This document shows positions 1-60,206 of a stretch of DNA of 60,206 nucleotides, piece by piece. Under the pieces are notes generated by a model, which saw only the letters and a program-made list of their open reading frames with translations, had not been told where the DNA came from and made no database searches. The position numbers and the translations under genes are program-made. The stretch is from Caldilineales bacterium. Its GTDB lineage: Bacteria; Chloroflexota; Anaerolineae; J102. Location of the stretch: positions 1 to 60,206 of the forward strand of contig JAIBAP010000035.1 in the NCBI GenBank assembly GCA_019695115.1, given 5' to 3'. How positions within the stretch are numbered: the stretch's first letter is position 1; each line of letters begins with the position of its first letter.

Positions 1-2
1 TG

Positions 3-113
3 GTGTCTGATGAGGAATTGGCGCAAGTCGATATCCAACGCGCTGATTTTCATGGCGAGTGGAACTATACCATCTTGCCGCGAGTCAAACCAATCGATAC
101 AGTTATTTCATGA
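3..113 (+). mobile_element. 3' end of ISAzo13-like transposase
   Basis: An open frame enters from the left edge and stops with TGA at 111-113, giving 36 residues. The C-terminal stretch (FHGEWNYTILPR) looks like the end of ISAzo13 / 'Rhodopirellula transposase DDE' proteins, where an HG-x-WNYTI motif closes the protein. The catalytic part lies outside the window, so intactness cannot be judged. It converges on the minus-strand giant gene ending at 146. I see no terminal inverted repeat in the 32 bases between them. Family assignment rests on memory of this short motif. Confidence 0.55.
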
Positions 114-145
114 CAGACCCTTAGCATAAAGACCACATCCTCGCG

Positions 146-3100
146 CTAATCTCCTGCTTCATCCAGCCGGCTCTGGGCATCGGAATAACGCCGGTTGGCG
201 CCGGCGATCCGGCTTCGCTTATCGTCGGCGGCGCTGGTTTCCATAGCCTGCGCCTGCTTCAGGCCGTCTGCCCTGGTCTGATCAGCTTTCTGCGCTCCTT
301 GCACCCGATCGCGCTCCGCCGTGGAATCGGCGTTGGCCTTTTGCGTGCGGGCATCCGCCTTCTCGCGGTCGGCCTGCGCTTGCGCTGCTGCCACATCGGC
401 CGCCGCTTTCGCCTGTGTATCGGCCAGATTCTGGGTGGCGGCTTCTAATTTGGCGTGGGCATCCTGCAAGGCCGCTGCTTTGAGCTGCACAGCCTGTTCT
501 TCAGCCGCAGCCTTCTGGGCGTGAGCAAGCGTCAGTTCGGCGTGCGCCTGGTCTAACACCGTCTCGATATTCAGGCCGCCATCCATGTCGATCGGGAACA
601 GCGTGACCGGCGGCTCCTGCCCGTCGAGCCGGCCAGCGTGCAGGTAACGGCGCTTGCTCTCCACCGTCACCAGGCTGCGCGCCCAGGTGGGATCGGGGCC
701 GGGCGTATGCTCCCAACCCTGCGCCGCTGGCGGCGCGGCGCAGTTCCAGGCGCCAAAGCGAACGATGCGTCCTTGAAAGGCAGCAAAGACCTGCCGGGCA
801 TCGTCGCGCTGCAGCAAAGCGCCCTCGATCATCTCATGGGTTTGGGCGGCGTTGGGCGCGCCCAGCGCATGACCTTCAAAAACCCGTACCCCATCGGGCA
901 GGGATATCTTTGCTTCGACCACCTTTTCGCCCTCGATGAACGTGGAAACAACGCCATGCCTGTCCAGCATCCAGGTCACACGCTGCTGTTCATCGATGCG
1001 CAGCCGGCGGTCTGATACGATCTGATGTTCTCCTGTCACGACCTGTCCGTCCCAGCGCAGGTGCAGGGTTGGAATCCCGGATTGACCGTCTGCCGGGTCT
1101 GGTTCAATCAGGCAGGCGATTCGATCTTCGTCCTCGAACGTCGCCAGTTCATAAAGGCAGATGGCCGTTTGGGGATCGGACTCGACTCTCTGCCAAACGA
1201 GATCTGCTGAAACCGTAAAACCGCGGCGCAGGTCGAGGCGGATCGGCTCGAAGGTCAGAACGTCGTCCGCGGCGGGCGGCTGCGCGTCTTGGTCCGCGGT
1301 TGGCGGATCTGAGTTCTTTGCCGCCCCAAAGGAGAGCAGCCTGGCGGGCGATCCATCTGTGGCATCGGTCCATTGCACGCCGGTGAATCCACTTACCGCC
1401 ACCATCGCCACATGCTGGCCCCAGTGAGGATGCTTGGGGTCGTGGTACAGGTCGATGTAGCGGCCGGGTGTATCGAGGACCGGCGCCTCTATGGTTCGCC
1501 GCACAGACGCGACCCAATAGAGGAAGGCCGCTTCCTTCCCTGAACCGTTTTTATCCGCCAGCCGGGAAACAGTAAGGCCACGCGCGGGTCTGGGTGCGGG
1601 GTACAAGGTCGCGACCGCTGCTCCCAATACATTCTCGATTCTGTCGCCGGGCACCACCCCATCTTCTGCATACTGGGCTCCGATGGCATTCTTGATTTTG
1701 TCGCCGGGCAGCATCCGCACCACCTCGTCTTGCGCGTCCAGCCAGAGCAGTGAGCCGTCGGGGGCGACGGCGACGGCGATAGGGAAGGGCGAGGCCACGT
1801 GCGGCAGCAGAACCTGGAATCTCTCCGGCTTATCCTCCTTGACATCGCTCCAAAACAATTCCCAGCCATTGGTCCAGTACAGGATTTGTTCATCTGCATC
1901 CAGGGCAATGTCCCGGTAGTTGGGACGACCAACAGGCCCTCCCGAAGGGCCAAACAGCACTTGCTGGTCATCGGGCCAGTCCTTCTCTGGTGGTATCCAT
2001 CCCCGGCCAATGGCTCCGTCTGCGGTTATCCAGTATTCGCCAAACCAGACCTGGCCCTCATGGTTGGCTCTGGCATGCTTTCCCGAAAAATCAATGGTTA
2101 TCGCTTCTGCCGAACTTTGGTAGAACTTGCTCCCCGGCCCCAGAACCAAATTGGTCGCCACGCCGTTGAGCACATCAACCCGTCTGGTGAGTGACTCCAG
2201 GCTACCGAACCACGCCCCGCTGCCGCGGACAAACCCCAACTGCTTGATTCCCTGGATGTGAATGTCGCGGCGGGCCTGCTCGCGGGCCAGCGCCAATTTT
2301 CGCTGCGCCTGCTTGTGAGCCATGACCTTCTGGGCCGTTGCTTGCTGGTGGGCAGCCAGCAACTTGTGGGCGTTTTCCGCCTCCACCTGCTGCTGCATGC
2401 GTTTGACCAGCACGCTATCGGCCGGGGCTGCGGGCAGATCGGCGCTGACGACGACGGCCTCGGGCGGCGCCTGCCAGGCATCGAAGCCCTGCGCAAAGAG
2501 ATCCAGGGCTGGCGCCTCGGCCGGGGTTGTGGTGGGATAGCGGTCGTCGCGGATTTGTTCGAGTGTGCGGGCGCTGTGCCATACCCGCACCTGGGCGATG
2601 GAACCCCGGAAACTGCGGCCCAGCACCCACGAATCGACACGCCCCAAATCGCCTTTCGATAATTTCGCCTGCCCTACCGGGCGACCGTTCAGGTACCATT
2701 GCAGGATTTCGGTCTCGCTGTCCCAAGTTTGAGCCAGATGATACCAGCGATCCGGTCGCAACAATTCGCCGCCAAAGCGCAATTCGTCGCCGGCGCCCCG
2801 CAGTTCGCTCTGCGTGCGCTCGATGGTCAGACCGTACCCCTCGCCCGAAGAGAGAATGCCGGCATAACGCTCGACGATCACGTTGGATAATGATAACCCG
2901 ACCGGACTTCCGTCTGGCTGTCCGCTTATATACCTGAGATAGGCGGGGTCGATCCGGTCTGATACCCTGTACCCCTTAGGAAACCAGACGCTCACATCTG
3001 CGGGCAGGCTGGTTCCCGGAGCGAACACGCGCAACTCTGGTTGGTAACCAAGTATGCCATCTGGCCCTGCCGGCGCGGCAGCAAAAGCCGCCAACTTGGG

Positions 3101-5044
3101 CGTCCAGGACAGGGCGCCGAGATCACCGCGGCTGCCAGTGACTATTGCGATTCGTCCCTGGTACGATCCTGCAAAATACCCTTCAAACAGGAAGAGCGCT
3201 CCTCCCTCTGGCACGTGGACCGTCCGAAAATCCGGGACTTCGTTCGTGCTACCCCAAAACTGATAAGACGCCCGCACTTCGATATCGGGCTGCTCACGCG
3301 CGGTGTACACCAATTCCTCGCCCACAAGCGGCCCGGCGCGACGGGTCTTGATCAGCCGGGCATCCGCCGGAAAATCGGCACTATCTCCCTGCAAGGTGGA
3401 GCGCACCATCTGGGCCACACGATGGCCGGCAACAGCGATATGCTCGTGGAATCCGCTTCCCCATTCCCGTTGTTCCCGGATCATCTCGAATCCCGGCGGG
3501 ATCCACACAGAACGTTCGGCGCTGCTCCGCACTGCCCTGTCAACGGGAATGACCTGCCCGTGGTGAGAAAGTGACAGAACCCCGTCGGCGCCGTGCGGTG
3601 TAGCCACAAAAATCGCCGCTTGCGGCTTCCAGGTCAGGCCGCTCAGATCAAACACGCCATCCGCAAGGATCTCGTAGTCAGCAATCGCTTCTACCTGTGC
3701 GATAGGCTTTCTGAACAGGAACAGCGCCCGTTGTTTGGGAACATCGACGACGGCGATATCCGGGACATCCTGCAACCAGCTCTGACCTGGGCCCATGAAC
3801 GTCTCCCAGCGCCCATCGGCCAGGCGATAGATGCCCTGTCCTTCCCGCGTTTTGGGCTGGTCGGGCGGACGCTGCACACGCTGGATTCCTTCAGCCATTC
3901 TGCTCGTGTCCTTGCCTTGCTGAGTTGCGGCCGTGCGCTTGACGATGTAGCTGGCGCTGCCTGGACAGGCTTGCAGCCCGCTCCCAATCCTGTCGGGAAT
4001 CGTTTCGTCCCTGCCCGGAACCAGGCAAAAGTCAGGGGGGACCCAGAAATGCCAGTTGATCGCATCAGCCGGGAGGGGGTCGCCAACCGCAAAGAATCGT
4101 ATTTGTGGTTCGCCAGAAGAGTCCGATTTGGGGCCAATCCCGATGACGCCGGCCGCGCCGGCAACGGCGACGTAAATGGCCGACCCGACGGGCATGGGCA
4201 GCGATGGTTGGCCCAGATGCTTGCCCGCCATGATGGTTTCTTTGCCTTCATACCCCGCTTTCTCGAACAAGAAGAGGATGTTGTTCTCCGGGATGGCCGC
4301 CGGTTGCCCTGCTTGAACGTTGAACCCCCACTCCACGGGCAGACTGCTGGTCGAGTTCAGGACAGCTCGCGCCTCCACGGAACCGTCTGCAGACTGGATG
4401 AATACGGTACGAACGGGGGACGCGCAAGTCCAGTTCTCAATGGTGATTGCACTGGAACCTGCAACCGCGCTCGTGCGCAGCTGCGTCACTTCCAGGGCCA
4501 CACCTGGCGGAATCCAGGCCGATCCGATCTGCGCGAGGCCTGGCTTCGTATCCGTAGCCTGCTCTCCTGTGTTCTTCTCCTCCAGCCGCTGCCAGAAATC
4601 CGGCAGGACCAGCACCTCGGCCTTGCCCTGGTAGCCCGGCTGCTCGAACAGAACCACATGGTTCTGGCGGCGATGACTGCGATCCAGCACCACGGCCGAG
4701 CCGATCTGCTGTTGACCCTCCGGCGCCTGCGGCAAGTCCTGGCGGATGGCGAGCGATTCGCCTTGAAAATCCGGCTCGCTAAAGAAGACGGCCTCCATCG
4801 CCTCGGGCAGACTGGCTGATCCGAACTGGGGCAGGTAATCCCCGGCGATGCTCCTGTACAAGCCTTCTTTCAGACGCACGGGCTTGCCGCCATACCCTGG
4901 CTGGGGATAGAGCCGGACGGCCCCATCCATCGGCGCCGGGCAGACCCAGGCTTCGATGGTAAAGCCATTTGACAGATCGGGCAGCTTGCCGCTCAGATCG
5001 ATTTCATGCTCGCTGCGCAAACGTAGGGCCAGGTTGTTACTCAT
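146..5044 (-). CDS. 1632-aa LamG / beta-gamma-crystallin-like / coiled-coil protein
   Basis: Unrecognised giant protein with readable architecture. Residues 1-36 look like the first strands of a LamG/concanavalin domain (LRL...GFTIEAWV). Residues about 40-700 carry at least four and perhaps six repeats of the beta/gamma-crystallin type (aromatic-x4-aromatic-x-G, such as LFEQPGYQGK), most followed by an I/V-G-S-A element. The LamG fold seems to resume at about 725-835 (WYHLAQTWD, WYLNGRPVG, VRVWHSARTLEQI). A short coiled coil follows at about 875-935, then a region with propeller-like strands (ILYWTNGWELFW, IAVAVAPDGSLLWLD) and a second LamG-like domain at about 1310-1490. An Ala/Gln/Lys-rich coiled coil closes the protein. 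There is no signal peptide or membrane segment. ATG at 5044 is preceded by AGAGG. It is the last gene of the minus-strand cassette. Function unknown; adhesion or a toxin-like structural role is conceivable but unproven. Confidence 0.7.
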   Translation of the reverse strand: MSNNLALRLRSEHEIDLSGKLPDLSNGFTIEAWVCPAPMDGAVRLYPQPGYGGKPVRLKEGLYRSIAGDYLPQFGSASLPEAMEAVFFSEPDFQGESLAIRQDLPQAPEGQQQIGSAVVLDRSHRRQNHVVLFEQPGYQGKAEVLVLPDFWQRLEEKNTGEQATDTKPGLAQIGSAWIPPGVALEVTQLRTSAVAGSSAITIENWTCASPVRTVFIQSADGSVEARAVLNSTSSLPVEWGFNVQAGQPAAIPENNILFLFEKAGYEGKETIMAGKHLGQPSLPMPVGSAIYVAVAGAAGVIGIGPKSDSSGEPQIRFFAVGDPLPADAINWHFWVPPDFCLVPGRDETIPDRIGSGLQACPGSASYIVKRTAATQQGKDTSRMAEGIQRVQRPPDQPKTREGQGIYRLADGRWETFMGPGQSWLQDVPDIAVVDVPKQRALFLFRKPIAQVEAIADYEILADGVFDLSGLTWKPQAAIFVATPHGADGVLSLSHHGQVIPVDRAVRSSAERSVWIPPGFEMIREQREWGSGFHEHIAVAGHRVAQMVRSTLQGDSADFPADARLIKTRRAGPLVGEELVYTAREQPDIEVRASYQFWGSTNEVPDFRTVHVPEGGALFLFEGYFAGSYQGRIAIVTGSRGDLGALSWTPKLAAFAAAPAGPDGILGYQPELRVFAPGTSLPADVSVWFPKGYRVSDRIDPAYLRYISGQPDGSPVGLSLSNVIVERYAGILSSGEGYGLTIERTQSELRGAGDELRFGGELLRPDRWYHLAQTWDSETEILQWYLNGRPVGQAKLSKGDLGRVDSWVLGRSFRGSIAQVRVWHSARTLEQIRDDRYPTTTPAEAPALDLFAQGFDAWQAPPEAVVVSADLPAAPADSVLVKRMQQQVEAENAHKLLAAHQQATAQKVMAHKQAQRKLALAREQARRDIHIQGIKQLGFVRGSGAWFGSLESLTRRVDVLNGVATNLVLGPGSKFYQSSAEAITIDFSGKHARANHEGQVWFGEYWITADGAIGRGWIPPEKDWPDDQQVLFGPSGGPVGRPNYRDIALDADEQILYWTNGWELFWSDVKEDKPERFQVLLPHVASPFPIAVAVAPDGSLLWLDAQDEVVRMLPGDKIKNAIGAQYAEDGVVPGDRIENVLGAAVATLYPAPRPARGLTVSRLADKNGSGKEAAFLYWVASVRRTIEAPVLDTPGRYIDLYHDPKHPHWGQHVAMVAVSGFTGVQWTDATDGSPARLLSFGAAKNSDPPTADQDAQPPAADDVLTFEPIRLDLRRGFTVSADLVWQRVESDPQTAICLYELATFEDEDRIACLIEPDPADGQSGIPTLHLRWDGQVVTGEHQIVSDRRLRIDEQQRVTWMLDRHGVVSTFIEGEKVVEAKISLPDGVRVFEGHALGAPNAAQTHEMIEGALLQRDDARQVFAAFQGRIVRFGAWNCAAPPAAQGWEHTPGPDPTWARSLVTVESKRRYLHAGRLDGQEPPVTLFPIDMDGGLNIETVLDQAHAELTLAHAQKAAAEEQAVQLKAAALQDAHAKLEAATQNLADTQAKAAADVAAAQAQADREKADARTQKANADSTAERDRVQGAQKADQTRADGLKQAQAMETSAADDKRSRIAGANRRYSDAQSRLDEAGD

Positions 5045-5106
5045 GATTGCCTCTGATTTTCTGTGGATCCAAACTGATCAAGTGTTAGCAAGCGCGTCGT
5101 CTGAAT

Positions 5107-8100
5107 TCAAAAAGGACTGGGTACCCAGGAAGTTGCCGCATGCCAGCCGCTGCTGAGGGTGTCTTCAACCTTTTCTGCCGCGCGGCTGAACAACTCCTCG
5201 ATCTTGCGTTCAACTTCCTCGATATCGGCCTCGATGGCCCGCACCGCCGCTTCCGCCTCCTGAGCCAGCTGGTTGACCAGGGCGATGGCTTGATCCAGGC
5301 GGGCGGAAACCCAGCGGCGGGCTTCGTCCAACTTTCCCGCCACCCATTGCGCGGCCTCCGCGGCCACCTGAATGGCATACTGCGCCGCCTCGCTGACAAG
5401 GACGGCAACATCGGCAACGATGGCTTTGACGCTGTCAGCCGCATCGGCGGCAAATTGAAGCGCTTTGTTGCTGAAGTCGCTGACTTTGTCGAGCAGAGGC
5501 GCAGCCGCATCCAACGCCGCTTGCGCGACATGGCTTGCCAGAGTCTCTGCCTCGCCAGCCAGGTTTTCGGCAGCTTGCCCGATTTCGCCCGCCGCCTTGT
5601 CCATCGTGTCCGCTACATCGCTCACGATCTGTTTGGCTTCACTGGCAGCAGCAGACGCCACCTCAGCGACCTCCTTTGCGGCCGCGACGGCCACCTGCGC
5701 CACTTCCTGGGCGCCTTCTGCGACGAACTTCCCAATCGGGGCCAGGTATTCCGCGAAGATGTTCTCGGCTTCAGCGACGACATGCTCCCACACTTTCCTG
5801 GCCAGCTCTACCAGGGTGCTGAACCGCTCCTCCAGCACCAGTTCCGGCAGGTGCAAGGCAGCGCCCTGATACTCGAAACTGCCGTCGATGGTCAGTTTGA
5901 ATTCCTCGCTGTCAACCATCAAGGACACGTGCGCATCCAGATCGGTATCGAGATGGAACTGCGTCGCGGCCACGTGCGGAATGATCGGCCCGATGTCGCC
6001 GTGCAGATGCATGCCCAGATCGCCATGCGCCTCCAGCTTCCCTTCCTTGTGCCACCAGTGGCACTCTAATTCGGCCGTTACTTCTTTGCCGGCGCTGATC
6101 TTGAAGTCGAAGTCGAAGCCCTCGTCGGTGATGTCGGCGTGAATATCGGTTTGCAGGAAGCCGAAAAGCTGCGCATGCAGGTCGGCGTGGAGGAAAGGCG
6201 AACTGCGCGTGCTCAGGTGCAGCACCGGGCCGCCCGGTTCGAGGAACCAGTCCCCTGCGTCCTGGGCAGCAGTCGGCTGCTTCTGCTGACCGGCGGCCAG
6301 CGCGGCCACCTTGCTCTTCACCTGTTGGTTGAAGTCTTCGGCTGTCGTGGGCGCCTTGCGGATGCCCTGGCCATCCCCCCAGATCTTCAAGATACGGCCA
6401 ATCTCGATCTTCTCGGCTTCCAAATGACCTGAAAAGCCGGGGATGCCCTGCGTCGAAATATCGAGCACGGCAAAAGCATCCCAGTCGAAGATATGCAGCC
6501 CGCCGCGAATACCGATACCGGGCATGGCCGTGGCGCCATCTGGCAAATTGACGATGCTATCGGCCCAGTGCACGCGCACCGCTTTGAACTCGACTTTGGA
6601 AAGGATGGCTTCGAGATGCCCCAGGGCGCTTTCGGCGGCTTCGATGGCAGTGGATGCGCCTTTGGCGGCCTGCCCTGCGACTTCACTCGCAGCCTTGACA
6701 TCGCTCCCCACCTCACCTCCGGCCAGGTCGCCCACCGCGTCTGCGGCGGCTGCGGCGGCCTCAGCGCCTGCTGCCGCCAGTTTGGCGACGGCGTCTGCCT
6801 GGTGCAGCCGGTATTGCACCCCGGTGACGGCCTCCAGCAGGACAGGGATGCTCAGCTCCTCTGTGCCGAATTCGACGTAAAGGGGCTGGACGATTTCCCC
6901 CTCGACCTCCAGGACAATGGCTGCATCGCCATAGACCAGATCCTTGTCATCCTTGTAAATGGCAAAGGAACCGCTCAGCCCCAGGTCCAGACCGGGCGGC
7001 TCGAACTGGAGACCCAGTTCGAGCGACAAAGGCTTGTCGTGGTTGATCACGAGTTGTACGCCAGGCAAGAGATAAATGGGCGTGAGCGGCACAGGCAGCG
7101 CCAGCTCGGTCATTTGCAGATGACCGGTGAGCGCCTCCTCCGCCAGGGCTATCCAGCCGGTCATCTGCAGGCGTTGCCCGAAAAAGTGGATATCCAGGCC
7201 GCCCTGAATGTCGAATTCCGGCCCGGCCTCCGGGATCTCCAGGTTGTCCTTGATGCGCAGCAGCGGGGAAGTGAGCGCCAGGCTGTTGCCGGCCCCAGCG
7301 TCCAGCTTGAGGCTGCCCGGTATCGCCACCTGCAGGGCGATCACATCGCCGATGGTCACCTGGGCATCGAGCTCATCCACAGCGATCACGCGCCGCACGA
7401 TGTCGTGCGGGCCGAACTTCACCCGTGCGCCCACGGAAACGCCCCGCCCCACGGTCATCGTCCCCGCGCCGAAGGGCGTGCTGGGCGCGTCGCCATCCTG
7501 CCGGGCATAGCTGGGTTGCATGGCGCTGGCCGCAAACGCCGGCGGCTGGTAGGCGCTGCTGCTGACCGTCGAGAACAGGAAGTGCGTGAGCTCGATATGC
7601 TCCAGCACTTCCTCAACGGCCTTCAGGAACGCGCTGACTGGCGCAGGCAGAAACGTCAGATCCTGCGCATCCGCATGCGTCAATTCGTCGTCGCTGCCCG
7701 CAAAGGCAATGCCGGCCACCAGGCCCGCGTTCTCGCCGCCGCGCACGGCGACAAAGGCCTTGGCCTCGCGATACGTGGAGAGGGCGGTGAAGAGCAGGGC
7801 GCTCTCTTGATCGTTCTCCTGCCAGCTAAAGCCCAGCTGCTTGAAGGTCAGGAATTCTTCGATCTTTTCAACGATTTCGCCAAAATCACTGCCGAGCAGG
7901 CCTTTGAGATCGTCAACAAGATGCTCCTGCCCCGCCAGTTTCAGGACATCGTGGATGCCCAGGGTGCTGTCCTCATCGTCGCCCAGCCAGGAGACTTCGA
8001 CCACCCGGTTGGTTACGCCGGCTTGGGGGCTGCCCCCTGCTGGCGCGGACTGGCTGCCGCTGGACTGACTGTACTCCGCCAGGAGCACGCCCTCGCCCAG

Positions 8101-10293
8101 CGGCCGCGACCAGGCGACATCGAAAGCATTGCCCGGACGGGCATAGCTCATGGAGAGGCTGGCAACCTGAAAGACGGCGTCGAGTACCTGCGCGCCCGCG
8201 GTGGGGATGTCCAGACCGAGACCCGTCGCAACGTCGGATAAGCTCAGCGGGTCGCCTTCGGGCGCATCGAAATCAAAGCCGAATGATTGCGCGTCGGCGG
8301 ATAGCAGCGCCTGCGTCTCCAGTTCGTAGGAGCGGGTCTGCCCATTGACCATGACTTCCTTCTCCAGCGTCAAGTTGACGGAGAAGGTGGCGTGGGTCTT
8401 GCCCTGTTGGGGGTCGCGGGCCACGATCATCTGCAGAATGGCTTTGGAGACGCTGCCGCCCAGCACGGGAACATCATCGGCTATCTTCCAGTCGGTGATA
8501 GCTTGCATATCGAGGCGCCGGTCAGCCGTGTCATAGTTCAACGAGATCCGCTCCAGGGAAACGTCTGGGATCTCGGCGGGAACAGCCGCCCCAAAGGCAT
8601 GCACCAGGTGATCGACGAGTGTTGTCAGGGAGATGCCTTCTGGCGGGGCATCGGCAATACCTTCGAATAGCCAACCGTCCGCAGTGCGCTCGGCATCGAC
8701 GGAGAGCGTGACCGGCCCCAACGTCAACAAAGCGGCGATGCTGCCCAGCGCCTTGCCTTGATCCGGCTTGTGGATATCGAGCGTGATCGCGTCCAGGACG
8801 ATTGCTCCGGCGGCGAAAGTCGGAACGAGATCAACCTGGCCATCGAGCTTGATCTGCAGCCTGTTGGTTGCTTCGCCATCCTTTTCTCCCGGCAGCAGGC
8901 GCTGCAGCCTGGCCTGACGCAGCGTGACTGTATCCAGGCCAAAAGGCAGGGGGACAGCAGGCAGGAGATGCTCGATGAATTGACCGAGGTGTACCCCATC
9001 CGGCTCGTCCAATGCGCCTTCGATGAGATCCCACGTTCGCGCATGAACCTGAAAATGCACGTCCGCAATGGCCATGAAGCCGGTCAATTCGACGGTCGGC
9101 GACTCCTGCCCCAGTGGCAGGGGAATGGCGAAGGTGAAATCAACTTCACTCAACTCGAAAGGGCCAACGTGGCACAGATGCTTTTCTGCGGTTGCGTGGC
9201 CGCCAGCGCCAACGGTGAAGAGCATCCATTGACCGGGTGAATAGATGAAAGAGATCAGGGAAAGCGTGTCCGGGAGTTCCAGCGCCAACTCCGCCATGAT
9301 CTGGCTCGCAACTCCAGATCCGATCAAGCTACTCAAAGCCGCCAGGCTCTCGCCCAGCGGAATGAGACGACCCATGCGGGTCGCATAGCGGGGTGTAAAG
9401 TCTTCGATGACGTGGGCTTCCAGGATGATCGGCTCGGCTGTGGGTTCGGCTGATGTCCTGATTTCGCGCAGCCAGTAATGAAATCCCTCATTCGGGTTTT
9501 TCAGATCGTAATGTATCGCCAGCCCCGCCTTATGGCTGCTGCTTTCTCCCGTCCCTTCCAGCGCGGCGGCTTTATCCCACCAACACTCCAGGTCCAGCCA
9601 ACCGTCAGCGACATCGCCGCGGATGGCAACGCGCGCCGGATCGGCAGCCTGATCGGGCAAAGCGGCAGCATGGGCGAAGTCCTGCCACCATTTATCCGGC
9701 AACGCCTGGCTGCCATTGACAAGACCATCGGCGAAAATCTGCAAACCGTCTTGCAGGACGTAACCTGCCAGAGCAACCTCGCGTTTGACCGGTTCATCTG
9801 AGCCAGCCTCCTGTTCATCCGCATCCTTGCTCCGATCCAGTTCAAAAACCGTGCGACTCTCCTCCATGCGGCTCAGCCCGTAGCTGACGACAATGACGCC
9901 GTCGCGTAGGCTCAGCCCCCCTTGCATCATGGGCGCCTCTTTAATTGCGGGAAAACCGGTCGCCAGTTGCCACCCCTTTTCCGGCAAGGGAATGAGCAGC
10001 AACAGGCTTTGCACCTCACCGCCTGTGAGCACGAGTTCGAGGTAGATTTCGCGGCTGTGATGGCCAAACAGGTCGCCAACGCCCTGCATCGCCAGCACCT
10101 CCGCGCCTTTTGGCCCTTTGGGTGGGGGCTGAACGATCTCAGCGTTGGTCACCTCGACAGGTTCCTGCCCCAAAGCTGCGCGCAACGCATGGCGCGCCTC
10201 ACCCAATCGCGCGATGGCCGCGGAGAGCGTAAAGGTTTGCCTGGTCGGGTCGTAGTGAAGCGCCTGCAAAAGCGCATCTGTTGCATAGCTCAT
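5107..10293 (-). CDS. 1728-aa protein of unknown function with beta-rich modules and coiled-coil tail
   Basis: The function is not recognised. The first 250 residues are mixed alpha/beta. A long middle part (about 250-1450) consists of beta-rich modules with amphipathic strands. One module (about 540-610) has the pattern DGWLFEG...TLVDHLVHAFG...ISLNYDT, which I recall from other giant bacterial proteins carrying DUF6603-type regions; that likeness is from memory. Residues about 1490-1700 are very Ala-rich and predicted helical or coiled-coil, ending in SWVPSPF. No signal peptide or membrane span is apparent. ATG at 10293 has AAGGA eleven bases upstream. It lies 62 bp upstream of the 1632-aa gene and 64 bp downstream of the 575-aa gene, on the same strand, so co-transcription is likely. 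Confidence 0.65.
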   Translation of the reverse strand: MSYATDALLQALHYDPTRQTFTLSAAIARLGEARHALRAALGQEPVEVTNAEIVQPPPKGPKGAEVLAMQGVGDLFGHHSREIYLELVLTGGEVQSLLLLIPLPEKGWQLATGFPAIKEAPMMQGGLSLRDGVIVVSYGLSRMEESRTVFELDRSKDADEQEAGSDEPVKREVALAGYVLQDGLQIFADGLVNGSQALPDKWWQDFAHAAALPDQAADPARVAIRGDVADGWLDLECWWDKAAALEGTGESSSHKAGLAIHYDLKNPNEGFHYWLREIRTSAEPTAEPIILEAHVIEDFTPRYATRMGRLIPLGESLAALSSLIGSGVASQIMAELALELPDTLSLISFIYSPGQWMLFTVGAGGHATAEKHLCHVGPFELSEVDFTFAIPLPLGQESPTVELTGFMAIADVHFQVHARTWDLIEGALDEPDGVHLGQFIEHLLPAVPLPFGLDTVTLRQARLQRLLPGEKDGEATNRLQIKLDGQVDLVPTFAAGAIVLDAITLDIHKPDQGKALGSIAALLTLGPVTLSVDAERTADGWLFEGIADAPPEGISLTTLVDHLVHAFGAAVPAEIPDVSLERISLNYDTADRRLDMQAITDWKIADDVPVLGGSVSKAILQMIVARDPQQGKTHATFSVNLTLEKEVMVNGQTRSYELETQALLSADAQSFGFDFDAPEGDPLSLSDVATGLGLDIPTAGAQVLDAVFQVASLSMSYARPGNAFDVAWSRPLGEGVLLAEYSQSSGSQSAPAGGSPQAGVTNRVVEVSWLGDDEDSTLGIHDVLKLAGQEHLVDDLKGLLGSDFGEIVEKIEEFLTFKQLGFSWQENDQESALLFTALSTYREAKAFVAVRGGENAGLVAGIAFAGSDDELTHADAQDLTFLPAPVSAFLKAVEEVLEHIELTHFLFSTVSSSAYQPPAFAASAMQPSYARQDGDAPSTPFGAGTMTVGRGVSVGARVKFGPHDIVRRVIAVDELDAQVTIGDVIALQVAIPGSLKLDAGAGNSLALTSPLLRIKDNLEIPEAGPEFDIQGGLDIHFFGQRLQMTGWIALAEEALTGHLQMTELALPVPLTPIYLLPGVQLVINHDKPLSLELGLQFEPPGLDLGLSGSFAIYKDDKDLVYGDAAIVLEVEGEIVQPLYVEFGTEELSIPVLLEAVTGVQYRLHQADAVAKLAAAGAEAAAAAADAVGDLAGGEVGSDVKAASEVAGQAAKGASTAIEAAESALGHLEAILSKVEFKAVRVHWADSIVNLPDGATAMPGIGIRGGLHIFDWDAFAVLDISTQGIPGFSGHLEAEKIEIGRILKIWGDGQGIRKAPTTAEDFNQQVKSKVAALAAGQQKQPTAAQDAGDWFLEPGGPVLHLSTRSSPFLHADLHAQLFGFLQTDIHADITDEGFDFDFKISAGKEVTAELECHWWHKEGKLEAHGDLGMHLHGDIGPIIPHVAATQFHLDTDLDAHVSLMVDSEEFKLTIDGSFEYQGAALHLPELVLEERFSTLVELARKVWEHVVAEAENIFAEYLAPIGKFVAEGAQEVAQVAVAAAKEVAEVASAAASEAKQIVSDVADTMDKAAGEIGQAAENLAGEAETLASHVAQAALDAAAPLLDKVSDFSNKALQFAADAADSVKAIVADVAVLVSEAAQYAIQVAAEAAQWVAGKLDEARRWVSARLDQAIALVNQLAQEAEAAVRAIEADIEEVERKIEELFSRAAEKVEDTLSSGWHAATSWVPSPF

Positions 10294-10357
10294 TTTTATG
10301 TTTTCCTTGACGCGGTCACGGGCGCCGCTTGCTTGTGAAAGCGGCGGGGAGATGAGA

Positions 10358-12085
10358 TCAGTGATCTAGCCTGATGATTTCAAGATCATCGTCGGTTTCA
10401 ACGTCGTCGCCGCCGAGGTAGGATTCCACGGCCGCTGCCGCTTGCGCTATCGCGGCCGGTTGGGGGAGCGGCGCGGCAGGCATCATGCCGTTCTCCGCGT
10501 GGCTTGGGGCGGGGGCGACATGAATCAGCGTGGCGATGGGGCCTTGCGCCGCGGGCGGCTCTTCGCCGCCGTCGCTATCCCCGGCGATTTCTCTGGCCGT
10601 TTCCTGGAAGGCATACATGGTCTTTTCGGCGAACAAAGATGCCGCATCCCCACCCCGGTCGTTGATTTGCTGCTGCAGATCCTCCTGCTCTTGCTTGGGG
10701 TCGCGTGGCGCGTTGTCCGCCAGCTGCGCACCCGCTTCTTTGACCGCTGCGTTCGTTTCTGCGGTCGTTTTGCCTTTGGAACCCATGAATTTCTGCTTGA
10801 TGAACTGCTTGACTTCCTGCCATCGTGTCACAGGAGGCGCGACGTAAAGGGATTTTCTGGAAGAGCGCTTGACCAGGACGAACCTTTCTTCGTACAGATG
10901 ATAGTTTGTCACCATCATGAGCCGCACGACACGCTCGAAATCTTCCCGCCATACATCATCGATGGTGATCTCTTTGCGGTTGAATAGATTAATCTGCCAG
11001 AGTGCGTTGTAGATCCAACGGTTTTCCGGTTTTCTGGCTTCCTGCCGCAGGCGCTTGAGACCAGGATGATCCTGGGTCCAGCCGAGCGGCAGAATACCCA
11101 ATAACGCCAGCGCATCCACGCCCTGGAGATGCGGTAGCGTCAGGCCCAAGACCGGATGTTTTTTCAGGAGGTCGTTGTCAATTTGGCCTTTGGCGATCTG
11201 CTCATTTGCCGCTCTGACATCAATAATTTCTTTGATGAGGAGAACAAATTTGACGACAAAATGAACAGCGCTCATGGGCAGAGTAATGGCGCCAGCCAGT
11301 CCCGTAGGGGCGGCGGCCACGCTGACCAGGGATTTGGCCAATGCGGCGCTTTTATCGGCGATATCGGCATTGTCACAGCGGATGACCGCCTCCAGCCCTA
11401 CCTGCTCGATGACTGAGCAACTGGTGGCATGTTGACTTTGGCTCTGGATCTTGTTCCATGCCGTCATGATGATGAAGGTCGTATAGCCGGCCGCGGCGCA
11501 CAGATTGAAAATGGGAGCGACAAAGGGGACAATCCCTAACACATCTATGGACGATGACACGGCCGCAATATCGGCTCCGAGAACCTGGGCAAGCTCCGTG
11601 ACGACATTGATAGTTTTCTGAGGAGCGCTGGTAACCAGATCCTTGCCTTCCTTGGCTATATCCTTTGCGACCAGGGCTGCATCCTTGGCCAGCAACAGTC
11701 CAGGGATGGCAATGTGGGTCGCAGCGGTGATGCCCGCAGTCACTTTGCCCATTTCGAGTTCAGCATCTTTCAGGTTGTCATTCATCCATTTCAAGAGCGC
11801 GTCTTTATGATCTTGCGCTGTTTCACCATAATTTGCCCAGATCTTCAGCTGTTGCGATGGCCTGAGCATCTGACCGACCTGTCCTGCCGCCATGACGCCG
11901 CCTGCGGCCGCCGCGCCAGCCGCGCCGCCAAGACGGAGATTCCCCTTTTCCTTTTCTGCGCGTCTGGCGGCGATGCGTTCACCCTGCGCGCGTGCGCTCG
12001 CACGTTCGGCACCAGTCAGTACGACTAGTGGAGCAGGCGCGGCGGATGTGGGACGCGTATCCGTTTTGATTGCTGCTTCTGGCAT
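10358..12085 (-). CDS. 575-aa hypothetical protein with hydrophobic helical core
   Basis: Not recognised. The N-terminal 60 residues are charged and Ala-rich. A Gly/Ala stretch follows at about 55-72, then several hydrophobic helices at roughly 110-150, 180-215 and 255-290 that could be membrane-associated or pore-forming. A central region with WIYNALWQINLFNRKEITID and a charged C-terminal half follow. The last 120 residues are disordered, Pro/Ala-rich and acidic (GGDDVETDDDLEI). There is no cleavable signal. It sits 17 bp downstream of the broken DUF2135-like gene and 64 bp upstream of the 1728-aa gene, the spacing of an operon. Its partnership with the two giants is inferred from order and strand only. 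Confidence 0.6.
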   Translation of the reverse strand: MPEAAIKTDTRPTSAAPAPLVVLTGAERASARAQGERIAARRAEKEKGNLRLGGAAGAAAAGGVMAAGQVGQMLRPSQQLKIWANYGETAQDHKDALLKWMNDNLKDAELEMGKVTAGITAATHIAIPGLLLAKDAALVAKDIAKEGKDLVTSAPQKTINVVTELAQVLGADIAAVSSSIDVLGIVPFVAPIFNLCAAAGYTTFIIMTAWNKIQSQSQHATSCSVIEQVGLEAVIRCDNADIADKSAALAKSLVSVAAAPTGLAGAITLPMSAVHFVVKFVLLIKEIIDVRAANEQIAKGQIDNDLLKKHPVLGLTLPHLQGVDALALLGILPLGWTQDHPGLKRLRQEARKPENRWIYNALWQINLFNRKEITIDDVWREDFERVVRLMMVTNYHLYEERFVLVKRSSRKSLYVAPPVTRWQEVKQFIKQKFMGSKGKTTAETNAAVKEAGAQLADNAPRDPKQEQEDLQQQINDRGGDAASLFAEKTMYAFQETAREIAGDSDGGEEPPAAQGPIATLIHVAPAPSHAENGMMPAAPLPQPAAIAQAAAAVESYLGGDDVETDDDLEIIRLDH

Positions 12086-12102
12086 GTTCAGGGTATCCTG
12101 TT

Positions 12103-12468
12103 CTACTGAATTCGATCTGCTCGGGCGCGTCGAGACAGCACGCGCCGCGGCCAGGGTTTGGCCGGGTAGGTCTCGCCCGGCAGGCGATCGCGCACCCTGT
12201 CGGCGATCAGCACGCGGCCCGCCGGCCAGTCAATTGTCGCCACATCCCACACCTGATCGTTGGTCATCTGCTGTGGCCCAAAATCCAGCTGCCGATTGCC
12301 CATGCGCGGACTGCTGGGGCCGCGGACGTGGTCAGAATATTAATGCAACTTGACGGTATAGACGCCATTGGCCGCCCGTTCCAGGATGATGTTCTCGATC
12401 GTACAGGAGGTCACGCAGTCCACTACGCTGGAGCGGCCGCTGGTTTGAACTGGGGGTAAGGCTGGCAT
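12103..12468 (-). pseudogene. Small DUF2135/YfaP-like beta-sandwich gene with in-frame TAA
   Basis: ATG at 12468-12466 has a very good Shine-Dalgarno (TAGGAGGT, ten bases upstream). The frame reads 42 residues, including ENIILERAANGVYTVKLH, and hits TAA at about 12340-12342. It then continues open in the same frame (YSDHVRGPSSPR...QVWDVATIDWPAG...) to TAG at 12103. Together the two halves resemble a DUF2135-type domain, in which Gly-x-Tyr-x-Val precedes HY and a later V-W-x-V-A-T-I-x-W-P strand. The simplest reading is a sense Tyr codon changed to TAA, making a pseudogene. A 42-aa product, recoding or a sequencing error are alternatives. It is the first gene of the giant-protein cassette. Confidence 0.55.
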
Positions 12469-13015
12469 ACTCTTAACTACCTCCTACAAGCGGGTCGAAC
12501 AGGCAAGGTTGTTGCGGCAAGATGCTCCTACTGCCAGGCTGAGTGAGTGATGCCTTGCGGCGGCGTGCGCCCGAGCAAGAAACTCTCCTCCCATCCAACG
12601 CTGGCGCTAAGCCACCAAACGCTTTCCTCACCTGCTCCTCACCCTCCATCCAGATCAAGCGCTTCACCTCGGCAAAGCTCGCTCCGGACACGTCTACAAG
12701 GAATGTTCGGCGGGGAGCCGCCCGCCCTCTCAACGGCCAGGCGCAAGGCTGCTCCCTGAGCGGCGAAACGGAAAAAAAACCGTAGGCGCTGACTTTAGCA
12801 GTCAGGGCCATTCTTGTCTGTACGACGTTATCCAGAGTACAGTGGAGCCAATCTGCCTGACAGCCAGCTTGCGACACTAGCCCCCAACGCCGGCACCCGC
12901 ATAGTCGGATCGACAACCCACAGCCGCACACCGTAAGACCACGCTTATCACCCGCACCTAACAACGTACACCATCGTTTCCACCTCCCCCATACGCGTCC
13001 CCACCCCTCAAAGCT
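12469..13015. other. Divergent intergenic region, 5' leader of the giant-protein cassette
   Basis: This 547-bp gap separates the minus-strand cassette (from 12468) and the plus-strand desaturase (from 13016), so it should hold promoters for both. On the minus strand about 100 codons stay open from about 12780 to 12473, but their Arg/Ser/Pro-rich composition does not look like a protein. An A8 run with flanking CGG/CCG lies near 12770-12785. I see no convincing -35/-10 pair or riboswitch. Confidence 0.35.
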
Positions 13016-14488
13016 ATGAAACAAAAAATCATCGTCATCGGCAGCGGCTTCGGCGGCCTTAGCGCCGCCATCCGGCTGGCTGCACAAGGCCACCAGGTCA
13101 CGCTCTTCGAGAAGCGCGACAAACTCGGCGGCCGCGCTTATGTCTACGAACGCGACGGCTTCACCTTCGACGGCGGCCCCACCGTCATCACCGCACCTTG
13201 GATGCTGGACGATCTGTGGGCGCTGGCCGGGAAACAGCCCAGAGACTACTTCCGCCTCCTCTCGCTCGACCCCTTCTACCGCATCTTCGGCCACGACAAG
13301 CGTTACCTGGACTACAACGGCGACCATGACTTCATCCTCCAGCAGATCGACAAGTTCAACCCGGCCGACAAGGATGGCTACACCCGCTTCATCGCCACCA
13401 CAAAGGAAATCTTCGACACCGGCATCGCCCTGATCGACAAACCCTTCCTCCACGCCACCGACATGCTGGCCGTGGCTCCCGACCTGGTGCGGCTGCAATC
13501 CTACCGCAGCGTCTACGGCTACGTCTCCAAATTCATCCAGGATGACTTCCTGCGCCGCTGTTTCTCCTTCCACCCCCTGCTCATCGGCGGCAACCCGCTC
13601 AACGCCTCCTCGCTCTATGTCCTCATCCACTACCTGGAGCGCGAGTGGGGCATCCACTACGCCGTCGGCGGCACCGGCGCCATCGTCGCAGCTATGGGCC
13701 GCCTGTTCTCGGAATTGGGCGGCACGCTTCATCTGAACACAGAAGTCAAAGAAATCCTCACCAAGGGCCGGCGGGTCACGGGCGTGCGCCTGGCCGATGG
13801 CAGCCTGCACGCCGCCGATGCGGTGGTGAGCAACGCCGATGTGGCCTGGACCTATTTGAACCTCATCCCCGCCCAGTATCGCCGCCACAACAGCGACGCC
13901 TGGGTCAAGCGCAAGCGCTACAGCATGTCGCTCTTCGTCATCTACTTTGGGACGAAGCGCCAGTACCGTGACGCCGGCCTGGCCCACCATAACATCATCC
14001 TCAGCGAAGACTACAAGGGCTTGCTGCGCCGGATTTTCGCCAACGGCGATCTGCCCGAAGATTTCTCGCTCTACCTGCACATGCCCACCCTCACCGACCC
14101 CAGCCTGGCCCCTCCCGGCGGCGAGACCTTCTACGTGCTTTCGCCTGTCCCCCACCTGGCTGCGGACATCGACTGGACGACTCAGGCCCGGCCTTACCGC
14201 GACGCCATCATGCAGTTCCTGGAGGCCAACTACCTGCCCGACCTCCAGGCCAACATCGTCGCCGAGCATTTCATCGACCCCCTCCACTTCCAGAACACCC
14301 TCAACAGCTATCTCGGCTCGGCCTTCTCGGTTCAGCCCACCCTGCTGCAATCAGCCTGGTTCCGGCCCCACAACCGCTCCGAGGACTTCGACAACCTCTA
14401 CTTTGCCGGCGCCGGCACCCACCCCGGCGCCGGTCTCCCCGGCACCCTCGCCTCGGGCAAAATCGTGGCTGAATTGGTAGACAAGTAG
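13016..14488 (+). CDS. crtI: CrtI-family phytoene desaturase / carotenoid dehydrogenase
   Basis: A 490-residue FAD-dependent desaturase of the CrtI family, which introduces double bases' equivalents in carotenoids, that is double bonds into phytoene or related polyenes at the membrane. The N-terminus has the dinucleotide-binding motif [14 protein letters not shown] followed by [12 protein letters not shown] and the substrate-side motif [11 protein letters not shown]. The C-terminus has the family signature [20 protein letters not shown]. Length is normal for the family. It stands alone, with no crtB or other carotenoid gene in the window, so the exact substrate (phytoene, neurosporene or a diapo-carotenoid) cannot be decided. 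It converges on the giant secreted protein. Confidence 0.85.
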
Positions 14489-14637
14489 ATAGGTAGACAA
14501 GTAGGCAAGTAGGCAAGGCCCAAGAGTGCGCCAGAGGCTTGTTTCCTTGTCTCCTTGTCTACTTTTCTACCTCTTTCCTTGTTTCCTTGTCTACTTGTCT
14601 ACCTGTTTCCTTGTCTACTCCTCTACTCCTCTCTCCT
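14489..14637. repeat. Inverted low-complexity repeats between convergent genes
   Basis: Immediately after the desaturase stop, repeats of GTAGACAAGTAG / GTAGGCAAG occupy about 14478-14518. Their complement (CTTGTCTACTTGTCTACC, CCTTGTTTCCTTGTC) fills about 14540-14625. The two halves can pair into a long imperfect hairpin that would act as a bidirectional terminator for the converging genes. The repeats are not coding. Confidence 0.7.
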
Positions 14638-17600
14638 CTACCTCATCACCCACGGCAGATAGAACGACGGCCGCCCGGCGAAACTGAGCGAGGCGGCCGG
14701 GCGCAGGGCGGCGGTGTCGAAACTGGCGTAGATCAATCCCTGTTCACCCTGCGCGGCCACCGCCAGCCGGTCGCCCGCGGCCGAGTAGACGAACGCTCGC
14801 CCATCGGCCCGTTGCCGGGCATTGCCCAGATTGGCGAACCAGTAGCCATCGGCATCGACCAACGCCGCCAGCGGTAGCGACTGGCCTGCCGCGCCCTCGC
14901 CATCGGCATCCTGCAAGGTCAGGTGGAGGATGGCGCCGGCGGCCGGCGTAACGCCATCGACGGCGAAGACCCGGCCGTAGATGGTGTCGGGGGCAGGCGG
15001 GGCGGCCAGCGCCGGGATCGTGCGGAAACTGGCCGGCGGAGCGGCCGGCCCGCCCTCCCCGCCCGATACGATGCGGTAGAAATAGGTCGTATCCGGCTTG
15101 AGACCGGCCACGGTCACGAAGTGCGTGCGGCTGACGATGTCGTAGCCGCGGGCGTCGACGCCGAAGCTGCCCAGGGCAGCGGTCTCGCCATACTCCACAA
15201 AGCCGGTGGCGGGCTGCTCGCTCAGCCAGCTCAGGGTGGCGCTGCCCTCGCGCAGGTTGGCCAGTTGGAGGTTGCTGACGGCGACGGCCTCGGCGGGGAT
15301 GGCGGCGGGCGGCTCGGCGGCTGCGGCGGCCTGGACGGCTTCGTCCGCGTCCGGCGGCGCTTGCGGCGTGATCACCCAGCTACCGTTCACGCGCAGGAAG
15401 TAGCCCTGATGCCGCTCGATGGCGAAATCCCCGAACGGCAAGCCGCAGATGTGGCCGCTCCAGCCGCTATCCAGCCAGCGGTCGATCTCCACGGCCGGCG
15501 CGCCCTGGCTGATGATCTCATCGCACAGGCTGGCGGCGGTGTAGGCGCCAGTGTGGGGGACGCTGATCGCATTCCAGCCGCTGTTCAAGGTCAGCGAGAC
15601 CGGCTGTGTGACCGGCTCGCCCGCCAGATTCCAAACGCTGGCAGTGTTGTTGCGGACGAAATAGCCGCCGCCCAATGCCAGCCCGAAATCGTTGGCCGGC
15701 GCCGCGCAGGCGTGCCCGTCCCAACCGGCCTGATGCCAGCGATCGACCTCGACCAGCGCCCCGCCCTGTTGAGTGGCCTGGGTGCAGAGGCCAGCCGCCG
15801 TCAGGGGGGCGGACGGCGCCAGGGGCAGGGCGATGAAGCTCCAGCCGCGCTTGAGCGTCAGTTGGGCGATGTGGGCGCAATCGTCGGCCGGGCCGAGCAG
15901 CAGGTCGGGAGCCGGCCGGCCGGCGGCGGCATCGATGGCGGCCGGGCAGGCGACGCCATCCCGCCCGGCCCGCACCTCGATCTGCAGACGGTCGCCGGGG
16001 GCCGAATAGCCAAAGTAGCGCACCAAATTGCTGACGCGCGCGTTGCCCAGGTTGACCGACCAGTAGCCATTGGCGTCGGTAAGGGCCGATAGCGCCGCCG
16101 ACCGGCCCGAACTGCCCTGGCCGTTGGCATCCTGCAAGCTGAGGAAGACGAGCGCGCCCGCCGCCGGGCCGCCGCCTGCCTGCAACACACGACCAAAGGC
16201 GGCGTCGGTGGCGGGCAGGGTCAGGGTGGGGCCGGTCTTGAAGCGGAAGAAGGCGCCGCCGTTGTCGGCCTGCGTGGGGCCGGAGCGGACGGCGAAGTAG
16301 TAGGTGGTGTTGGGCGTCAACCCGGTCAGGGTGACGAAATGGGCGTCATCGCGCACACCCTCCCCGCGCACATCGGCGGCCGTGCGGTGGACGTGGTTGG
16401 CGTCAGGGCCGAAGACGATGCTGCCATCGGCGACGACGTCGGTCAGCCACGAGATGGTGGCCGAGGCGTCGGTCAGATGGGTGGTGCGCACATCGGCAAT
16501 TGTGGGCGTGGGTGCAACCACACTCACCTGCACGTGCAGCACCCGGCGCCCGTGTTGCGGGTCGTTGCTCAGCAGAATCAGGTGGGCGGCAAGGTCGGCA
16601 GGCGAGTCGCCGCTTTCGATGGCGACCTGCGCCACGGCCGTCCCGCCCGGATCGACCAGGCCCACATCCGGGGTCGCGCTCAGCCAGTCAACATCGCTGT
16701 ACTCCTGGCAGCGCTCGTTCTCGCCGGGGTAGGCGAAGCAGATGGCCAGCCCGTTCGTCAGCCGCGGGGCATTGAAGCCAAAGCTCAGGCCGGTCTCGGC
16801 GTCGCCCTGGATGCCGACCGTGGCCGAACCACCATAGTTGTTGCTGGAACCGAATACCACATCCTGATACTGGAAGAGGATGTTGCCGTTGGCAAAGAGG
16901 ATGGCCTGCCAGTTGCCGGGCTGAACGCCACTGAACGGCTGCAACTGGTAATACTCGATGATCAGCCGGTCCGCCTCGGCCAGAGTGTAGATGGCGCCTG
17001 GGCCGACGACCAGATCATCCCAGAACGGGGCGATGAAGGTGAGCAGGCCATCGAGGGTCGGGCCAGGGATGGGGGAGTTGTCGAATGTCACCATCCTGTC
17101 CTGGAAATAGAGGATGCCGTTGGACGAAACCGCCAGCCGGCGATAGTCCTGACCGTAGAACGGAAACGCGAACGGCAACTCCATCGGCCAGAAATAGGCG
17201 TCGTCCTTGCCAGTTAGCTGCGTGATCTCGGCCCCGCCTCCCCCGGCCGGCGGCGCAATCTCGACCCACTGATAATGCGGCCCGCCCTGGATGCGGTTGT
17301 CGCGCCAGGTATAGCCGAACAAGTCCGGCCCGCCCTGCGGTGGGATGGAGGGAGCGGAGGCCGGCTCCTTCTCGAGCAGGCGATAACTGAGGGTCTCGGC
17401 CCCGGTGTTGGTGAGCGTCACCGGTAGGGTCAGGCGCTCGCCCACCGCCATCGTCGCCTCGACGCTTGCCGGCGCAAGGGTCAGGCAAGGTTGCAGCAGT
17501 CGCAGGTCGAGGGCGAGGGGCGTGGTCGTCTGGCCGGTGATGGTGAGGCCGCCGGCAGAGGCGAACTCGTGTAGCGGATGACCGGCTACGACCGCATAGG

Positions 17601-20600
17601 GCGATTCGGCTGCCGGCAGCCAGAAGTGAAAGGCGCCGTTGGCGTCGCTCATCGTCTCGCGGATCACGCCGGTCGCACTGGTAACCTGCACTACGGCCTC
17701 TGGCAGCGGCGATGGCGCGGCATCGCAATAGCCCAGCCCCCTCAGCGACCCTTGCAACAGGCCGTAGGTGGGCGGCGGCGTCACCGTCATCGTCACCGGC
17801 AGGCTGGGTGAAGGGTAGGGGCTGTCTTCCTTGACCCGCAGCGCCGCCCGATAGACGCCCGGCTCGGGGATCTGAGCCTGGGCGGCGTCGAAGCTGAGGG
17901 TCAGGCCGACCTGGCCGTGGGCGGGCATGCTGCCAGAGACAGGGGCCACGCCGAGCCAGGGCGGGCCGGCGCTCGCATTCTGACACGGCAGGCCCAGATC
18001 GAGGAATTGATTGACGTCGTAGAAACGGATTTCGCCGAGATCGACCTCGTCGATGCCGCCTACAGCATGCAGCCGGTTGGCGACGCAGACAGACGCCGCC
18101 GCCACCACCGGGTAGACGAGGGCATGATCCTGGTTCACCCAGGCGCCGCCCGGCCACAGCGCCGGCTCGAAGGCCCAGGTGTCGCCAAAGGCCGTCCAGG
18201 GGGCGCCACCCCGCCCGCCGCCGCCGGCCACGTAGATCCGCTCGCCATACGAAAAGGCGTTGGCGCTCATGCGGGCATTTGGCACCGGTGGGCCGCTCGC
18301 GTCCCAGGTGTTGGTGGCCGGGTGATAACGCTGGACGGTGGCCGTCAGTCCCTGGCCGGCGACGCCGCCGCCGAGGACGAAGATGTAATCGTCGAACACC
18401 GTCACACCGGCGTAACCCACCGCCACCGGCATCTGCCCCGGCAGCAGCGACCACTCAGCCGTGACCGGGTCGTAGCGCCAGACGTCACCGCCTGACGAGC
18501 CGCCGAATGCGTAAAGGTTGCCGTCCAGCGCCGCCGAGATGGGCGTATCCACCACCGGCCAGGTGCTCAGCTGCCAGACGTCGGTGGCGACATCGTAGAT
18601 CTGGAAGGCGTTGGTTTGAGCGTCGCTGGCAATTGAATAACCGCCCACCAGGTAGATGACATCGTCGATGCAACTGGCATTCATGTTCATCAGCGCCAGA
18701 GGCATATCCGCCAGCCGCGTCCACAGGTTCTGTAACGCATCATAACGCCAGGCGTCGCCGCGCGCCGAGGTATCGTCGGCCCCGCCGAACACAAACAGGT
18801 TTTCGCCATCACAGGTCGTCGCAGCCGCCCGATAGGACCGGCCGCCAGGGAAGGGATCGAGCAGCGCCCAACCGTTGGCCGCCAGCTCGGGCCGGTCAGA
18901 CACAGCCCAACCACCTGCCGGCTCGCCGGCCTGGCCTCCTGTCCCCACCGGGCCGCGGTCGAAGGGATGGCTGGAGGGCCGGGTCTTGATCGCGGCCGGG
19001 GCGACGCTCTGCGCCCGCACAGCCGCCATCGCCGGCGGGCGAATGCTGGCTTCCCACTCGACCTGCCGCCCGCCCTCGTTCTTCAGCAGCAGCGAGGCCG
19101 TCGCCGTCGTCCCCCACTCCACTGCCACCGCCAGACGGTCCGGTTGAAACGCCAACCGGCCGGCGGGCAGGCGGAAATCCTGGCGAACGACGCCCCCGGC
19201 CATCACCGTGGGCCGCTCGACCAGCGGGCTGTAGCCGCCAGCCAGCGTGGCCGTCATCGCCGCCGAACCGGCCGGCGCGAAAAGCTGGTAGTAGCCATCG
19301 GGCAGCGACAGGTCGGCCGGGGTGGCGACGGTGGTCGTGCTCGACCCGCCGGCATGGCTCACCCTGGCGCCGTTCAGCCCTGTGTTCAGGTTGGCGTCGA
19401 GGACATGCCCCACCACCAGCCCACCTGCCTCCGGGTCGCAGCCGCCATAGATGGCGATGTCATCGACATAGTAACCCGACAAGGTGACGCTGCCATCGCT
19501 GCGCAGGTTGAAGGCGATCTTGAAATTCGAGACGGCGAAGCTGGCATCCAGCTGCGCAGTGTACTGGCGCCAGCTCGAATCCACCCGGCCGGAGACCGGA
19601 CCCAAAACCCGCGTCCAACTGACGCCGCCATCCTTGCTGACCTCGACCGTGGCTGTGTCGAAGCCGGATTCCGTTTCCAACCACTGCCACCACGCCACCG
19701 TCATCGGGCTGCCCTGGAAGGAACGCAGATCGATGGGCGGCGAAACGAGATAGCCGTCTTCGCCGTTGCCATAACTCCCACTCAGGTTGGTGGCCCAGAG
19801 TTTCGTCCCTGAGTGGGCGCTGCCAGGCCCGCTGCTGGGGACGCCCCATTCCCACGAGGATGGCGCCACCTCGACCTCGTAAAAGCCGCCGTCGTTGGCC
19901 TCGAACGATTCACGGAGGGCGAAGCGAGGCCGATAGCCCGGTGCGGTGCAGTCAGCCCGATCGGGCAAGAGGGCGAAATTCTGGACGCGGGTTGCTTCGG
20001 CAAGGGTGAAGGAACGCGACGCCGGCACATAGCCGCCGTTGACGGCGCTCACCACCAACGAGTAGCTCTGGCCGATAAAGAGGTCGAGGCGATATTCGCC
20101 GGTGGCGGGATTGGTGAAGATGGGGCCGTTGGGATAGCCCGCGATCTCGACCCTGGCATAGAGCGGCCAACCCTGGCCGCCGCCATCGCTCACCACGCCG
20201 CTGAGGGTGAGGCTGGGCAGCGGGGTGAGGCCGACATCCTGGCCGAGCGCGCCGCCATTCGGAACCACCAGGCTCAGATTCACCGGCCCGAAACCGTAGG
20301 CGCTGACGCCGAGCGTCTGGCTGCCGGCCGGGACGCGCAGGAAACGATAGCGGCCGTCGGCGTCGGTCTCGGCGCTGAAAGCGCCCAGTTGCAGATGCGC
20401 CCGCGCCACCGGCGCGCCCGTGCTGGCGTTCGTCACCCGGCCCTGCACACCGCCGGCGGGGCTGCTGATGCAGCTGGGGAAGCGGAAGGCGCCGACCCGC
20501 GTCTGCCAGTCCTGGGTCGAGGTGGTCTGATAGTATTCCTGCGTATACCAGAAGGTGCAGTCATCAGTCGGGTCCACCGTCATCAGGCTGTAATCGCCCC

Positions 20601-22134
20601 AACGCCCGTAGATGCTGAGTTGCGAACCGGCCCCCGGCTGCATCGTCACCTCGGCCTGCGCCAGCACCCCGGCCGGGTCGTCGGCCAGCCGCCCGGCATA
20701 GCGGATGGACGGGTAGACGGTGGTGCTGGCGGCGCTGTAGCCCAAGGCAAGGTTGCCGCCCGCGTCCATGGCCACGCTCCCCATCCAGCGGCTGGTGCTG
20801 TCCGGGGCGTAAGTCCCCTGCTGCTGGATGCTCCAGTCGCCCTGCTGACGACGCAGTTCGTACCAGCGGATGCCGGCGCGGGCGTTGCCGACGGCGACGG
20901 TGTGGTTCAGGACCAGCGCCTGGTGGTCGCCGAAGTTGCGATAGGCGGCGCGGTACATCAGGCGGTCGGAGATGGCGTCGAGATAGGATTCGGAGCCGAC
21001 GCCGGGTTGCGGCAGGCAGCTGCGGGTGACGCAGATGAGGCCATCGAAGGGCGCCACCGCCAGGGGCGTCTGCGCAGGCGCCAGCGTCGTGTTGGCAGGG
21101 TCGGCCCAATCGACCGCAAGTTGCCAGATCTGCAATCGATCCGCCGGATCGCCCTGGTCGTCGTCGCTGATCTGCACCAGGAAATTGGGCGTCCCGGCTG
21201 GCGGCGGCAGCACACCATCCATATCGGCCGGCAACATGCCACCCAACCGGGGGTCGGTGGCGAACAGGTCGAAGTAGATCATCCGCGCCGGTTGCCCGGC
21301 CAACATCTTGTCGCGCTCGAAAACCACCACCCCCTGCCCCGCCCACTCTTCATTGGGCGTAAAGACGAACTGGTTGGCGGTCATATAGTAGCCGTCCGGC
21401 CAAACCCCGAATTTGGGGTAGTCGTTCAGCTTGGTCGGATGATAGAGGAAGGCGTAGCGATACCAGGCGCCGGTGGGGTTGCCGGTGGTCGAGATGGCGA
21501 TGCACTGGTAGAAGGGGCCTTCGGGGAAGTTGGGCAGGGCAAACTGGCTCATCAACCAGCGGTCGGCGAGCTGGTCGTAGAGCACCACCGGGTCGCCGTC
21601 GTTGCTGGTCTGGCAAGGGCCGCCAAAGCCCTGCCACAGGGTGTTGATGCCCGCCGGCCCATACAGCCTGTTCCCGGCCTTGTCCCAGATGGCAAAGGAG
21701 ATGTTGACCATCTGCACAAAGTGGTCGGGGCCGACATCGCCGATGGTGTCGGGCGGCAGCACCTGATCGACATTGCTCACGCCCTCGAAGGTTAGAAACG
21801 GCGCGGGCATGGCCGCCTGGCCGGGCGAGGTCTGCAACACCGGGTCGGGCGCGGATGATCCGGCAGCCGCAGCATCGCCGCGACCCAGCAGGGGTCGAAC
21901 GGGAAGCGGAGCGCGGCCCGGTTCGGCCGCGAGGGGCGGCAGGAAGGCCAACGGCGGCGAGACATCGTAATGCGCTGCCGAACTGATCTCAGGCGACACT
22001 GGCGCCGAGGGAACAGCTGATCCCTCGCCTGCTCCAGCTTGCGCCTCTATCCGGGAGCCGGCCGCTGCCAGGATCAAGACAGCCAGCACGACCGCTGCCG
22101 CCAACGCACTCTTGCCCACGCTTTGAGTTTTCAT
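14638..22134 (-). CDS. Giant secreted multidomain protein (kelch, fibronectin III, carboxypeptidase-regulatory-like)
   Basis: A 2498-residue secreted protein. I prefer ATG at 22134 over the upstream in-frame ATG at 22155 because GAGGAGG lies just before it and a clean signal peptide follows (MKTQSVGKSALAAAVVLAVL...). In order it shows a conserved N-terminal beta-propeller-like domain (about 100-560), carboxypeptidase-regulatory-like modules (GRVTNASTGAPVARAHLQ and several later copies), and an immune-inhibitor/MAM-like jelly roll at about 760-900. Kelch repeats follow (GGADDTSARGDAWRYD, VGGYSIA, FGGSSGGDVWRYD), then fibronectin-III-like modules (LTPNTTYYFAVRSG, LKPDTTYFYRIVSG). It ends in FYLPWVMR, a tail common on exported Chloroflexota proteins. 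Probably cell-surface or extracellular; the ligand is unknown. Confidence 0.75.
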   Translation of the reverse strand: MKTQSVGKSALAAAVVLAVLILAAAGSRIEAQAGAGEGSAVPSAPVSPEISSAAHYDVSPPLAFLPPLAAEPGRAPLPVRPLLGRGDAAAAGSSAPDPVLQTSPGQAAMPAPFLTFEGVSNVDQVLPPDTIGDVGPDHFVQMVNISFAIWDKAGNRLYGPAGINTLWQGFGGPCQTSNDGDPVVLYDQLADRWLMSQFALPNFPEGPFYQCIAISTTGNPTGAWYRYAFLYHPTKLNDYPKFGVWPDGYYMTANQFVFTPNEEWAGQGVVVFERDKMLAGQPARMIYFDLFATDPRLGGMLPADMDGVLPPPAGTPNFLVQISDDDQGDPADRLQIWQLAVDWADPANTTLAPAQTPLAVAPFDGLICVTRSCLPQPGVGSESYLDAISDRLMYRAAYRNFGDHQALVLNHTVAVGNARAGIRWYELRRQQGDWSIQQQGTYAPDSTSRWMGSVAMDAGGNLALGYSAASTTVYPSIRYAGRLADDPAGVLAQAEVTMQPGAGSQLSIYGRWGDYSLMTVDPTDDCTFWYTQEYYQTTSTQDWQTRVGAFRFPSCISSPAGGVQGRVTNASTGAPVARAHLQLGAFSAETDADGRYRFLRVPAGSQTLGVSAYGFGPVNLSLVVPNGGALGQDVGLTPLPSLTLSGVVSDGGGQGWPLYARVEIAGYPNGPIFTNPATGEYRLDLFIGQSYSLVVSAVNGGYVPASRSFTLAEATRVQNFALLPDRADCTAPGYRPRFALRESFEANDGGFYEVEVAPSSWEWGVPSSGPGSAHSGTKLWATNLSGSYGNGEDGYLVSPPIDLRSFQGSPMTVAWWQWLETESGFDTATVEVSKDGGVSWTRVLGPVSGRVDSSWRQYTAQLDASFAVSNFKIAFNLRSDGSVTLSGYYVDDIAIYGGCDPEAGGLVVGHVLDANLNTGLNGARVSHAGGSSTTTVATPADLSLPDGYYQLFAPAGSAAMTATLAGGYSPLVERPTVMAGGVVRQDFRLPAGRLAFQPDRLAVAVEWGTTATASLLLKNEGGRQVEWEASIRPPAMAAVRAQSVAPAAIKTRPSSHPFDRGPVGTGGQAGEPAGGWAVSDRPELAANGWALLDPFPGGRSYRAAATTCDGENLFVFGGADDTSARGDAWRYDALQNLWTRLADMPLALMNMNASCIDDVIYLVGGYSIASDAQTNAFQIYDVATDVWQLSTWPVVDTPISAALDGNLYAFGGSSGGDVWRYDPVTAEWSLLPGQMPVAVGYAGVTVFDDYIFVLGGGVAGQGLTATVQRYHPATNTWDASGPPVPNARMSANAFSYGERIYVAGGGGRGGAPWTAFGDTWAFEPALWPGGAWVNQDHALVYPVVAAASVCVANRLHAVGGIDEVDLGEIRFYDVNQFLDLGLPCQNASAGPPWLGVAPVSGSMPAHGQVGLTLSFDAAQAQIPEPGVYRAALRVKEDSPYPSPSLPVTMTVTPPPTYGLLQGSLRGLGYCDAAPSPLPEAVVQVTSATGVIRETMSDANGAFHFWLPAAESPYAVVAGHPLHEFASAGGLTITGQTTTPLALDLRLLQPCLTLAPASVEATMAVGERLTLPVTLTNTGAETLSYRLLEKEPASAPSIPPQGGPDLFGYTWRDNRIQGGPHYQWVEIAPPAGGGGAEITQLTGKDDAYFWPMELPFAFPFYGQDYRRLAVSSNGILYFQDRMVTFDNSPIPGPTLDGLLTFIAPFWDDLVVGPGAIYTLAEADRLIIEYYQLQPFSGVQPGNWQAILFANGNILFQYQDVVFGSSNNYGGSATVGIQGDAETGLSFGFNAPRLTNGLAICFAYPGENERCQEYSDVDWLSATPDVGLVDPGGTAVAQVAIESGDSPADLAAHLILLSNDPQHGRRVLHVQVSVVAPTPTIADVRTTHLTDASATISWLTDVVADGSIVFGPDANHVHRTAADVRGEGVRDDAHFVTLTGLTPNTTYYFAVRSGPTQADNGGAFFRFKTGPTLTLPATDAAFGRVLQAGGGPAAGALVFLSLQDANGQGSSGRSAALSALTDANGYWSVNLGNARVSNLVRYFGYSAPGDRLQIEVRAGRDGVACPAAIDAAAGRPAPDLLLGPADDCAHIAQLTLKRGWSFIALPLAPSAPLTAAGLCTQATQQGGALVEVDRWHQAGWDGHACAAPANDFGLALGGGYFVRNNTASVWNLAGEPVTQPVSLTLNSGWNAISVPHTGAYTAASLCDEIISQGAPAVEIDRWLDSGWSGHICGLPFGDFAIERHQGYFLRVNGSWVITPQAPPDADEAVQAAAAAEPPAAIPAEAVAVSNLQLANLREGSATLSWLSEQPATGFVEYGETAALGSFGVDARGYDIVSRTHFVTVAGLKPDTTYFYRIVSGGEGGPAAPPASFRTIPALAAPPAPDTIYGRVFAVDGVTPAAGAILHLTLQDADGEGAAGQSLPLAALVDADGYWFANLGNARQRADGRAFVYSAAGDRLAVAAQGEQGLIYASFDTAALRPAASLSFAGRPSFYLPWVMR

Positions 22135-22283
22135 GGCCTCCTCCTCGAGCGCCACAACACAAGACTGGAAGAAAAGTTACCCGAAGTATACTGCAAAGTC
22201 CGGCCGGCGTCAATATCCTTTGCGGCCCGACCGATGGTATGATCTGCCTGCTCATCCACTCCCCTTTTCCCCGCCTTCCTGCC

Positions 22284-22784
22284 ATGCACCCAGCCACCCA
22301 TCCCACCGCCCTCCGCGTCCAAGAGGCCGGCCGCGCCCTCGGCCTCGACCTCGACGTGCTCGAATTCGACGCCAGCACCCGCACCGCCGAAGAGGCTGCC
22401 GCCGCCGTCGGCTGCACCGTCGGCCAGATCGTCAAATCGCTCGTCTTCTCTGTGGCCGGCAAGCCGGTCATCTGCCTGGTCTCGGGCAGCAACCGGCTGG
22501 ACGAGCGCAAACTGGCCGCCTGGGCCGGGGTCGGGCGCAAGCAGGTGGAGCGGGCCGATGCTGAAATCGCCCGCACTGCCACCGGCTACGCCATCGGCGG
22601 CGTCGCCCCCTTTGGCTATCCCCAGCCCTTGCCCGTGCTCTGCGACGAGGACTTGTTCCAGCACGAGGTCATCTGGGCGGCGGCGGGCACGCCCAACGCC
22701 GTGTTCGAGACCACGCCCCAGGCATTGGCGGCGGCGACGGGGGCGGTGGTCGCGTCACTGGCGCTGCAACAGGAACGCGTTTGA
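22284..22784 (+). CDS. YbaK/EbsC-family aminoacyl-tRNA deacylase
   Basis: A 166-residue protein of the YbaK/ProX-like family, which hydrolyses mischarged aminoacyl-tRNA such as Cys-tRNA(Pro) or Ala-tRNA(Pro). Visible family features are the N-terminal helix with LDLDVLEFDASTRTAEEAA, the IVKSLVF strand containing the conserved Lys, and GYAIGGVAPFGYPQPLPV near residue 105-120. An in-frame ATG 45 bp upstream exists, but homology begins after the ATG at 22284. It is divergent from the giant secreted gene, with about 150 bp between starts. The substrate amino acid cannot be read from sequence. Confidence 0.85.
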   Translation: MHPATHPTALRVQEAGRALGLDLDVLEFDASTRTAEEAAAAVGCTVGQIVKSLVFSVAGKPVICLVSGSNRLDERKLAAWAGVGRKQVERADAEIARTATGYAIGGVAPFGYPQPLPVLCDEDLFQHEVIWAAAGTPNAVFETTPQALAAATGAVVASLALQQERV

Positions 22785-22858
22785 CGCCGCCCGCCGCGCC
22801 TGATACACTACTGGCAGATTTTCGGAAAGTCTGTCACGGAGACAAGGAAGCAGAAACG

Positions 22859-23149
22859 ATGACGACCGCCACGGTTCAGATTCGCAGAAAAGGGGTGATC
22901 ACCCTCCCCGGCAAGATCAGAAAAACCCACGGCCTCGAAGAAGGAGACATCCTGAGCTTCACCGACTTGAGCGAAGGGGTTTTCCTATTGACCGCCAAAC
23001 CTTCAGAAGCAGCGCGAACGGGAGACAAAGTCGCCCACGCTTTGGAGGATGCCGGCGTCACCTTGGAGGAACTGCTGGAGACACTGGAAGAGGAGCGCCG
23101 AACGTATTATCAGGAACACTATGCCCAGGTTCAACCTGTTCCTGGATAG
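22859..23149 (+). CDS. AbrB/MazE/SpoVT-type antitoxin
   Basis: A 96-residue DNA-binding antitoxin. The N-terminal swapped-hairpin domain is clear (VQIRRKGVITLPGKIRKTHGLEEGDILSF), and the acidic C-terminal half (LEDAGVTLEELLETLEEERR) is the usual toxin-neutralising segment. The start is the ATG at 22859; upstream in-frame codons lack domain content. It overlaps the following PIN toxin by 29 bp in another frame, a standard antitoxin-then-toxin order, and presumably represses its own promoter in the 22785-22858 gap. Confidence 0.85.
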   Translation: MTTATVQIRRKGVITLPGKIRKTHGLEEGDILSFTDLSEGVFLLTAKPSEAARTGDKVAHALEDAGVTLEELLETLEEERRTYYQEHYAQVQPVPG

Positions 23150-23570
23150 CAGCGCCCTCATCGCTGGCGTCATCTCGAGTTCCGGAGCCGCGCGCGCCCT
23201 GCTGCAATTCGCCGAAGCAGGGATCATCGTCATCACCATTTCCGAACAAGTGGTGGTCGAATCTGAGCGCGCCATCGCTCGCAAGGCGCCAGTCGCGTTG
23301 GTCTTTTTGCGCCAGACACTACGACAGACTGGCCTGCGCATTGTACCTTCCCCCTCAGCCGCGGAGGTGGCTTCGCATGCTGACATCATTCGCGATCCCA
23401 CTGATGTCCCCATTGTCGTCGCGGCCATGAGCGCCGCGGTCGACTTTCTTGTCACACTCAATCGTCACGATTTCATCGACGACCCTGAAGTATCAGTACG
23501 ATCCGGCCTGCGCATTGGCGCACCTGCCGACGCCCTGCGTTGGCTTCGCGCCCAAGTTGGCGTGAATTGA
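23121..23570 (+). CDS. PIN-domain toxin (VapC-like ribonuclease)
   Basis: A 149-residue PIN-domain nuclease. The first acidic residue is in FLDSSALIAGV, the second is the Glu in VVVESERAI, and the third cluster is RDPTDVPIVVAA, followed by LVTLNRHDF. This matches the metal-binding acidic arrangement of VapC-like RNases. The start at 23121 (MPRFNLFLDSS) lies inside the end of the antitoxin gene, so translation is probably coupled. The target RNA is unknown. All catalytic acids look present, so it could be active. Confidence 0.85.
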   Translation: MPRFNLFLDSSALIAGVISSSGAARALLQFAEAGIIVITISEQVVVESERAIARKAPVALVFLRQTLRQTGLRIVPSPSAAEVASHADIIRDPTDVPIVVAAMSAAVDFLVTLNRHDFIDDPEVSVRSGLRIGAPADALRWLRAQVGVN

Positions 23571-23613
23571 CTTATCTTTGCAACATCGTCGTGCTTTGCG
23601 ATAAAGATCCCTC

Positions 23614-24849
23614 ATGCCCACCCCCACCATCCCCCGTTACGATACCGGCGGCTTCGCCCACCTGCCCCACCTGCTCGCGTCCGCCTTCGCTGGCCAGGGA
23701 TCGCCCGTGCTCGACGACGCCGGGCTGGCCGGCCCGTTCGAGAATGTCGTCTTCTTGTTGGTCGATGCCTTCGGCTGGCGCTTTTTCGAGCAATTCGCCG
23801 ACAGCTATCCCTTCCTGCGGCGCCTGGCAGCTGGCCACCTGGCCCGACTCACCTCGCAGTTTCCCTCCACCACCGCCGCCCACCTGACGACGCTGGGGAG
23901 CGGCAAAGAGGTGGGGCAGCACGGCGTCTTCGAATGGCAGTACTACGAGCCGCAGCTCGACGCCATGATCGTGCCGCTGCTGTTCTCTTTTGCCGGCGAC
24001 ACCGTCCCCGAAACCCTGCGCGCCACCGGCGTCGAGCCCGGCCGCCTGTTGCCAGAGATGGCTTTCTTCGGCTCGCTGGCACAGCATGGCATCCAGCCCC
24101 ATGTCTTCCTGCCCGAGATCTACGCCCACTCCTCCTATTCGCGGACGCTGACCCAGAACACCACCTCCATCCCCTACAAAACCCTGCCCGAGGCCCTGGT
24201 CAACCTGCGCCGCCTGCTCCTGGAAGCACCTGCTCCCCCCTCCCCGCGACTCTTTTTCCTCTATATCGACGAGATCGACGCCATCTGCCACCGCTACGGG
24301 CCGGGGTCGCCCTATCTGGCGGCCGAGGTCGACGCCCTCTTCACCCAACTCGAACGCATCTTCTGGTCGGGATTGGAGGGACATGCCGGGAAGACGCTCC
24401 TGCTTCTCACCGCCGACCACGGCCAGATCGAGGTCAATCCGGCCGCCACCATCTACCTCAACCTCTCGCCCCACTTCGCCCGCCTGCAGCCCTTGCTGGC
24501 GCAAAACCGCCGCGGCCAGACCCTGACGCCGGGCGGCTCCGCGCGCGATGTCTTCCTCTACACCCGGCCCGGCCTGGCGGATGAGGCCGCGGCGGTGATC
24601 GAAACCATCGTCGCCGGCCGCGCCGACGTGCGCAAAACCGCCGAGCTCATCGCCGGCGGCTACTTCGGCCCCGCGCCCGTCTCGCCGCGCCTGAACGAGC
24701 GCATGAGCGATCTCGTCATCCTGCCGCATCCGGGCGAGGCCGTGTGGTGGTACGAGAAAGACCGCTTCGAGCAGAAATTCTACGGCCACCACGGCGGCCT
24801 CACGCCGCAAGAACTGGAAATCCCCTTGCTTCTTTACCGTCTCTCTTGA
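23614..24849 (+). CDS. Alkaline-phosphatase-superfamily / nucleotide pyrophosphatase-like protein
   Basis: A 411-residue protein of the type I phosphodiesterase/nucleotide pyrophosphatase branch. The first metal-binding Asp is in FLLVDAFGW. The nucleophile region is FPSTTAAHLTTLGSG, and the second metal site is LLLTADHGQIEVN, with another Asp/His set in YIDEIDAICHRYGPG. The C-terminal HHGGL motif also fits the superfamily. There is no signal peptide, so it is probably cytoplasmic. The substrate is not predictable. It follows the PIN toxin by 43 bp and precedes ilvD. Confidence 0.8.
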   Translation: MPTPTIPRYDTGGFAHLPHLLASAFAGQGSPVLDDAGLAGPFENVVFLLVDAFGWRFFEQFADSYPFLRRLAAGHLARLTSQFPSTTAAHLTTLGSGKEVGQHGVFEWQYYEPQLDAMIVPLLFSFAGDTVPETLRATGVEPGRLLPEMAFFGSLAQHGIQPHVFLPEIYAHSSYSRTLTQNTTSIPYKTLPEALVNLRRLLLEAPAPPSPRLFFLYIDEIDAICHRYGPGSPYLAAEVDALFTQLERIFWSGLEGHAGKTLLLLTADHGQIEVNPAATIYLNLSPHFARLQPLLAQNRRGQTLTPGGSARDVFLYTRPGLADEAAAVIETIVAGRADVRKTAELIAGGYFGPAPVSPRLNERMSDLVILPHPGEAVWWYEKDRFEQKFYGHHGGLTPQELEIPLLLYRLS

Positions 24850-24956
24850 TCGATCGGCGAAGGACGCGAAGGAACGCGAAGGAACTCGAACAGGGTTGAA
24901 ATCCTTCGCGCAGCTTAGCGTCCTTCGCGGATCCCCCCTCCAAGGACTTCTCTGAC
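24850..24956. repeat. CTTCGCG-type inverted repeat upstream of ilvD
   Basis: The gap contains GAAGGACGCGAAGGAACGCGAAGG (24858-24882) and its approximate complement CCTTCGCG...GCGTCCTTCGCGG (24903-24930). Together they form an imperfect hairpin. It may terminate the upstream gene or be one of the dispersed repeats of this genome; ilvD must be expressed from or through it. Confidence 0.55.
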
Positions 24957-26624
24957 ATGCGCTCTGACATCATCAAAAAAGGCATCGAACGCGCTCCTCA
25001 TCGCAGCCTGCTACGCGCCACCGGCGTCAAGGATGAAGACTTCGGCAAACCGTTCATTGCCATCGCCAACAGCTACGTCGACATCATCCCCGGCCATGTG
25101 CACCTGGACAAGTTCGGCGTCATCGTCAAAGACGCCGTGCGGTCGGCCGGCGGCGTGCCGTTCTTGTTCAACACCATCGGCGTCGATGACGGCATCGCTA
25201 TGGGGCATTTCGGCATGAAGTACAGCCTGCCCAGCCGGGAGATCATCGCCGACAGCGTGGAAACGATGGTCAACGCCCACCAGTTCGACGCACTGATCTG
25301 CATCCCCAATTGCGACAAGATCGTGCCTGGCATGTTGATGGCCGCCATGCGCTGCAACATCCCCACCATCTTCGTCTCTGGCGGGCCGATGTACGCCGGG
25401 CGCACTGCCGACGGCCAAACGGTGGACCTGATCTCTGTCTTCGAGGCGGTGGGGTCCGTCTCGGCCGGGGCAATGAGCGAGCAGCGATTGTTGGAGATCG
25501 AACGCGTGGCCTGCCCCACCTGCGGCTCCTGCTCCGGCATGTTCACCGCCAACAGCATGAACTGCCTGTGCGAGGCCCTGGGCATCGCCCTGCCCGGCAA
25601 CGGCACGGCCATGGCCTTAAGCCCCGAACGCGAGGCCCTGGCCCGGCAGGCGGCGCACCAGATCATGTGGCTTCTAGACAGAGACATCCGCCCGCGCGAC
25701 ATCGTCACCTCGGCCAGCATCGACAACGCCATGGCCTTGGACGTGGCCATGGGCGGTAGCACCAACACCGTGCTGCACACGCTGGCCCTGGCCATCGAGG
25801 CCGAGGTCGAATACCCCATCCATCGCATCGACGCCATCAGCCGGCGCACGCCCAACATCTGCAAGGTCTCGCCCTCCAGCCACTACCACATCGAGGATGT
25901 GCTCAAGGCGGGCGGGATCAGCGCCATCCTGCACGAGCTGAGCCAGAAGCCGGGGGCGCTGAATCTGGACTGCATCACCGTCACCGGCCAGACGTTGGGC
26001 GAGAATATCGCCGGCCACGCCAGCCAGGACGCCGACTGCATCCGCAGCATCGATAACGCCTACAGCGCCGAAGGCGGCCTGGCTGTCCTCTTCGGCAACC
26101 TGGCCCCTGATGGTTGCGTGGTCAAGACCGCCGGCGTCAAACCAGAAATGATGACGCACACCGGCCCGGCCATCATCTACGAAAGCCAGGAAGACGCCTG
26201 CGCCGGCATCCTGGCGGGCGAAGTCAAGGCCGGACACGTGGTCGTCATCCGCTACGAGGGGCCGAAGGGCGGGCCTGGGATGCAGGAGATGCTCTCGCCG
26301 ACCAGCTACATCATGGGCCAGGGCCTGGGCAACAGCGTGGCCCTGATCACCGATGGCCGCTTCTCCGGCGGCACGCGCGGGGCCTGCATCGGCCATGTCA
26401 GCCCCGAAGCCGCAGCCGGCGGCCCCATCGGACTGATCGAACCCGGCGACCTGATCACCGTCGATATCCCCCATCGCCAGCTCAACCTGCATGTGGACGA
26501 GGCTGAGTTGGCCCGCCGCCAGACCGTCTGGCAGCCCATCGTCCGCCAGAACCTGCCCCGCTACCTGAGCAAGTATGTGCGGATGGTGACGAGCGGCAGC
26601 CAGGGCGCCGTGTTGCAGTGGTAG
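24957..26624 (+). CDS. ilvD: Dihydroxy-acid dehydratase
   Basis: A 555-residue cytoplasmic enzyme that dehydrates 2,3-dihydroxy-isovalerate and 2,3-dihydroxy-3-methylvalerate to the 2-oxo acids in valine and isoleucine synthesis. Cluster ligands are visible in [12 protein letters not shown] and in [19 protein letters not shown]. The C-terminal [20 protein letters not shown] and GDLITVDIP motifs are typical. Length equals the family norm. The start [19 protein letters not shown] matches the usual N-terminus. No other ilv gene is adjacent. IlvD and Edd share this fold, but the sequence style and length favour IlvD. Confidence 0.95.
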
Positions 26625-26646
26625 AACTGCCGCCAAGAGCACGCGG

Positions 26647-26910
26647 ATGGACGCGGATCGATCTGATTTCGACCAGCCGATGGCAATGACCGAGCACATG
26701 CGACGGTTGATCGCCGGCGCGGTGGCAGAGGTCGATCGGCGGCAAATCGAGATGTCGCGGCACCTGACGCCGGCGCAACGATTCCGGCAAGCGCTGTCCA
26801 TGATCGAGCTAGCGGAGGGAGTGGGCGCCTATCGCCTTCGCCAATGCCGCCCCGATCTCAGTGAAGCCGAGGCGCTACGCATCATCAGGAGTCGGAACCT
26901 CGATGCCTGA
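26647..26910 (+). CDS. Small hypothetical protein preceding a nucleotidyltransferase
   Basis: Up to 87 residues, helical and charged (RRLIAGAVAEVDRRQIEM, TPAQRFRQALSMIELAE, DLSEAEALRIIRSR). The first ATG (26647) lies in an ACGCGGATGGACGCGGATC repeat, so the true start may be the in-frame ATG at 26680 or 26686. Its stop overlaps the next gene's ATG by 8 bp, implying a coupled pair. I infer a toxin-antitoxin-like partner of the nucleotidyltransferase from the arrangement alone. Confidence 0.6.
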   Translation: MDADRSDFDQPMAMTEHMRRLIAGAVAEVDRRQIEMSRHLTPAQRFRQALSMIELAEGVGAYRLRQCRPDLSEAEALRIIRSRNLDA

Positions 26911-27514
26911 TGATGGCATGCCATTTGCTGAATTCGTTCAGCTCGTCTTGGATGCCCTCGATGCCGCTGATGTAAAGTATCTGATCGGCGGCGCTGTGGC
27001 TGTTTGGGCCTGGGGCGAGCCTCGCACCACCCGCGATCTCGATCTCGTCATCGAGTTGCCGTTCGAGTCGATGCTGGCGCTGTCGCAGGAATTGAAGAGG
27101 CGCGACATGCTGGTTCCGGTCGAGACGATGATCGATCTGATGATCGAAGCCCGCGCCGACCTGCCCATCTCGGCCATCCACGTGTTCTCCGGTTACAAAG
27201 CCGAGTTCTTCCTGCTCAAGCCGGCGGACGAGTTCCGGCAGGCCTGTTTGCAGCGTCGCCGCCTGGTCGATCTCGGCCCACCGCTGGGCCAGGTCTACGT
27301 CCATTCGCCCGAAGATCTGATCCTCAACAAGCTGCGCTACTTCCAGATCAGCCAACAGCCCAAGCATGTACGAGACATCGCCAGCGTCATCCTGAATCTC
27401 GACCAAGAACTCGATGCTGCCTACATCGATCACTGGATCCAGTCACTTGGCCTGGTCGAACCGTGGCGGGAAGTCCAGGGCCGCGTGGCCCAGCTACGCA
27501 ACAGGGCCTTTTGA
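26903..27514 (+). CDS. AbiEii/DUF6036-like nucleotidyltransferase
   Basis: A 203-residue protein with the nucleotidyltransferase signature GGAVAVWAWG followed by RTTRDLDLVI (metal-binding D-x-D) near residues 25-45. HSPEDLILNKLRYF comes later, as in AbiEii-type and DUF6036 proteins. These enzymes often act as toxins or as partners of small regulatory proteins by transferring nucleotides to RNA or protein. It overlaps the preceding small gene by 8 bp. Its 3' end (from 27443) is included in the downstream tandem duplication. Biochemical activity is inferred. Confidence 0.7.
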   Translation: MPDDGMPFAEFVQLVLDALDAADVKYLIGGAVAVWAWGEPRTTRDLDLVIELPFESMLALSQELKRRDMLVPVETMIDLMIEARADLPISAIHVFSGYKAEFFLLKPADEFRQACLQRRRLVDLGPPLGQVYVHSPEDLILNKLRYFQISQQPKHVRDIASVILNLDQELDAAYIDHWIQSLGLVEPWREVQGRVAQLRNRAF

Positions 27515-27551
27515 CCCCTCGCCACGATCACCCTATCCATCGGAGGAACCC

Positions 27552-28166
27552 ATGCTCAAAACCCTCACCCCTCCCGCCGTCGATGTCGAACCCACCTGGG
27601 ACATCGCCAACCTCTTTCCCGCCCAGGGCCAGTGGGACGTGGAAGAGTACCTGGCGCTCGACAGCAATCACCTGATCGAGTTCTCGAACAAAAACCTGGA
27701 GGTCCTACCGATGCCGACATGGTCCCACCAGCGGTTGGTCATTGTGCTGTTTCAGTTATTGGCACAATTCGTCAGCAGACAACACCTGGGCGAGGTCATC
27801 CTCGCCCCCTTGCGCATCCAGCTGTGGCCGGGCAAGTTCCGCGAGCCGGACATCGTGTTCATGCTGATCGAGCACGCCGACCGCCGAGGCGAGGACTTTT
27901 GGCGGGGCGCCGACCTGGTGATGGAGATCGTCAGCCCGACCGACCGGCAGCGCGACCTCGTCACCAAACGACGCGAATACGCCCTTGCCGGCATCCCGGA
28001 ATACTGGATTGTGGATGGCGAGCAGCAATCGATCATCGTCCTCACACTGGCGGGCGAGAGCTATCAGGTACACGGGGCCTTCGAGCCAGGCCAGCAGGCG
28101 GATTCGGTGCTGCTGCCGGGGTTCGTGATCGACGTTGCCGAGGTCTTCGCTGCCGCGCGCGCCTGA
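27552..28166 (+). CDS. Uma2-family endonuclease (copy 1)
   Basis: A 204-residue protein of the Uma2 / DUF820 family, a PD-(D/E)XK-fold group abundant in cyanobacteria and Chloroflexota. Core motifs are REPDIVFM (the metal-binding Asp), DLVMEIVSPTDRQRDLVTKRREYA (E and K of the active site) and GIPEYWIVDGEQQSI. The start ATG at 27552 follows GGAGG with six bases of spacing. It is nearly identical to the copy at 28621 except for residues about 56-87. The biological role of Uma2 proteins is not established, and activity is inferred from the fold. Confidence 0.85.
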   Translation: MLKTLTPPAVDVEPTWDIANLFPAQGQWDVEEYLALDSNHLIEFSNKNLEVLPMPTWSHQRLVIVLFQLLAQFVSRQHLGEVILAPLRIQLWPGKFREPDIVFMLIEHADRRGEDFWRGADLVMEIVSPTDRQRDLVTKRREYALAGIPEYWIVDGEQQSIIVLTLAGESYQVHGAFEPGQQADSVLLPGFVIDVAEVFAAARA

Positions 28167-28190
28167 TCGAGTCATCATCTAGCCCACACT

Positions 28191-28424
28191 ATGAATCAAT
28201 GCTTCTATTGCGGTGGAGAGTCATTAGAGCAACTCACCGCCTTCGTCTACGAAGATGACGACCAATTCTGGATCGTCCGCAATGTGCCAGCCTTTGTGTG
28301 CAGGCGTTGTGGCGAGAAAGAGTACACGCAGCAAACCACACAGCTGGTGTTGGCGCTGCTGAGGCAACCTCCGCGCCAGCGAGAGATCCTGCATGTGCCG
28401 GCCTACGAACTGGCGCCGGTCTGA
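28191..28424 (+). CDS. YgiT-type zinc-finger protein
   Basis: A 77-residue protein with two CxxC pairs (CFYCGG near residue 4 and CRRCGE near residue 37), followed by a short helical tail ending in a Pro-rich stretch. This matches YgiT/MqsA-type zinc-finger domains without the C-terminal helix-turn-helix. Such proteins often pair with DUF4258 or MqsR-like toxins, but no such toxin is adjacent here. It lies between Uma2 copy 1 and the truncated kinase and is absent from copy 2 of the duplication. Confidence 0.75.
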   Translation: MNQCFYCGGESLEQLTAFVYEDDDQFWIVRNVPAFVCRRCGEKEYTQQTTQLVLALLRQPPRQREILHVPAYELAPV

Positions 28425-28451
28425 AAGTATCAGCCCAAGAAACTCCATTCC

Positions 28452-28590
28452 ATGACCAAACGCCTCGTCCCTGTCGCTGGCAACATCGCCGCCGGCAAAA
28501 CCTCGCTCACCTCACTTGGCCTGGTCGAACCGTGGCGGGAAGTTCAAGACCGCGTGGCCCAGCTACCCAACAGGGCCTTGTCACCCCTCG
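28452..28590 (+). pseudogene. Truncated deoxynucleoside kinase start fused to nucleotidyltransferase tail
   Basis: The frame begins MTKRLVPVAGNIAAGKTSLT, a near copy of the kinase start at 29238 including its P-loop. At the duplication joint it changes in frame to SLGLVEPWREVQDRVAQL, a copy of the end of the gene at 26903. The original stop of that tail is altered and the frame runs on, overlapping Uma2 copy 2 in a different frame. No functional product is expected. Confidence 0.8.
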
Positions 28591-28620
28591 TCGCGACCAC
28601 CCCATCCACCGGAGGAACCC

Positions 28621-29235
28621 ATGCTCAAAACCCTCACCCCTCCCGCCGTCAATGTCGAACCCACCTGGGACATCGCCAACCTCTTCCCCGCCCAGGGCCA
28701 GTGGGACGTGGAGGAGTATCTGGCGCTCGACAGCAATCACCTGATCGAGTTCTCGAACAAAAACCTGGAGGTCCTACCGATGCCGACGCAATCGCACCAA
28801 CTGCTTGCATTCCTTCTCTTCCGGCTGTTGGAACGATTCGCGCACCCGCAGAGACTGGGGCTGGCGCTATTTGCCCCCTTGCGCATCCAACTGTGGCCTG
28901 GCAAGTTCCGCGAGCCGGACATTGTGTTCATGCTGAACGAGCACGCCGACCGCCGGGGCGAGGACTTTTGGCGGGGCGCCGACCTGGTGATGGAGATCGT
29001 TAGTCCGACCGACCGGCAGCGCGACCTCGTCACCAAACGCCGCGAATACGCCCTTGCCGGCATCCCGGAATACTGGATTGTGGACGGCGAGCAGCAATCG
29101 ATCATCGTCCTCACACTGGCGGGCGAGAGCTATCAGGTACACGGGACCTTCGGGCCAGGCCAGCAGGCGGGTTCGGTGCTGTTGCCGGGATTCGTGGTCG
29201 ACGTTGCCGAGGTCTTCGCTGCCGCGCGTGCCTGA
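28621..29235 (+). CDS. Uma2-family endonuclease (copy 2)
   Basis: A 204-residue paralogue of the gene at 27552, with the same start context (GGAGGAACCC ATG), the same length and the same catalytic motifs (REPDIVFM, VMEIVSPTDRQRDLVTKRR, GIPEYWIVDG). Outside a short patch the two proteins differ at only about a dozen positions. Inside residues 56-87 they are largely different (SHQLLAFLLFRLLERF here against SHQRLVIVLFQLLAQF). The next gene's ATG follows its stop by 2 bp. It is the copy retained next to the intact kinase. Confidence 0.85.
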   Translation: MLKTLTPPAVNVEPTWDIANLFPAQGQWDVEEYLALDSNHLIEFSNKNLEVLPMPTQSHQLLAFLLFRLLERFAHPQRLGLALFAPLRIQLWPGKFREPDIVFMLNEHADRRGEDFWRGADLVMEIVSPTDRQRDLVTKRREYALAGIPEYWIVDGEQQSIIVLTLAGESYQVHGTFGPGQQAGSVLLPGFVVDVAEVFAAARA

Positions 29236-29237
29236 CT

Positions 29238-29897
29238 ATGACCAAACGCCTCGTCCTCGTCGCTGGCAACATCGGCGCCGGCAAAACCTCGCTCACCGAA
29301 CGCATCGGCGCCCGCCTGGGTTGGCAGACCAGCTTCGAATCGGTGGCCGACAACCCCTACCTGGCCGATTTCTACGCCGACATGCGGCAGTGGTCGTTCC
29401 ACTTGCAGGTCTTCTTCCTCGGCCATCGGGCCGAACAACACCTGGCCCTGGCCCGCAGCCCGCAATCTGCCATTTCCGACCGCTCGATCTACGAGGACGC
29501 CTTCATCTTCGCCCGCGCCCTGCACGAGTTGGGCAATCTGAGCGAGCGCGACTACCTGGCCTACCGCCATGTCTACGATCTGCTCGTTGCCAACCTGCCC
29601 CGCCCCGACCTGCTCATCCACCTCGACGCGCCGGTCGAAGTGCTGATGCAGCGCATCCACCGCCGCGGGCGGGCCATCGAAGGCGGGATCACAGCCGAAT
29701 ATCTGTCGCTGCTGCGATCGTTCTACCGCGAGTGGCTGGAAACCTTCGACCTCTGCCCCGTGCTCACCATTCGCTCGCAAGACCTCGACTTCGTCCACAA
29801 ACCCCACCACCTCGACATCGTCATCCGGCGCATCCATGACCGGCTGGCCGGGCAAGAGGACGTGGTCTTTCCTGACAATGGACGCCCGGAACCATGA
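29238..29897 (+). CDS. Deoxynucleoside kinase (dAK/dCK/dGK family)
   Basis: A 219-residue cytosolic kinase that phosphorylates deoxynucleosides in the salvage pathway. The P-loop is VAGNIGAGKTSLTERIG. The DRS motif appears in AISDRSIYEDAFIFARAL, and the LID region is QRIHRRGRAIEGGI. FHLQVFFLGHRAEQ and DLLIHLDAPVEVLMQRI are typical of the bacterial dNK family. Specificity (dA, dG or dC) cannot be fixed. It overlaps the next gene by ATGA, so it is translated in a coupled set with NADAR and DUF2905. Confidence 0.9.
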   Translation: MTKRLVLVAGNIGAGKTSLTERIGARLGWQTSFESVADNPYLADFYADMRQWSFHLQVFFLGHRAEQHLALARSPQSAISDRSIYEDAFIFARALHELGNLSERDYLAYRHVYDLLVANLPRPDLLIHLDAPVEVLMQRIHRRGRAIEGGITAEYLSLLRSFYREWLETFDLCPVLTIRSQDLDFVHKPHHLDIVIRRIHDRLAGQEDVVFPDNGRPEP

Positions 29898-30337
29898 CCA
29901 TCTTTTTCTACAACGCCGATGAGCCATACGGCGCCCTTTCCAACTTCTCTCGCTACGGCTTCATGTTGGATGGCCTCGACTGGCCGACCTCCGAGCACTA
30001 CTATCAGGCGCAGAAATTCACAAATCCGGCTGACTTCGAGGCCGTGCGCCAGGCTCGCTCCGCCTTTGTCGCCCGCAGGATGGGCAACGACCATAGCCGC
30101 CCCATCCGCCCCGACTGGGATGAGATACGCGAGGAAGTCATATGGCGGGCCAACTACGCCAAATTCAGCGCCAACCCAGAAGCGCGAGCAAAGTTGCTAT
30201 CCACCGGGACCGAAGAACTGGTCGAGGCGTCGCCATACGACGATTTTTGGGGACAAGGCTCGAACAAAGACGGCCAGAATCGCTTTGGCAAGCTGCTGAT
30301 GCGCCTGCGGGCGCAACTCCAGGGGGCCGAGACGTGA
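29894..30337 (+). CDS. NADAR-family protein (YbiA-like)
   Basis: A 147-residue NADAR domain protein. Family members act on ADP-ribose-linked nucleobases or riboflavin-pathway intermediates as N-glycosidases. Seen here are the opening PYGALSNFSRYGF, the core WPTSEHYYQAQKF with the conserved Glu, and the closing YDDFWGQGSNKDGQNRFGKLLMRLR. It starts within the stop of the kinase (ATGA) and its stop overlaps the GTG start of the DUF2905 gene. The pairing with a nucleoside kinase suggests nucleotide salvage or repair, as an inference. Confidence 0.85.
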   Translation: MTIFFYNADEPYGALSNFSRYGFMLDGLDWPTSEHYYQAQKFTNPADFEAVRQARSAFVARRMGNDHSRPIRPDWDEIREEVIWRANYAKFSANPEARAKLLSTGTEELVEASPYDDFWGQGSNKDGQNRFGKLLMRLRAQLQGAET

Positions 30338-30555
30338 GGTCACAGCAAATCGGTCTGCTCATCGTTGGAAGCGGGCTTGTGCTGGTGGTGATTGGCTTGG
30401 TCGTCTGGGCAGGTGGGCTGGCCTGGTTCGGCCACTTGCCTGGCGACATCCGCATCGAGACCGAGAACGTCAAGGTGTACATCCCCCTGGCCTCGATGCT
30501 CCTTGTTTCGCTTGCCCTCAGCCTTGTCCTTGCCCTCATCAACCGCCTCCGCTAA
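30334..30555 (+). CDS. DUF2905 small membrane protein
   Basis: A 73-residue protein with two membrane segments (about 6-30 and 50-70). The connecting motif FGHLPGDIRIETENVKVYIPLASM is diagnostic of DUF2905. I chose GTG at 30334 because it overlaps the NADAR stop as GTGA and gives the usual family length; the long upstream frame is the shadow of NADAR. The function of this family is unknown. Confidence 0.8.
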   Translation: MRSQQIGLLIVGSGLVLVVIGLVVWAGGLAWFGHLPGDIRIETENVKVYIPLASMLLVSLALSLVLALINRLR

Positions 30556-30651
30556 ACAAGACCCATTTGGCCCTTTTGTCCCTTCCTTTTACAATGTGAC
30601 CTCCACTATGGCGCCAATAACAAATAACCAATCTCCAATCCCCGCCCCTCG
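30556..30651. repeat. Short intergenic region with AATAACCAATCTCCAATC repeat
   Basis: The gap after the DUF2905 gene ends with AATAACAAATAACCAATCTCCAATCCCC (about 30615-30643). This is the same repeat family seen at 33205, 58280 and 60070. No hairpin partner is obvious here. A promoter for the following gene may lie in the AT-rich part (TTTTGTCCC...TACAAT near 30572-30595). Confidence 0.45.
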
Positions 30652-31065
30652 ATGCCCGACCCCGCCCTTCTCAAGAAACGCCGCCTCCTGACTGACCAGC
30701 GCGCCCTGGTGCTCAACTCGCCCACCGGCTATCTCGACCGCCTCACACCGCCGCCTGATAGCGTCATCCTGGATCCCGAGCCTGCCGCTGGCGTCAGCTA
30801 CGACTTCGTCCAGGTCTTCGTCCGCAACAGCGGCGAACTGGCCCACTGGCTGCCCATCGCCCGCCAAACCGCCCGCTACGACGGCATCCTTTGGGTTTGC
30901 TACCCCAAACTCAGCGCCAAAGTCCTCTCCGACCTTTCTCGCGACCGCCTGTGGGATCTGACGAAGCCGACCGGCCTCGCCCCCGTCACCCAGATCGCCC
31001 TCGACGACACCTGGTCCGCCCTCCGCTTCCGCCCCGCCGAACGCGTAGGCGCAGGCAAGGCCTAA
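30652..31065 (+). CDS. DUF3052-like protein
   Basis: A 137-residue soluble protein. The second half (GILWVCYPKLSAK, DLSRDRLWDLTKPTGLAPVTQIALDDTWSALRFRP) has the pattern I associate with DUF3052-like proteins: a Tyr-Pro-Lys strand end, then a helix, then a W-S-A-L-R-F-R-P terminus. Its function is unknown. The start ATG at 30652 fits the family start. It is 10 bp upstream of the sigma-factor gene and could be co-transcribed with it. Confidence 0.6.
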   Translation: MPDPALLKKRRLLTDQRALVLNSPTGYLDRLTPPPDSVILDPEPAAGVSYDFVQVFVRNSGELAHWLPIARQTARYDGILWVCYPKLSAKVLSDLSRDRLWDLTKPTGLAPVTQIALDDTWSALRFRPAERVGAGKA

Positions 31066-31075
31066 CCGCAACCGC

Positions 31076-31714
31076 ATGAGCGAAGAACGCAGCAACGAAA
31101 CCTGGCTGGCCGACCTGCAAGCCAGCGACCGCAGACGCGACGCCGCCATCCAGGACCTCTTGGCCTGGCTGGAACGGCGTCTGTTCTTCTATTTGCGCGA
31201 GCGCAGCGACCTGCGCGGGCTTGGCGAAGACGAAATCCGGCATCTGGCGGGCGACTTCGCTCAAGAGAGCGTTCTCATCATCCTGGACAAGCTCGAACAA
31301 TTTCAGGGGCGCAGCAAATTCACCACCTGGGCGGCAAAAATCGCTGTCCACCAGGCCCTGGGAGAACTTCGCCGCGCCCGCTGGCGCGACCTCTCGCTCG
31401 ACGCACTCACTGCCGAGGGCCAACTCGACCCTTCCTATCTGGCCGCCGACCCCACCACGCCCGAAGACACAAGTATGCGTCGAGCCGTGGTGGATACGGT
31501 CATGAATGTGATGCAGACCGAGCTGAGCGAACGCCAGCGCACCGCCCTGATGGCCCGCCTGGTGCAAGGCGTGCCCATCGAAATCCTGGCCGAACAAATG
31601 GGCACCAACGCCAACGCCCTCTACAAGCTCATCCACGACGCGCGCAAACGTTTGCGCTACCGCCTGCTGGAACGCGGGGTCAGCCCCGAGGAAGTTCTGG
31701 CCACGTTTGCCTGA
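31076..31714 (+). CDS. RNA polymerase sigma factor (sigma-70/ECF type)
   Basis: A 212-residue sigma factor. Region 2 includes GDFAQESVLIILDKLEQFQGRSKFTTWAAKIAVHQALGELRR with the usual FTTWAxxIA core. Region 4 is LSERQRTALMARLVQGVPIEILAEQMGTNANALYKLIHDARKRLR, a helix-turn-helix for -35 recognition. It is followed after 36 bp by a Cys/His-motif protein likely to be its anti-sigma factor. The environmental signal is not apparent. Confidence 0.85.
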   Translation: MSEERSNETWLADLQASDRRRDAAIQDLLAWLERRLFFYLRERSDLRGLGEDEIRHLAGDFAQESVLIILDKLEQFQGRSKFTTWAAKIAVHQALGELRRARWRDLSLDALTAEGQLDPSYLAADPTTPEDTSMRRAVVDTVMNVMQTELSERQRTALMARLVQGVPIEILAEQMGTNANALYKLIHDARKRLRYRLLERGVSPEEVLATFA

Positions 31715-31750
31715 TGTAAGAAGCCCCGGCAGCACTACGTCTTGAGACCG

Positions 31751-32011
31751 ATGAACACAGCGCCGCCCATTCCCCTCGACACCACCGCCGCCCTCAAGAA
31801 GCTCATGCGCATCCTCAGCCTGACCGAGGAGCGCGAGCTTTCCTGCGATGAAGCCTTCGATCTGGTCGACGCCTACCTGGAGCTTGAGGAGGCGGGGGAA
31901 AATGTGTTGGGGCGCTTTCCACAGATCGCCCACCATCTGCGGCTGTGCGGCGATTGTTGGGATGAATATCTGGCTCTGCGAGAGTGTCTGGAACAGCAGG
32001 GGGAGGTGTGA
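31751..32011 (+). CDS. Putative anti-sigma factor with zinc-binding motif
   Basis: An 86-residue soluble protein. The C-terminal HHLRLCGDCWDEYLALRE has the H-x3-C-x2-C pattern of ZAS-type anti-sigma domains, and an upstream Cys (LSCDEAFDLVDAYLELEEAG) sits in the usual helix. ATG at 31751 is preferred over a TTG nine bases upstream. It lacks a membrane anchor. The role as a binding partner of the sigma factor at 31076 is inferred from adjacency and motif. Confidence 0.7.
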   Translation: MNTAPPIPLDTTAALKKLMRILSLTEERELSCDEAFDLVDAYLELEEAGENVLGRFPQIAHHLRLCGDCWDEYLALRECLEQQGEV

Positions 32012-32120
32012 GGGGGGGCGAGGTTCCGTGTTCCGTGTTCGGTGTTCCGTGGTGCGTGTTGCGTGGTCGAGGCGAGAGGTACTCTCGTTATGGTATGGAG
32101 ATTCGTGGTCGGCTTCGCCC
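32012..32120. repeat. GTTCCGTGTTCCG-type direct repeats
   Basis: Short direct repeats of GTTCCGTGTTCCGTGTTCGG fill about 32024-32066. Similar repeats occur at 36058-36092. The gap separates convergent genes, the anti-sigma-like gene and the minus-strand 112-aa gene, and no clean terminator stem is seen. Confidence 0.55.
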
Positions 32121-32459
32121 TTATGGAGGGATGGCGACCACGTCGGTGCGGTCGAGCAGGGTGAGCAGAAGCCGATGATAGCCTGGCGTCAGGTGTTCGA
32201 AAAAGCTGGTTGCGCCCGTGTGCAAGCACAGATCGAAATCTTCCCACGCTTCGACGCCAACCACCCGACCTCCACCCACTTCTTCCCCAACCTCGATCAC
32301 CGCCCACGGCGTCTCGAAGCGAGGGCCGGGGCTTTCACCCTTGATCCAGCACTCGACCAACCTGCCGTCGATGTCGATTCGGTGATCTCGAAGCCCAAGC
32401 AGGTTATCAGAGTTGGTTTCAGGCTCATCGACGGCCATTCGCTCACTTCCTTCAGCCAT
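32121..32459 (-). CDS. Hypothetical acidic protein
   Basis: A 112-residue protein I do not recognise by family. It has the look of an immunity or DUF-type beta protein (HRIDIDGRLVECWIKGESPGPRFETPWAVIEVGEEVGGGRVVGVEAWEDFDLCL). The most likely start is ATG at 32459, which overlaps the ATG of the divergent SDR gene in the sequence CATG. An alternative in-frame ATG at 32438 would separate the two genes by 19 bp. It converges on the anti-sigma-like gene. Confidence 0.55.
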   Translation of the reverse strand: MAEGSERMAVDEPETNSDNLLGLRDHRIDIDGRLVECWIKGESPGPRFETPWAVIEVGEEVGGGRVVGVEAWEDFDLCLHTGATSFFEHLTPGYHRLLLTLLDRTDVVAIPP

Positions 32460-33189
32460 GGATCTTTCAGGTAGAACGGCTATCGTCACCGGCGGGGCGC
32501 AACGCATAGGCAAGGCGCTGGTCCTGGCGCTGGCGGCGGCCGGCTGCGATATCGTGCTCCATTATAACGGCTCTCACGACGCCGCCCAACAAACGGCCGC
32601 CGAAGCCCGCAGCCTGGGTGTGCGTGTGCTCGTCCATCGGCTCGACCTGAGCCGGATCGAGACCCTCAGTTCGCTGACTGCCATCGCCGGCGTTTCCCTC
32701 GCCCCGGCCAGCATCCTGATCAACAATGCCAGCGGCTTCGCCAAAGACACGTTGAGCGATCTCACCCTGGAAAGCTGGACGGCCACCCTCCAGACCAGCC
32801 TACGGGCGCCCGTCTTCCTCACCCAGGCCTTCGCCCGCGCCCTGCCGCCCACCCAGCAGGGGGCCGTGATCAACATCACCGATTGGCGCGTGGAACGGCC
32901 CTACAAGACCCACCTCAGCTACACCATCGCCAAGGCCGGGCTGGATGCCTTCACCCGCGCCGCCGCCCTGCACCTGGCCCCCCGCATCCGCGTCAACGCC
33001 ATCGCCCTCGGCGCCATGCTGCCCCCACCCGACCGCGACCAGGCCTATCTGGATGCCATCGCCGCCCGGCTGCCGCTCCAACGCGCCGGCGGCGCCGAGG
33101 TCGTAGCCGACGCCATGCTATTTTTGCTGCAAAACGACTTCGTGACCGGCGAAATCGTGCGTTTGGATGGCGGCGCGCATTTGGTGTAG
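32458..33189 (+). CDS. SDR-family oxidoreductase (pteridine-reductase/FabG-like)
   Basis: A 243-residue short-chain dehydrogenase. The cofactor site is VTGGAQRIGKAL and the structural motif is INNASGF in place of NNAG. The catalytic region is INITDWRVERPYKTHLSYTIAKAGLD, with Y-x3-K but Asp where the usual Ser sits, as in pteridine reductases. The C-terminus has FVTGEIVRLDGGAHL. The ATG at 32458 begins the fold; the upstream frame is not conserved. The NNAS and D...YxxxK features favour a pteridine-reductase-like enzyme over FabG. Confidence 0.8.
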   Translation: MDLSGRTAIVTGGAQRIGKALVLALAAAGCDIVLHYNGSHDAAQQTAAEARSLGVRVLVHRLDLSRIETLSSLTAIAGVSLAPASILINNASGFAKDTLSDLTLESWTATLQTSLRAPVFLTQAFARALPPTQQGAVINITDWRVERPYKTHLSYTIAKAGLDAFTRAAALHLAPRIRVNAIALGAMLPPPDRDQAYLDAIAARLPLQRAGGAEVVADAMLFLLQNDFVTGEIVRLDGGAHLV

Positions 33190-33204
33190 CGGTTATTGGA
33201 GGTT

Positions 33205-33259
33205 GGGGATTGGAGATTGGAGATTGGAGATTGAGTTCAATCTCCAATCTCCAATCCCC
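33205..33259. terminator. Perfect 22-bp inverted repeat between convergent genes
   Basis: GGGGATTGGAGATTGGAGAT... (left arm 33205-33226) pairs exactly with the right arm at 33238-33259, leaving an 11-base loop. It lies between the SDR stop (33189) and the stop of the minus gene (33260), so it can act as a bidirectional terminator. It is built from tandem GGAGATT units of the dispersed repeat family. Confidence 0.75.
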
Positions 33260-33979
33260 CTAATCGTGTCTTATCAACAGATCGAGCGCAGCATCCGGGT
33301 CGCGCAGGAGAAGGCGGGCGTCGAGGTGGAGGATCGATTCGCCAGGGCCGTAGGTGGGGCGGGGTTCATCCAACTCGTCCCAGGCCGGCTCGTCGATGTA
33401 AAGCGTCAGCCGGCCGTCTGGCCCGAACAAGGCCAGGTCGGCCTCGGGCCGGTCGCCCATCTCCACCGGATACCAGCACTCCACCGCCAGCCCGCGCTCT
33501 CTCACCGCCGCATAGAGTCTGTCGCGAGCAGCGGAGCGTAGCCACAGGTCCTTGACCTCGCCGGCCCGGAACAGGCGGTCGAGGGTGGTGTAGATGAAGG
33601 TCAGCCGCGGGTGGGTGTGGTTCGGGATCGGGCGGTCGAGGTTTTGTAAATCGCCGATCTCCAGTTTGAAGTATTGCTCAGCGGCGCGGGGGTGGTCGCG
33701 TTCATCGGGCAGCAGGTCGGCGCGGGTGAGCAGATGGTAACGGAGGATGGGGGCGTAGCAGCGGATACTCTGGCCCTCCGGCCCGAAGGCGGCCGTCTGG
33801 TACAGGGCCAGGTATTCGGCGGCAATCTGGCGCGGGGCGCGGCCAACGGGGATGCGGTACCAGTGCCGGTCGCGAGCCAGGGCCAGGTCGCGGGTGTTGT
33901 TCACCACCGCTACCAGCACGGGCGTCCAGGCGTCGTCGGGGTGAGGACGATAGGTGGGGCGGTCGGGGGCAAGCTGCAC
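33260..33979 (-). CDS. Hypothetical protein downstream of uvsE
   Basis: A 239-residue cytoplasmic protein with GTG start at 33979, ten bases after the uvsE stop, so the two are probably co-transcribed. It has no motif I can assign. It reads as a mixed alpha/beta protein with conserved-looking segments VVNNTRDLALARDRHWYRIPVG, RCYAPILRYHLLTR and ARLLLRDPDAALDLL. The RDLALARDRHWYRIP opening resembles small helicase- or nuclease-associated proteins in other genomes, but I cannot support a function. Confidence 0.6.
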   Translation of the reverse strand: MQLAPDRPTYRPHPDDAWTPVLVAVVNNTRDLALARDRHWYRIPVGRAPRQIAAEYLALYQTAAFGPEGQSIRCYAPILRYHLLTRADLLPDERDHPRAAEQYFKLEIGDLQNLDRPIPNHTHPRLTFIYTTLDRLFRAGEVKDLWLRSAARDRLYAAVRERGLAVECWYPVEMGDRPEADLALFGPDGRLTLYIDEPAWDELDEPRPTYGPGESILHLDARLLLRDPDAALDLLIRHD

Positions 33980-33988
33980 GGCGGGGCC

Positions 33989-34927
33989 TCAGTTGACTTC
34001 GTATCGCTCGGCCACATCCGGCGCCAACGCGGCCAGGTGCTGCCGGAACTGGAGCAGGGCCAGGTCACGGGCTTTGGCTTCGATCATGGCGTCGAAGGGG
34101 CGCAGGGACGGGAGCGAGCGCAGGAAATCGATCACGGGAAAGGGGTTGAGGTAATGGCTGTGGCGGTTGAGCCGCGGGGGGTGGGGCTGGCCGCGGCTGT
34201 CGCGCACCATCTCGGTGGCGGGGGTGGCCAGGTGGATCTTGGGGGTCTGCTCGGCCGGCCAGGTGTTCAGACAGGCGGCCAGGGCGTCGGCGGCGGGGGT
34301 GCGGCCAGGATTGAACAACAGGTGGTGGAGAAGGTCGAAGACGAGGGGGATGCCGGTGCGCCGGTGGACGCCCAGGCAGTCCTCCACCCCGAATTGCCGG
34401 TCATCGTGCTCCAGGGCCAGCCGGGCGGCGGTGGACGGCGGCAGGGCCTCGAACCCACGCTCGAAGTCGTCCAGCGCCAGGCGGCGATCCTGCCAACCGC
34501 CGCCAATGTGGACGACGATGACGGTCTCCGGCCCCAACCCCATGCCGTCGAGCAGGGCGGCCAGCCCGTCCAATTCGGCCCCCGCCCGCGCCCGGCGCAC
34601 GGAGTCGGGCGCGTTCAGCAGCACATGGGCGCCGGCATGAAAGCTGAGCCGCAGGTCGAGCCGGCGGGCCAGATCGCCAACGGCGGCCAGTTCGGACGCG
34701 CACTCGTCGATCTGGTGGTGGAACTGGGGCAAAGCGGGATGGGTGAGGTAGGGGGCCAGGTCGTCGCTGAGCCGGTACATGCGGATGCGCTGGCCGTGGA
34801 GATAGAGGAAGAGGTCGCGCAGATAGGCCAGGCTGACCGAAAGGTGGGGGTGGTTCTGCCAGCGGCGGCTGTCGTGGCTGCGTAAGCCAGGACGGGCGAG
34901 GACGGAAACAGGGAAGCCGAGACGCAT
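33989..34927 (-). CDS. uvsE: UV damage repair endonuclease UvsE
   Basis: A 312-residue member of the UvdE/UvsE family, a TIM-barrel endonuclease that nicks 5' of UV photoproducts and other lesions to start alternative excision repair. The N-terminus RLGFPVSVLARPGLRSHDSRRWQNHPHLSVSLAYLRDLF is characteristic. Likely metal ligands are the His in LSFHAGAHVLL, VVHIGG, LEHDDRQF and FDLLHHL. The ATG at 34927 begins the conserved fold; the preceding in-frame codons are repeat sequence. It is followed by a coupled hypothetical gene. Confidence 0.9.
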   Translation of the reverse strand: MRLGFPVSVLARPGLRSHDSRRWQNHPHLSVSLAYLRDLFLYLHGQRIRMYRLSDDLAPYLTHPALPQFHHQIDECASELAAVGDLARRLDLRLSFHAGAHVLLNAPDSVRRARAGAELDGLAALLDGMGLGPETVIVVHIGGGWQDRRLALDDFERGFEALPPSTAARLALEHDDRQFGVEDCLGVHRRTGIPLVFDLLHHLLFNPGRTPAADALAACLNTWPAEQTPKIHLATPATEMVRDSRGQPHPPRLNRHSHYLNPFPVIDFLRSLPSLRPFDAMIEAKARDLALLQFRQHLAALAPDVAERYEVN

Positions 34928-35060
34928 GAGGGGGCAGGTGGCAGGTGGCAGGTGGCAGGTCGCAAGTGGAGCGTCACGCCTCACGTTTCACGGAACACGC
35001 AACACGCCTCACGTTTCACGTTTCATGCCTCACGTTTCGCAATCCGCAATCCACAATCCG
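34928..35060. repeat. Low-complexity repeats upstream of uvsE
   Basis: Tandem GGCAGGT units at 34935-34965 are followed by repeats of CACGTTTCACG/CACGCCTCACG (34974-35036) and CAATCCGCAATCCACAATCCG (35039-35060). The region separates two minus-strand genes and encodes the last residues of the upstream membrane protein. Any uvsE promoter would have to lie within it. Confidence 0.65.
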
Positions 35061-35450
35061 AAATAGGAGGACTTCGAGGCCAAGCCAGAGGAGGACGAAG
35101 GCAAAGCCGACCAGCAGGGCCAGCCCGGCCAGCGCGGCTGCCGATACCACACCGCCATCGTCGGCCAGCACAAGGAGGGAGAAGATGGCCATCGCCACGG
35201 CCAGCAGCAAAGGCGCCAGGAGAAAGCAGCGCCTGATCCGCTCAGGTGACTTGCCCCGGCTCCAAAGCAGCAAGCCAAGGACGACCGGCAGGTAGGGGAT
35301 GGCCCAGATGAAGGCCGAGACAAGGGCAAAACCCAGGACGGCGCCTAAGAACTCGGGCAGCCGGCTGAGAACGCCCGACAGCAGGAGCGCCAGCGATGGC
35401 AGGATGAAAGGGGCGACCAGGCCGAGACGGTAGAAGGTGCGGCGCGACAT
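35016..35450 (-). CDS. Small integral membrane protein
   Basis: A 144-residue protein with about four hydrophobic segments: 6-28, 30-55 (LGAVLGFALVSAFIWAIPYLPVVLGLLLW), 76-96 and 105-130. A basic loop (SRGKSPERIRRC) lies between segments. The start is ATG at 35450 (MSRRTFYR). The final residues (RIVDCGLRNVRHET) are encoded by the CAATCCGCAATCCAC repeat, so the gene has lost or replaced its natural end. The family is not recognised. It is divergent from the DUF1697 gene. Confidence 0.6.
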   Translation of the reverse strand: MSRRTFYRLGLVAPFILPSLALLLSGVLSRLPEFLGAVLGFALVSAFIWAIPYLPVVLGLLLWSRGKSPERIRRCFLLAPLLLAVAMAIFSLLVLADDGGVVSAAALAGLALLVGFAFVLLWLGLEVLLFRIVDCGLRNVRHET

Positions 35451-35515
35451 GGCGCAGATGATAGCGGAAGCCCCCTTTTTTGCCAATCGCGTCCCCAGGC
35501 AGTACCATCCCGCTT

Positions 35516-36052
35516 ATGCCAAGACTTTTCGCCTTTCTGCGCGCCATCAACGTCGGCGGCCACACCGTCAAGATGGATCATCTGCGCCATCTGTTCGAGT
35601 CCCTTGGCCTGGGTGCAGTCGAGACCTTCATCGCCAGCGGCAATGTCGTGTTCGAGACCGACGAGACTGATTTGCAGGCGCTCGAGCGCACGCTCGAACG
35701 GCATCTGGCTGCGTCGCTCGGCTACCAGGTCGCCACGTTCATTCGCACCGAGGCCGAACTACTGGACATCGCCGCTTTCCAGCCCTTCCCACCCGCCGAT
35801 CTCGAACAGGCTGTGGCCTACAATGTCGCCTTTCTCCACGACCCCCTGAACGAGGCGGCAACGGACAAGCTCATGGCCCTGAGAACTGAGATCGACGATT
35901 TCTGCGCCCACGGCCGCGAGGTGTACTGGCTCTGCCGCCAAAAACAGAGCGAATCGACCTTCTCCAACGCCGTGCTGGAGAAGACCATCGGCCAACCGTC
36001 CACTCTGCGCGGGATGAAGACCGTCAGGAACATGGTGGAGAGGTGGGGGTGA
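35516..36052 (+). CDS. DUF1697 domain-containing protein
   Basis: A 178-residue protein with the DUF1697 hallmarks: FAFLRAINVGGHTVKMDHLRHLFESLG at the N-terminus, FIASGNVVFET in the middle, YNVAFLHD, and a closing KTIGQPSTLRGMKTVRNM with T-x-R-N. Members are small cytosolic proteins of unknown role. The ATG at 35516 matches family starts. It is followed by repeats and then a DinB-like gene. Confidence 0.9.
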   Translation: MPRLFAFLRAINVGGHTVKMDHLRHLFESLGLGAVETFIASGNVVFETDETDLQALERTLERHLAASLGYQVATFIRTEAELLDIAAFQPFPPADLEQAVAYNVAFLHDPLNEAATDKLMALRTEIDDFCAHGREVYWLCRQKQSESTFSNAVLEKTIGQPSTLRGMKTVRNMVERWG

Positions 36053-36191
36053 GGCGGGTTCCGGGTTCCGTGTTGCGGGTTCCGTGTTCCGGGTGGCGTG
36101 AATAGTGATGGCTAGTGTGCAAGCCCCAATTCGCAATCCGCAATTCGCAATTCGCAATTCGTGCCATTCGTGATCCAATCAGGTGTTAATC
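36053..36191. repeat. GGGTTCCGTGTTCCGG and CAATTCG repeats
   Basis: Two repeat types occupy this 139-bp gap: GGGTTCCG/GTGTTCCG units at 36056-36092 and CAATTCGCAATTCGCAATTCG units at 36127-36163. The first overlaps the end of the DUF1697 gene's downstream region and matches the type at 32024. No terminator stem is evident. Confidence 0.6.
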
Positions 36192-36665
36192 ATGACTACC
36201 AGTGATGCCAATCCCTTCAATCAAGCCCTGTTGACGCTGCTCGACGAGACTTTCGACCATGTGCAAGGCTACTATCTCGACCGCGGCACTTCGCTCTTCG
36301 AGACGCTCGCAGACATCAGCGCCGCCGAAGCCTCGATCCCGGTGGGCGGCAAGTGCGCCACCCTGGCCGCCCAGGTCAAGCACGTCGCCTTCTACCTGGA
36401 CGTCGTCGAAGCCTCGATCCGCGACCCCAACTACCCGCATGCCGACTGGGGCGAGATCTGGCGCACGGTCGCCGCGGTCACGCCAGAGGAATGGCAGGCC
36501 ATCCAGTCCGAATTGCGCCGGAGTTACAGCCGTGTCATCGCCCTGATCGAGGAAACGACCTCCTGGCCGGGCGCCGATGAGATGGCCGGGGCCATGGCCC
36601 TCGCCGTCCACACGGCCTATCATCTGGGCGAGATCCGACAGGCGTTGTGCATGCTGCGACCCTGA
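36192..36665 (+). CDS. DinB-like four-helix protein
   Basis: A 157-residue protein of the DinB/YfiT-like fold, a four-helix bundle that binds a divalent metal through three His. Candidates are the His in LAAQVKHVAFYLD and the paired His in VHTAYHLGEIRQAL. The first helix (LLTLLDETFDHVQGYYLD) fits the fold. These proteins often act as thiol-transferases or are uncharacterised. The ATG at 36192 is preferred; the upstream TTG adds no fold content. It converges with the DUF255 gene 15 bp away. Confidence 0.75.
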   Translation: MTTSDANPFNQALLTLLDETFDHVQGYYLDRGTSLFETLADISAAEASIPVGGKCATLAAQVKHVAFYLDVVEASIRDPNYPHADWGEIWRTVAAVTPEEWQAIQSELRRSYSRVIALIEETTSWPGADEMAGAMALAVHTAYHLGEIRQALCMLRP

Positions 36666-36680
36666 CGTCCTATGCTGGCC

Positions 36681-38729
36681 TCAGCCCGCCAATTGCGCCC
36701 TGAGCGCCGCTGCCTCTGTCACCGGCAGGTTGCAGGCATAGTCTCGGCAGACATAGGCCGCCGGCTGGCCGCCAATGAGTGGGCGGTCGCGCAGCAGGGG
36801 GATGAGGGCGAGAGAGCGGGCGTCGTCGGGGGCGCAGCCGGCCAGGACGGCGTCGGGCAGCCAGTGCGCGTGGGCGACCCGGCGCAAAGCCTGAGCGCGG
36901 GGGTCGCCAGGGTCGCCAATGATGGCGATCTCGCGCGAGGGAGCCAGAAAGAAATCCAGGGCCGAGAGCAGCCAGCCGAAGCCCGAAGGCTGGCCGGTCA
37001 TCGGCTGGCGCATGAAGCGGAACACGCTTTCAGCCCGCTCGACGTACTCGGCTTTGTCCAGCAGCCGGGCCAGGCGCAGGGCGGCCGAGGTATAGGCGCT
37101 GTTCCCGCTCGGCTCGGCGTTGTCGAAGAAGTCTTTGCGGCGGACGATCAGCGTCTCGTGGTCGTCGGAGGTGTGGAAAGCGGCGCCGGCGACGGCGTCC
37201 CAGAAGTGCTCGTGGACGATGCCCAGCAGCCGGTCGGCCTCGGCCAGCCAGCCGGGGTCGAAGGAGGCCTGGTAGAGGGCGACAAGGCCATCGGCCAGGC
37301 AGGTGTAATCCTCCAGATAGCCGTTGAGCGAGGCCCGGCCCTCCTTCCACGAGCGATACAGCCGGCCCCGCCCGTCCGTCATCTCCCGGCCGATGAATTC
37401 GGCGTTGCGGACGGCGGCCCGGAGGTAGTCCGGCCGGTCGAGAGCGGCCCCGGCCTCGGCCAACGCCCGCAGCATCAGCCCGTTCCAGGCAGCCAGGATT
37501 TTCTCGTCTCGCCCCGGCTTGATGCGGGTCTCGCGGGCATGGAACAGCAGCCGGCGCCCGCGCTCGACCACGGCCTGCAAGTGCTCGGTCGAGACATTGG
37601 CCGCCTTCGCTACTTCCCCAGGCTCGCGGCCAACATGAAGGATGTTCTTGCCCTCGAAGTTCCCGGTCTCGGTGATGTCGTAGTAGCGGCAGAAGAGGGC
37701 GGCGTCGGTCTCGCCCAGGATATTCCTGACCTCGGCCGGCGTCCAGACGAAGAACTTGCCCTCCTCACCCTCGCTGTCGGCATCCTGCGTCGAATAGAAC
37801 CCGCCCGCCGGATGGGTCATCTCGCGCAGCCCATAGTCCAGGGTCTCTTCGCAGATGCGGCGGAAGAAGGCGTCGCCCGTCAGTTGCCAGGCAGTGAGAT
37901 AGGCGCGGGCCAGGAGGGCGTTATCGTACAGCATCTTCTCGAAATGCGGCACCAGCCAATGGGCGTCGGTGCTGTAGCGATGGAAGCCGCCGCCGAGCTG
38001 GTCGTACATGCCGCCATTGGCCATCTTGCGCAGGGTGTGTGTGGCCATCGCCAGCGGGCCGGGCTGTCCATTGCGCACATGCTGGCGCAGCAGGAATTCG
38101 AGCGTCATCGCCGGCGGGAACTTGGGCGCAGAGCCGAAGCCCCCCTCCTCGTCGTCGTACTGCTGGTAGAGGGCGGCAAAGGCGGCGTCGAGCAGGACGG
38201 GGCTGAGCGAGCCGCGGTCGGGCTGCAAGTGGCCGCTTTGGGCCAGGGCGGTGGTCAGTTGGTCGGCCGAGCCTTCGATGCGCTGGCGACGCTGCTGCCA
38301 GGCATCCTGGACGCTGAGGAGGACGCGGCGGAAGGAGGGGATGCCGTAGCGGTCGGCGGGCGGGAAGTAGGTGCCGGCGTAGAAGGGCCGGCCGTCGGGC
38401 GTGAGGAAGACCGACATCGGCCAGCCGCCCTGCCGGGTGAGGGCGACCACCGCATCCATATAGATGCCGTCCACATCCGGGCGTTCTTCGCGGTCGACTT
38501 TGATGCTGACGAAGCCCTGGTTGAGGAGGTCGGCGATGGCCGGGTCCTCGAACGATTCATGGGCCATGACATGGCACCAGTGGCAGGCGGCGTAGCCCAC
38601 GCTGAGGAAGATGGGTTTGTCCTCGGCGCGGGCGCGAGCGAAGGCCTCCTCGCCCCATTCGTACCAATCGACGGGGTTATGGGCGTGCTGCAGTAGATAG
38701 GGGGAGGTGGCGTTGGCGAGTCGATTCAT
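36681..38729 (-). CDS. Thioredoxin-domain protein YyaL / DUF255 family
   Basis: A 682-residue protein of the DUF255 (YyaL, spermatogenesis-associated 20-like) family. It opens with the signature [29 protein letters not shown], then [18 protein letters not shown] with the C-x2-C of a thioredoxin-like fold. [16 protein letters not shown] follows, and then the (alpha/alpha)6-barrel half ([35 protein letters not shown]). Length is normal. There is no signal peptide. It may act on disulfides or sugars; the role is not established. Confidence 0.9.
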
Positions 38730-38825
38730 CGATTTCCTTGACTTTTTGCAGACCTTGACGTAAGATGTAATTAAAGTTCAGCTGAATACTGCCCTCTTGG
38801 CGGGTGCTTCTTCGAAGCTAGGCTG

Positions 38826-38846
38826 TGCCCCCTAACCACGGGGGCA
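38826..38846. terminator. GC-rich hairpin TGCCCCC...GGGGGCA
   Basis: A 7-bp perfect stem (38826-38832 with 38840-38846) with a 7-base loop is followed on the plus strand by a T-rich stretch ending near 38855. It sits just after the stop of the minus DUF3800 gene and before the promoter area of the DUF255 gene. It probably terminates DUF3800 transcription, although the T-rich side is on the opposite strand. Confidence 0.5.
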
Positions 38847-38853
38847 TTTTCAT

Positions 38854-39426
38854 TTATGGGGAGAGGTCGTATAGCACTTGCACCTGTGTGCCTTGCGCAA
38901 GCAACTCCTTGAACACCGATTCCCCTTCCTCTGCCCCGCGCACAAGACCGCAAATCGCATCGGCAAGCCGGATCAGGACATCAGCTTCATCATCAATGCC
39001 TCGAACTTTCTTCACATGGATGCCCAAACGTCGTAAGTGCAACCCCACTCGTCTCTCCATTGAACGAGGGAGACCATCAATCAATACAGTAGCTTCATAT
39101 TCTGTTTCGTGCGAGGCTTCGATTGTGCGGGCAATAGTGCGAACTGTCAAGTCGACATAGTCATGGTTATTGGAATAAATGGCATAGCTCGCTTGAAAAT
39201 CCGAGATTATTCGTTGGGCAAGTAGCTGTTGAATATAGGAGACTCTCGCGCTCTTCGAACTTTTTGCCCATTTTCTTTGACCCTTGTGAGATATTTGTTC
39301 AATCAACTCACATGTCTGACGCAGTTCGTCTCTGTTTTCTGCTGTTACTACCACCGCCACAATGAATAGTCGGCCGTTTGTATCTTGGCCGGTTTCATCA
39401 ACATAGCAGAAGAATTTTCTCGACAT
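38854..39426 (-). CDS. DUF3800 domain-containing protein
   Basis: A 190-residue protein with the DUF3800 start FCYVDETGQDTNGRLFIVAVVV, where Y-x-D-E-S/T-G is the RNase-H-like acidic motif. A later Asp appears in VLIDGLPRS, and the end DEADVLIRLADAICGLVRGA carries another acidic set. The family is often found with mobile elements and defence genes. The gene is visibly AT-richer than its neighbours, suggesting recent transfer. The ATG at 39426 is 20 bp downstream of the lipoprotein gene's stop. Confidence 0.8.
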   Translation of the reverse strand: MSRKFFCYVDETGQDTNGRLFIVAVVVTAENRDELRQTCELIEQISHKGQRKWAKSSKSARVSYIQQLLAQRIISDFQASYAIYSNNHDYVDLTVRTIARTIEASHETEYEATVLIDGLPRSMERRVGLHLRRLGIHVKKVRGIDDEADVLIRLADAICGLVRGAEEGESVFKELLAQGTQVQVLYDLSP

Positions 39427-39446
39427 CTGATAGTCCCTCGATCTAC

Positions 39447-41171
39447 TTATCGCGGCACTTCGCCCACGACATCGAAGCTGGCAAGACCGGTGAACGGCCC
39501 CCAGACGGTGATTTCGACATCGACATCGGCGCCGGTGGGCACAGCATAGGGCAGGCGTTGCGTGTCGGCGCGGGCGAAGACGAGGCTGCCATCAGCGTCG
39601 TAGACCAGCCCCGTCACATAGATGTTGCGGCGCACCTGGTCGGAGGGGTTGCGCAGGGTGGCTTTGAGCACGACATTGCCCTCGTCGTCAGTTTCAGCCC
39701 GGCCGCCTACATATTCCCACGCCTGATAAGCATTCTCGGCCGTGTCTTCGGCGTCGACGACCTGCACCAGGGCATAGCCGACCTTTTCGGGCGCGGCCAC
39801 ATCCGCGCCCAGGCGCATGGTCAGATAAGTGGTCCCGCCCGCAGGGACGACGCGCTGGCCCAGCCGCCACGACTCGGCCCCCAGCAGGTTGTTGTCGGCG
39901 TCGAAAAGCTGCACCGCCGCGGTCAGGTCGCCCAGGTTGCGGGTGCGGTGGTTGTGGATGGGCGCCGAGACCCACACATTGCCGCCGCCGGCGCGATAGA
40001 ACAGCGTCTCGCCCACCTCGATGCCCGCAAGTGGGTCGGCGTCCTGGATGGCCTCGTCCAGCGGCGGCTCGCTGAGAAGCATGGCAGCGCGGAAGAAGTC
40101 GTAGGCCGGGGCGTAAAGCTCCCAGTCGTGCGGCGGGGCGCTGAAGCTGGTGGTGATGAGGGTGTTGCCGCTGGTGAAGGCGCGCAATTCGGTGCGATAG
40201 AGGCCGTCTTCGGGCGTCAGCAGGTCGAAGCGCAGCAAGCGCTCGTGCAGAGAAAGCTGCTCGTCGGCCAGTTGCTGGTAGCTCTCGTCCTTCGCCAGCT
40301 CGCCCACAATCCCTTTCAGGGTGTCGGCCAAATCTTTCGGCGTCGGCGCCTGGCCCATGTCGGTGGTCGTGATCGAATACTGCGCCAGCCCGCCGGCGTC
40401 GCTGAATAACACCGTCTGCTCGCCCTCCTCGGTCACCTCCCAGGCCAGCGGCAGGGTGAGCGAGAGGACGCCGGAGGGGTGGATGTAGGCCGTTTCGACG
40501 GTGGGGGAGGCGGCCATCTCGGCCCCGGCCGACTTGCCGATCACCAGGCTCTGCTGCAACAGTGTCCACAGCGGCGCCAGGTCATCCCAACGCTCCGCCG
40601 GACCAAAGAGGGACAGGCCGGCGATGCTGCCGTCTTGCAGCCACCATTCGGCCAGCAGATGCTGGAGGGCGGCGTCCGTCTCGAATTGGCCGATGACCTC
40701 GACCCGATGACGGCCATCGAGAGTGTCGGCAGCGCGCAGCAGCTGGAAGGCGTCGGGGTTGAGCACCTGCGGCCCGGCGATGGTGGTGCTGATAACGCCG
40801 CTCAGGTAGGCGGCCGGGTCGATGCCGGCGGGCGGGGTTTGCAGGTAGATGGCAAAGCCGGTCTGGCTTTCGGCGTCTTCCTGGAAGCGAAATTGGCCCG
40901 GCCCCTGGCTGAGCGTCCACTCCGTCGGCGCCTGCACCGAGAACGAGCCATCGGGGGCGTCGAAGCGGGCATAGGTCAGGCGCAGGATGGCGGGCAGGGG
41001 GGTGGGGGTGATGGTGGGGAGGGGGGTGGCGGTGGGCGGGGCAGGCGTGGGGGTGGGCGTCGGTTGCAGCGCACAGGCGGCGAGGTCGAAAAGGGCCAAC
41101 AAGAGCAAGGCGAGCAAGCGCGCGCGCCGATACGCCCCTGGCGACGTGGTTTTCACTCCGGCGTGCGTCAT
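39447..41171 (-). CDS. Exported lipoprotein with Pro/Thr linker
   Basis: A 574-residue lipoprotein. The start ATG at 41171 overlaps the stop of the nuclease-like gene (TGATG). The signal has a basic N-terminus, a Leu-rich core and a lipobox ending LAAC near residue 33. A Pro/Thr linker (PTPTPTPAPPTATPLP) follows. The soluble part contains two PsbP/DUF-like domains (YARFDAPDGSFSVQAPTEW and YIHPSGVLSLTLPLAWEV) and a C-terminal FxLYD-like region (GDLTAAVQLFDADNNLLGAESW). It is presumably anchored on the outer face of the membrane. Function unknown. Confidence 0.7.
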   Translation of the reverse strand: MTHAGVKTTSPGAYRRARLLALLLLALFDLAACALQPTPTPTPAPPTATPLPTITPTPLPAILRLTYARFDAPDGSFSVQAPTEWTLSQGPGQFRFQEDAESQTGFAIYLQTPPAGIDPAAYLSGVISTTIAGPQVLNPDAFQLLRAADTLDGRHRVEVIGQFETDAALQHLLAEWWLQDGSIAGLSLFGPAERWDDLAPLWTLLQQSLVIGKSAGAEMAASPTVETAYIHPSGVLSLTLPLAWEVTEEGEQTVLFSDAGGLAQYSITTTDMGQAPTPKDLADTLKGIVGELAKDESYQQLADEQLSLHERLLRFDLLTPEDGLYRTELRAFTSGNTLITTSFSAPPHDWELYAPAYDFFRAAMLLSEPPLDEAIQDADPLAGIEVGETLFYRAGGGNVWVSAPIHNHRTRNLGDLTAAVQLFDADNNLLGAESWRLGQRVVPAGGTTYLTMRLGADVAAPEKVGYALVQVVDAEDTAENAYQAWEYVGGRAETDDEGNVVLKATLRNPSDQVRRNIYVTGLVYDADGSLVFARADTQRLPYAVPTGADVDVEITVWGPFTGLASFDVVGEVPR

Positions 41172-41632
41172 CAAGCTGGCCCCCGGAAGCGTTCGCCGTT
41201 GAAATGGATCAAATGCGAGGGAGTTTCGGCGATCCAGACCTCGGTTTCCCAGGCAATCTCGGCCGCGAAGTCCTTGAAAGCCGAAAAATCGGGAAATGCC
41301 GTCACAAAGACGAGTGAGGCGTCACAGCCGGCAGCCAGTTCTTCCAGTTCCAGGCGGCGTTTGGCGGAAATGGGGCCGTGCGTAGTCACAGCTTCGATCA
41401 AGTACAACCAGTTGCGCTCCTCGTCGAGTAGCACGATGTCGGGCAGCTTGTCATGGCTGGTGATGGCGATGCCAAGAGCGGCAAACGCCTGCTCGTCGAA
41501 ATGCAGCGTCTTGTGCGAGGCGTCGCCGACGTAGAGAACGCGCGCACCCGGCGCAAACCGAGGCCCGAACTCTTCGATGATGGCGGCTTGAAGGCGATTG
41601 TGCGGGCCAGGCGAGAGATGGTAATCGGCCAT
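41171..41632 (-). CDS. BsuBI/PstI restriction endonuclease C-terminal domain, stand-alone
   Basis: A 153-residue protein matching the catalytic half of BsuBI/PstI-type endonucleases. It shows HNRLQAAIIEEFGPRFAPG, VLYVGDASHKTLH, HDKLPDIVLLDEERNWLYLIEAVTTHGPIS (PD...E) and KRRLELEEL, then VFVTAFPDF, IAWETEVWIAETPSHLIHFNGERF. The known enzymes are about twice as long, with an N-terminal domain; here that is absent, and the start codon overlaps the mutS stop as TGATG. No methyltransferase is adjacent. It may be a repair or defence nuclease recruited beside MutS, or a remnant. Assignment to the fold is strong; restriction activity is doubtful. Confidence 0.85.
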   Translation of the reverse strand: MADYHLSPGPHNRLQAAIIEEFGPRFAPGARVLYVGDASHKTLHFDEQAFAALGIAITSHDKLPDIVLLDEERNWLYLIEAVTTHGPISAKRRLELEELAAGCDASLVFVTAFPDFSAFKDFAAEIAWETEVWIAETPSHLIHFNGERFRGPA

Positions 41633-44250
41633 CACAATCGTTTTGCCTTCTGCTTCAGCGCATACAAGAAATTCAACGCTTCCAACGGCGTCATCGTGTT
41701 GATATCCACTTCCTCCACCTCCTGGCGGATGGGGTCGGGGCCGGCGGCGAAAAGGTCGAGCTGCACCGCCCCCTTCGGATCCAGGCTGAGCGTATCGTTG
41801 GCCGCTGCCTGCTGCTCCAGCTGCCGCATGATCTCGGTCGCCCGGCCGATCACCTGCCGCGGCAGCCCGGCCAGTTGGGCCACATGGATGCCATACGAGC
41901 GGTCGGCGCCGCCGGGCCGGATCTCGTGCAAGAACACGACCTCGTCACCCTGCTCGGCCACAGCCACCTGGTAGTTGACCACGTGTGGCAGGCGCTCGGC
42001 CAGGGCCGTGAGTTCGTGGTAGTGGGTGGCAAACAGCGTGCGGGCCTGCAAGCGCGGGTGGGTGTGGATGAACTCGATCACCGCCCAGGCGATGGCCATG
42101 CCGTCGTAGGTGCTGGTGCCCCGGCCCAATTCATCGAGGATGAGCAACGAGCGCGAGGTGGCATGGTTGAGGATGTTGGCCGTCTCCACCATCTCGACCA
42201 TGAAGGTGCTCTGACCGCTGTGTAGTTCGTCCTGGGCGCCGATGCGGGTGAAGATGCGATCCACCAGCCCGATGTGGGCGGCGTCGGCGGGGACGAAGGA
42301 GCCGATCTGGGCCATGAGTGTGATCAAGGCCGTCTGGCGCAGGAAGGTCGATTTCCCGGCCATGTTGGGGCCGGTGAGGATGACGACGGCGTTCTCGGCG
42401 TCGAGAAAGGCGTCGTTGGGGGTGAAGCGCGCGGCCGTTTGGGTCAGCTCCACCACCGGATGCCGCCCGCGCTTGATGTCCAGCGCCAGGTCGTCGGCCA
42501 ATTCCGGGCGGGTGTAGCGATGATCGACGGCGACCTCGGCCAGGGCCAGGTGCACATCCAGGGCAGCCAGGGCGGACGCCATCGCCAGCAAGCGCGCCGC
42601 CATCCCCGCCACCTGCGCCACCACCTGGCGGTAGAGGGCCGTCTCCAGGTCGAGCAGCCGCTCCTGGGCGTTGAGGATCAGCGATTCGTATTCCTTCAAT
42701 TCGGGCGTCAGATAACGCTCGGCGTTGGTCAGCGTCTGTTTGCGGATGTAATCGGCGGGGACCAGGTGGACGTTGGCGTTCGTGACCTCCAGGTAGTAGC
42801 CGAAGACCTGGTTGTAACCCACCTTCAGGCTCTTGATGCCGGTGCGCTCGCGCTCGCGCGCCTCCAGCCCGGCGATGTAAGCGCGGGCGTCTTTGGCGGC
42901 CAGGGCGATGCCATCTAGCTCGGCGTTGTAGCCTTTGCGGATGACGCCGCCGTTTTGCAGCGTGGCGGGCGGGTCCTCGGCGATGGCCGCATTCAGCGAA
43001 TCCAAAATCTCCGGGCAGAGGTCGATGCCCGCCTCCTGCCCCACCTTTGCCGCCAGACGTCGGATTTCTGGCAGCGCCCGCAGGCTGTCGCGCAGCCCCA
43101 CCAGGTCGCGGGGGATGGCGATTTTCTGCGTGCAGCGCCCCACCCAACGTTCGATGTCGCCCACCGGTCGCAGCGCCTCGCGCAGTTCGGCCCGGCCCAG
43201 CGCTTCCTGCACCCAGGCTTGCACGGCATCCAGCCGCCCATCGATTTGTTTGATGTCGAGCAGCGGCTGGTTGATCCGCCGCCGCAACAGCCGCCCGCCC
43301 ATCGCCGTTCGGGTTTTGTCCAGCACCCACAGCAAAGAGCCGCGGCGCTGGCTGTCGCGCAGGGTCTCGGTCAGTTCCAGGTTGCGCCGGGTGGCCGGGT
43401 CGAGCATCATAAAGCCGTCGAGGCTGTAGCTGTGCAGCGGGGCCAGGTGGCTGACGGCGGTCTTTTGAGTCTCGCGCAGGTACTGCACCAGCGCCCCGGC
43501 GGCAGCGATGGCCAGCGGCTGGCCTTCGATGCCAAAAGCGGCCAGCGAGCCGACGCCGTAATAGTCGAGCAGGCTCTGCCGCGCCGTCTCGGTCTCGAAG
43601 CGCCAGCCGGGATAGGGCGAGATGGTGTAGGCGTCGGCGAGGCCGGGGATGGCGGCGCGGGCTTGGGGGGTTGAAGGGCCGGCTGTCGCCCCGCCTTCGC
43701 CCCCGCGGGCGCTGGCGAAGGCGTCGGGGACGAGCACCTCGGCGGGGGTCAGCCGGGCCATCTCCTCACTCACGCGGCGGGCGATGTCCTCGCCCTGAAT
43801 CTCGGTGACGGCGAACTCACCGGTGCTCACGTCGGCGTAGGCCAGGCCCGCGCGCTTGCCGCCCTCGAAGACCAGCGCCGCCAGATAGTTGTTGCGGCGC
43901 TCGTCCAGCAGCGCCGGCTCGACCAGGGTGCCCGGCGTCACCACCCGGATGACCTCGCGCTCGACCAGTCCCTTGCCCACCTCGCCCACCTGGTCGCAGA
44001 TGGCGACTTTGTAGCCCGCCCCGATCAGCCGGGCGATGTGCGTCTCGACGCTGTGCCAGGGCACGCCGGCCAGGGGCACGCGCTGCCCGGCGGTGATGGG
44101 CCGGCTGGTGAGCACCACCTCGCAGACCTCGGCCACGATCTTGGCGTCCTCATCGAAGGTCTCGTAAAAATCGCCGAGACGGAAGAAGAGGATGGCGTCC
44201 GGGTATTGGCGTTTGATCTGCAGGTACTGCTGGCGCATGGGGGTGGACAT
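41632..44250 (-). CDS. mutS: DNA mismatch repair protein MutS
   Basis: An 872-residue mismatch sensor ATPase. The mismatch-wedging F-x-E motif is Phe28-Tyr-Glu30 in LGDFYETF. The connector and core domains are complete, and the ATPase carries GPNMAGKSTFLRQTALI near residue 630, LLILDELGRGTSTYDG and LFATHYHELT. The C-terminal dimerisation region is present, ending near the stop that overlaps the nuclease-like gene. MutL is not in the window. It is the first gene of a coupled set mutS, BsuBI/PstI-like domain, lipoprotein. Confidence 0.95.
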   Translation of the reverse strand: MSTPMRQQYLQIKRQYPDAILFFRLGDFYETFDEDAKIVAEVCEVVLTSRPITAGQRVPLAGVPWHSVETHIARLIGAGYKVAICDQVGEVGKGLVEREVIRVVTPGTLVEPALLDERRNNYLAALVFEGGKRAGLAYADVSTGEFAVTEIQGEDIARRVSEEMARLTPAEVLVPDAFASARGGEGGATAGPSTPQARAAIPGLADAYTISPYPGWRFETETARQSLLDYYGVGSLAAFGIEGQPLAIAAAGALVQYLRETQKTAVSHLAPLHSYSLDGFMMLDPATRRNLELTETLRDSQRRGSLLWVLDKTRTAMGGRLLRRRINQPLLDIKQIDGRLDAVQAWVQEALGRAELREALRPVGDIERWVGRCTQKIAIPRDLVGLRDSLRALPEIRRLAAKVGQEAGIDLCPEILDSLNAAIAEDPPATLQNGGVIRKGYNAELDGIALAAKDARAYIAGLEARERERTGIKSLKVGYNQVFGYYLEVTNANVHLVPADYIRKQTLTNAERYLTPELKEYESLILNAQERLLDLETALYRQVVAQVAGMAARLLAMASALAALDVHLALAEVAVDHRYTRPELADDLALDIKRGRHPVVELTQTAARFTPNDAFLDAENAVVILTGPNMAGKSTFLRQTALITLMAQIGSFVPADAAHIGLVDRIFTRIGAQDELHSGQSTFMVEMVETANILNHATSRSLLILDELGRGTSTYDGMAIAWAVIEFIHTHPRLQARTLFATHYHELTALAERLPHVVNYQVAVAEQGDEVVFLHEIRPGGADRSYGIHVAQLAGLPRQVIGRATEIMRQLEQQAAANDTLSLDPKGAVQLDLFAAGPDPIRQEVEEVDINTMTPLEALNFLYALKQKAKRL

Positions 44251-44343
44251 GGGCGGGATTGTAGCCCAACAAGCCGCGGCCCGCCAAGCCCGTCAGCAAT
44301 TCTCGCCTTGCGCAACCCCGGCCAGCAATCACGAATGACACGA

Positions 44344-44511
44344 ATGGACGAATGGCACTATTTCGAACCCTATCGCCACAAGGCATTGGCGGCGCTGGCA
44401 CAATCGGGCATGGAAAGAGAAGATGTCGGGGGCGTTTCTATGTGGGTCTTTCCTCAGCCGCCGGCTTTCGATTGGGAACTGACCTGGGACGGCTTCCATG
44501 CGCGCGTCTGA
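44344..44511 (+). CDS. Short hypothetical protein overlapping a HEPN gene
   Basis: A 55-residue frame (MDEWHYFEPYRHKALAALAQSG...FDWELTWDGFHARV), with an alternative in-frame ATG at 44335 in an ACGAATG repeat. Its last 14 bases overlap the ATG of the HEPN gene in another frame, the arrangement of a two-gene module. It is aromatic-rich and acidic. It does not match a nucleotidyltransferase, the usual HEPN partner. It could be a small partner or antitoxin; this is inference from position only. Confidence 0.45.
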   Translation: MDEWHYFEPYRHKALAALAQSGMEREDVGGVSMWVFPQPPAFDWELTWDGFHARV

Positions 44512-44782
44512 AGATGTATCGTACCGGCTGGCGCTTGCGCGGGGCTTTCTGGACGAAGCCGAGCAGGATTGGCAACTGAAACGTTGGCGCTCCTGTGTCG
44601 ACAATGCTCAGCTTGCCGCCGAGAACGCCGGCAAGGCAGTGCTCGCAGCTTTTGGCATCACACCCAAAACGCATGATCCTGTGAATCAGATCGCTTCATT
44701 GCTGGCGACTCGCACGGCGCCTCCGGCAATGGCGGCGATCATGCAGGACACGGAATCCGTTGCACCCGCCAGTCTGTGTTAG
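44498..44782 (+). CDS. HEPN-domain protein, shortened
   Basis: A 94-residue HEPN protein. The helices YRLALARGFLDEAEQDWQLKRWRSCVDNAQLAAENAGKAVLAAFG and THDPVNQIASLLAT fit the family. Typical members run about 120-135 residues; here the frame stops after MQDTESVAPASLC, so the last helix seems lost, perhaps by a frameshift near 44775. HEPN proteins act as RNases with a nucleotidyltransferase antitoxin, which is absent nearby. It may be inactive. It converges with the UroD-like gene at 44855. Confidence 0.7.
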   Translation: MRASEDVSYRLALARGFLDEAEQDWQLKRWRSCVDNAQLAAENAGKAVLAAFGITPKTHDPVNQIASLLATRTAPPAMAAIMQDTESVAPASLC

Positions 44783-44854
44783 GCATCATGATCAGGATCT
44801 GAGCCAAAAGCTCGGAAACCGGCGGCGGTTGCGCAAGTTGCGTACTCCACGCCT

Positions 44855-45991
44855 TCATGCCCCCACCCGCGGCGTCTCCAACCCCGCCATCGCCCGCACC
44901 TCCTCGATGTAGGCGACGATGTTTTCCATCGGCGTATCCCACAGCACCTGGTGGCTGGTTTGCAGGATGTAGCCGCCGCCCTTGCCCAGGTTCTCCACCA
45001 GCCAGCGGGTTTCCCCCCGCACATCGTCGGGTGAGCCGAAAGGCATGGTGTGCTCGACATCCAGCCCGCCGTAGAAGGTGAGCCGGTCGCCGTAGAGTTG
45101 CTTCATCTCCAGCCGGTCCATGGCCGCCGGCTCCAAGGGATTGAAGATGTCCAGGCCGATCTCGATCAGCTCGGGGAAGAGTGGGGCGATCTTGCCGTCC
45201 GAGTGCAGGCCGACATAGACCCCGCGCTGGTGGCAGTGCTCGAAGATGACGGCCAGACGGGGTTTGATGAACGTGCGCCAATAGTCGGGACTGAACATCA
45301 GCCCGGCCGAGGTGCCCCAATCGTCGGCGAAGTACATGCCGTCGATGCCGATATCGCATTGCAAATCGATGATGGGCAAGTCCCACTCGTAGAGGATGCG
45401 GTCCATCAGCTCGTGGACGAACTCCGGCCGTTTCTTCATGTCCATCATCAATTGCGGCATGCTGCGAATGCTCCAGGCGCGCTCGAACAGCACCATACCC
45501 AGCTTGCCAAAGATGAAGGCTTTGTCGCGCCAGCGGTCGGCCAGGGCGCGGGCGGGGTCGAAGCGGCCCTGGCGGTGGGGGTCGGGCATCTGGTAGCTTT
45601 CCAGCTTGCGGTGGTCGTCGGCGATGGGGTAGGCCACTGGATGGGGCATACCTGACTGCCGGTCCCACACACAGCCGAATTCGTCCATGTGCAGCTCGCC
45701 CTTGGCGTCGAGGTTGGTGTGGACGGGGCCGCCGCTAGGGGTCAGATCGAGTTGTTTGATCTCGCTGGCCCAGGGGTTGTAGTTGAAATCGGTGCCGATC
45801 TTGACGACATGATTGCCGATGAAATCGGCCACTTCCTCGCTATCCCGCAGGCCGTAATAATCTCGGATTTTGTGGTAGACCATGGGGATGGAATGGAAGT
45901 TGTAGGGCACGTAGTCGGTTGCTTCGTGCCGGATGGCGGCCAGAGCGCGCTGGCGGCGGTTTTGCGGTACGCCGTAAGGGGAAATGTCCAT
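44855..45991 (-). CDS. Uroporphyrinogen decarboxylase-like (MtaA/CmuA-type) protein
   Basis: A 378-residue TIM-barrel protein of the UroD superfamily. Visible segments are NRRQRALAAIRHEATDYVPYN near the N-terminus, MYFADDWGTSAGLMFSPDYW, HCHQRGVYVGLHSDGKIAPLFPELIEIGLDIFNPLEP, and the closing GGGYILQTSHQVLWDTPMENIVAYIEEVRA. True HemE motifs at the N-terminus (PVWxMRQAG) are missing, so it more likely belongs to methyltransferase-like or catabolic UroD relatives often found with sugar and aromatic transport genes. It lies 64 bp downstream of the dehydrogenase in the same direction. Confidence 0.75.
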   Translation of the reverse strand: MDISPYGVPQNRRQRALAAIRHEATDYVPYNFHSIPMVYHKIRDYYGLRDSEEVADFIGNHVVKIGTDFNYNPWASEIKQLDLTPSGGPVHTNLDAKGELHMDEFGCVWDRQSGMPHPVAYPIADDHRKLESYQMPDPHRQGRFDPARALADRWRDKAFIFGKLGMVLFERAWSIRSMPQLMMDMKKRPEFVHELMDRILYEWDLPIIDLQCDIGIDGMYFADDWGTSAGLMFSPDYWRTFIKPRLAVIFEHCHQRGVYVGLHSDGKIAPLFPELIEIGLDIFNPLEPAAMDRLEMKQLYGDRLTFYGGLDVEHTMPFGSPDDVRGETRWLVENLGKGGGYILQTSHQVLWDTPMENIVAYIEEVRAMAGLETPRVGA

Positions 45992-46055
45992 TAAGCTTTG
46001 TGTATCCTTTGTGTTCTTGGTGCCTTTGTGTTTGAGATGTTATTGACGCTCGCCT

Positions 46056-46919
46056 TCACCCGGCCAGGAAACGATAGATTGCCGAGAAGTCCTCATCGCC
46101 CAGGCCGTAGCGCATGGCCAGGGCCAGGGTTTCCTTGGTGGTGTTGCCCACAGGCAGGGCCACGCCCAATTCGTAGGCAGTTTGGGCGGCCAGATGCACG
46201 TCCTTCTGCAGCCAGCGCAGAGAAAAGTCGGGGTGACTGAAATCGCCGGTGGCGAGGCGGGCGCGCTTGAGCCGGAAGATCGGCGCGCCGCCGGGACCTT
46301 CGATCAGCAAGTCGAGCAAGCGGCCCCGTTCGATCCCCAGCGCCTCGCCCAGCACCAGCCCCTCGGCAAAGGCGGTCATCATCTCGGCCAGCACCAGGTT
46401 GTTGACGATCTTGGCGGCGCTGCCCATGCCCACACCGCCGACGTGGATGATCTGCGTGCCCATCGCCTCCAGCAGCGGGCGGGCGAGGGCCAGGTCATCC
46501 GGCTCGGCCCCGACCAGGAAGCGGAGCGCGCCGGCAGCGGCGGCGGCCTTGCTGCCGGTGACGGGTGCATCGACGAAACGAAGCTCAAGCTCCTGCGCAT
46601 AGGCGGCCATATCGCGCGTGAAGGACGGGTTCACGGTGCTGCAATCGATCCAGAGGCCGCCTGGCTCCATCTGGTCGAGGAAGCCATTCTCGCCCCCAGC
46701 CGCCTCCGACACCGCCTCGGGGTGGGCGAGCATGGTGATGACGGTGTCCGCACGGCGGGCAAGCTCAGCGGGCGTGTCGGCCCAGCTTGCGCCAGCGGCG
46801 ATGAGGGCTTCGGCTTTTGCGCGCGTGCGGTTGTATACGACCAGGTCGAAGCCTTTATTGAGCAGGTTGGCGGCCATGCCACCGCCCATGATGCCTAAAC
46901 CGATGAAGCCGACTGTCAT
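46056..46919 (-). CDS. NAD-dependent 3-hydroxyisobutyrate-dehydrogenase-like enzyme
   Basis: A 287-residue beta-hydroxyacid dehydrogenase. The N-terminal Rossmann motif is GFIGLGIMGGGMAANLLNKG. The substrate-binding GSKAAAAAG is near residue 120, and the catalytic Lys lies in GSAAKIVNNLVLAEM. Members oxidise 3-hydroxyisobutyrate, tartronate semialdehyde or related acids. ATG at 46919 has GGGAAGG just upstream; the longer in-frame start at 46976 belongs to a truncated PIN toxin. Its position after a sugar importer suggests a catabolic role. Confidence 0.85.
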   Translation of the reverse strand: MTVGFIGLGIMGGGMAANLLNKGFDLVVYNRTRAKAEALIAAGASWADTPAELARRADTVITMLAHPEAVSEAAGGENGFLDQMEPGGLWIDCSTVNPSFTRDMAAYAQELELRFVDAPVTGSKAAAAAGALRFLVGAEPDDLALARPLLEAMGTQIIHVGGVGMGSAAKIVNNLVLAEMMTAFAEGLVLGEALGIERGRLLDLLIEGPGGAPIFRLKRARLATGDFSHPDFSLRWLQKDVHLAAQTAYELGVALPVGNTTKETLALAMRYGLGDEDFSAIYRFLAG

Positions 46920-46976
46920 CCTTCCCTTCTCCCAAGGTTCGCGTGCTCGAAGTTGCGTATCGAGCAAATATCTCAT
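46920..46976 (-). pseudogene. Remnant of PIN toxin start fused toward the dehydrogenase
   Basis: ATG at 46976 overlaps the Phd antitoxin's stop as ATGA, the standard spot for a VapC/PIN toxin. It encodes MRYLLDTQ, the typical first strand with its metal-binding Asp (usually LLDTH). After that the frame reads RAREPWEKGR and runs in frame into the dehydrogenase. The rest of the toxin has been deleted. Confidence 0.7.
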
Positions 46977-47209
46977 GGCGTCGCGCCAAGCCAGAACTCA
47001 TCCGGCAAGGGGGCATCGAAATCGTCGTGCGTTCGCATAGCCCCGCGATGGAGGCCGGGAGTGCGCCGGACGGTCGGTTTGTGCACCGGCGCCAGTTTCA
47101 CCAACGGATCGCCATTTTCCGCAATGACGATTTCATCGCCCCGCAAGGCAAGAGCGAGCAATTGCTGCAATTGGGATCTGGCGTCCTGAATGTCGATGGT
47201 GATGCTCAT
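46973..47209 (-). CDS. Phd/YefM-family antitoxin, orphaned
   Basis: A 78-residue Phd/YefM antitoxin. The DNA-binding N-terminus is seen (ITIDIQDARSQLQQLLALALRGDEIVIAENGDPLVKLAPV), where the usual A-R-x2-L pattern and G-x2-V are present, and the C-terminus ends in PDEFWLG as in many PIN-partner antitoxins. Its cognate PIN toxin is reduced to the first eight codons, so it stands alone. It is inserted between the ABC permease and the dehydrogenase. Confidence 0.8.
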   Translation of the reverse strand: MSITIDIQDARSQLQQLLALALRGDEIVIAENGDPLVKLAPVHKPTVRRTPGLHRGAMRTHDDFDAPLPDEFWLGATP

Positions 47210-47248
47210 GATCGGTCTCCTTGATGCCTATTGTAGCACAGAGACTAT

Positions 47249-48238
47249 TTACGCCCGCGTCGCTGGCTTACGAATGACGCTGATCAACACGGCGAACAAC
47301 ACGATCAAGCCACGGGCCACTTCTTGCCAGTAAGGATCGACGCCCATCAGGGTCATGCCGTTGGCCAGCAGGCCGATGAAGAGCACACCCAGGAAGGTGC
47401 CGACCATCGAGCCGGAACCGCCCGCCAGACTGGTGCCGCCGATGACGACGGCAGCGATGACCTCGAACTCCAGCCCTTCGCCCACGTTGTAGGCCCCGGC
47501 CATGATGCGCGAGGAGATGACGATGCCGCCGATGGCCGCCATCAGGCCGGTGATGGCGAAGACGAGGATGCGTGTGCGCCCCACTGGGATGCCCGACAGC
47601 CGCGCCGCCTCCTCGTTCCCACCCACGCTGTACACCGAGCGCCCGAACACCGTCCGCGTGCTGAGGAAAAGGAAGACGAGCACCGTGATCACCATCAGCA
47701 CGGCCGGCACCGGGATGACCTTGAACAGATAACCCTGGCCCCAGAAGCTGAAGGAATCGGGGAAGGGGGTGATGGGATAGGCCTGGGTGATGACTTTGGC
47801 CAGGCCCTTGTAGCTCATGAACATCGTCAGGGTGACGACGAAGGCCGGGATATTCCACCGCACCCGGATCGCCCCGGCCAGGCTGTGGATGAGGATGCCG
47901 GAGGCGATGACGATGAGGACCGCCAGGAGCAGAGGCAGATCGCGTTTGATCGCCAGCACACCCAGCAGCGACGACGACCAGGCCACCGCCGAGCCGACGC
48001 TGACATCGATGTCGCCGGAGATGATGACAAAGGTCATGGCGCAGGCGATCATGCCGTTGATGGCCACCGCCCGCAAGACGTTGAACAGATTGCGCTGGGT
48101 GAGGAAGTTAGGCGCGAACTGCCACAGCAAGATGAACAAGATCACCAGCGCCACCAGCAGGCCAGAGCGGGACAACAGGTCGCCGACGTTGCTGAGCCGG
48201 GTCGAGCGGGATTGGGCTTGCGTACTTTGAGCGGTCAT
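47249..48238 (-). CDS. Ribose-type ABC transporter permease
   Basis: A 329-residue integral membrane permease of the RbsC/branched-chain-like family (BPD_transp_2). There are about eight to ten membrane segments. VISGDIDVSVGSAVAWSS is the conserved early motif, AGAYNVGEGLEFEVIAAVVIGGTSLAGGSGSMVGTFLGVLFIGLLANGMTL is the family signature, and the C-terminus is short and basic. Its ATG overlaps the end of the ATPase gene by 4 bp. It should form the channel with the ATPase and the duplicated binding protein; the substrate is probably a sugar. Confidence 0.9.
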   Translation of the reverse strand: MTAQSTQAQSRSTRLSNVGDLLSRSGLLVALVILFILLWQFAPNFLTQRNLFNVLRAVAINGMIACAMTFVIISGDIDVSVGSAVAWSSSLLGVLAIKRDLPLLLAVLIVIASGILIHSLAGAIRVRWNIPAFVVTLTMFMSYKGLAKVITQAYPITPFPDSFSFWGQGYLFKVIPVPAVLMVITVLVFLFLSTRTVFGRSVYSVGGNEEAARLSGIPVGRTRILVFAITGLMAAIGGIVISSRIMAGAYNVGEGLEFEVIAAVVIGGTSLAGGSGSMVGTFLGVLFIGLLANGMTLMGVDPYWQEVARGLIVLFAVLISVIRKPATRA

Positions 48239-49737
48239 ACGGTGCTTTCCTCCATCACCATTGCCAATAGGTTTTCGAGATTGGTTTGATCGGGCTTCAC
48301 TTCCCCGCTGATGCGCCCCTGGTTCATGATCAGGATGCGGTCGGCCACATCCAGCACTTCTTCGATTTCGGACGAAATAAAGACCACAGCCAACCCGCGG
48401 CGGGCCAGGTCGCGCACCAGGCTGAAGATCTGTTCCTTGGCCTGGATGTCGATCCCGCGCGTGGGTTCATCCATCAACAGCACTTCTGGCAGTGTGTTCA
48501 GCCAATTGCCCACAACCACCTTTTGTTGATTGCCGCCGCTGAGGGTGCGCGTCGCCACCCCCAGGCCAGGCGTTTTGATGTCCAGCGAGGCCACCATCTC
48601 CCGCGCCAACTCCGTTCTGCGGCCAAGCTGCAAGACCCCCTGCACGCTGAAGCGGTTGAAACTGGCCAATGTCAGATTGTCCTGGACGCTGAAGCCCAGC
48701 ACCAGCCCCTGGCGTTTGCGGTCTTCGGGCGTCAGCGCCAACCCGTGCGCCTTCATGGTCGTGGGCGTGGGCTGAGCGACAGGTTTGCCCTTGACCAGCA
48801 CTTCGCCGCTATCCACTTTGTCCAGCCCGAAGATGGCTCGCAGCAACTCGGTGCGCCCCGACCCAAGCAACCCGGCGATGCCCAGCACCTCGCCCCCGCG
48901 CACCTCGAACGAAATGTCGTTGAGCAGGCCCCGACGCTTGAGGTTCCTCACTGCCAGCTTGACCTCGCCCAACTTCCCGCTCTCGCCCCATTCGGTGCGC
49001 TGCCAGTCGGCCCCGATCATCATCTGGGCGATGCGGGCGGGCGTGGCTTCGACGGCGGTGATGGTGCCGATCAACCTGCCATCGCGCAGTACTGTCACAT
49101 TGTCGGCCACATGTGGGATTTCTTGCAGGCGGTGGGTGACGTAGATGATGGCGTGGCCTTGCTGAGCCAGGCGCCGGACGACCTTGTGCAGCACCGCCAC
49201 CTCATGCGAAGCCAGGGCGCTGGTCGGCTCATCGAGCACCAGCACGCGTGGCTCGAACGAGATAGCTTTGGCGATCTCGACCAGCTGCTGCTGCGCCACA
49301 CTCAGCCGCGAGACCTGCTCATCCAGATCGAGCGAGACTTCGAGCTGGTCGAGCGCGGCTTTGGCGATGGGGCGGATGGCCTTACGATCGATCACCGACA
49401 GACCGGCCAGGTTGCGCTTGGGCCAGCGCCCCAGGAGGATGTTCTCGGCCACGGTCAGCCCCGGCACCAGGCTCATCTCCTGATAAACGGTGCAGATGCC
49501 GCGCTGGAAGGCGTCTTTGGGATTGGCGATGTCCACAGGCTGACCATCGATGCGGATTTCGCCGCTATCAGGGTGGACGGCGCCGCTGAGGATTTTGACC
49601 AGCGTGGACTTGCCGGCGCCGTTCTTGCCCAGCAGCGCCCGCACCTCGCCCTTCTGTAGGTTGAAATCGACGCGGTCGAGGGCGACGACGCCGGGGTATT
49701 GTTTGCTGATCTGGGTCAGTTCGAGGATGTTTGTCAT
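48235..49737 (-). CDS. Sugar ABC transporter ATP-binding protein, two-domain
   Basis: A 500-residue RbsA/MglA-type ATPase with two nucleotide-binding halves. The first half has ALLGKNGAGKSTLVKIL (Walker A), LSVAQQQLVEIAKA (signature) and VLVLDEPTSAL (Walker B). The second has a degenerate Walker A GLLGSGRTELL, LSGGNQQKVVVGNWL and VLLMDEPTRGID. It powers import through the permease encoded by the overlapping next gene. It is separated from the binding-protein gene by a toxin-antitoxin pair. Confidence 0.9.
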   Translation of the reverse strand: MTNILELTQISKQYPGVVALDRVDFNLQKGEVRALLGKNGAGKSTLVKILSGAVHPDSGEIRIDGQPVDIANPKDAFQRGICTVYQEMSLVPGLTVAENILLGRWPKRNLAGLSVIDRKAIRPIAKAALDQLEVSLDLDEQVSRLSVAQQQLVEIAKAISFEPRVLVLDEPTSALASHEVAVLHKVVRRLAQQGHAIIYVTHRLQEIPHVADNVTVLRDGRLIGTITAVEATPARIAQMMIGADWQRTEWGESGKLGEVKLAVRNLKRRGLLNDISFEVRGGEVLGIAGLLGSGRTELLRAIFGLDKVDSGEVLVKGKPVAQPTPTTMKAHGLALTPEDRKRQGLVLGFSVQDNLTLASFNRFSVQGVLQLGRRTELAREMVASLDIKTPGLGVATRTLSGGNQQKVVVGNWLNTLPEVLLMDEPTRGIDIQAKEQIFSLVRDLARRGLAVVFISSEIEEVLDVADRILIMNQGRISGEVKPDQTNLENLLAMVMEESTV

Positions 49738-49779
49738 GGGGTAGTGGTCGGAAATCAGACTTCTGGCGGAATTGGTTTG

Positions 49780-50043
49780 TCACCTGAGAAGTCGATCGTA
49801 TTCATCATGACTGCCAATCCAGAACCAGGTGATGGTGTCGTCTTTGAGCAATCCAAGAGCGCGATGGTTCAGGCCGATGCGAACAGAATAAACCGGTGCG
49901 TTCGGCTTCACCTGCTTGAAACGCAAGCCAGGGTGAGCTGGATTCTGGCGCCAAAGCCGATATGCCTCTTTTGCACGTTGCCGGACTTCAGGCGGCAGTG
50001 CCCAATAAGCCTTCCAGAATGAAGCACGGGTGTATGACTTCAT
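49780..50043 (-). CDS. RelE/ParE-superfamily toxin
   Basis: An 87-residue toxin-fold protein. The pattern SFWKAYWALPPEVRQRAKEAYRLW, FKQVKPNAPVYSVRIGLNHRALGLLKDDTITWFWIGSHDEYDRLL is typical of RelE-like proteins, with a basic central strand (VRIGLNHRALG) and the closing W-I-G-x-H-D-E-Y-D. The ATG overlaps the preceding antitoxin's stop by 4 bp. Antitoxin first, toxin second fits a type II module. It may cleave ribosome-bound mRNA, as inferred from the fold. Confidence 0.85.
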   Translation of the reverse strand: MKSYTRASFWKAYWALPPEVRQRAKEAYRLWRQNPAHPGLRFKQVKPNAPVYSVRIGLNHRALGLLKDDTITWFWIGSHDEYDRLLR

Positions 50044-50339
50044 CGTTCGATGAATTCACCGGCTTCGTCGAACATTGGCATGACGTTGTTGTTGCGGATA
50101 TCAGCCTCGACTTCGGCGACCAACGCAGCGAGTTTGGCATCGTCGGTAGAGGCGAATTGTGCGTCCCACCATGCCTCATCAGCCTCGATCACTGCCTGGA
50201 GCTCGTGGTCGGATGCGGGGCGCGAGCGAAGAAATAGGGCGTATTCGAAAATCTGCGCCTTGCGTTCTGGCGATAGCGTGTCGACCACGGCGGCAATAGC
50301 GCGCGTATAATCAGGATAGGAAGGCGTTTGAGTGGGCAT
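50040..50339 (-). CDS. Antitoxin partner of the RelE-like toxin
   Basis: A 99-residue protein whose N-terminal part (DYTRAIAAVVDTLSPERKAQIFEYALFLRSRP) resembles the short helical DNA-binding or dimerisation region of DUF2281/AbrB-associated antitoxins. An acidic C-terminal tail (DDAKLAALVAEVEADI, FDEAGEFIER) fits toxin neutralisation. The start at 50339 (MPTQTPSYPDY) is preferred over the upstream frame. It overlaps the toxin by ATGA. It sits inside the sugar ABC gene set. Confidence 0.75.
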   Translation of the reverse strand: MPTQTPSYPDYTRAIAAVVDTLSPERKAQIFEYALFLRSRPASDHELQAVIEADEAWWDAQFASTDDAKLAALVAEVEADIRNNNVMPMFDEAGEFIER

Positions 50340-50447
50340 ATACGGGGCCTCAAGCAGTTCGATGTTGCGATTCTGAGAGAAGCATGGGATTACAGTTGGG
50401 TGTCTGGCGCCATTATCTGTGTTTCCTCCACCCGTGTCCACACCGGG

Positions 50448-50483
50448 CCGGAGCCATACACCCGTGCGGGTGTATGGCTCCGG
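50448..50483. terminator. 17-bp perfect hairpin downstream of the binding-protein gene
   Basis: CCGGAGCCATACACCCG (50448-50464) pairs exactly with 50467-50483 across a 2-base spacer. It lies 20 bp after the stop of the substrate-binding lipoprotein gene and before the toxin-antitoxin pair. It is probably a terminator or attenuator that lowers downstream expression; no T-run follows on the minus strand. Confidence 0.65.
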
Positions 50484-50502
50484 TGGGAGTGGGGGACGAG
50501 GG

Positions 50503-52473
50503 CTATTCGAAGATAGCGTTGCCCTCGGTCTTCATGAACTTATCGATCAGGGCATCGTTGCCGCGGCCGAAGAAGATGGTTGGGGTGTTCGTCACCGACT
50601 CCACCTTCTCGCCAGCCAGCACCTTCAGCAGGGTCATGAACGCATCGTATCCCATCTGGTAGGGGGCCTGGCCGGTCACACCTTGCAGGATGTCGTCGCC
50701 GGCCTGGAGCATCTGCCCCATCTGGTTGTTCATGTCGGTGCCAAAGACGAAGACCTGGCCACCCAGACCCAACGTCTTCACCGCATTAGCATGGGCCACG
50801 GTGCCGCCTTCGTTGGCCGCCCACAGCAGGTTGATGTCGGGGTTGGCTTGCAACATCGCTTCCGACACTGGTTGGGCCTTGTCGGCCAGCCAGCCGGCCT
50901 GATCCGCCACCACTTCCACGCCCGGCAGGCTGCCTACCTGGGCCAGGAAGCCTTCCTTGCGCGGCGGGCAGCCCTCGAACTGGTCGCAGTTGAGGATGCC
51001 GATCGTGGCCTTGCCGCCGAGTTTTTCGGTGATGAACTTGGCCGCCGCCTCGCCCGACTTGATGCCCAAGTCTTCGTTCTTGGTCACCAGATAGGCGCTG
51101 GCGATGCCATCTTCGGCCACGCAGGTGTTGAAGCAGACGATGGTGATGCCCGCCTCTTTCGCTTTCTTCAGGGCGGCGACGGAGCCTTCGGCCGAGATCG
51201 GGGTGATGACGATGGCCTTGACCCCGCGGGTGATGTAGTCGTCGATCAGGCTGGCTTCTTTGTCCAGCTTGTTCTCGGTGTTGCCCATGATGATCTCGGC
51301 GCCGGTCTCGTCCGCCGCCGCCTGCATGCCCGCCTGTACGGTCTGCATGAAGGTGTCGGACTGGAAGACCACGCCAGCCACCAGCAGGCCCTCAGGCGCC
51401 ATCATGGCGCCGCTGGCTTCTGCCGGGACCTCGAAGATGGCATTGCCCTCGGTGTCCATGAACTGCTTGATCAGGGCGTCGTTGCCGCGGCCAAAGAAGA
51501 TGGTCGGGGTGTTGGTCACCGGCTCGACCGTGGCGCCGCCCAACACGTCCAGTGTCGCCGCCAATGCGTCGTAACCCATCTGATAGGGGGCCTGGCCGGT
51601 CACACCTTGCAGGATGTCGTCGCCGGCCTGGAGCATCTGGCCCATCTGGTTGTTCATGTCGGTGCCGAAGACGAAGACCTTGCCCGCCAGACCGAGTGTC
51701 TTCACGGCGTTGGCATGGGCCACGGTGCCGCCCTCGTTGGCCGCCCACAGCAGGTTGATGTCGGGGTTGGCCTGCAACATCGCCTCCGAAACCGGCTGGG
51801 CCTTGTCAGCCAGCCAGCCGGCCTGATCCGCCACGACTTCCACACCCGGCAACGCGCTCACCTGAGCCAGGAAGCCTTCCTTGCGCGGGGGGCAGCCCTC
51901 GAACTGGTCGCAGTTGAGGATGCCGATCTTAGCCTTGCCGCCGAGCTTGTCGGCGATAAACTTTGCCGCGGCAGCGCCGCTCTTGTCACCCAGATCCGAG
52001 TTCTTGGTCACCAGGAAGCCGGAGGGGATGGTGTCGTCGTTGACGCAGGTGTTGAAGCAGAAGATGACGATGCCTGCATCCTTTGCTTTCTTCAGGGCAG
52101 CGATGGAACCATCCGCCGAGATGGGGGTGATGACGATGGCCTTGACCCCGCGGGTGATGTAGTCATCGATCAGGCTGGCCTCTTTGTCCAGCTTGTTCTC
52201 GGTGTTGCCCATGATCATCTCGACCCCGGCTTCGTCCGCCGCCGCCTGCATGCCTGCCTGCACGGTCTGCATGAAGGTGTCGGACTGGAAGACGACGCCG
52301 GCGATGAGGGTCTTGCCTTCGGCCGGAGCAGCGGTCGGCTCGGCGGGTGCGGCCGTCGCTTCGGCCGGGGCAGCGGTGGGTGCGGCCGGGGCGGCGGGTT
52401 GGGCCGCGCAGGCCGTCAGCAGTGCGGCCACCAGCAGCAAGACGAAAATGGGTAGATAACGCTTGAGTTGCAT
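50503..52473 (-). CDS. Duplicated periplasmic-binding-protein-type sugar-binding lipoprotein
   Basis: A 656-residue lipoprotein containing two near-identical Peripla_BP_4 (ribose-binding-like) domains in one chain. The lipobox is LLTAC near residue 22, followed by an Ala/Pro/Glu linker. Domain 1 starts at LIAGVVFQSDTFMQTVQAG and domain 2 repeats the same sequence after a VPAEASGAMMAPEG linker. The DNA repeat unit is exactly 924 bp. Each domain has NTENKLDKEASLIDDY and CDQFEGCPPRKEGFLAQV. I chose ATG at 52473 because AAAGGAGG lies 6 bp upstream; the ATG at 52479 directly abuts it. It works with the ATPase and permease downstream. Confidence 0.9.
   Translation of the reverse strand: MQLKRYLPIFVLLLVAALLTACAAQPAAPAAPTAAPAEATAAPAEPTAAPAEGKTLIAGVVFQSDTFMQTVQAGMQAAADEAGVEMIMGNTENKLDKEASLIDDYITRGVKAIVITPISADGSIAALKKAKDAGIVIFCFNTCVNDDTIPSGFLVTKNSDLGDKSGAAAAKFIADKLGGKAKIGILNCDQFEGCPPRKEGFLAQVSALPGVEVVADQAGWLADKAQPVSEAMLQANPDINLLWAANEGGTVAHANAVKTLGLAGKVFVFGTDMNNQMGQMLQAGDDILQGVTGQAPYQMGYDALAATLDVLGGATVEPVTNTPTIFFGRGNDALIKQFMDTEGNAIFEVPAEASGAMMAPEGLLVAGVVFQSDTFMQTVQAGMQAAADETGAEIIMGNTENKLDKEASLIDDYITRGVKAIVITPISAEGSVAALKKAKEAGITIVCFNTCVAEDGIASAYLVTKNEDLGIKSGEAAAKFITEKLGGKATIGILNCDQFEGCPPRKEGFLAQVGSLPGVEVVADQAGWLADKAQPVSEAMLQANPDINLLWAANEGGTVAHANAVKTLGLGGQVFVFGTDMNNQMGQMLQAGDDILQGVTGQAPYQMGYDAFMTLLKVLAGEKVESVTNTPTIFFGRGNDALIDKFMKTEGNAIFE
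50506..51384 (-). repeat. Second copy of the 924-bp intragenic repeat
   Basis: This segment repeats 51430-52308 with a constant offset of 924 bp and no length change, as checked at both ends (positions 50507/51431 and 51357/52281). Differences are mostly synonymous. It encodes the second binding domain. The remaining 45 bp of the unit (51385-51429) is the linker. Confidence 0.85.
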
Positions 52474-52622
52474 GTTCATCCTCCTTTGGATGAGTTGAAT
52501 GGGAACGATGGGGGAAGTCGGGATACAAATGCTAGATTGGGAAACTTTGTTTTTCGTCCTCCTATGATGACCTGTTCAGTGATTAGCAAAACAAGAGATT
52601 GTTGCGCAAGAGTCGGAAATGT

Positions 52623-53588
52623 TCATAGCGTGCTTATCTTCTTTTTCTTAACATGATAATCTGCTTTTGGTTCATGTAAAGATGGAAGTCTGTCTAACCA
52701 TGACAAATTCTTACCAATTACCAACTCGTTCATTGTTGCGTGGTGTGTGTTCTTCATCGGAATAAGGCGCATCTGAAATCCGTGCAGCCGTGCTAGTTTC
52801 TTGACCTCTTCAGCTTCGTCATATGTCATAACGAAATCACCACGCACCGATCCGCAAATAGTGAACAAGTGCTCATGATCAAGATTATGATGCTTATAGA
52901 GACGCCTACCGGCTTTCTTTCCTCCTGCAGTATATGGTGGGTCGATAAAATAGATAGCATCTTCAAGATCAGAAAACTCCATCATGACATCGATGCCATC
53001 ACTACAACGAAAATCGATCTTTTTTGCAACTTTTTGTATATCTGTTAGCCTATGAGCAAGTGTCTCGGGATACCAGCGAGAACTGACTCCCTTTCCGTTC
53101 TCTCCATATCGTATGAAACTTGAGCCTTCGGCAAGTATTCCTCCATGAAGCGTTCTATTCTTGAGAATGGTATGAAACGCCTGTTCTCTCCTATTTGCCG
53201 GCACATTCTGAAGCTCGTCGATCAAGGACTCTCTGGTCATATCGAAGTCAAGAATTCTTTTTGCCAACCATCCTGCGTCACCGCTGACAATGGATTCCCA
53301 GACTGCGGCCACGTCATCGTCCAACTCAACCATGACAACTCTCTCGACTAGATTCTCAAAAAGCGCGGTAAGACTGATGATCCCTCCGCCGGCAAAAGGC
53401 TCGATCAGGACACGCGGCCTGAGAGTCATACTCGCTATCCACTGCCGGAAAGTGGGCACAAACCATGTTTTCCCGCCGGGATAGCGAAAGAGGCTCCGTT
53501 GCGGCACAGAGGCGACATTGACCGGTCTCAGCAGACCTGTCGCCTCTATCCACTCATCAAACAACACGCCTTGTTGCAGCATCGACAT
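52623..53588 (-). CDS. D12-class N6-adenine DNA methyltransferase
   Basis: A 321-residue adenine methyltransferase. It has FRYPGGKTWFVPTF (opening), EPFAGGGIISL (SAM-binding) and FIDPPYTAGGKKAG (catalytic DPPY), in the alpha-class order of Dam-like enzymes. ATG at 53588 begins one base after the endonuclease gene's stop (TAAcATG); the upstream in-frame ATG at 53642 would overlap it. It should protect the host against the adjacent NotI-like enzyme. The gene is AT-richer than the surrounding chromosome. Confidence 0.9.
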   Translation of the reverse strand: MSMLQQGVLFDEWIEATGLLRPVNVASVPQRSLFRYPGGKTWFVPTFRQWIASMTLRPRVLIEPFAGGGIISLTALFENLVERVVMVELDDDVAAVWESIVSGDAGWLAKRILDFDMTRESLIDELQNVPANRREQAFHTILKNRTLHGGILAEGSSFIRYGENGKGVSSRWYPETLAHRLTDIQKVAKKIDFRCSDGIDVMMEFSDLEDAIYFIDPPYTAGGKKAGRRLYKHHNLDHEHLFTICGSVRGDFVMTYDEAEEVKKLARLHGFQMRLIPMKNTHHATMNELVIGKNLSWLDRLPSLHEPKADYHVKKKKISTL

Positions 53589-53589
53589 G

Positions 53590-54459
53590 TTAAAATGGCC
53601 TTTCGATTGTTTGAGTCGTCGGAGGGGTTTCCAGTTGCTCATCTAGCTTCTCTTGAAGAAGCCGCATGAAATCGTCCATCCTCCCCGGCGATGGTGTCGT
53701 CATTGAAAGCAGGGCTGGCTCAAATTCGGTATAGACTTCATCCACCTTCGTAAGATAGTATCCCTGGTCCACCTCGCCACGCGATTTCAAATCATAGATG
53801 AACCATGCAATTTCCGCATTGCTCTTTGGAACTCGTCTGAGGGCGGGCAGGGTCTTGAAGAAGCTCTTGTTCAATGCCACCGCGATCTTCCTACCCCAAC
53901 TGTGAAGGATTCCACCCTTGTAGAGAAGCTGCGGGACAAGTCTCTTGCGAGAAGAGGAGAGGTAATCGGGACGAGGATAGTTAGGTTCGCTGGACCAATC
54001 CATATGAGCATTGTTTTGCTGATCTCGCATGTAATACTCGAATGGTTCACGCACATTGCCAGAGATGTACACAGCTTGTATTTCAAGAGCACCAAAATCA
54101 ACTACTTTTCCTTTGTCATCATAAGAAACAAGAACCACATCGATGTTTCCAGCCGATTTGCCATCAGCGTCAAGCATACGCACTTCAGTAAGAGAACTCC
54201 AATAGGCGCTATTATCAAAGAAAAAAGATGCAGCATCGCCAGTAATGACCCAATCCTGACGAAATCGGACTGGACATGTAATTACAGGTGCATTCTCGTA
54301 AAGAATGCTGCATACACCCAGGGGATCCTTGGCCTTGTCCTTTGTACAATTTGGCACCCTATTGTTGAACGGGCATAGGCGATGGGATCGATAGCGTTTG
54401 GCCATTTCGCTTTGGGCGGTGATTGGATAGCCGAAAACTTCTGCTAATGGTTGTGTCAT
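53590..54459 (-). CDS. NotI-like type II restriction endonuclease
   Basis: A 289-residue protein resembling NotI-family endonucleases. The N-terminal zone has the Cys set LCPFNN...PNC...GVC...ITC, matching the Cys4 iron site of NotI. The likely active site is GNIDVVLVSYDDKG...ALEIQAV, a PD-x-ExQ variant of the nuclease core. The start ATG at 54459 (MTQPLAEVFGYPI) is preferred over an upstream ATG that lies in a repeat. It is transcribed ahead of the methyltransferase. The recognition sequence is unknown; the partner's adenine chemistry implies the site contains A. Confidence 0.8.
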   Translation of the reverse strand: MTQPLAEVFGYPITAQSEMAKRYRSHRLCPFNNRVPNCTKDKAKDPLGVCSILYENAPVITCPVRFRQDWVITGDAASFFFDNSAYWSSLTEVRMLDADGKSAGNIDVVLVSYDDKGKVVDFGALEIQAVYISGNVREPFEYYMRDQQNNAHMDWSSEPNYPRPDYLSSSRKRLVPQLLYKGGILHSWGRKIAVALNKSFFKTLPALRRVPKSNAEIAWFIYDLKSRGEVDQGYYLTKVDEVYTEFEPALLSMTTPSPGRMDDFMRLLQEKLDEQLETPPTTQTIERPF

Positions 54460-54495
54460 ATGGTCATGTACGGGTGGAGGTTGGTTGTTAGTGAA

Positions 54496-54535
54496 AGGAA
54501 TAACGACTGAAGTCGTTACTACGTCGTTACTACGA
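54496..54535. repeat. ACGACTGAAGTCGT palindrome and GTCGTTACTAC repeats
   Basis: ACGACTGAAGTCGT is a near-perfect palindrome at about 54503-54516, followed by two GTCGTTACTAC units (54513-54533). It overlaps the end of the F420-type reductase gene and separates the restriction-modification island from the next operon. It probably marks the border of transferred DNA or is one more dispersed repeat. Confidence 0.55.
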
Positions 54536-55036
54536 GGGAGCATGTGGTCTCAAGACCATCACCGGGATCACGCGGCCGCCCGTGCGCGTGGCATAGGCGG
54601 CGTAGCCGGGGTACAGTTCCACCGCCCGGCGCCAGCAACGTTCGCGCTCGTCGCCATCGGTCTCGTGAGCAGTGTAGGTCGCCGTTTGCCCGTTCAAGAG
54701 GACCTGGACTTCGGGATGGGCGCGCAGGTTGTAGTACCAGGCCGGATGGTGGGATTGGCCGAAGTTGGAGGCGATCAGGATAAAACCGTCGCCGTCAGGG
54801 ATGCTGAGCAAAGGGAGGGTGCGCGGCTGGCCGGTCTTGGCGCCGATGGTCGTGATCGTCAGCACGGGCAGGCCGGTGAGGAGGGCGGTGAGGGAGGTGC
54901 GACCGCCGGTGTAGCGCAGCAACGGCCGGTCGAGACGATGGGCGGTGAGAGCCAGGAAGCGGGAGCCGGGGGCGGTGGCCGCTATCCGCCGGACGAGGCG
55001 GTGCCACCCAGGCGATGGCGGTTGGTCAACGGACAT
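54530..55036 (-). CDS. Nitroreductase/DDN-family F420-type oxidoreductase
   Basis: A 168-residue protein of the deazaflavin-dependent nitroreductase family. Landmarks are the core LTITTIGAKTGQPRTLPLLSIPDGDGFILIASNFGQSHHPAWYYNLRAHPEVQVLLNG and the closing Y-A-x3-T-G-R-x-I-P-V-M-V-L-x-P. It is a split-barrel enzyme that would use F420H2 or FMN. The ATG at 55036 overlaps the MFS gene's stop by 11 bp. No F420 biosynthesis gene is in the window. Confidence 0.85.
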   Translation of the reverse strand: MSVDQPPSPGWHRLVRRIAATAPGSRFLALTAHRLDRPLLRYTGGRTSLTALLTGLPVLTITTIGAKTGQPRTLPLLSIPDGDGFILIASNFGQSHHPAWYYNLRAHPEVQVLLNGQTATYTAHETDGDERERCWRRAVELYPGYAAYATRTGGRVIPVMVLRPHAPS

Positions 55037-56279
55037 TGCCCACCTCCGAGCGCAGGTTGGACGTTTGCTCCTCAGGCGGCCGGACGGACTGGAAGCTGCG
55101 GTAGAGGAGCAAATCGTAGACGATCTTGAGGCCGCCCGCCAGGAAAAACGGCGCCGCCAGCGTGGTTCCCAGCAGGGCGCCGCTGAGGGCCGGAGAGATA
55201 GAAGCGCCGAGCGAGCGGGCGATGGTGGTGACGCCAGACGCAGCCGAGCGTTCGTCGGGCGCGACCACGGCCATGGTATAGGATTGGCGCGTGGGCACAT
55301 CCATCTGCGAGATGGCAAAGCGCAAGAACAGGACGAGCGCCGCCGATGGGAGGGTGGGCATCAGCGGCACCAGGCAGAGGAGGAGGTTGGAAGGCAGGTG
55401 GGTGAAGACCATCGTGCGGATGAGGCCGATGCGGGCGGCGATGCGCGCCGCCAGCAGGGCCGAGATCCCGGCCAGGATGTTGGCGACGAAGAAAATCCCG
55501 CCCAACACGGCCTCGCTGACGCCAAAACGGAGATGGAACCAATAGGCCATCATGCTCTGGATGATGAATCCGCCGGCAAAGGCATCGAGGGCAAAGAGGG
55601 CGCTGAGGCGGGCTACCACCCCGCGGGACTTGTGCAGGCCGAGCGTGCGGCGGACGGAGCTGGTTTCCGGCCGCACCCTGACCTCGACCGCCGGCGACAG
55701 GGCCAGGAAGATCAGGCACAGCAGTCCGCCGCCCAGGCTGTACCCCAGCAGCACCATTCGATACGATTCCAGGGTCGAGAGCCCGCCGTGCTGCAGGGTT
55801 TGGGCCAGCCAACCGCCGCTCAAAGCGCCGGTGGCAGTGGCCAACGAGCCGGCCAGATTGTACCAGGCGAACGTGTGGGTGCGGCGCTCATCGGCCACAA
55901 GTTGGGTCAGGGCGGCCTGTTCGACCGACAAGAACGGGCCGATCTCGTTGCCGCTGGGGCTGATGACGCCGATGATGGCCGCAGCCATGAGGATGGCAGG
56001 CTGCCGGGTCAGGATGAACACGACCCCGGCCACGATCATCAGCGCCGCGCCCACCAGCAGGGTGCGGCGTCGGCCGGCGCGGTCAGCGGAAGTCGTCAGC
56101 CAGAGCGAGATGCCGGCGTCGCCGAGCAGGGTGAAGGTGAAGAGCAGACCGACGTCGCGGCTACTGAACCCTACCTCGACCAGATAGAGGGCCAGGATAA
56201 CTGAGAGAAAGCCGTAGCAGAACAAGCGCACGGCGCGGCTGCCGAACAGCAGGGCGATGTCAGCCCTTGAAGGCGCCAT
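55026..56279 (-). CDS. MFS transporter
   Basis: A 417-residue major-facilitator protein with about 12 membrane segments. Loop 2-3 has SADRAGRRRTLLVG (the D-R-x-G-R-R motif), and long hydrophobic runs such as FCYGFLSVILALYLVEVGF follow. The start at 56279 (MAPSRADIALLFG) overlaps the ChrB-like gene by 20 bp; earlier in-frame codons are not conserved. Its overlap with a ChrB-domain protein suggests a chromate or other oxyanion exporter, but the substrate is inferred. Confidence 0.85.
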   Translation of the reverse strand: MAPSRADIALLFGSRAVRLFCYGFLSVILALYLVEVGFSSRDVGLLFTFTLLGDAGISLWLTTSADRAGRRRTLLVGAALMIVAGVVFILTRQPAILMAAAIIGVISPSGNEIGPFLSVEQAALTQLVADERRTHTFAWYNLAGSLATATGALSGGWLAQTLQHGGLSTLESYRMVLLGYSLGGGLLCLIFLALSPAVEVRVRPETSSVRRTLGLHKSRGVVARLSALFALDAFAGGFIIQSMMAYWFHLRFGVSEAVLGGIFFVANILAGISALLAARIAARIGLIRTMVFTHLPSNLLLCLVPLMPTLPSAALVLFLRFAISQMDVPTRQSYTMAVVAPDERSAASGVTTIARSLGASISPALSGALLGTTLAAPFFLAGGLKIVYDLLLYRSFQSVRPPEEQTSNLRSEVGNVR

Positions 56280-56724
56280 CGGGCTTCCCTTGCCGCACCA
56301 TCTCGCGGCAATAGGCATAGAGCGCATCGTACACGATCCACTCGGCGGCGTTGATGGCGTGGTCGTCGGCATAGCCCAGATGCCGGAAACCTTCGGCGAT
56401 GGCCTCGAGGCCCGGTCCCTCCGGCTGGTTCCACAGCGTGTTGTCGGTGTCGGCGCCGTTGACGATCTTGCCCAATAGCATCAGGGCCGGGTCGCCGGTC
56501 AGATTGTACTTTTTGAGGATGGCCTCGAACGAGCATTCCAGGCCGTGATGTCCCAGTTCGACGCCGGGCACATCATAAGGGATGGCGCCCAGTCGCTTGG
56601 CTTCGGCCATCACCTCCTCGGCGGAGACGAAAAAGAACTCAGCTTCGCTGTCCACGAAGTGTTTGATCAGCCAGGGGCAGGCCACGCGGTCGACTTTTAC
56701 GCGGGCGCGGGTGATCCACATCAT
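56260..56724 (-). CDS. ChrB-domain (chromate resistance-associated) protein
   Basis: A 154-residue protein of the ChrB C-terminal type. The diagnostic start is WITRARVKVDRVACPWLIKHFVDSEAEFFFV, followed by PYDVPGVELGHHGLECSFEAILKKY and IVNGADTD. The ATG at 56724 has AGGAGG 7 bp upstream and overlaps the kinase stop by ATGA. Full-length ChrB carries an extra N-terminal half; here only the conserved C-terminal part is present. It is coupled to an MFS gene, so it may be a regulator or accessory factor for metal or oxyanion handling. Confidence 0.8.
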   Translation of the reverse strand: MMWITRARVKVDRVACPWLIKHFVDSEAEFFFVSAEEVMAEAKRLGAIPYDVPGVELGHHGLECSFEAILKKYNLTGDPALMLLGKIVNGADTDNTLWNQPEGPGLEAIAEGFRHLGYADDHAINAAEWIVYDALYAYCREMVRQGKPDGAFKG

Positions 56725-58274
56725 TGCTTTTCCTCCTGTTGGGAAACGGAAATACTGCTCAACGGCGTGAGATGATCGAAAACGGGCCGCAGGTGGTCGA
56801 AGGCCCGGCGATAAGCAGCTACATAGGGCCGGTAGTGTTTGTGATGGGCCGGGCGCGGCTCGACGCGGCCCACGGTGGGGGCAAACTGGCGGGCGGCGGC
56901 AGCCAGGTCGGGGTAGATGCCCACGGCGGCCCCAGCCATCAGCGCACAGCCCAACGCCGCCACATCCTCGCGGCGCAGCCGCACATAGGGCAGCCCCAGC
57001 ACGTCGGCCTTGATCTGGTTCCACAGCGCGCTCTTGGCCCCGCCGCCGATCACCCGCACCTCCGAAAAGGCGGCGTCGGGGAAATAGCTGCGCACGACTT
57101 CAAGGGCTTCGGCGAAATCGTAAGCAATGCTTTCGAGGATGGCCCGGTAGAAATGAGCGCGGGTGTGCGTCCAGGTGAAGCCGAGCCAGGCCCCGCGCAC
57201 GTTCGGGTCGGGCGGACAGGCGCGGCCCACCAGGTGCGGGATGAACAGCAGACCCTCGGCGCCGGGCGGGATCCCGGCGGCCTGCTCGTCGAGGGCGGCA
57301 TACGAATCCAGCCCCTCGGCCTTGAACTGATCCCGGAACCAGCGATGCGTCAGCCCACCGCCGGAGATGTACATCATCGGATACCAGTGGTGCTCGCCCA
57401 GCGGCCCGGCCAGCGGCTGCAACATGCCGAAACGGGTGTCGGCCAGGTAACGGTCGAGGCAGGTGGCCAGGACGGGGAACGTGCCCGCCACCTCGACCAA
57501 TTGCCCGCTCTCGACCAGTCCTGCGCCCAGGCACCCTGCCACCTGGTCGCCCGCCCCCGCCACCAACGGCGTCCCCGCCGCCAACCCGCACTCGGCTGCG
57601 GCTTCGGCGCTGAGATGTCCGATCACGGTGGTGGCCGGGACGATACGAGGGAGTTTTTCCAGAGACAGGTCGAAGAGATCGGCCAATTCGGGCGACCAGA
57701 CTCGCCGGGCGGTGTCGCTCAACCCGATCCAGGTGAGGTACGAGGGGTCGATGAAGGCGTCATCGGCGCGCAGCCCCGCCAGCTTGCCCGCCACATAGTT
57801 CGCCAGGATCAGCACTTTGTCGATGCGGCGGTAGAGGTCGGGCTGTTCATCCTTCCACCACATCATGCGCGGGGCCATGAAGGGCAACGATCCAGTCAGG
57901 GAGACAAGCCTATCCCCGGCCCTTTCCTGCATCCGCGCTTGATACGGCAGATAGCGCGCATCCAGCGCCGACGGATACCACGGCGTGAGTGCGTTCCACT
58001 CCCGGTCGATGGCGATGGCCCCGGCCATCTGCCCGGCGAAGGCGATGGCCGCCACCCCGGCCGCCGCCACCCCGGCTCTCTCGACCACCTCCCGCATCGT
58101 TTCCAGCGCCGCCCGCACGAAATCCTCGCCGCGCTGTTCGGCCACACCAGGCGCAGGCTGGTGCAGGGCGGCCGGACGCGCCGCATCGGCCAGGGCCACG
58201 CCCGCTGTATCGAACAGGGTGGCCTTGACGACGCTGGTGCCGAGATCGACGCCGATCAGGTGGTCTTGGGTCAT
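56721..58274 (-). CDS. FGGY-family carbohydrate kinase, xylulokinase-like
   Basis: A 517-residue sugar kinase. The ATP-binding halves are visible as IGVDLGTSVVKATLFD (phosphate 1), GAGDQVAGCLGAG (phosphate 2/adenosine region) and VRVIGGGAKSALWNQIKADVLGLP. The catalytic Asp probably lies in the GAGDQVAG motif. The length is that of xylulokinases; gluconate or other pentulose kinases are alternatives. It follows the zinc-type dehydrogenase gene and precedes ChrB with an ATGA overlap, and probably feeds the imported sugar into central metabolism. Confidence 0.85.
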   Translation of the reverse strand: MTQDHLIGVDLGTSVVKATLFDTAGVALADAARPAALHQPAPGVAEQRGEDFVRAALETMREVVERAGVAAAGVAAIAFAGQMAGAIAIDREWNALTPWYPSALDARYLPYQARMQERAGDRLVSLTGSLPFMAPRMMWWKDEQPDLYRRIDKVLILANYVAGKLAGLRADDAFIDPSYLTWIGLSDTARRVWSPELADLFDLSLEKLPRIVPATTVIGHLSAEAAAECGLAAGTPLVAGAGDQVAGCLGAGLVESGQLVEVAGTFPVLATCLDRYLADTRFGMLQPLAGPLGEHHWYPMMYISGGGLTHRWFRDQFKAEGLDSYAALDEQAAGIPPGAEGLLFIPHLVGRACPPDPNVRGAWLGFTWTHTRAHFYRAILESIAYDFAEALEVVRSYFPDAAFSEVRVIGGGAKSALWNQIKADVLGLPYVRLRREDVAALGCALMAGAAVGIYPDLAAAARQFAPTVGRVEPRPAHHKHYRPYVAAYRRAFDHLRPVFDHLTPLSSISVSQQEEKQ

Positions 58275-58279
58275 TGGTG

Positions 58280-58350
58280 GAGATTGGTAATTGGTTATTG
58301 GTTATTGGTTGTTGGAGATTGGTTCAGTCCAATAACCAATCCCTACTAAC
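58280..58350. repeat. GGTTATTGG inverted repeat at the dehydrogenase end
   Basis: Units of GGTTATTGG (about 58289-58310) face CCAATAACC units at 58328-58350, forming a hairpin that overlaps the 3' end of the dehydrogenase gene (stop at 58324). The gene's last residues (SRDWLLD) are written by this repeat. It separates the dehydrogenase from the kinase start at 58274. Confidence 0.7.
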
Positions 58351-60066
58351 CAATAACTCTGCCTCACGCGTCCATGTTTCATTCGGGCCGAGGCAATCAT
58401 AGACCTTCGGTAAGGCATTTCGCAATTCGTGCAGCGAGAGCAGGGGCAGATCGGGAAGTTGGGGATAGATGATGATTTTGCCGGGATAGGCCTGATCGAT
58501 GACGGCCTGGATGCCGGCGGCCATCGCCCGCATCCCACCGATGGCGACGACCGAACGCGCCGGCGAGAGTTGCCCGGCCCGAACCTTTGCCAGCACGCGC
58601 AGTTCGTCGGCCACGGACGAGCCGCTCGTACCGGTGAATTGCGCCCCGTGCAGGGCCACACGGTCGAGCGGGAGAGGGATTTTCGTGCCGACGGGCACAC
58701 CGGCAAACAGCACGAGCATGCCATCGGCTGCGAGATAGTCGGCAGCTTGGGCCATGGCTTCGACATTTGGGGCGACGACGACGACATCGTCGCAGCCGCG
58801 CCCGCCGGTCAAACGGTCGATTTCAGCTTCCAGCCGGTCGGGTTCAGTCGCAGGGCTGATCCCGACCAGCTCGCGACCACGCGCCCGCGCCAATGGGCCA
58901 AAGTCGGCGATCAGGCTGTCGAGCCGCACTCGCCCGCGATTGGTGGCGATCACCGCTCGCGGCCCCTCCGGCATCTCCAGCGCCCGCTGGACGTGCATGC
59001 GCCCCAGCGCGCCGCCCGCCCCGACGATCAGCGTCACCCCGCCTGTTCGCAATTCCGAGTGGTTGCGGGCGGGGCCATAGGCTTGCGAGATGTCCGGGCC
59101 GGGGCAGCCGACGAAGGCCAGGGGTTCGTAGTGCAAGCGGCCCACATCGACGGCGACAAGGCCATCGAGCGGGTGCGGGCTGACGAGGTTGAGCACGCCG
59201 CCGTGGGCCAGATGGTCGGCGGCTTCGGCGACGGCGCTGGCATGGATGGGGTCGAGGAGGATGATGTCGTCAAAGGCGGGAGTAGGGAGTAAGGAGTAGG
59301 AAGTAGGGAGTAAGGAGTAGGAAGTAGGGAGTAAGGAGTAGGAAGTAGGGAGTAGGGGGTGGGGAGTAGGGAGGTCGATGAGGTCGAGGGGTTGGGTGCG
59401 AAGGGAGCCGAGGAGAGAGGGAGGGCAGTCGGCGAGGAAGATGCGGACGCTGGAGAGGGAGGCGCTGAAATGGTAGGGGGTGTCGTCACCGGGGCGGCCA
59501 CGGATCCAGAGGTCGCCGCCGGGCTTGGGCTCGAGGCGGCGGACGGGTGTGTAGGCCACATCGACGCAGGCCCAGGGTTCGAGCAGGGCGATATCGGCGT
59601 AGCTGAGCGCGTCGTCGGAGACCGGAAAAACGTAGGCGCCCTCGTCGCCGGCCAGCACGCGCTCGTCGAGCAACAGGTATTGGGCCATGGCGCCGGGGAT
59701 GTTGACGCCGAAGATAGCGCGCTGGCCGCCGTTGTAGACGTTGGCCTGCACGCCCAACCGCTGGCCCGGCCGGTAGTGCTGGCGCCAGCGTTCGCCCACC
59801 TCGATCACGGTCAGGGCGGCTTCGTGGCCCAGGCGGGCGGGGTTGGCGGCGAAGTCGCGCGGGAAGAAGAGCGGGTAGCCCGGCCCCATCCGCACCATCT
59901 TGGCGTCCGAGGCGCAGAGACCCAGGGCATCGACCCGTACCAGTATTTCCTCCGGCCCACAGACCGGCATCGGCTCGACCACCGGCTGCCCGCCCACGCC
60001 CAGGCCGCCGATCCCCGCGCCGAAATACGGCCAGGTGAGGTTGGTGGGGGGGATGGGGGTGGGCAT
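58324..60066 (-). CDS. Zinc-type medium-chain dehydrogenase with repeat-derived insertion
   Basis: A 580-residue alcohol dehydrogenase-like protein. The catalytic domain has LGLCASDAKMVR, RLGHEAALTVIEVG and LEPWACVDVAYT, and the Rossmann part has GVTLIVGAGGALGRMHVQ and CDDVVVVAPNVEAMAQAADYL. This is the pattern of L-sorbose-1-phosphate reductase-like or polyol dehydrogenases. At about residues 225-270 a tandem insertion encodes SLLPTSY repeats, and the C-terminus SRDWLLD comes from another repeat, both absent from normal family members. The GGGCATG region at 60066 supports the start. It heads the run with the FGGY kinase. Confidence 0.75.
   Translation of the reverse strand: MPTPIPPTNLTWPYFGAGIGGLGVGGQPVVEPMPVCGPEEILVRVDALGLCASDAKMVRMGPGYPLFFPRDFAANPARLGHEAALTVIEVGERWRQHYRPGQRLGVQANVYNGGQRAIFGVNIPGAMAQYLLLDERVLAGDEGAYVFPVSDDALSYADIALLEPWACVDVAYTPVRRLEPKPGGDLWIRGRPGDDTPYHFSASLSSVRIFLADCPPSLLGSLRTQPLDLIDLPTPHPLLPTSYSLLPTSYSLLPTSYSLLPTPAFDDIILLDPIHASAVAEAADHLAHGGVLNLVSPHPLDGLVAVDVGRLHYEPLAFVGCPGPDISQAYGPARNHSELRTGGVTLIVGAGGALGRMHVQRALEMPEGPRAVIATNRGRVRLDSLIADFGPLARARGRELVGISPATEPDRLEAEIDRLTGGRGCDDVVVVAPNVEAMAQAADYLAADGMLVLFAGVPVGTKIPLPLDRVALHGAQFTGTSGSSVADELRVLAKVRAGQLSPARSVVAIGGMRAMAAGIQAVIDQAYPGKIIIYPQLPDLPLLSLHELRNALPKVYDCLGPNETWTREAELLVSRDWLLD
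59279..59375. repeat. Coding tandem repeat GGAGTAGGAAGTAGGGAGTAA
   Basis: Four or so copies of a 21-base unit (59281-59365) followed by GGGTGGGGAGTAGGG variants. Because the unit is a multiple of three and lacks stops in the minus reading frame, it encodes an open array of seven-residue SLLPTSY units inside the dehydrogenase. It is the same low-complexity type of sequence that fills gaps elsewhere in the window. Confidence 0.85.
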
Positions 60067-60184
60067 GGGGGTTATTGGGGATTGGTTATTCTTTAGTTTC
60101 CGCTAAGTGCTGACGTGACAAAGGCGGCTGGATGGTTCATGATTGCAGGAAACCATTCCCACAAGCTCCTGCAAGGAGAGAACC

Positions 60185-60206
60185 ATGCCAACCGCCGTAC
60201 GAGAGA
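60185..60206 (+). CDS. Start of an unidentified gene, cut by the window end
   Basis: ATG at 60185 is preceded by AAGGAG with seven bases of spacing, and the frame stays open through seven codons (MPTAVRE) to the window end. The upstream 118 bp (60067-60184) contain GGTTATTGGGGATTGG-like repeat sequence but no gene. Nothing can be said about the product. Confidence 0.4.

What the first reader, a model, noticed from the sequence alone, without database searches (positions are those of the whole stretch)
146..12468. Four-gene cassette of signal-less giant proteins with coiled-coil tails
Two proteins of 1728 and 1632 residues, a 575-residue helical protein and a small DUF2135-like gene are read in one direction with 17-64 bp gaps. 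Neither giant has a signal peptide or membrane span, and both end in Ala-rich coiled coils. This is unlike Sec-exported surface proteins and suggests a cytoplasmic assembly or a cargo for a non-Sec export machine. No such machine lies inside the window.
Basis: partly seen in the sequence, partly recalled or inferred. Interest (0 to 1): 0.7.

Follow-up and report, generated by a model that had tools for sequence, protein, structure and literature searches.

The report
Foreign giant-protein cassette, undescribed family
Three large genes with no evident export signal sit together as what looks like a horizontally acquired block, and the biggest belongs to an undescribed family of giant proteins found on plasmids of six bacterial phyla, several beside enzyme genes, which makes it a plausible but untested delivery or toxin-like complex.

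Summary
Three large same-strand genes are real: P3 (575 aa), P2 (1728 aa) and P1 (1632 aa), with gaps of 64 and 62 bp. The claimed fourth gene is cut by an in-frame TAA and matches no Pfam family. P2's tail is not a heptad coiled coil: its hydrophobic period is 3.64 and its strongest repeat 11 residues. P1's tail has no hydrophobic periodicity.

The block looks foreign: GC3 is 0.64-0.73 against 0.85±0.03 in 14 window genes, with an ISAzo13-like transposase end beside it. P1 and P3 are orphans in what I searched. P2 founds an unnamed family without a Pfam model, recovered on plasmids of eight other bacteria in six phyla; 2 of 400 Chloroflexota, this one included, have it. Neighbours of the eight relatives include Exo_endo_phos-type proteins (3 loci), a YWTD propeller plus subtilisin (1) and endolysin-type genes (3).

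Best guess (0.35): a cytoplasmically assembled, toxin-like or delivery complex released by lysis, with P1 for recognition, P2 as carrier and P3 membrane-active. A lipid-surface role is a main rival. No contractile sheath gene was found in this draft genome; a Tc test was inconclusive. Family and neighbours are shown; function is inferred.

The parts
146..5044 (-). P1, 1632 aa: Laminin_G_3 match (aa 754-831), beta/gamma-crystallin match (aa 86-145), LYW motifs of YWTD-propeller type (aa 1046-1225, not proven), Ala-rich tail (aa ~1499-1632)
5107..10293 (-). P2, 1728 aa: member of the giant family studied here; beta-rich by sequence pattern, core aa ~933-1525, amphipathic helical tail aa ~1489-1715 with 11-residue autocorrelation; no Pfam/NCBIfam family above cut-off
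10358..12085 (-). P3, 575 aa: predicted mostly helical at low confidence, hydrophobic windows aa 115-133, 182-200 and 266-284; no relative found
12103..12468 (-). broken small frame (ATG at 12468, in-frame TAA 12340-12342, ORFs of 42 and 66 aa); not an intact fourth gene; no Pfam match
3..113 (+). end of a reading frame whose first 26 residues match the end of the ISAzo13 transposase profile (E=0.00085, below cut-off), in a 121-124 bp repeat shared with three other contigs; downstream border of the visible cassette

Best explanation
Shown: P3-P2-P1 is a compositionally foreign block, and P2 belongs to an unnamed family of giant proteins, several with a helical tail, found on plasmids of six phyla; several members sit beside genes for apparently signal-less enzymes (Exo_endo_phos, subtilisin) or a YWTD propeller. 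Inferred: it is a multi-protein complex assembled in the cytoplasm and released by cell lysis. P2 would be the large carrier/scaffold whose amphipathic tail docks on a membrane, a lipid surface or a partner helix. P1 (LamG, crystallin-like, possibly propeller) would be the recognition part. The companion gene would be the active component: enzymes in some relatives, and here probably P3, through its hydrophobic helices. It would work like a toxin-like or antagonistic particle, without being a member of the Tc or eCIS families.
For: Family: P2 vs the Paenibacillus protein E=4e-34 (this includes the low-complexity tail; the core alone, aa 1229-1514, gives 2.8e-25 with filtering). Profile A1 (P2, Paenibacillus, Mycetohabitans, Azospirillum) also hits five members not used to build it: Priestia 1.3e-22, Hymenobacter 3e-19, Calothrix 5.8e-17, Herpetosiphon 1.8e-14, Streptantibioticus 3.7e-12, in a file of 33 proteins. 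Partners: Exo_endo_phos gene 29 bp upstream in Herpetosiphon, 18 bp upstream in Azospirillum, and a relative of the Herpetosiphon one (E=2e-44) 63 bp upstream in Calothrix; propeller and then S8 peptidase at 24 and 22 bp in Paenibacillus. Foreign: GC3 of P1/P2/P3 0.70/0.73/0.64 vs 0.847 sd 0.029 in 14 window genes. Endolysin-type genes near 3 of 8 relatives: Hymenobacter GH108 at 129 bp (PHROG endolysin 4e-29), Paenibacillus PG_binding_1/M74-like at 134 bp, divergent, Mycetohabitans GH108 (by annotation) about 2.3 kb away on the opposite strand. Precedent for lysis release of a large toxin complex: Yersinia entomophaga Tc (PMC10847048, passages seen).
Against: No Exo_endo_phos or S8 enzyme lies in this cassette; P3 resembles nothing, and its hydrophobic windows (up to 2.01) are not far above those of P1 and P2 (1.85, 1.73). 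An Exo_endo_phos-type or propeller gene lies within 70 bp in 4 of 8 relatives only; the Calothrix one has changed catalytic motifs and no Pfam match, and the other four have different neighbours: a P-loop/AAA-like gene in Mycetohabitans, the endolysin in Hymenobacter, a JHBP-like frame in Streptantibioticus, an 87-residue protein in Priestia. No chance control for neighbours was run. No endolysin was seen beside the window cassette, but I did not scan the window exhaustively and the contig ends at P1. P1 and P3 have no relatives, so the exact trio is seen once. P1-propeller similarity is not significant (7 of 100 shuffles score as high; hhalign probability 0.4%). No structure: both AlphaFold runs failed (pLDDT 38 and 40).
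Confidence: 0.35

Rival explanations
1. An intracellular lipid-handling or lipid-surface system: P2 is a giant beta-sheet protein that holds or coats lipid (droplet, granule or membrane) through its long amphipathic tail, with P3 in the membrane. It would work like apolipoproteins or bridge-type lipid carriers without being one.
For: P2 tail period 3.64 with lag-11 autocorrelation 0.82 (shuffle 95% 0.02); sub-threshold Pfam Apolipoprotein matches on the P2 and Paenibacillus tails (E=0.0017 and 0.0054; 18.5 and 16.9 bits against a cut-off of 90); the frame upstream of the Streptantibioticus relative matches JHBP, a hormone/lipid-binding family, weakly (E=0.0023, 17.6 bits against 29.2); Exo_endo_phos proteins include lipid phosphatases (recalled).
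Against: All these matches are below curated cut-offs; the P2 tail also matches phage tape-measure helices (PHROG 1.9e-5), so helical composition alone may explain them; no recognised lipid gene in the cassette; the propeller, subtilisin and endolysin neighbours are not explained; no PDB match for profile A3 or for the JHBP-like frame.
Confidence: 0.2
2. A structural, adhesive or matrix assembly (filament, sheath or storage particle) with no toxic role: P1 and P2 join through their helical tails and form large cytoplasmic or cell-surface fibres.
For: Long Ala-rich tails in P1 and P2; the P1 tail has weak 29/58-residue autocorrelation (0.57 and 0.68; shuffle 95% 0.49) like the clear 29-residue repeats of the Herpetosiphon and Hymenobacter relatives; LamG and crystallin domains are common in adhesive proteins (recalled).
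Against: Enzyme partners in some relatives look intact: Exo_endo_phos with NIEN or NIQN, GDFN and SDH motifs in Herpetosiphon and Azospirillum, an S8 peptidase whose triad looks complete by eye (motifs recalled). The rare distribution (2 of 400 Chloroflexota, 1 of 9 in the Herpetosiphon family) fits an accessory function better than housekeeping structure.
Confidence: 0.2
3. A recently acquired, decaying foreign block with no present role in this host.
For: Foreign GC3, a transposase-like end at its border, a broken frame at its head; no P2 in the two other genomes of the same genus that were searched, one of them 79% complete.
Against: The three large genes (11.8 kb) are without any stop or frameshift, which argues for recent selection or very recent arrival.
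Confidence: 0.15

Closest known systems
Tc (ABC) toxin complexes
   Same: Multi-gene, very large proteins; Tc of Yersinia entomophaga is released by lysis (PMC10847048, passages seen)
   Different: No Tc Pfam family in P1-P3; PF18276 not found in this genome, but no control rang, so inconclusive
Extracellular contractile injection systems and their cargo
   Same: Non-Sec delivery would suit proteins without a signal
   Different: No sheath (PF04984) in the draft genome, with working controls; no eCIS or tail gene named in the plasmid neighbourhoods that I listed (the Streptantibioticus records carry no annotation)
DUF6603 (PF20248) giant proteins
   Same: Recalled as large, repetitive beta-rich proteins
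   Different: No match of P2 by hmmscan or in the genome search (no control rang); no match in the six relatives scanned; the Calothrix and Streptantibioticus giants were not scanned
Apolipoprotein/perilipin-type and hendecad helices
   Same: 11-residue periodicity and one continuous hydrophobic face in the P2 tail
   Different: Pfam Apolipoprotein score 18.5 against a cut-off of 90; the rest of P2 is unrelated
LDL-receptor-type YWTD propellers
   Same: The Paenibacillus neighbour Pa_B matches LRP4/LRP2/LRP6 chains (best E=1.9e-14)
   Different: P1 aa 850-1300 matches no propeller chain; only LYW motifs, with a pattern chosen after reading both proteins

Membership tests
P2 family (defined here) | Similarity over the conserved core (A1/A2) | tested here: met
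   Paenibacillus found by tblastn from P2 at 1e-19; five further members, first found by genome profile or tblastn searches, also hit the A1 profile without being in it
P2 family (defined here) | Shared N-terminal module (W-x-x-A-x-x-F-P stretch) | tested here: inconclusive
   Profile of four relatives hits P2 at E=0.033, best shuffled decoy 0.35; alignment looks convincing
P2 family (defined here) | Helical tail straight after the core | tested here: met
   Met for P2 and Paenibacillus (11-residue pattern), Herpetosiphon and Hymenobacter (29-residue repeats), weakly Priestia; Mycetohabitans has a different repeat; Calothrix, Azospirillum and Streptantibioticus tails were not tested
Tc toxin complex | TcA/TcB/TcC domains in the cassette or genome | tested here: inconclusive
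   No Tc family in P1-P3; PF18276 absent from own genome but controls silent
eCIS / contractile injection | Sheath gene in the genome | tested here: not met
   PF04984: 0 of 1 own genome; 3 of 14 controls rang
DUF6603 | PF20248 match | tested here: not met
   hmmscan of P2 at E<=1: none; whole genome: none, but no control rang
Apolipoprotein A/E | Pfam PF01442 above cut-off | tested here: not met
   18.5 bits vs 90
Heptad coiled coil | Hydrophobic period 3.5 in the P2 tail | tested here: not met
   Power 0.4 at 102.9 degrees, 36.6 at 99.0; residue autocorrelation at lag 7 is 0.36, above shuffles but below lag 11
Known anti-phage defence (PADLOC) | A significant model match outside helical tails | tested here: not met
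   P1 and P3 none; P2 tail only, best E 0.0051; Herpetosiphon giant tail only, 0.00092
DUF2135 (fourth gene) | Pfam match of the small frame | tested here: not met
   Pieces and X-read frame: 0 families at E<=1

The most novel reading that the evidence does not exclude
P2 defines an undescribed, horizontally moving class of giant cytoplasmic carrier proteins, shared by at least six phyla. Each has a beta-rich body, many have an amphipathic helical tail, and they are paired with interchangeable active partners (Exo_endo_phos, subtilisin, propeller, or a helical membrane protein) and released by lysis. That would be a delivery system unrelated to Tc toxins or contractile injection systems.
Probability: 0.25. 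Interest if true: 0.85.

Novelty: new variant of a known kind. Interest (0 to 1): 0.58.

Why it matters
A giant-protein family spread over six phyla, carried on plasmids and in several cases beside enzymes, has no Pfam model above cut-off in the seven members scanned (P2 and six relatives), P2 has no NCBIfam model, and a search for six member names found no paper. If the partner enzymes are its payload, this is an unrecognised class of bacterial antagonism or delivery system. If the tails coat lipids, it is an unrecognised class of bacterial lipid protein. Either way the family alignment and the question of which gene lies next to the giant make it directly testable.

Tried and rejected
AlphaFold2 without alignment on the P2 core (627 aa) and P3: mean pLDDT 38 and 40, so no fold search was run.

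Genome-contig scan with P2: one candidate, L009, a 26-residue match with no plus-strand ORF of 130 aa or more over it; treated as chance and dropped. Viral-contig scans with P2, the Herpetosiphon giant and P3: no relative. Phage records: nothing for P2 or the Herpetosiphon giant.

Dropped before counting family members: Streptomyces NA02950 (H4, helical part only) and three Deinococcus records (repeat region only). The two Streptantibioticus records are one strain and counted once.

P1 against the Paenibacillus propeller gene: not significant by hhalign or by shuffles, 7 of 100. The LYW motif count (3 against a shuffle mean of 0.078, 0 of 500) used a pattern written after reading both proteins and proves little.

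Tape-measure (PHROG), ZorA and PbeC (PADLOC) and apolipoprotein (Pfam) matches fall on the P2 tail and were read as helical composition. Paper searches gave no description of the family: DUF6603 0 papers, six member names 0 papers, TULIP with bridge-like lipid transfer 0 papers; the listings were seen as listings only and looked off topic except PMC10847048; the Herpetosiphon genome paper was seen in passages. (a stretch of the Mycetohabitans locus) was read but not used.
Full report
WHAT IS THERE. The window is contig C35 of a 135-contig draft genome of 5.99 Mb. On its minus strand lie, in order of reading, P3 (10358-12085, 575 aa), P2 (5107-10293, 1728 aa) and P1 (146-5044, 1632 aa), separated by 64 and 62 bp. 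None holds a stop, and codon-position GC is that of coding DNA. The fourth gene of the finding is one frame from an ATG at 12468 that meets an in-frame TAA at 12340-12342; its pieces, and the frame read with X at the stop, match no Pfam family.

THE BLOCK LOOKS FOREIGN. GC at third codon positions is 0.70, 0.73 and 0.64 in P1, P2 and P3, against a mean of 0.847 (sd 0.029, range 0.80-0.88) in 14 other genes of the window (these are 14 that I chose because they have Pfam matches above cut-off, not all genes). The contig begins 145 bp beyond P1, in a 121-124 bp repeat shared with three other contigs. The 36-residue frame at positions 3-110 matches, over its first 26 residues, the end of the ISAzo13 transposase profile (E=0.00085, profile 283-308 of 308, below the curated cut-off). 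So the downstream neighbour of P1 is unknown.

DOMAINS. P1 has Laminin_G_3 at aa 754-831 (3e-14) and a beta/gamma-crystallin repeat at aa 86-145 (1.4e-6; 5.8e-8 when cut out). Its first 45 residues read like the opening strands of a LamG domain, so the crystallin-like region may be inserted inside LamG; this is by eye only. P2 and P3 have no family above cut-off in Pfam or NCBIfam. P3 is predicted helical with low confidence and has hydrophobic windows at KD 2.01, 1.95 and 1.60; the best of P1 and P2 are 1.85 and 1.73.

THE TAILS. Spectra of hydrophobicity show the P2 tail (227 aa) with one coherent peak at 99.0 degrees (3.636 residues per turn; power 36.6, highest of 300 shuffles 9.7) and nothing at the heptad angle (0.4); the Paenibacillus tail is alike (99.5 degrees, 35.4 against 10.7). 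The P1 tail has no peak. Residue autocorrelation is highest at lags 11, 29, 7, 18 for P2 and 11, 58, 51, 18 for Paenibacillus, but at 29 and 58 for Herpetosiphon, Hymenobacter and Deinococcus; Priestia is weak (lag 29, -0.27 against a shuffle limit of -0.39). Lag 7 in P2 (0.36) exceeds the shuffle limit (0.02), so some heptad-spaced similarity is there, below lag 11 (0.82). The P1 tail slightly exceeds shuffles at 58 and 29. The Mycetohabitans tail differs: period 3.2 over its repeat and lags 28 and 14, heptad multiples, in the stretch before it. Thus 'coiled coil' in the heptad sense does not fit P2; a straight amphipathic helix, a hendecad bundle or helical-hairpin repeats do.

RELATIVES OF P2. 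As a single protein P2 finds nothing else in 40 other relatives or in 399 other Chloroflexota genomes, and one plasmid among 72,556, from Paenibacillus amylolyticus (tblastn 1e-19; E=4e-34 in direct comparison with the tail included; 2.8e-25 for the core with filtering). Chaining gave Mycetohabitans and Azospirillum (4e-7 and 3e-4; Azospirillum later matches Calothrix at 1e-17). Profile A1 gave Herpetosiphon (E=9e-11; 2 of 400 Chloroflexota including own). Its protein gave Calothrix, Hymenobacter and Streptantibioticus, and Mycetohabitans gave Priestia. Three further searches brought no new record. That is eight plasmid loci plus the window, in six phyla. The A1 profile hits the five members not used to build it at E 1.3e-22 to 3.7e-12, in a file of 33 proteins. 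The refined profile A2 again rings in 2 of 400 and in 1 of 9 genomes of the Herpetosiphon family, so the gene is accessory. That all relatives are on plasmids is partly a bias: the plasmid collection was the only annotated bacterial one open to a protein search. The six relatives' giants that I scanned have no Pfam family above cut-off (Paenibacillus, Mycetohabitans and Azospirillum, Herpetosiphon, Hymenobacter, Priestia); the Mycetohabitans Fibrinogen_BP match (6.5e-9) is on its tail and below cut-off. The Calothrix and Streptantibioticus giants were not scanned.

NEIGHBOURS OF THE RELATIVES. Herpetosiphon: Exo_endo_phos protein 29 bp upstream (2e-8, above cut-off). Azospirillum: the same kind 18 bp upstream (annotated so; Pfam 2.4e-4, below cut-off). 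Calothrix: a relative of the Herpetosiphon partner 63 bp upstream (E=2e-44) whose GDFN and SDH motifs have changed to GTFN and SGY, and before it a second protein with GDFN and SDH motifs, placed by motif only; Pfam finds neither. Motif names are recalled. Paenibacillus: 24 bp downstream a 482-residue protein with helical ends and a YWTD propeller (LRP4, 1.9e-14), then 22 bp on an S8 peptidase. Hymenobacter: GH108/endolysin 129 bp downstream. Paenibacillus and Mycetohabitans also have peptidoglycan-hydrolase-type genes at 134 bp (divergent; PG_binding_1 2.1e-5 above cut-off, M74 below) and about 2.3 kb (GH108 by annotation). Mycetohabitans has a P-loop/AAA-like gene 29 bp upstream and a DUF3238 gene before it. 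Priestia has an 87-residue protein 86 bp upstream of its giant and none of the enzymes above next to it; an L,D-transpeptidase lies about 4.1 kb upstream. The Streptantibioticus records carry no annotation; the frame before its giant matches the JHBP family weakly. So an Exo_endo_phos-type or propeller gene lies within 70 bp in 4 of 8 loci. I ran no control for how often such neighbours occur by chance.

P1 AND P3. P1 against 301 Chloroflexota genomes: own plus four short matches (E 7e-6 to 9e-4), two on LamG and two at aa 175-288 and 325-428, these two with a stop inside. P3 against 251: own only. Neither matches any plasmid. The P1 region after its first helix carries three LYW/QW motifs of YWTD type, but similarity to the Paenibacillus propeller gene is not significant. 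The order giant, then helix-propeller-helix gene would be the same in both loci if the motif reading is right.

DELIVERY MACHINES. No sheath family in this draft genome although controls rang. The Tc marker test is inconclusive because no control rang. From PADLOC only tail-region matches.

MECHANISM. Giants without an evident signal, a rare and plasmid-borne distribution, partner genes that in several loci are enzymes or recognition modules, and endolysin-type genes near three of eight relatives lead me to a cytoplasmic complex freed by lysis, as shown for the Yersinia entomophaga Tc toxin (PMC10847048, passages seen). Herpetosiphon aurantiacus, one carrier, is a predator of bacteria (PMC3368417, passages seen). 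The steps from neighbours to payload and from hydrophobic helices to membrane action are inference. A lipid-surface role is a strong rival because of the tail and the weak JHBP neighbour.

NOVELTY. The family is undescribed as far as these libraries and paper searches show. Because function is unproven and large multi-protein complexes without signals are a known kind, I rate it a new variant and put the bolder reading in the novel case.

Noticed in passing
L020:9095-10978 (Deinococcus taeanensis plasmid): A 627-residue protein made largely of 29-residue helical repeats, similar to the repeats in the tails of the Herpetosiphon and Hymenobacter giants; the two giants gave no Pfam match.
   Followed up: partly
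L007:16486-17931 (Paenibacillus amylolyticus plasmid): A bacterial LDL-receptor-type YWTD propeller (best LRP4, 1.9e-14) flanked by long helices, directly after the P2 relative.
   Followed up: yes
L018:8833-9996 (Streptantibioticus cattleyicolor pSCAT): Frame just before the P2 relative with a weak match to the JHBP family (E=0.0023, below cut-off; no PDB match); could be a bacterial TULIP-fold protein.
   Followed up: partly
L016:5937-7937 (Calothrix plasmid): Two neighbouring proteins that look Exo_endo_phos-like, one (by motif only) with kept and one with changed catalytic motifs, as if an enzyme and a pseudo-enzyme pair.
   Followed up: partly
L017:14845-16854 (Hymenobacter plasmid): SLOG (LSDAT_prok) plus SLATT protein of nucleotide-signalling defence type, two genes after the giant.
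   Followed up: no
window 14638-22155 (-): Another giant (2505 aa) with carboxypeptidase-regulatory, Kelch, fn3 and purple-acid-phosphatase N-terminal domains; host-like GC3 (0.84), not part of the cassette.
   Followed up: no
window 1-124: Repeat at the contig end shared with contigs C104, C117 and C89, with an ISAzo13-like transposase end; the assembly breaks here, so the gene after P1 is unseen.
   Followed up: partly
window 26861-28166: AbiEii-like (below cut-off) and Uma2 family reading frames that overlap one another.
   Followed up: no

Follow-up and report, generated by a model that had tools for sequence, protein, structure and literature searches.

Whole binding domains repeated in tandem within predicted substrate-binding lipoproteins of an Anaerolineae bacterium

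Capture by an ABC importer is usually adjusted through surplus expression of a separate substrate-binding protein (SBP). The SBP gene described here encodes its binding domain twice. It lies in a 60,206-nt stretch of DNA from a Caldilineales bacterium, referred to as the window (Table 1). Pfam finds two Peripla_BP_4 (PF13407) stretches in the predicted product, which scores 293.8 bits as a whole against a cut-off of 35.1; scored apart, the stretches reach 156.2 and 150.5 bits, each above the gathering score. By motif scan a single lipobox (LTAC, residues 21-24) lies N-terminal to both domains, and copy 2 runs up to the stop codon. A sequence-only reading, which began the gene at an alternative ATG at 52473, had proposed two tandem domains with one shared lipid anchor, and the Pfam and motif results support two such domains behind one lipobox. 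A 692-residue antisense frame (50377-52452, plus strand) spans the whole gene and mirrors the repeat; it is probably an effect of composition.

Table 1. Features of the window, SBP arrays of the genome and ATPases with a permuted insert. Positions refer to the window unless a contig or locus is named.
Feature	Position	Strand	Basis or remark
Tandem substrate-binding lipoprotein gene (predicted), 658 aa	50503..52479	-	Open frame; Peripla_BP_4 x2, E 1.6e-87; nearest NCBIfam models D-allose and RbsB SBPs, below equivalog cut-offs
Signal peptide with lipobox L21-T-A-C24	52408..52479	-	Sequence, motif scan
P/A/T/E-rich linker, lipid anchor to first domain	52318..52407	-	Sequence; pLDDT <50 at residues 18-55
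Binding domain copy 1, residues 55-350	51430..52317	-	Alignment, profile, motifs
12-residue linker between copies	51394..51429	-	Sequence; pLDDT <50 at residues 345-363
Binding domain copy 2, residues 363-658	50506..51393	-	Alignment, profile, motifs
RbsA/AraG-type ATPase, two ABC_tran domains	48235..49737	-	Pfam; NCBIfam AraG 3.6e-157, below cut-off; gene order kept in 4 other loci
RbsC/AraH-type permease, BPD_transp_2	47249..48238	-	Pfam, NCBIfam; gene order kept in 4 other loci
Arrays measured in detail	C13, C16, C43 (two adjacent genes), C24, C3 (three copies), window gene		
Arrays measured in detail, further	C33 (Bmp); C4, C10 (Peripla_BP_6); C40 (SBP_bac_6/SBP_bac_1)		
Twelfth array, SBP_bac_1	C3:46257-48350		95% identity across 412 residues
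Permuted-insert ATPase	L042:9808-12546 (G000:C24); L090:7573-10143 (G001:C18); L141 (minus strand); L143		Four genomes of the class

The two copies are offset by exactly 308 codons (924 nt) with zero indels across 296 aligned codons, confirming an in-frame intragenic duplication. The description of the duplication as exact holds for the register but not for the sequence, as the copies share 85.2% of their nucleotides and 86.5% of their amino acids and are not near-identical as had been claimed. Nor are the differences mostly synonymous (69 synonymous versus 62 nonsynonymous), with third codon positions holding 79 of the 131 nucleotide differences. The Ka/Ks comparison suggested in that reading gave a dS of 0.44, a dN of 0.097 and a dN/dS of 0.22, and neither half has an excess of nonsynonymous change. 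Chance is ruled out, since the 888-nt copy segment is 85% identical to its partner and matches the rest of the window at 38% at most (mean 27%, sd 2.8%).

Codons 135-174 and 295-334 are less alike between the copies than the remainder (72-78% amino acid identity), and the two halves carry identical motifs at all sites matching the sugar pocket. Three of these motifs, PRKEGF, AANEGG and GTDMN, align to the Thermotoga maritima ribose-binding protein; together with GQAP they vary little or not at all among the ten copies of the orthologous set, and both halves are therefore expected to share one ligand. The motifs and the dN/dS ratio support the claim that both halves are kept, and argue for purifying selection on each. 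In the predicted structure, a model of modest confidence (full-length pLDDT 63.6), the alternating order of helices and strands is alike in both halves. Foldseek matched this modest-confidence model to sugar SBPs (E 1.7e-15; TM by target length mostly 0.72-0.84), consistent with the two-lobed SBP fold.

The ATPase and permease genes lie downstream of the SBP gene on the same strand. The order SBP-ATPase-permease is common to four related loci, which marks the window system as a CUT2-type sugar importer and, judged by sequence, its SBP as the capture subunit of a CUT2/RbsABC-type transporter. We leave the ligand unnamed because no NCBIfam equivalog reached its cut-off for the window SBP (AlsB, 149.4 versus 335; RbsB, 128.6 versus 337). 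Among solved sequences, the ribose-binding protein of T. maritima is closest (E 5e-23).

Other genes in the window were also noted. Between the SBP and ATPase genes are a ParE-like toxin gene (PF24732) and a small frame upstream of it (49780-50441, minus strand). The small frame is likely the antitoxin, and neither has a match in the four related loci. Directly upstream of the SBP gene, a NotI-type restriction endonuclease (PF12183, E 2.5e-65) and a D12-class adenine methyltransferase are encoded (52623-54543, minus strand). Further away, a 2512-residue surface-type protein (14641-22176, minus strand) has Kelch, carboxypeptidase-regulatory, fn3 and phosphatase N-terminal domains.

Orthologues of the window SBP vary in copy number. 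Three copies are encoded in a species of the same genus (G001), two each in CALMZT and QGUR (loci L095 and L096), and one in SJ719 (L098). The G001 copies are 84-90% identical to window copy 1. The collapse to a single domain that had been named as a sign of misassembly is not what the independent assemblies hold, as the orthologous gene has two or three copies in them. Two contigs of G005 break off within the binding domain, one at its end and one at its beginning, as would be expected if the repeat disrupted a short-read assembly. The two tandem orthologues of CALMZT and QGUR (from L095:2163 and L096:5947 onward) encode a signal peptide with no obvious lipobox, and a count of domains per lipid anchor thus does not apply to all cases.

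On a codon tree the copies cluster by genome, with support of 97/99 for the window, 100/100 for CALMZT, 100/100 for QGUR and 79/94 for G001. The protein tree does not resolve the placement of the two window copies, which the codon tree joins. Grouping by position, with window copy 1 beside G001 copy 1, was rejected on the codon tree (p-AU 2e-5), and with it, for the window gene, the simple case of one ancestral duplication whose copies have kept their places. The clustering fits repeated independent duplication or homogenisation of the sequences. Among the copies 45 sites sort by genome, 14 by position and four in the cross pattern; the excess of position-sorted over cross-sorted sites is a weak hint in the alignment of an older array that was in part overwritten. 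Protein trees of other arrays gave both outcomes. The copies group by genome in C16, the three-copy G001 C204 and G008 C497, whereas in the C43a family the copy-1 and copy-2 lineages are stable by position across four genomes; some arrays, then, are old and have kept their positions.

The window gene is one of many. At least 12 SBP genes in the genome, the window gene included, contain whole-domain tandem copies, with DNA identities of 81-99.7%. The duplication described earlier is thus not a single event: orthologues differ in copy number (one to three), copies group by genome, and at least 11 more SBP genes of the genome have this architecture. The families represented are Peripla_BP_4, Peripla_BP_6, Bmp and SBP_bac_1/6, and a family search of the genome found further frames holding two or three Peripla_BP_4 domains. 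All eleven tandem genes measured have a lipobox and a dN/dS indicating purifying selection (0-0.43). Most arrays adjoin importer genes. In many the dS is only 0.007-0.03, many arrays besides the window gene are 97-99.7% identical, and at several loci the copies share exact stretches of about 700-1500 nt. Such copies are found in few of the SBP_bac_1 genes, and the SBP_bac_5 genes are all single.

To determine whether other gene classes are duplicated in this manner, we ran a diagonal scan over the SBP loci and over a sample drawn blind to SBPs (79 tiles, 1.58 Mb, about a quarter (26%) of the genome), which contains 868 non-overlapping frames of at least 250 aa. Near-identical duplications, defined in this sample as copies that are at least 80% identical over 250 residues or more, were found in three frames, all three encoding SBPs. 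No other gene class among the 868 frames had a near-identical whole-domain duplication; the remaining repeats were shorter or more diverged. By three of three cases in the blind sample, whole-domain duplication is thus SBP-specific in this genome.

We also surveyed the distribution beyond this genome. At least 16 tandem Peripla_BP_4 genes are encoded in at least 12 of 59 other sampled Anaerolineae genomes, representing at least 10 families. Outside the Anaerolineae, 42 Chloroflexota genomes gave 120 Peripla_BP_4 matches at E <=1e-40, none of them tandem in one frame. Tandem Peripla_BP_6 genes are present in G005, G008 and G026. Multiplying capture domains along one chain looks like a habit of the Anaerolineae and not the oddity of one gene. 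G026 also has two adjacent Peripla_BP_4 matches of identical score in different frames (C72:7290-8872), which may be two genes or one tandem SBP gene interrupted by a frameshift.

The reading we favour, with moderate confidence and with its function inferred, is that same-specificity capture domains are multiplied on one anchor to serve one importer. The whole binding domain would be multiplied in frame, with one lipid anchor carrying two flexibly linked domains, or three in the sister species, whose predicted specificity is the same. Each copy would bind the same ligand, and either could dock with the RbsC-type permease. Every polypeptide that is exported and anchored would then bring more binding sites close to one translocator without added genes or promoters. 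Recombination inside the array may alter the copy number and would partly keep the copies alike. The comparisons establish the anatomy, the variation in copy number, purifying selection, the conserved motifs and recurrence across SBP families; from them we infer that both domains bind, that they share docking, that selection favours capacity and that recombination is the mechanism, and the doubling of capture is likewise presumed. As most SBP_bac_1 and all SBP_bac_5 proteins are single, extra capacity is no general need, and the low dS of many arrays means that some may be young and transient instead of selected.

The arrays could instead be a neutral by-product, if recombination duplicates sequences often in this class and SBPs tolerate a self-folding C-terminal domain that brings no benefit. 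The low dS values fit this, as do close relatives with one, two and three copies and the clustering of copies by genome. However, no non-SBP case was found in the blind sample, although an independent domain at the C terminus is common among other exported proteins too. Some arrays are also old and hold their positions, as the C43a lineages do in four genomes, and dN/dS is below 1 everywhere. We consider this account unlikely.

Another account would have the domains diverge. The tandem domains SBD1 and SBD2 of Lactococcus lactis GlnPQ, which are fused to the permease, have different specificities and affinities (PMC8025302). Like GlnPQ, the window SBP places two tandem substrate-binding domains in one chain for one ABC importer. 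The SBDs of GlnPQ are fused to a transmembrane domain and bind amino acids, whereas the window SBP and permease are separate genes, and the SBP is a predicted lipoprotein of the sugar Peripla_BP_4 class with 86% identical copies, numbering one to three. Subfunctionalisation of this sort in ligand or affinity could be read from the two more diverged codon stretches of the window gene; the identical pocket motifs in both halves, and the many other arrays that are too alike to leave room for divergence, make it improbable.

Other known systems resemble the window SBP in part. In OpuA, one SBD is carried per permease chain and is doubled through dimerisation. Two SBDs per complex are reported for OpuA of L. 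lactis (PMC11065425). Both systems give an importer complex multiple identical binding domains, although in the window SBP the doubling lies within a chain. Each window half shares its fold and family profile with the RbsB/AlsB-type CUT2 SBPs (such as 2fn9 and 1drk) and is encoded beside RbsA- and RbsC-type genes; among the matches listed, the solved chains of that type are single-domain proteins of 134-354 residues, in contrast to the two-domain window SBP, and no listed solved chain covers both window halves in tandem. In a partial literature search, tandem lipoprotein SBPs were not found described for Anaerolineae, nor were arrays of near-identical domains that vary in copy number, sit in free SBP lipoproteins and recur in several families of a genome.

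Copy number itself might be the adjustable trait, with frequent expansion and contraction producing variation within a population that tunes uptake. The long exact stretches are good substrates for unequal recombination and orthologues have one to three copies, but our sample holds one genome per species, and we give this account only a slight chance. Assembly duplication, suggested by a draft of 135 contigs in which several arrays are about 99% identical, was rejected and is barely credible, because the differences between copies follow selection-like patterns, independent assemblies have the same architecture at orthologous genes, as do assemblies of few contigs (G063, about 20; G179, 3), and an artefact has no reason to favour SBPs.

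The arrays may also have supplied parts to other proteins. At C24 the tandem SBP gene is followed by one for an RbsA-type ATPase, in which a circularly permuted Peripla_BP_4 domain is inserted between the two nucleotide-binding domains. This insert gives a single alignment (345 columns, 60%) that runs from the end of copy 1 of the neighbouring C24 array across the linker into the start of copy 2, and thus matches an out-of-register unit of that array. Such an alignment would be expected had the permuted domain been cut from a tandem array. The insert is retained in the sister species, whose SBP at this locus is single-copy (insert dN 0.15, dS 0.75). G219 encodes it too, and in G173 it is present with its frames broken. 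A role in cytoplasmic sensing is a guess.

Tentatively, then, the Anaerolineae may multiply importer-SBP domains repeatedly and independently across unrelated families, with adjustable copy number, and such arrays may have seeded parts such as the permuted SBP domain of the importer ATPase, a putative cytoplasmic substrate sensor. Such genes may be under-counted or broken in short-read assemblies. The graded arrays of one, two and three copies, with identities of 81-100%, provide a set for studying the birth, homogenisation and loss of tandem domains, and a lineage that has multiplied the domain inside the SBP repeatedly, in several SBP families, is a natural experiment that can show whether uptake from scarce substrate gains from linking the capture sites.
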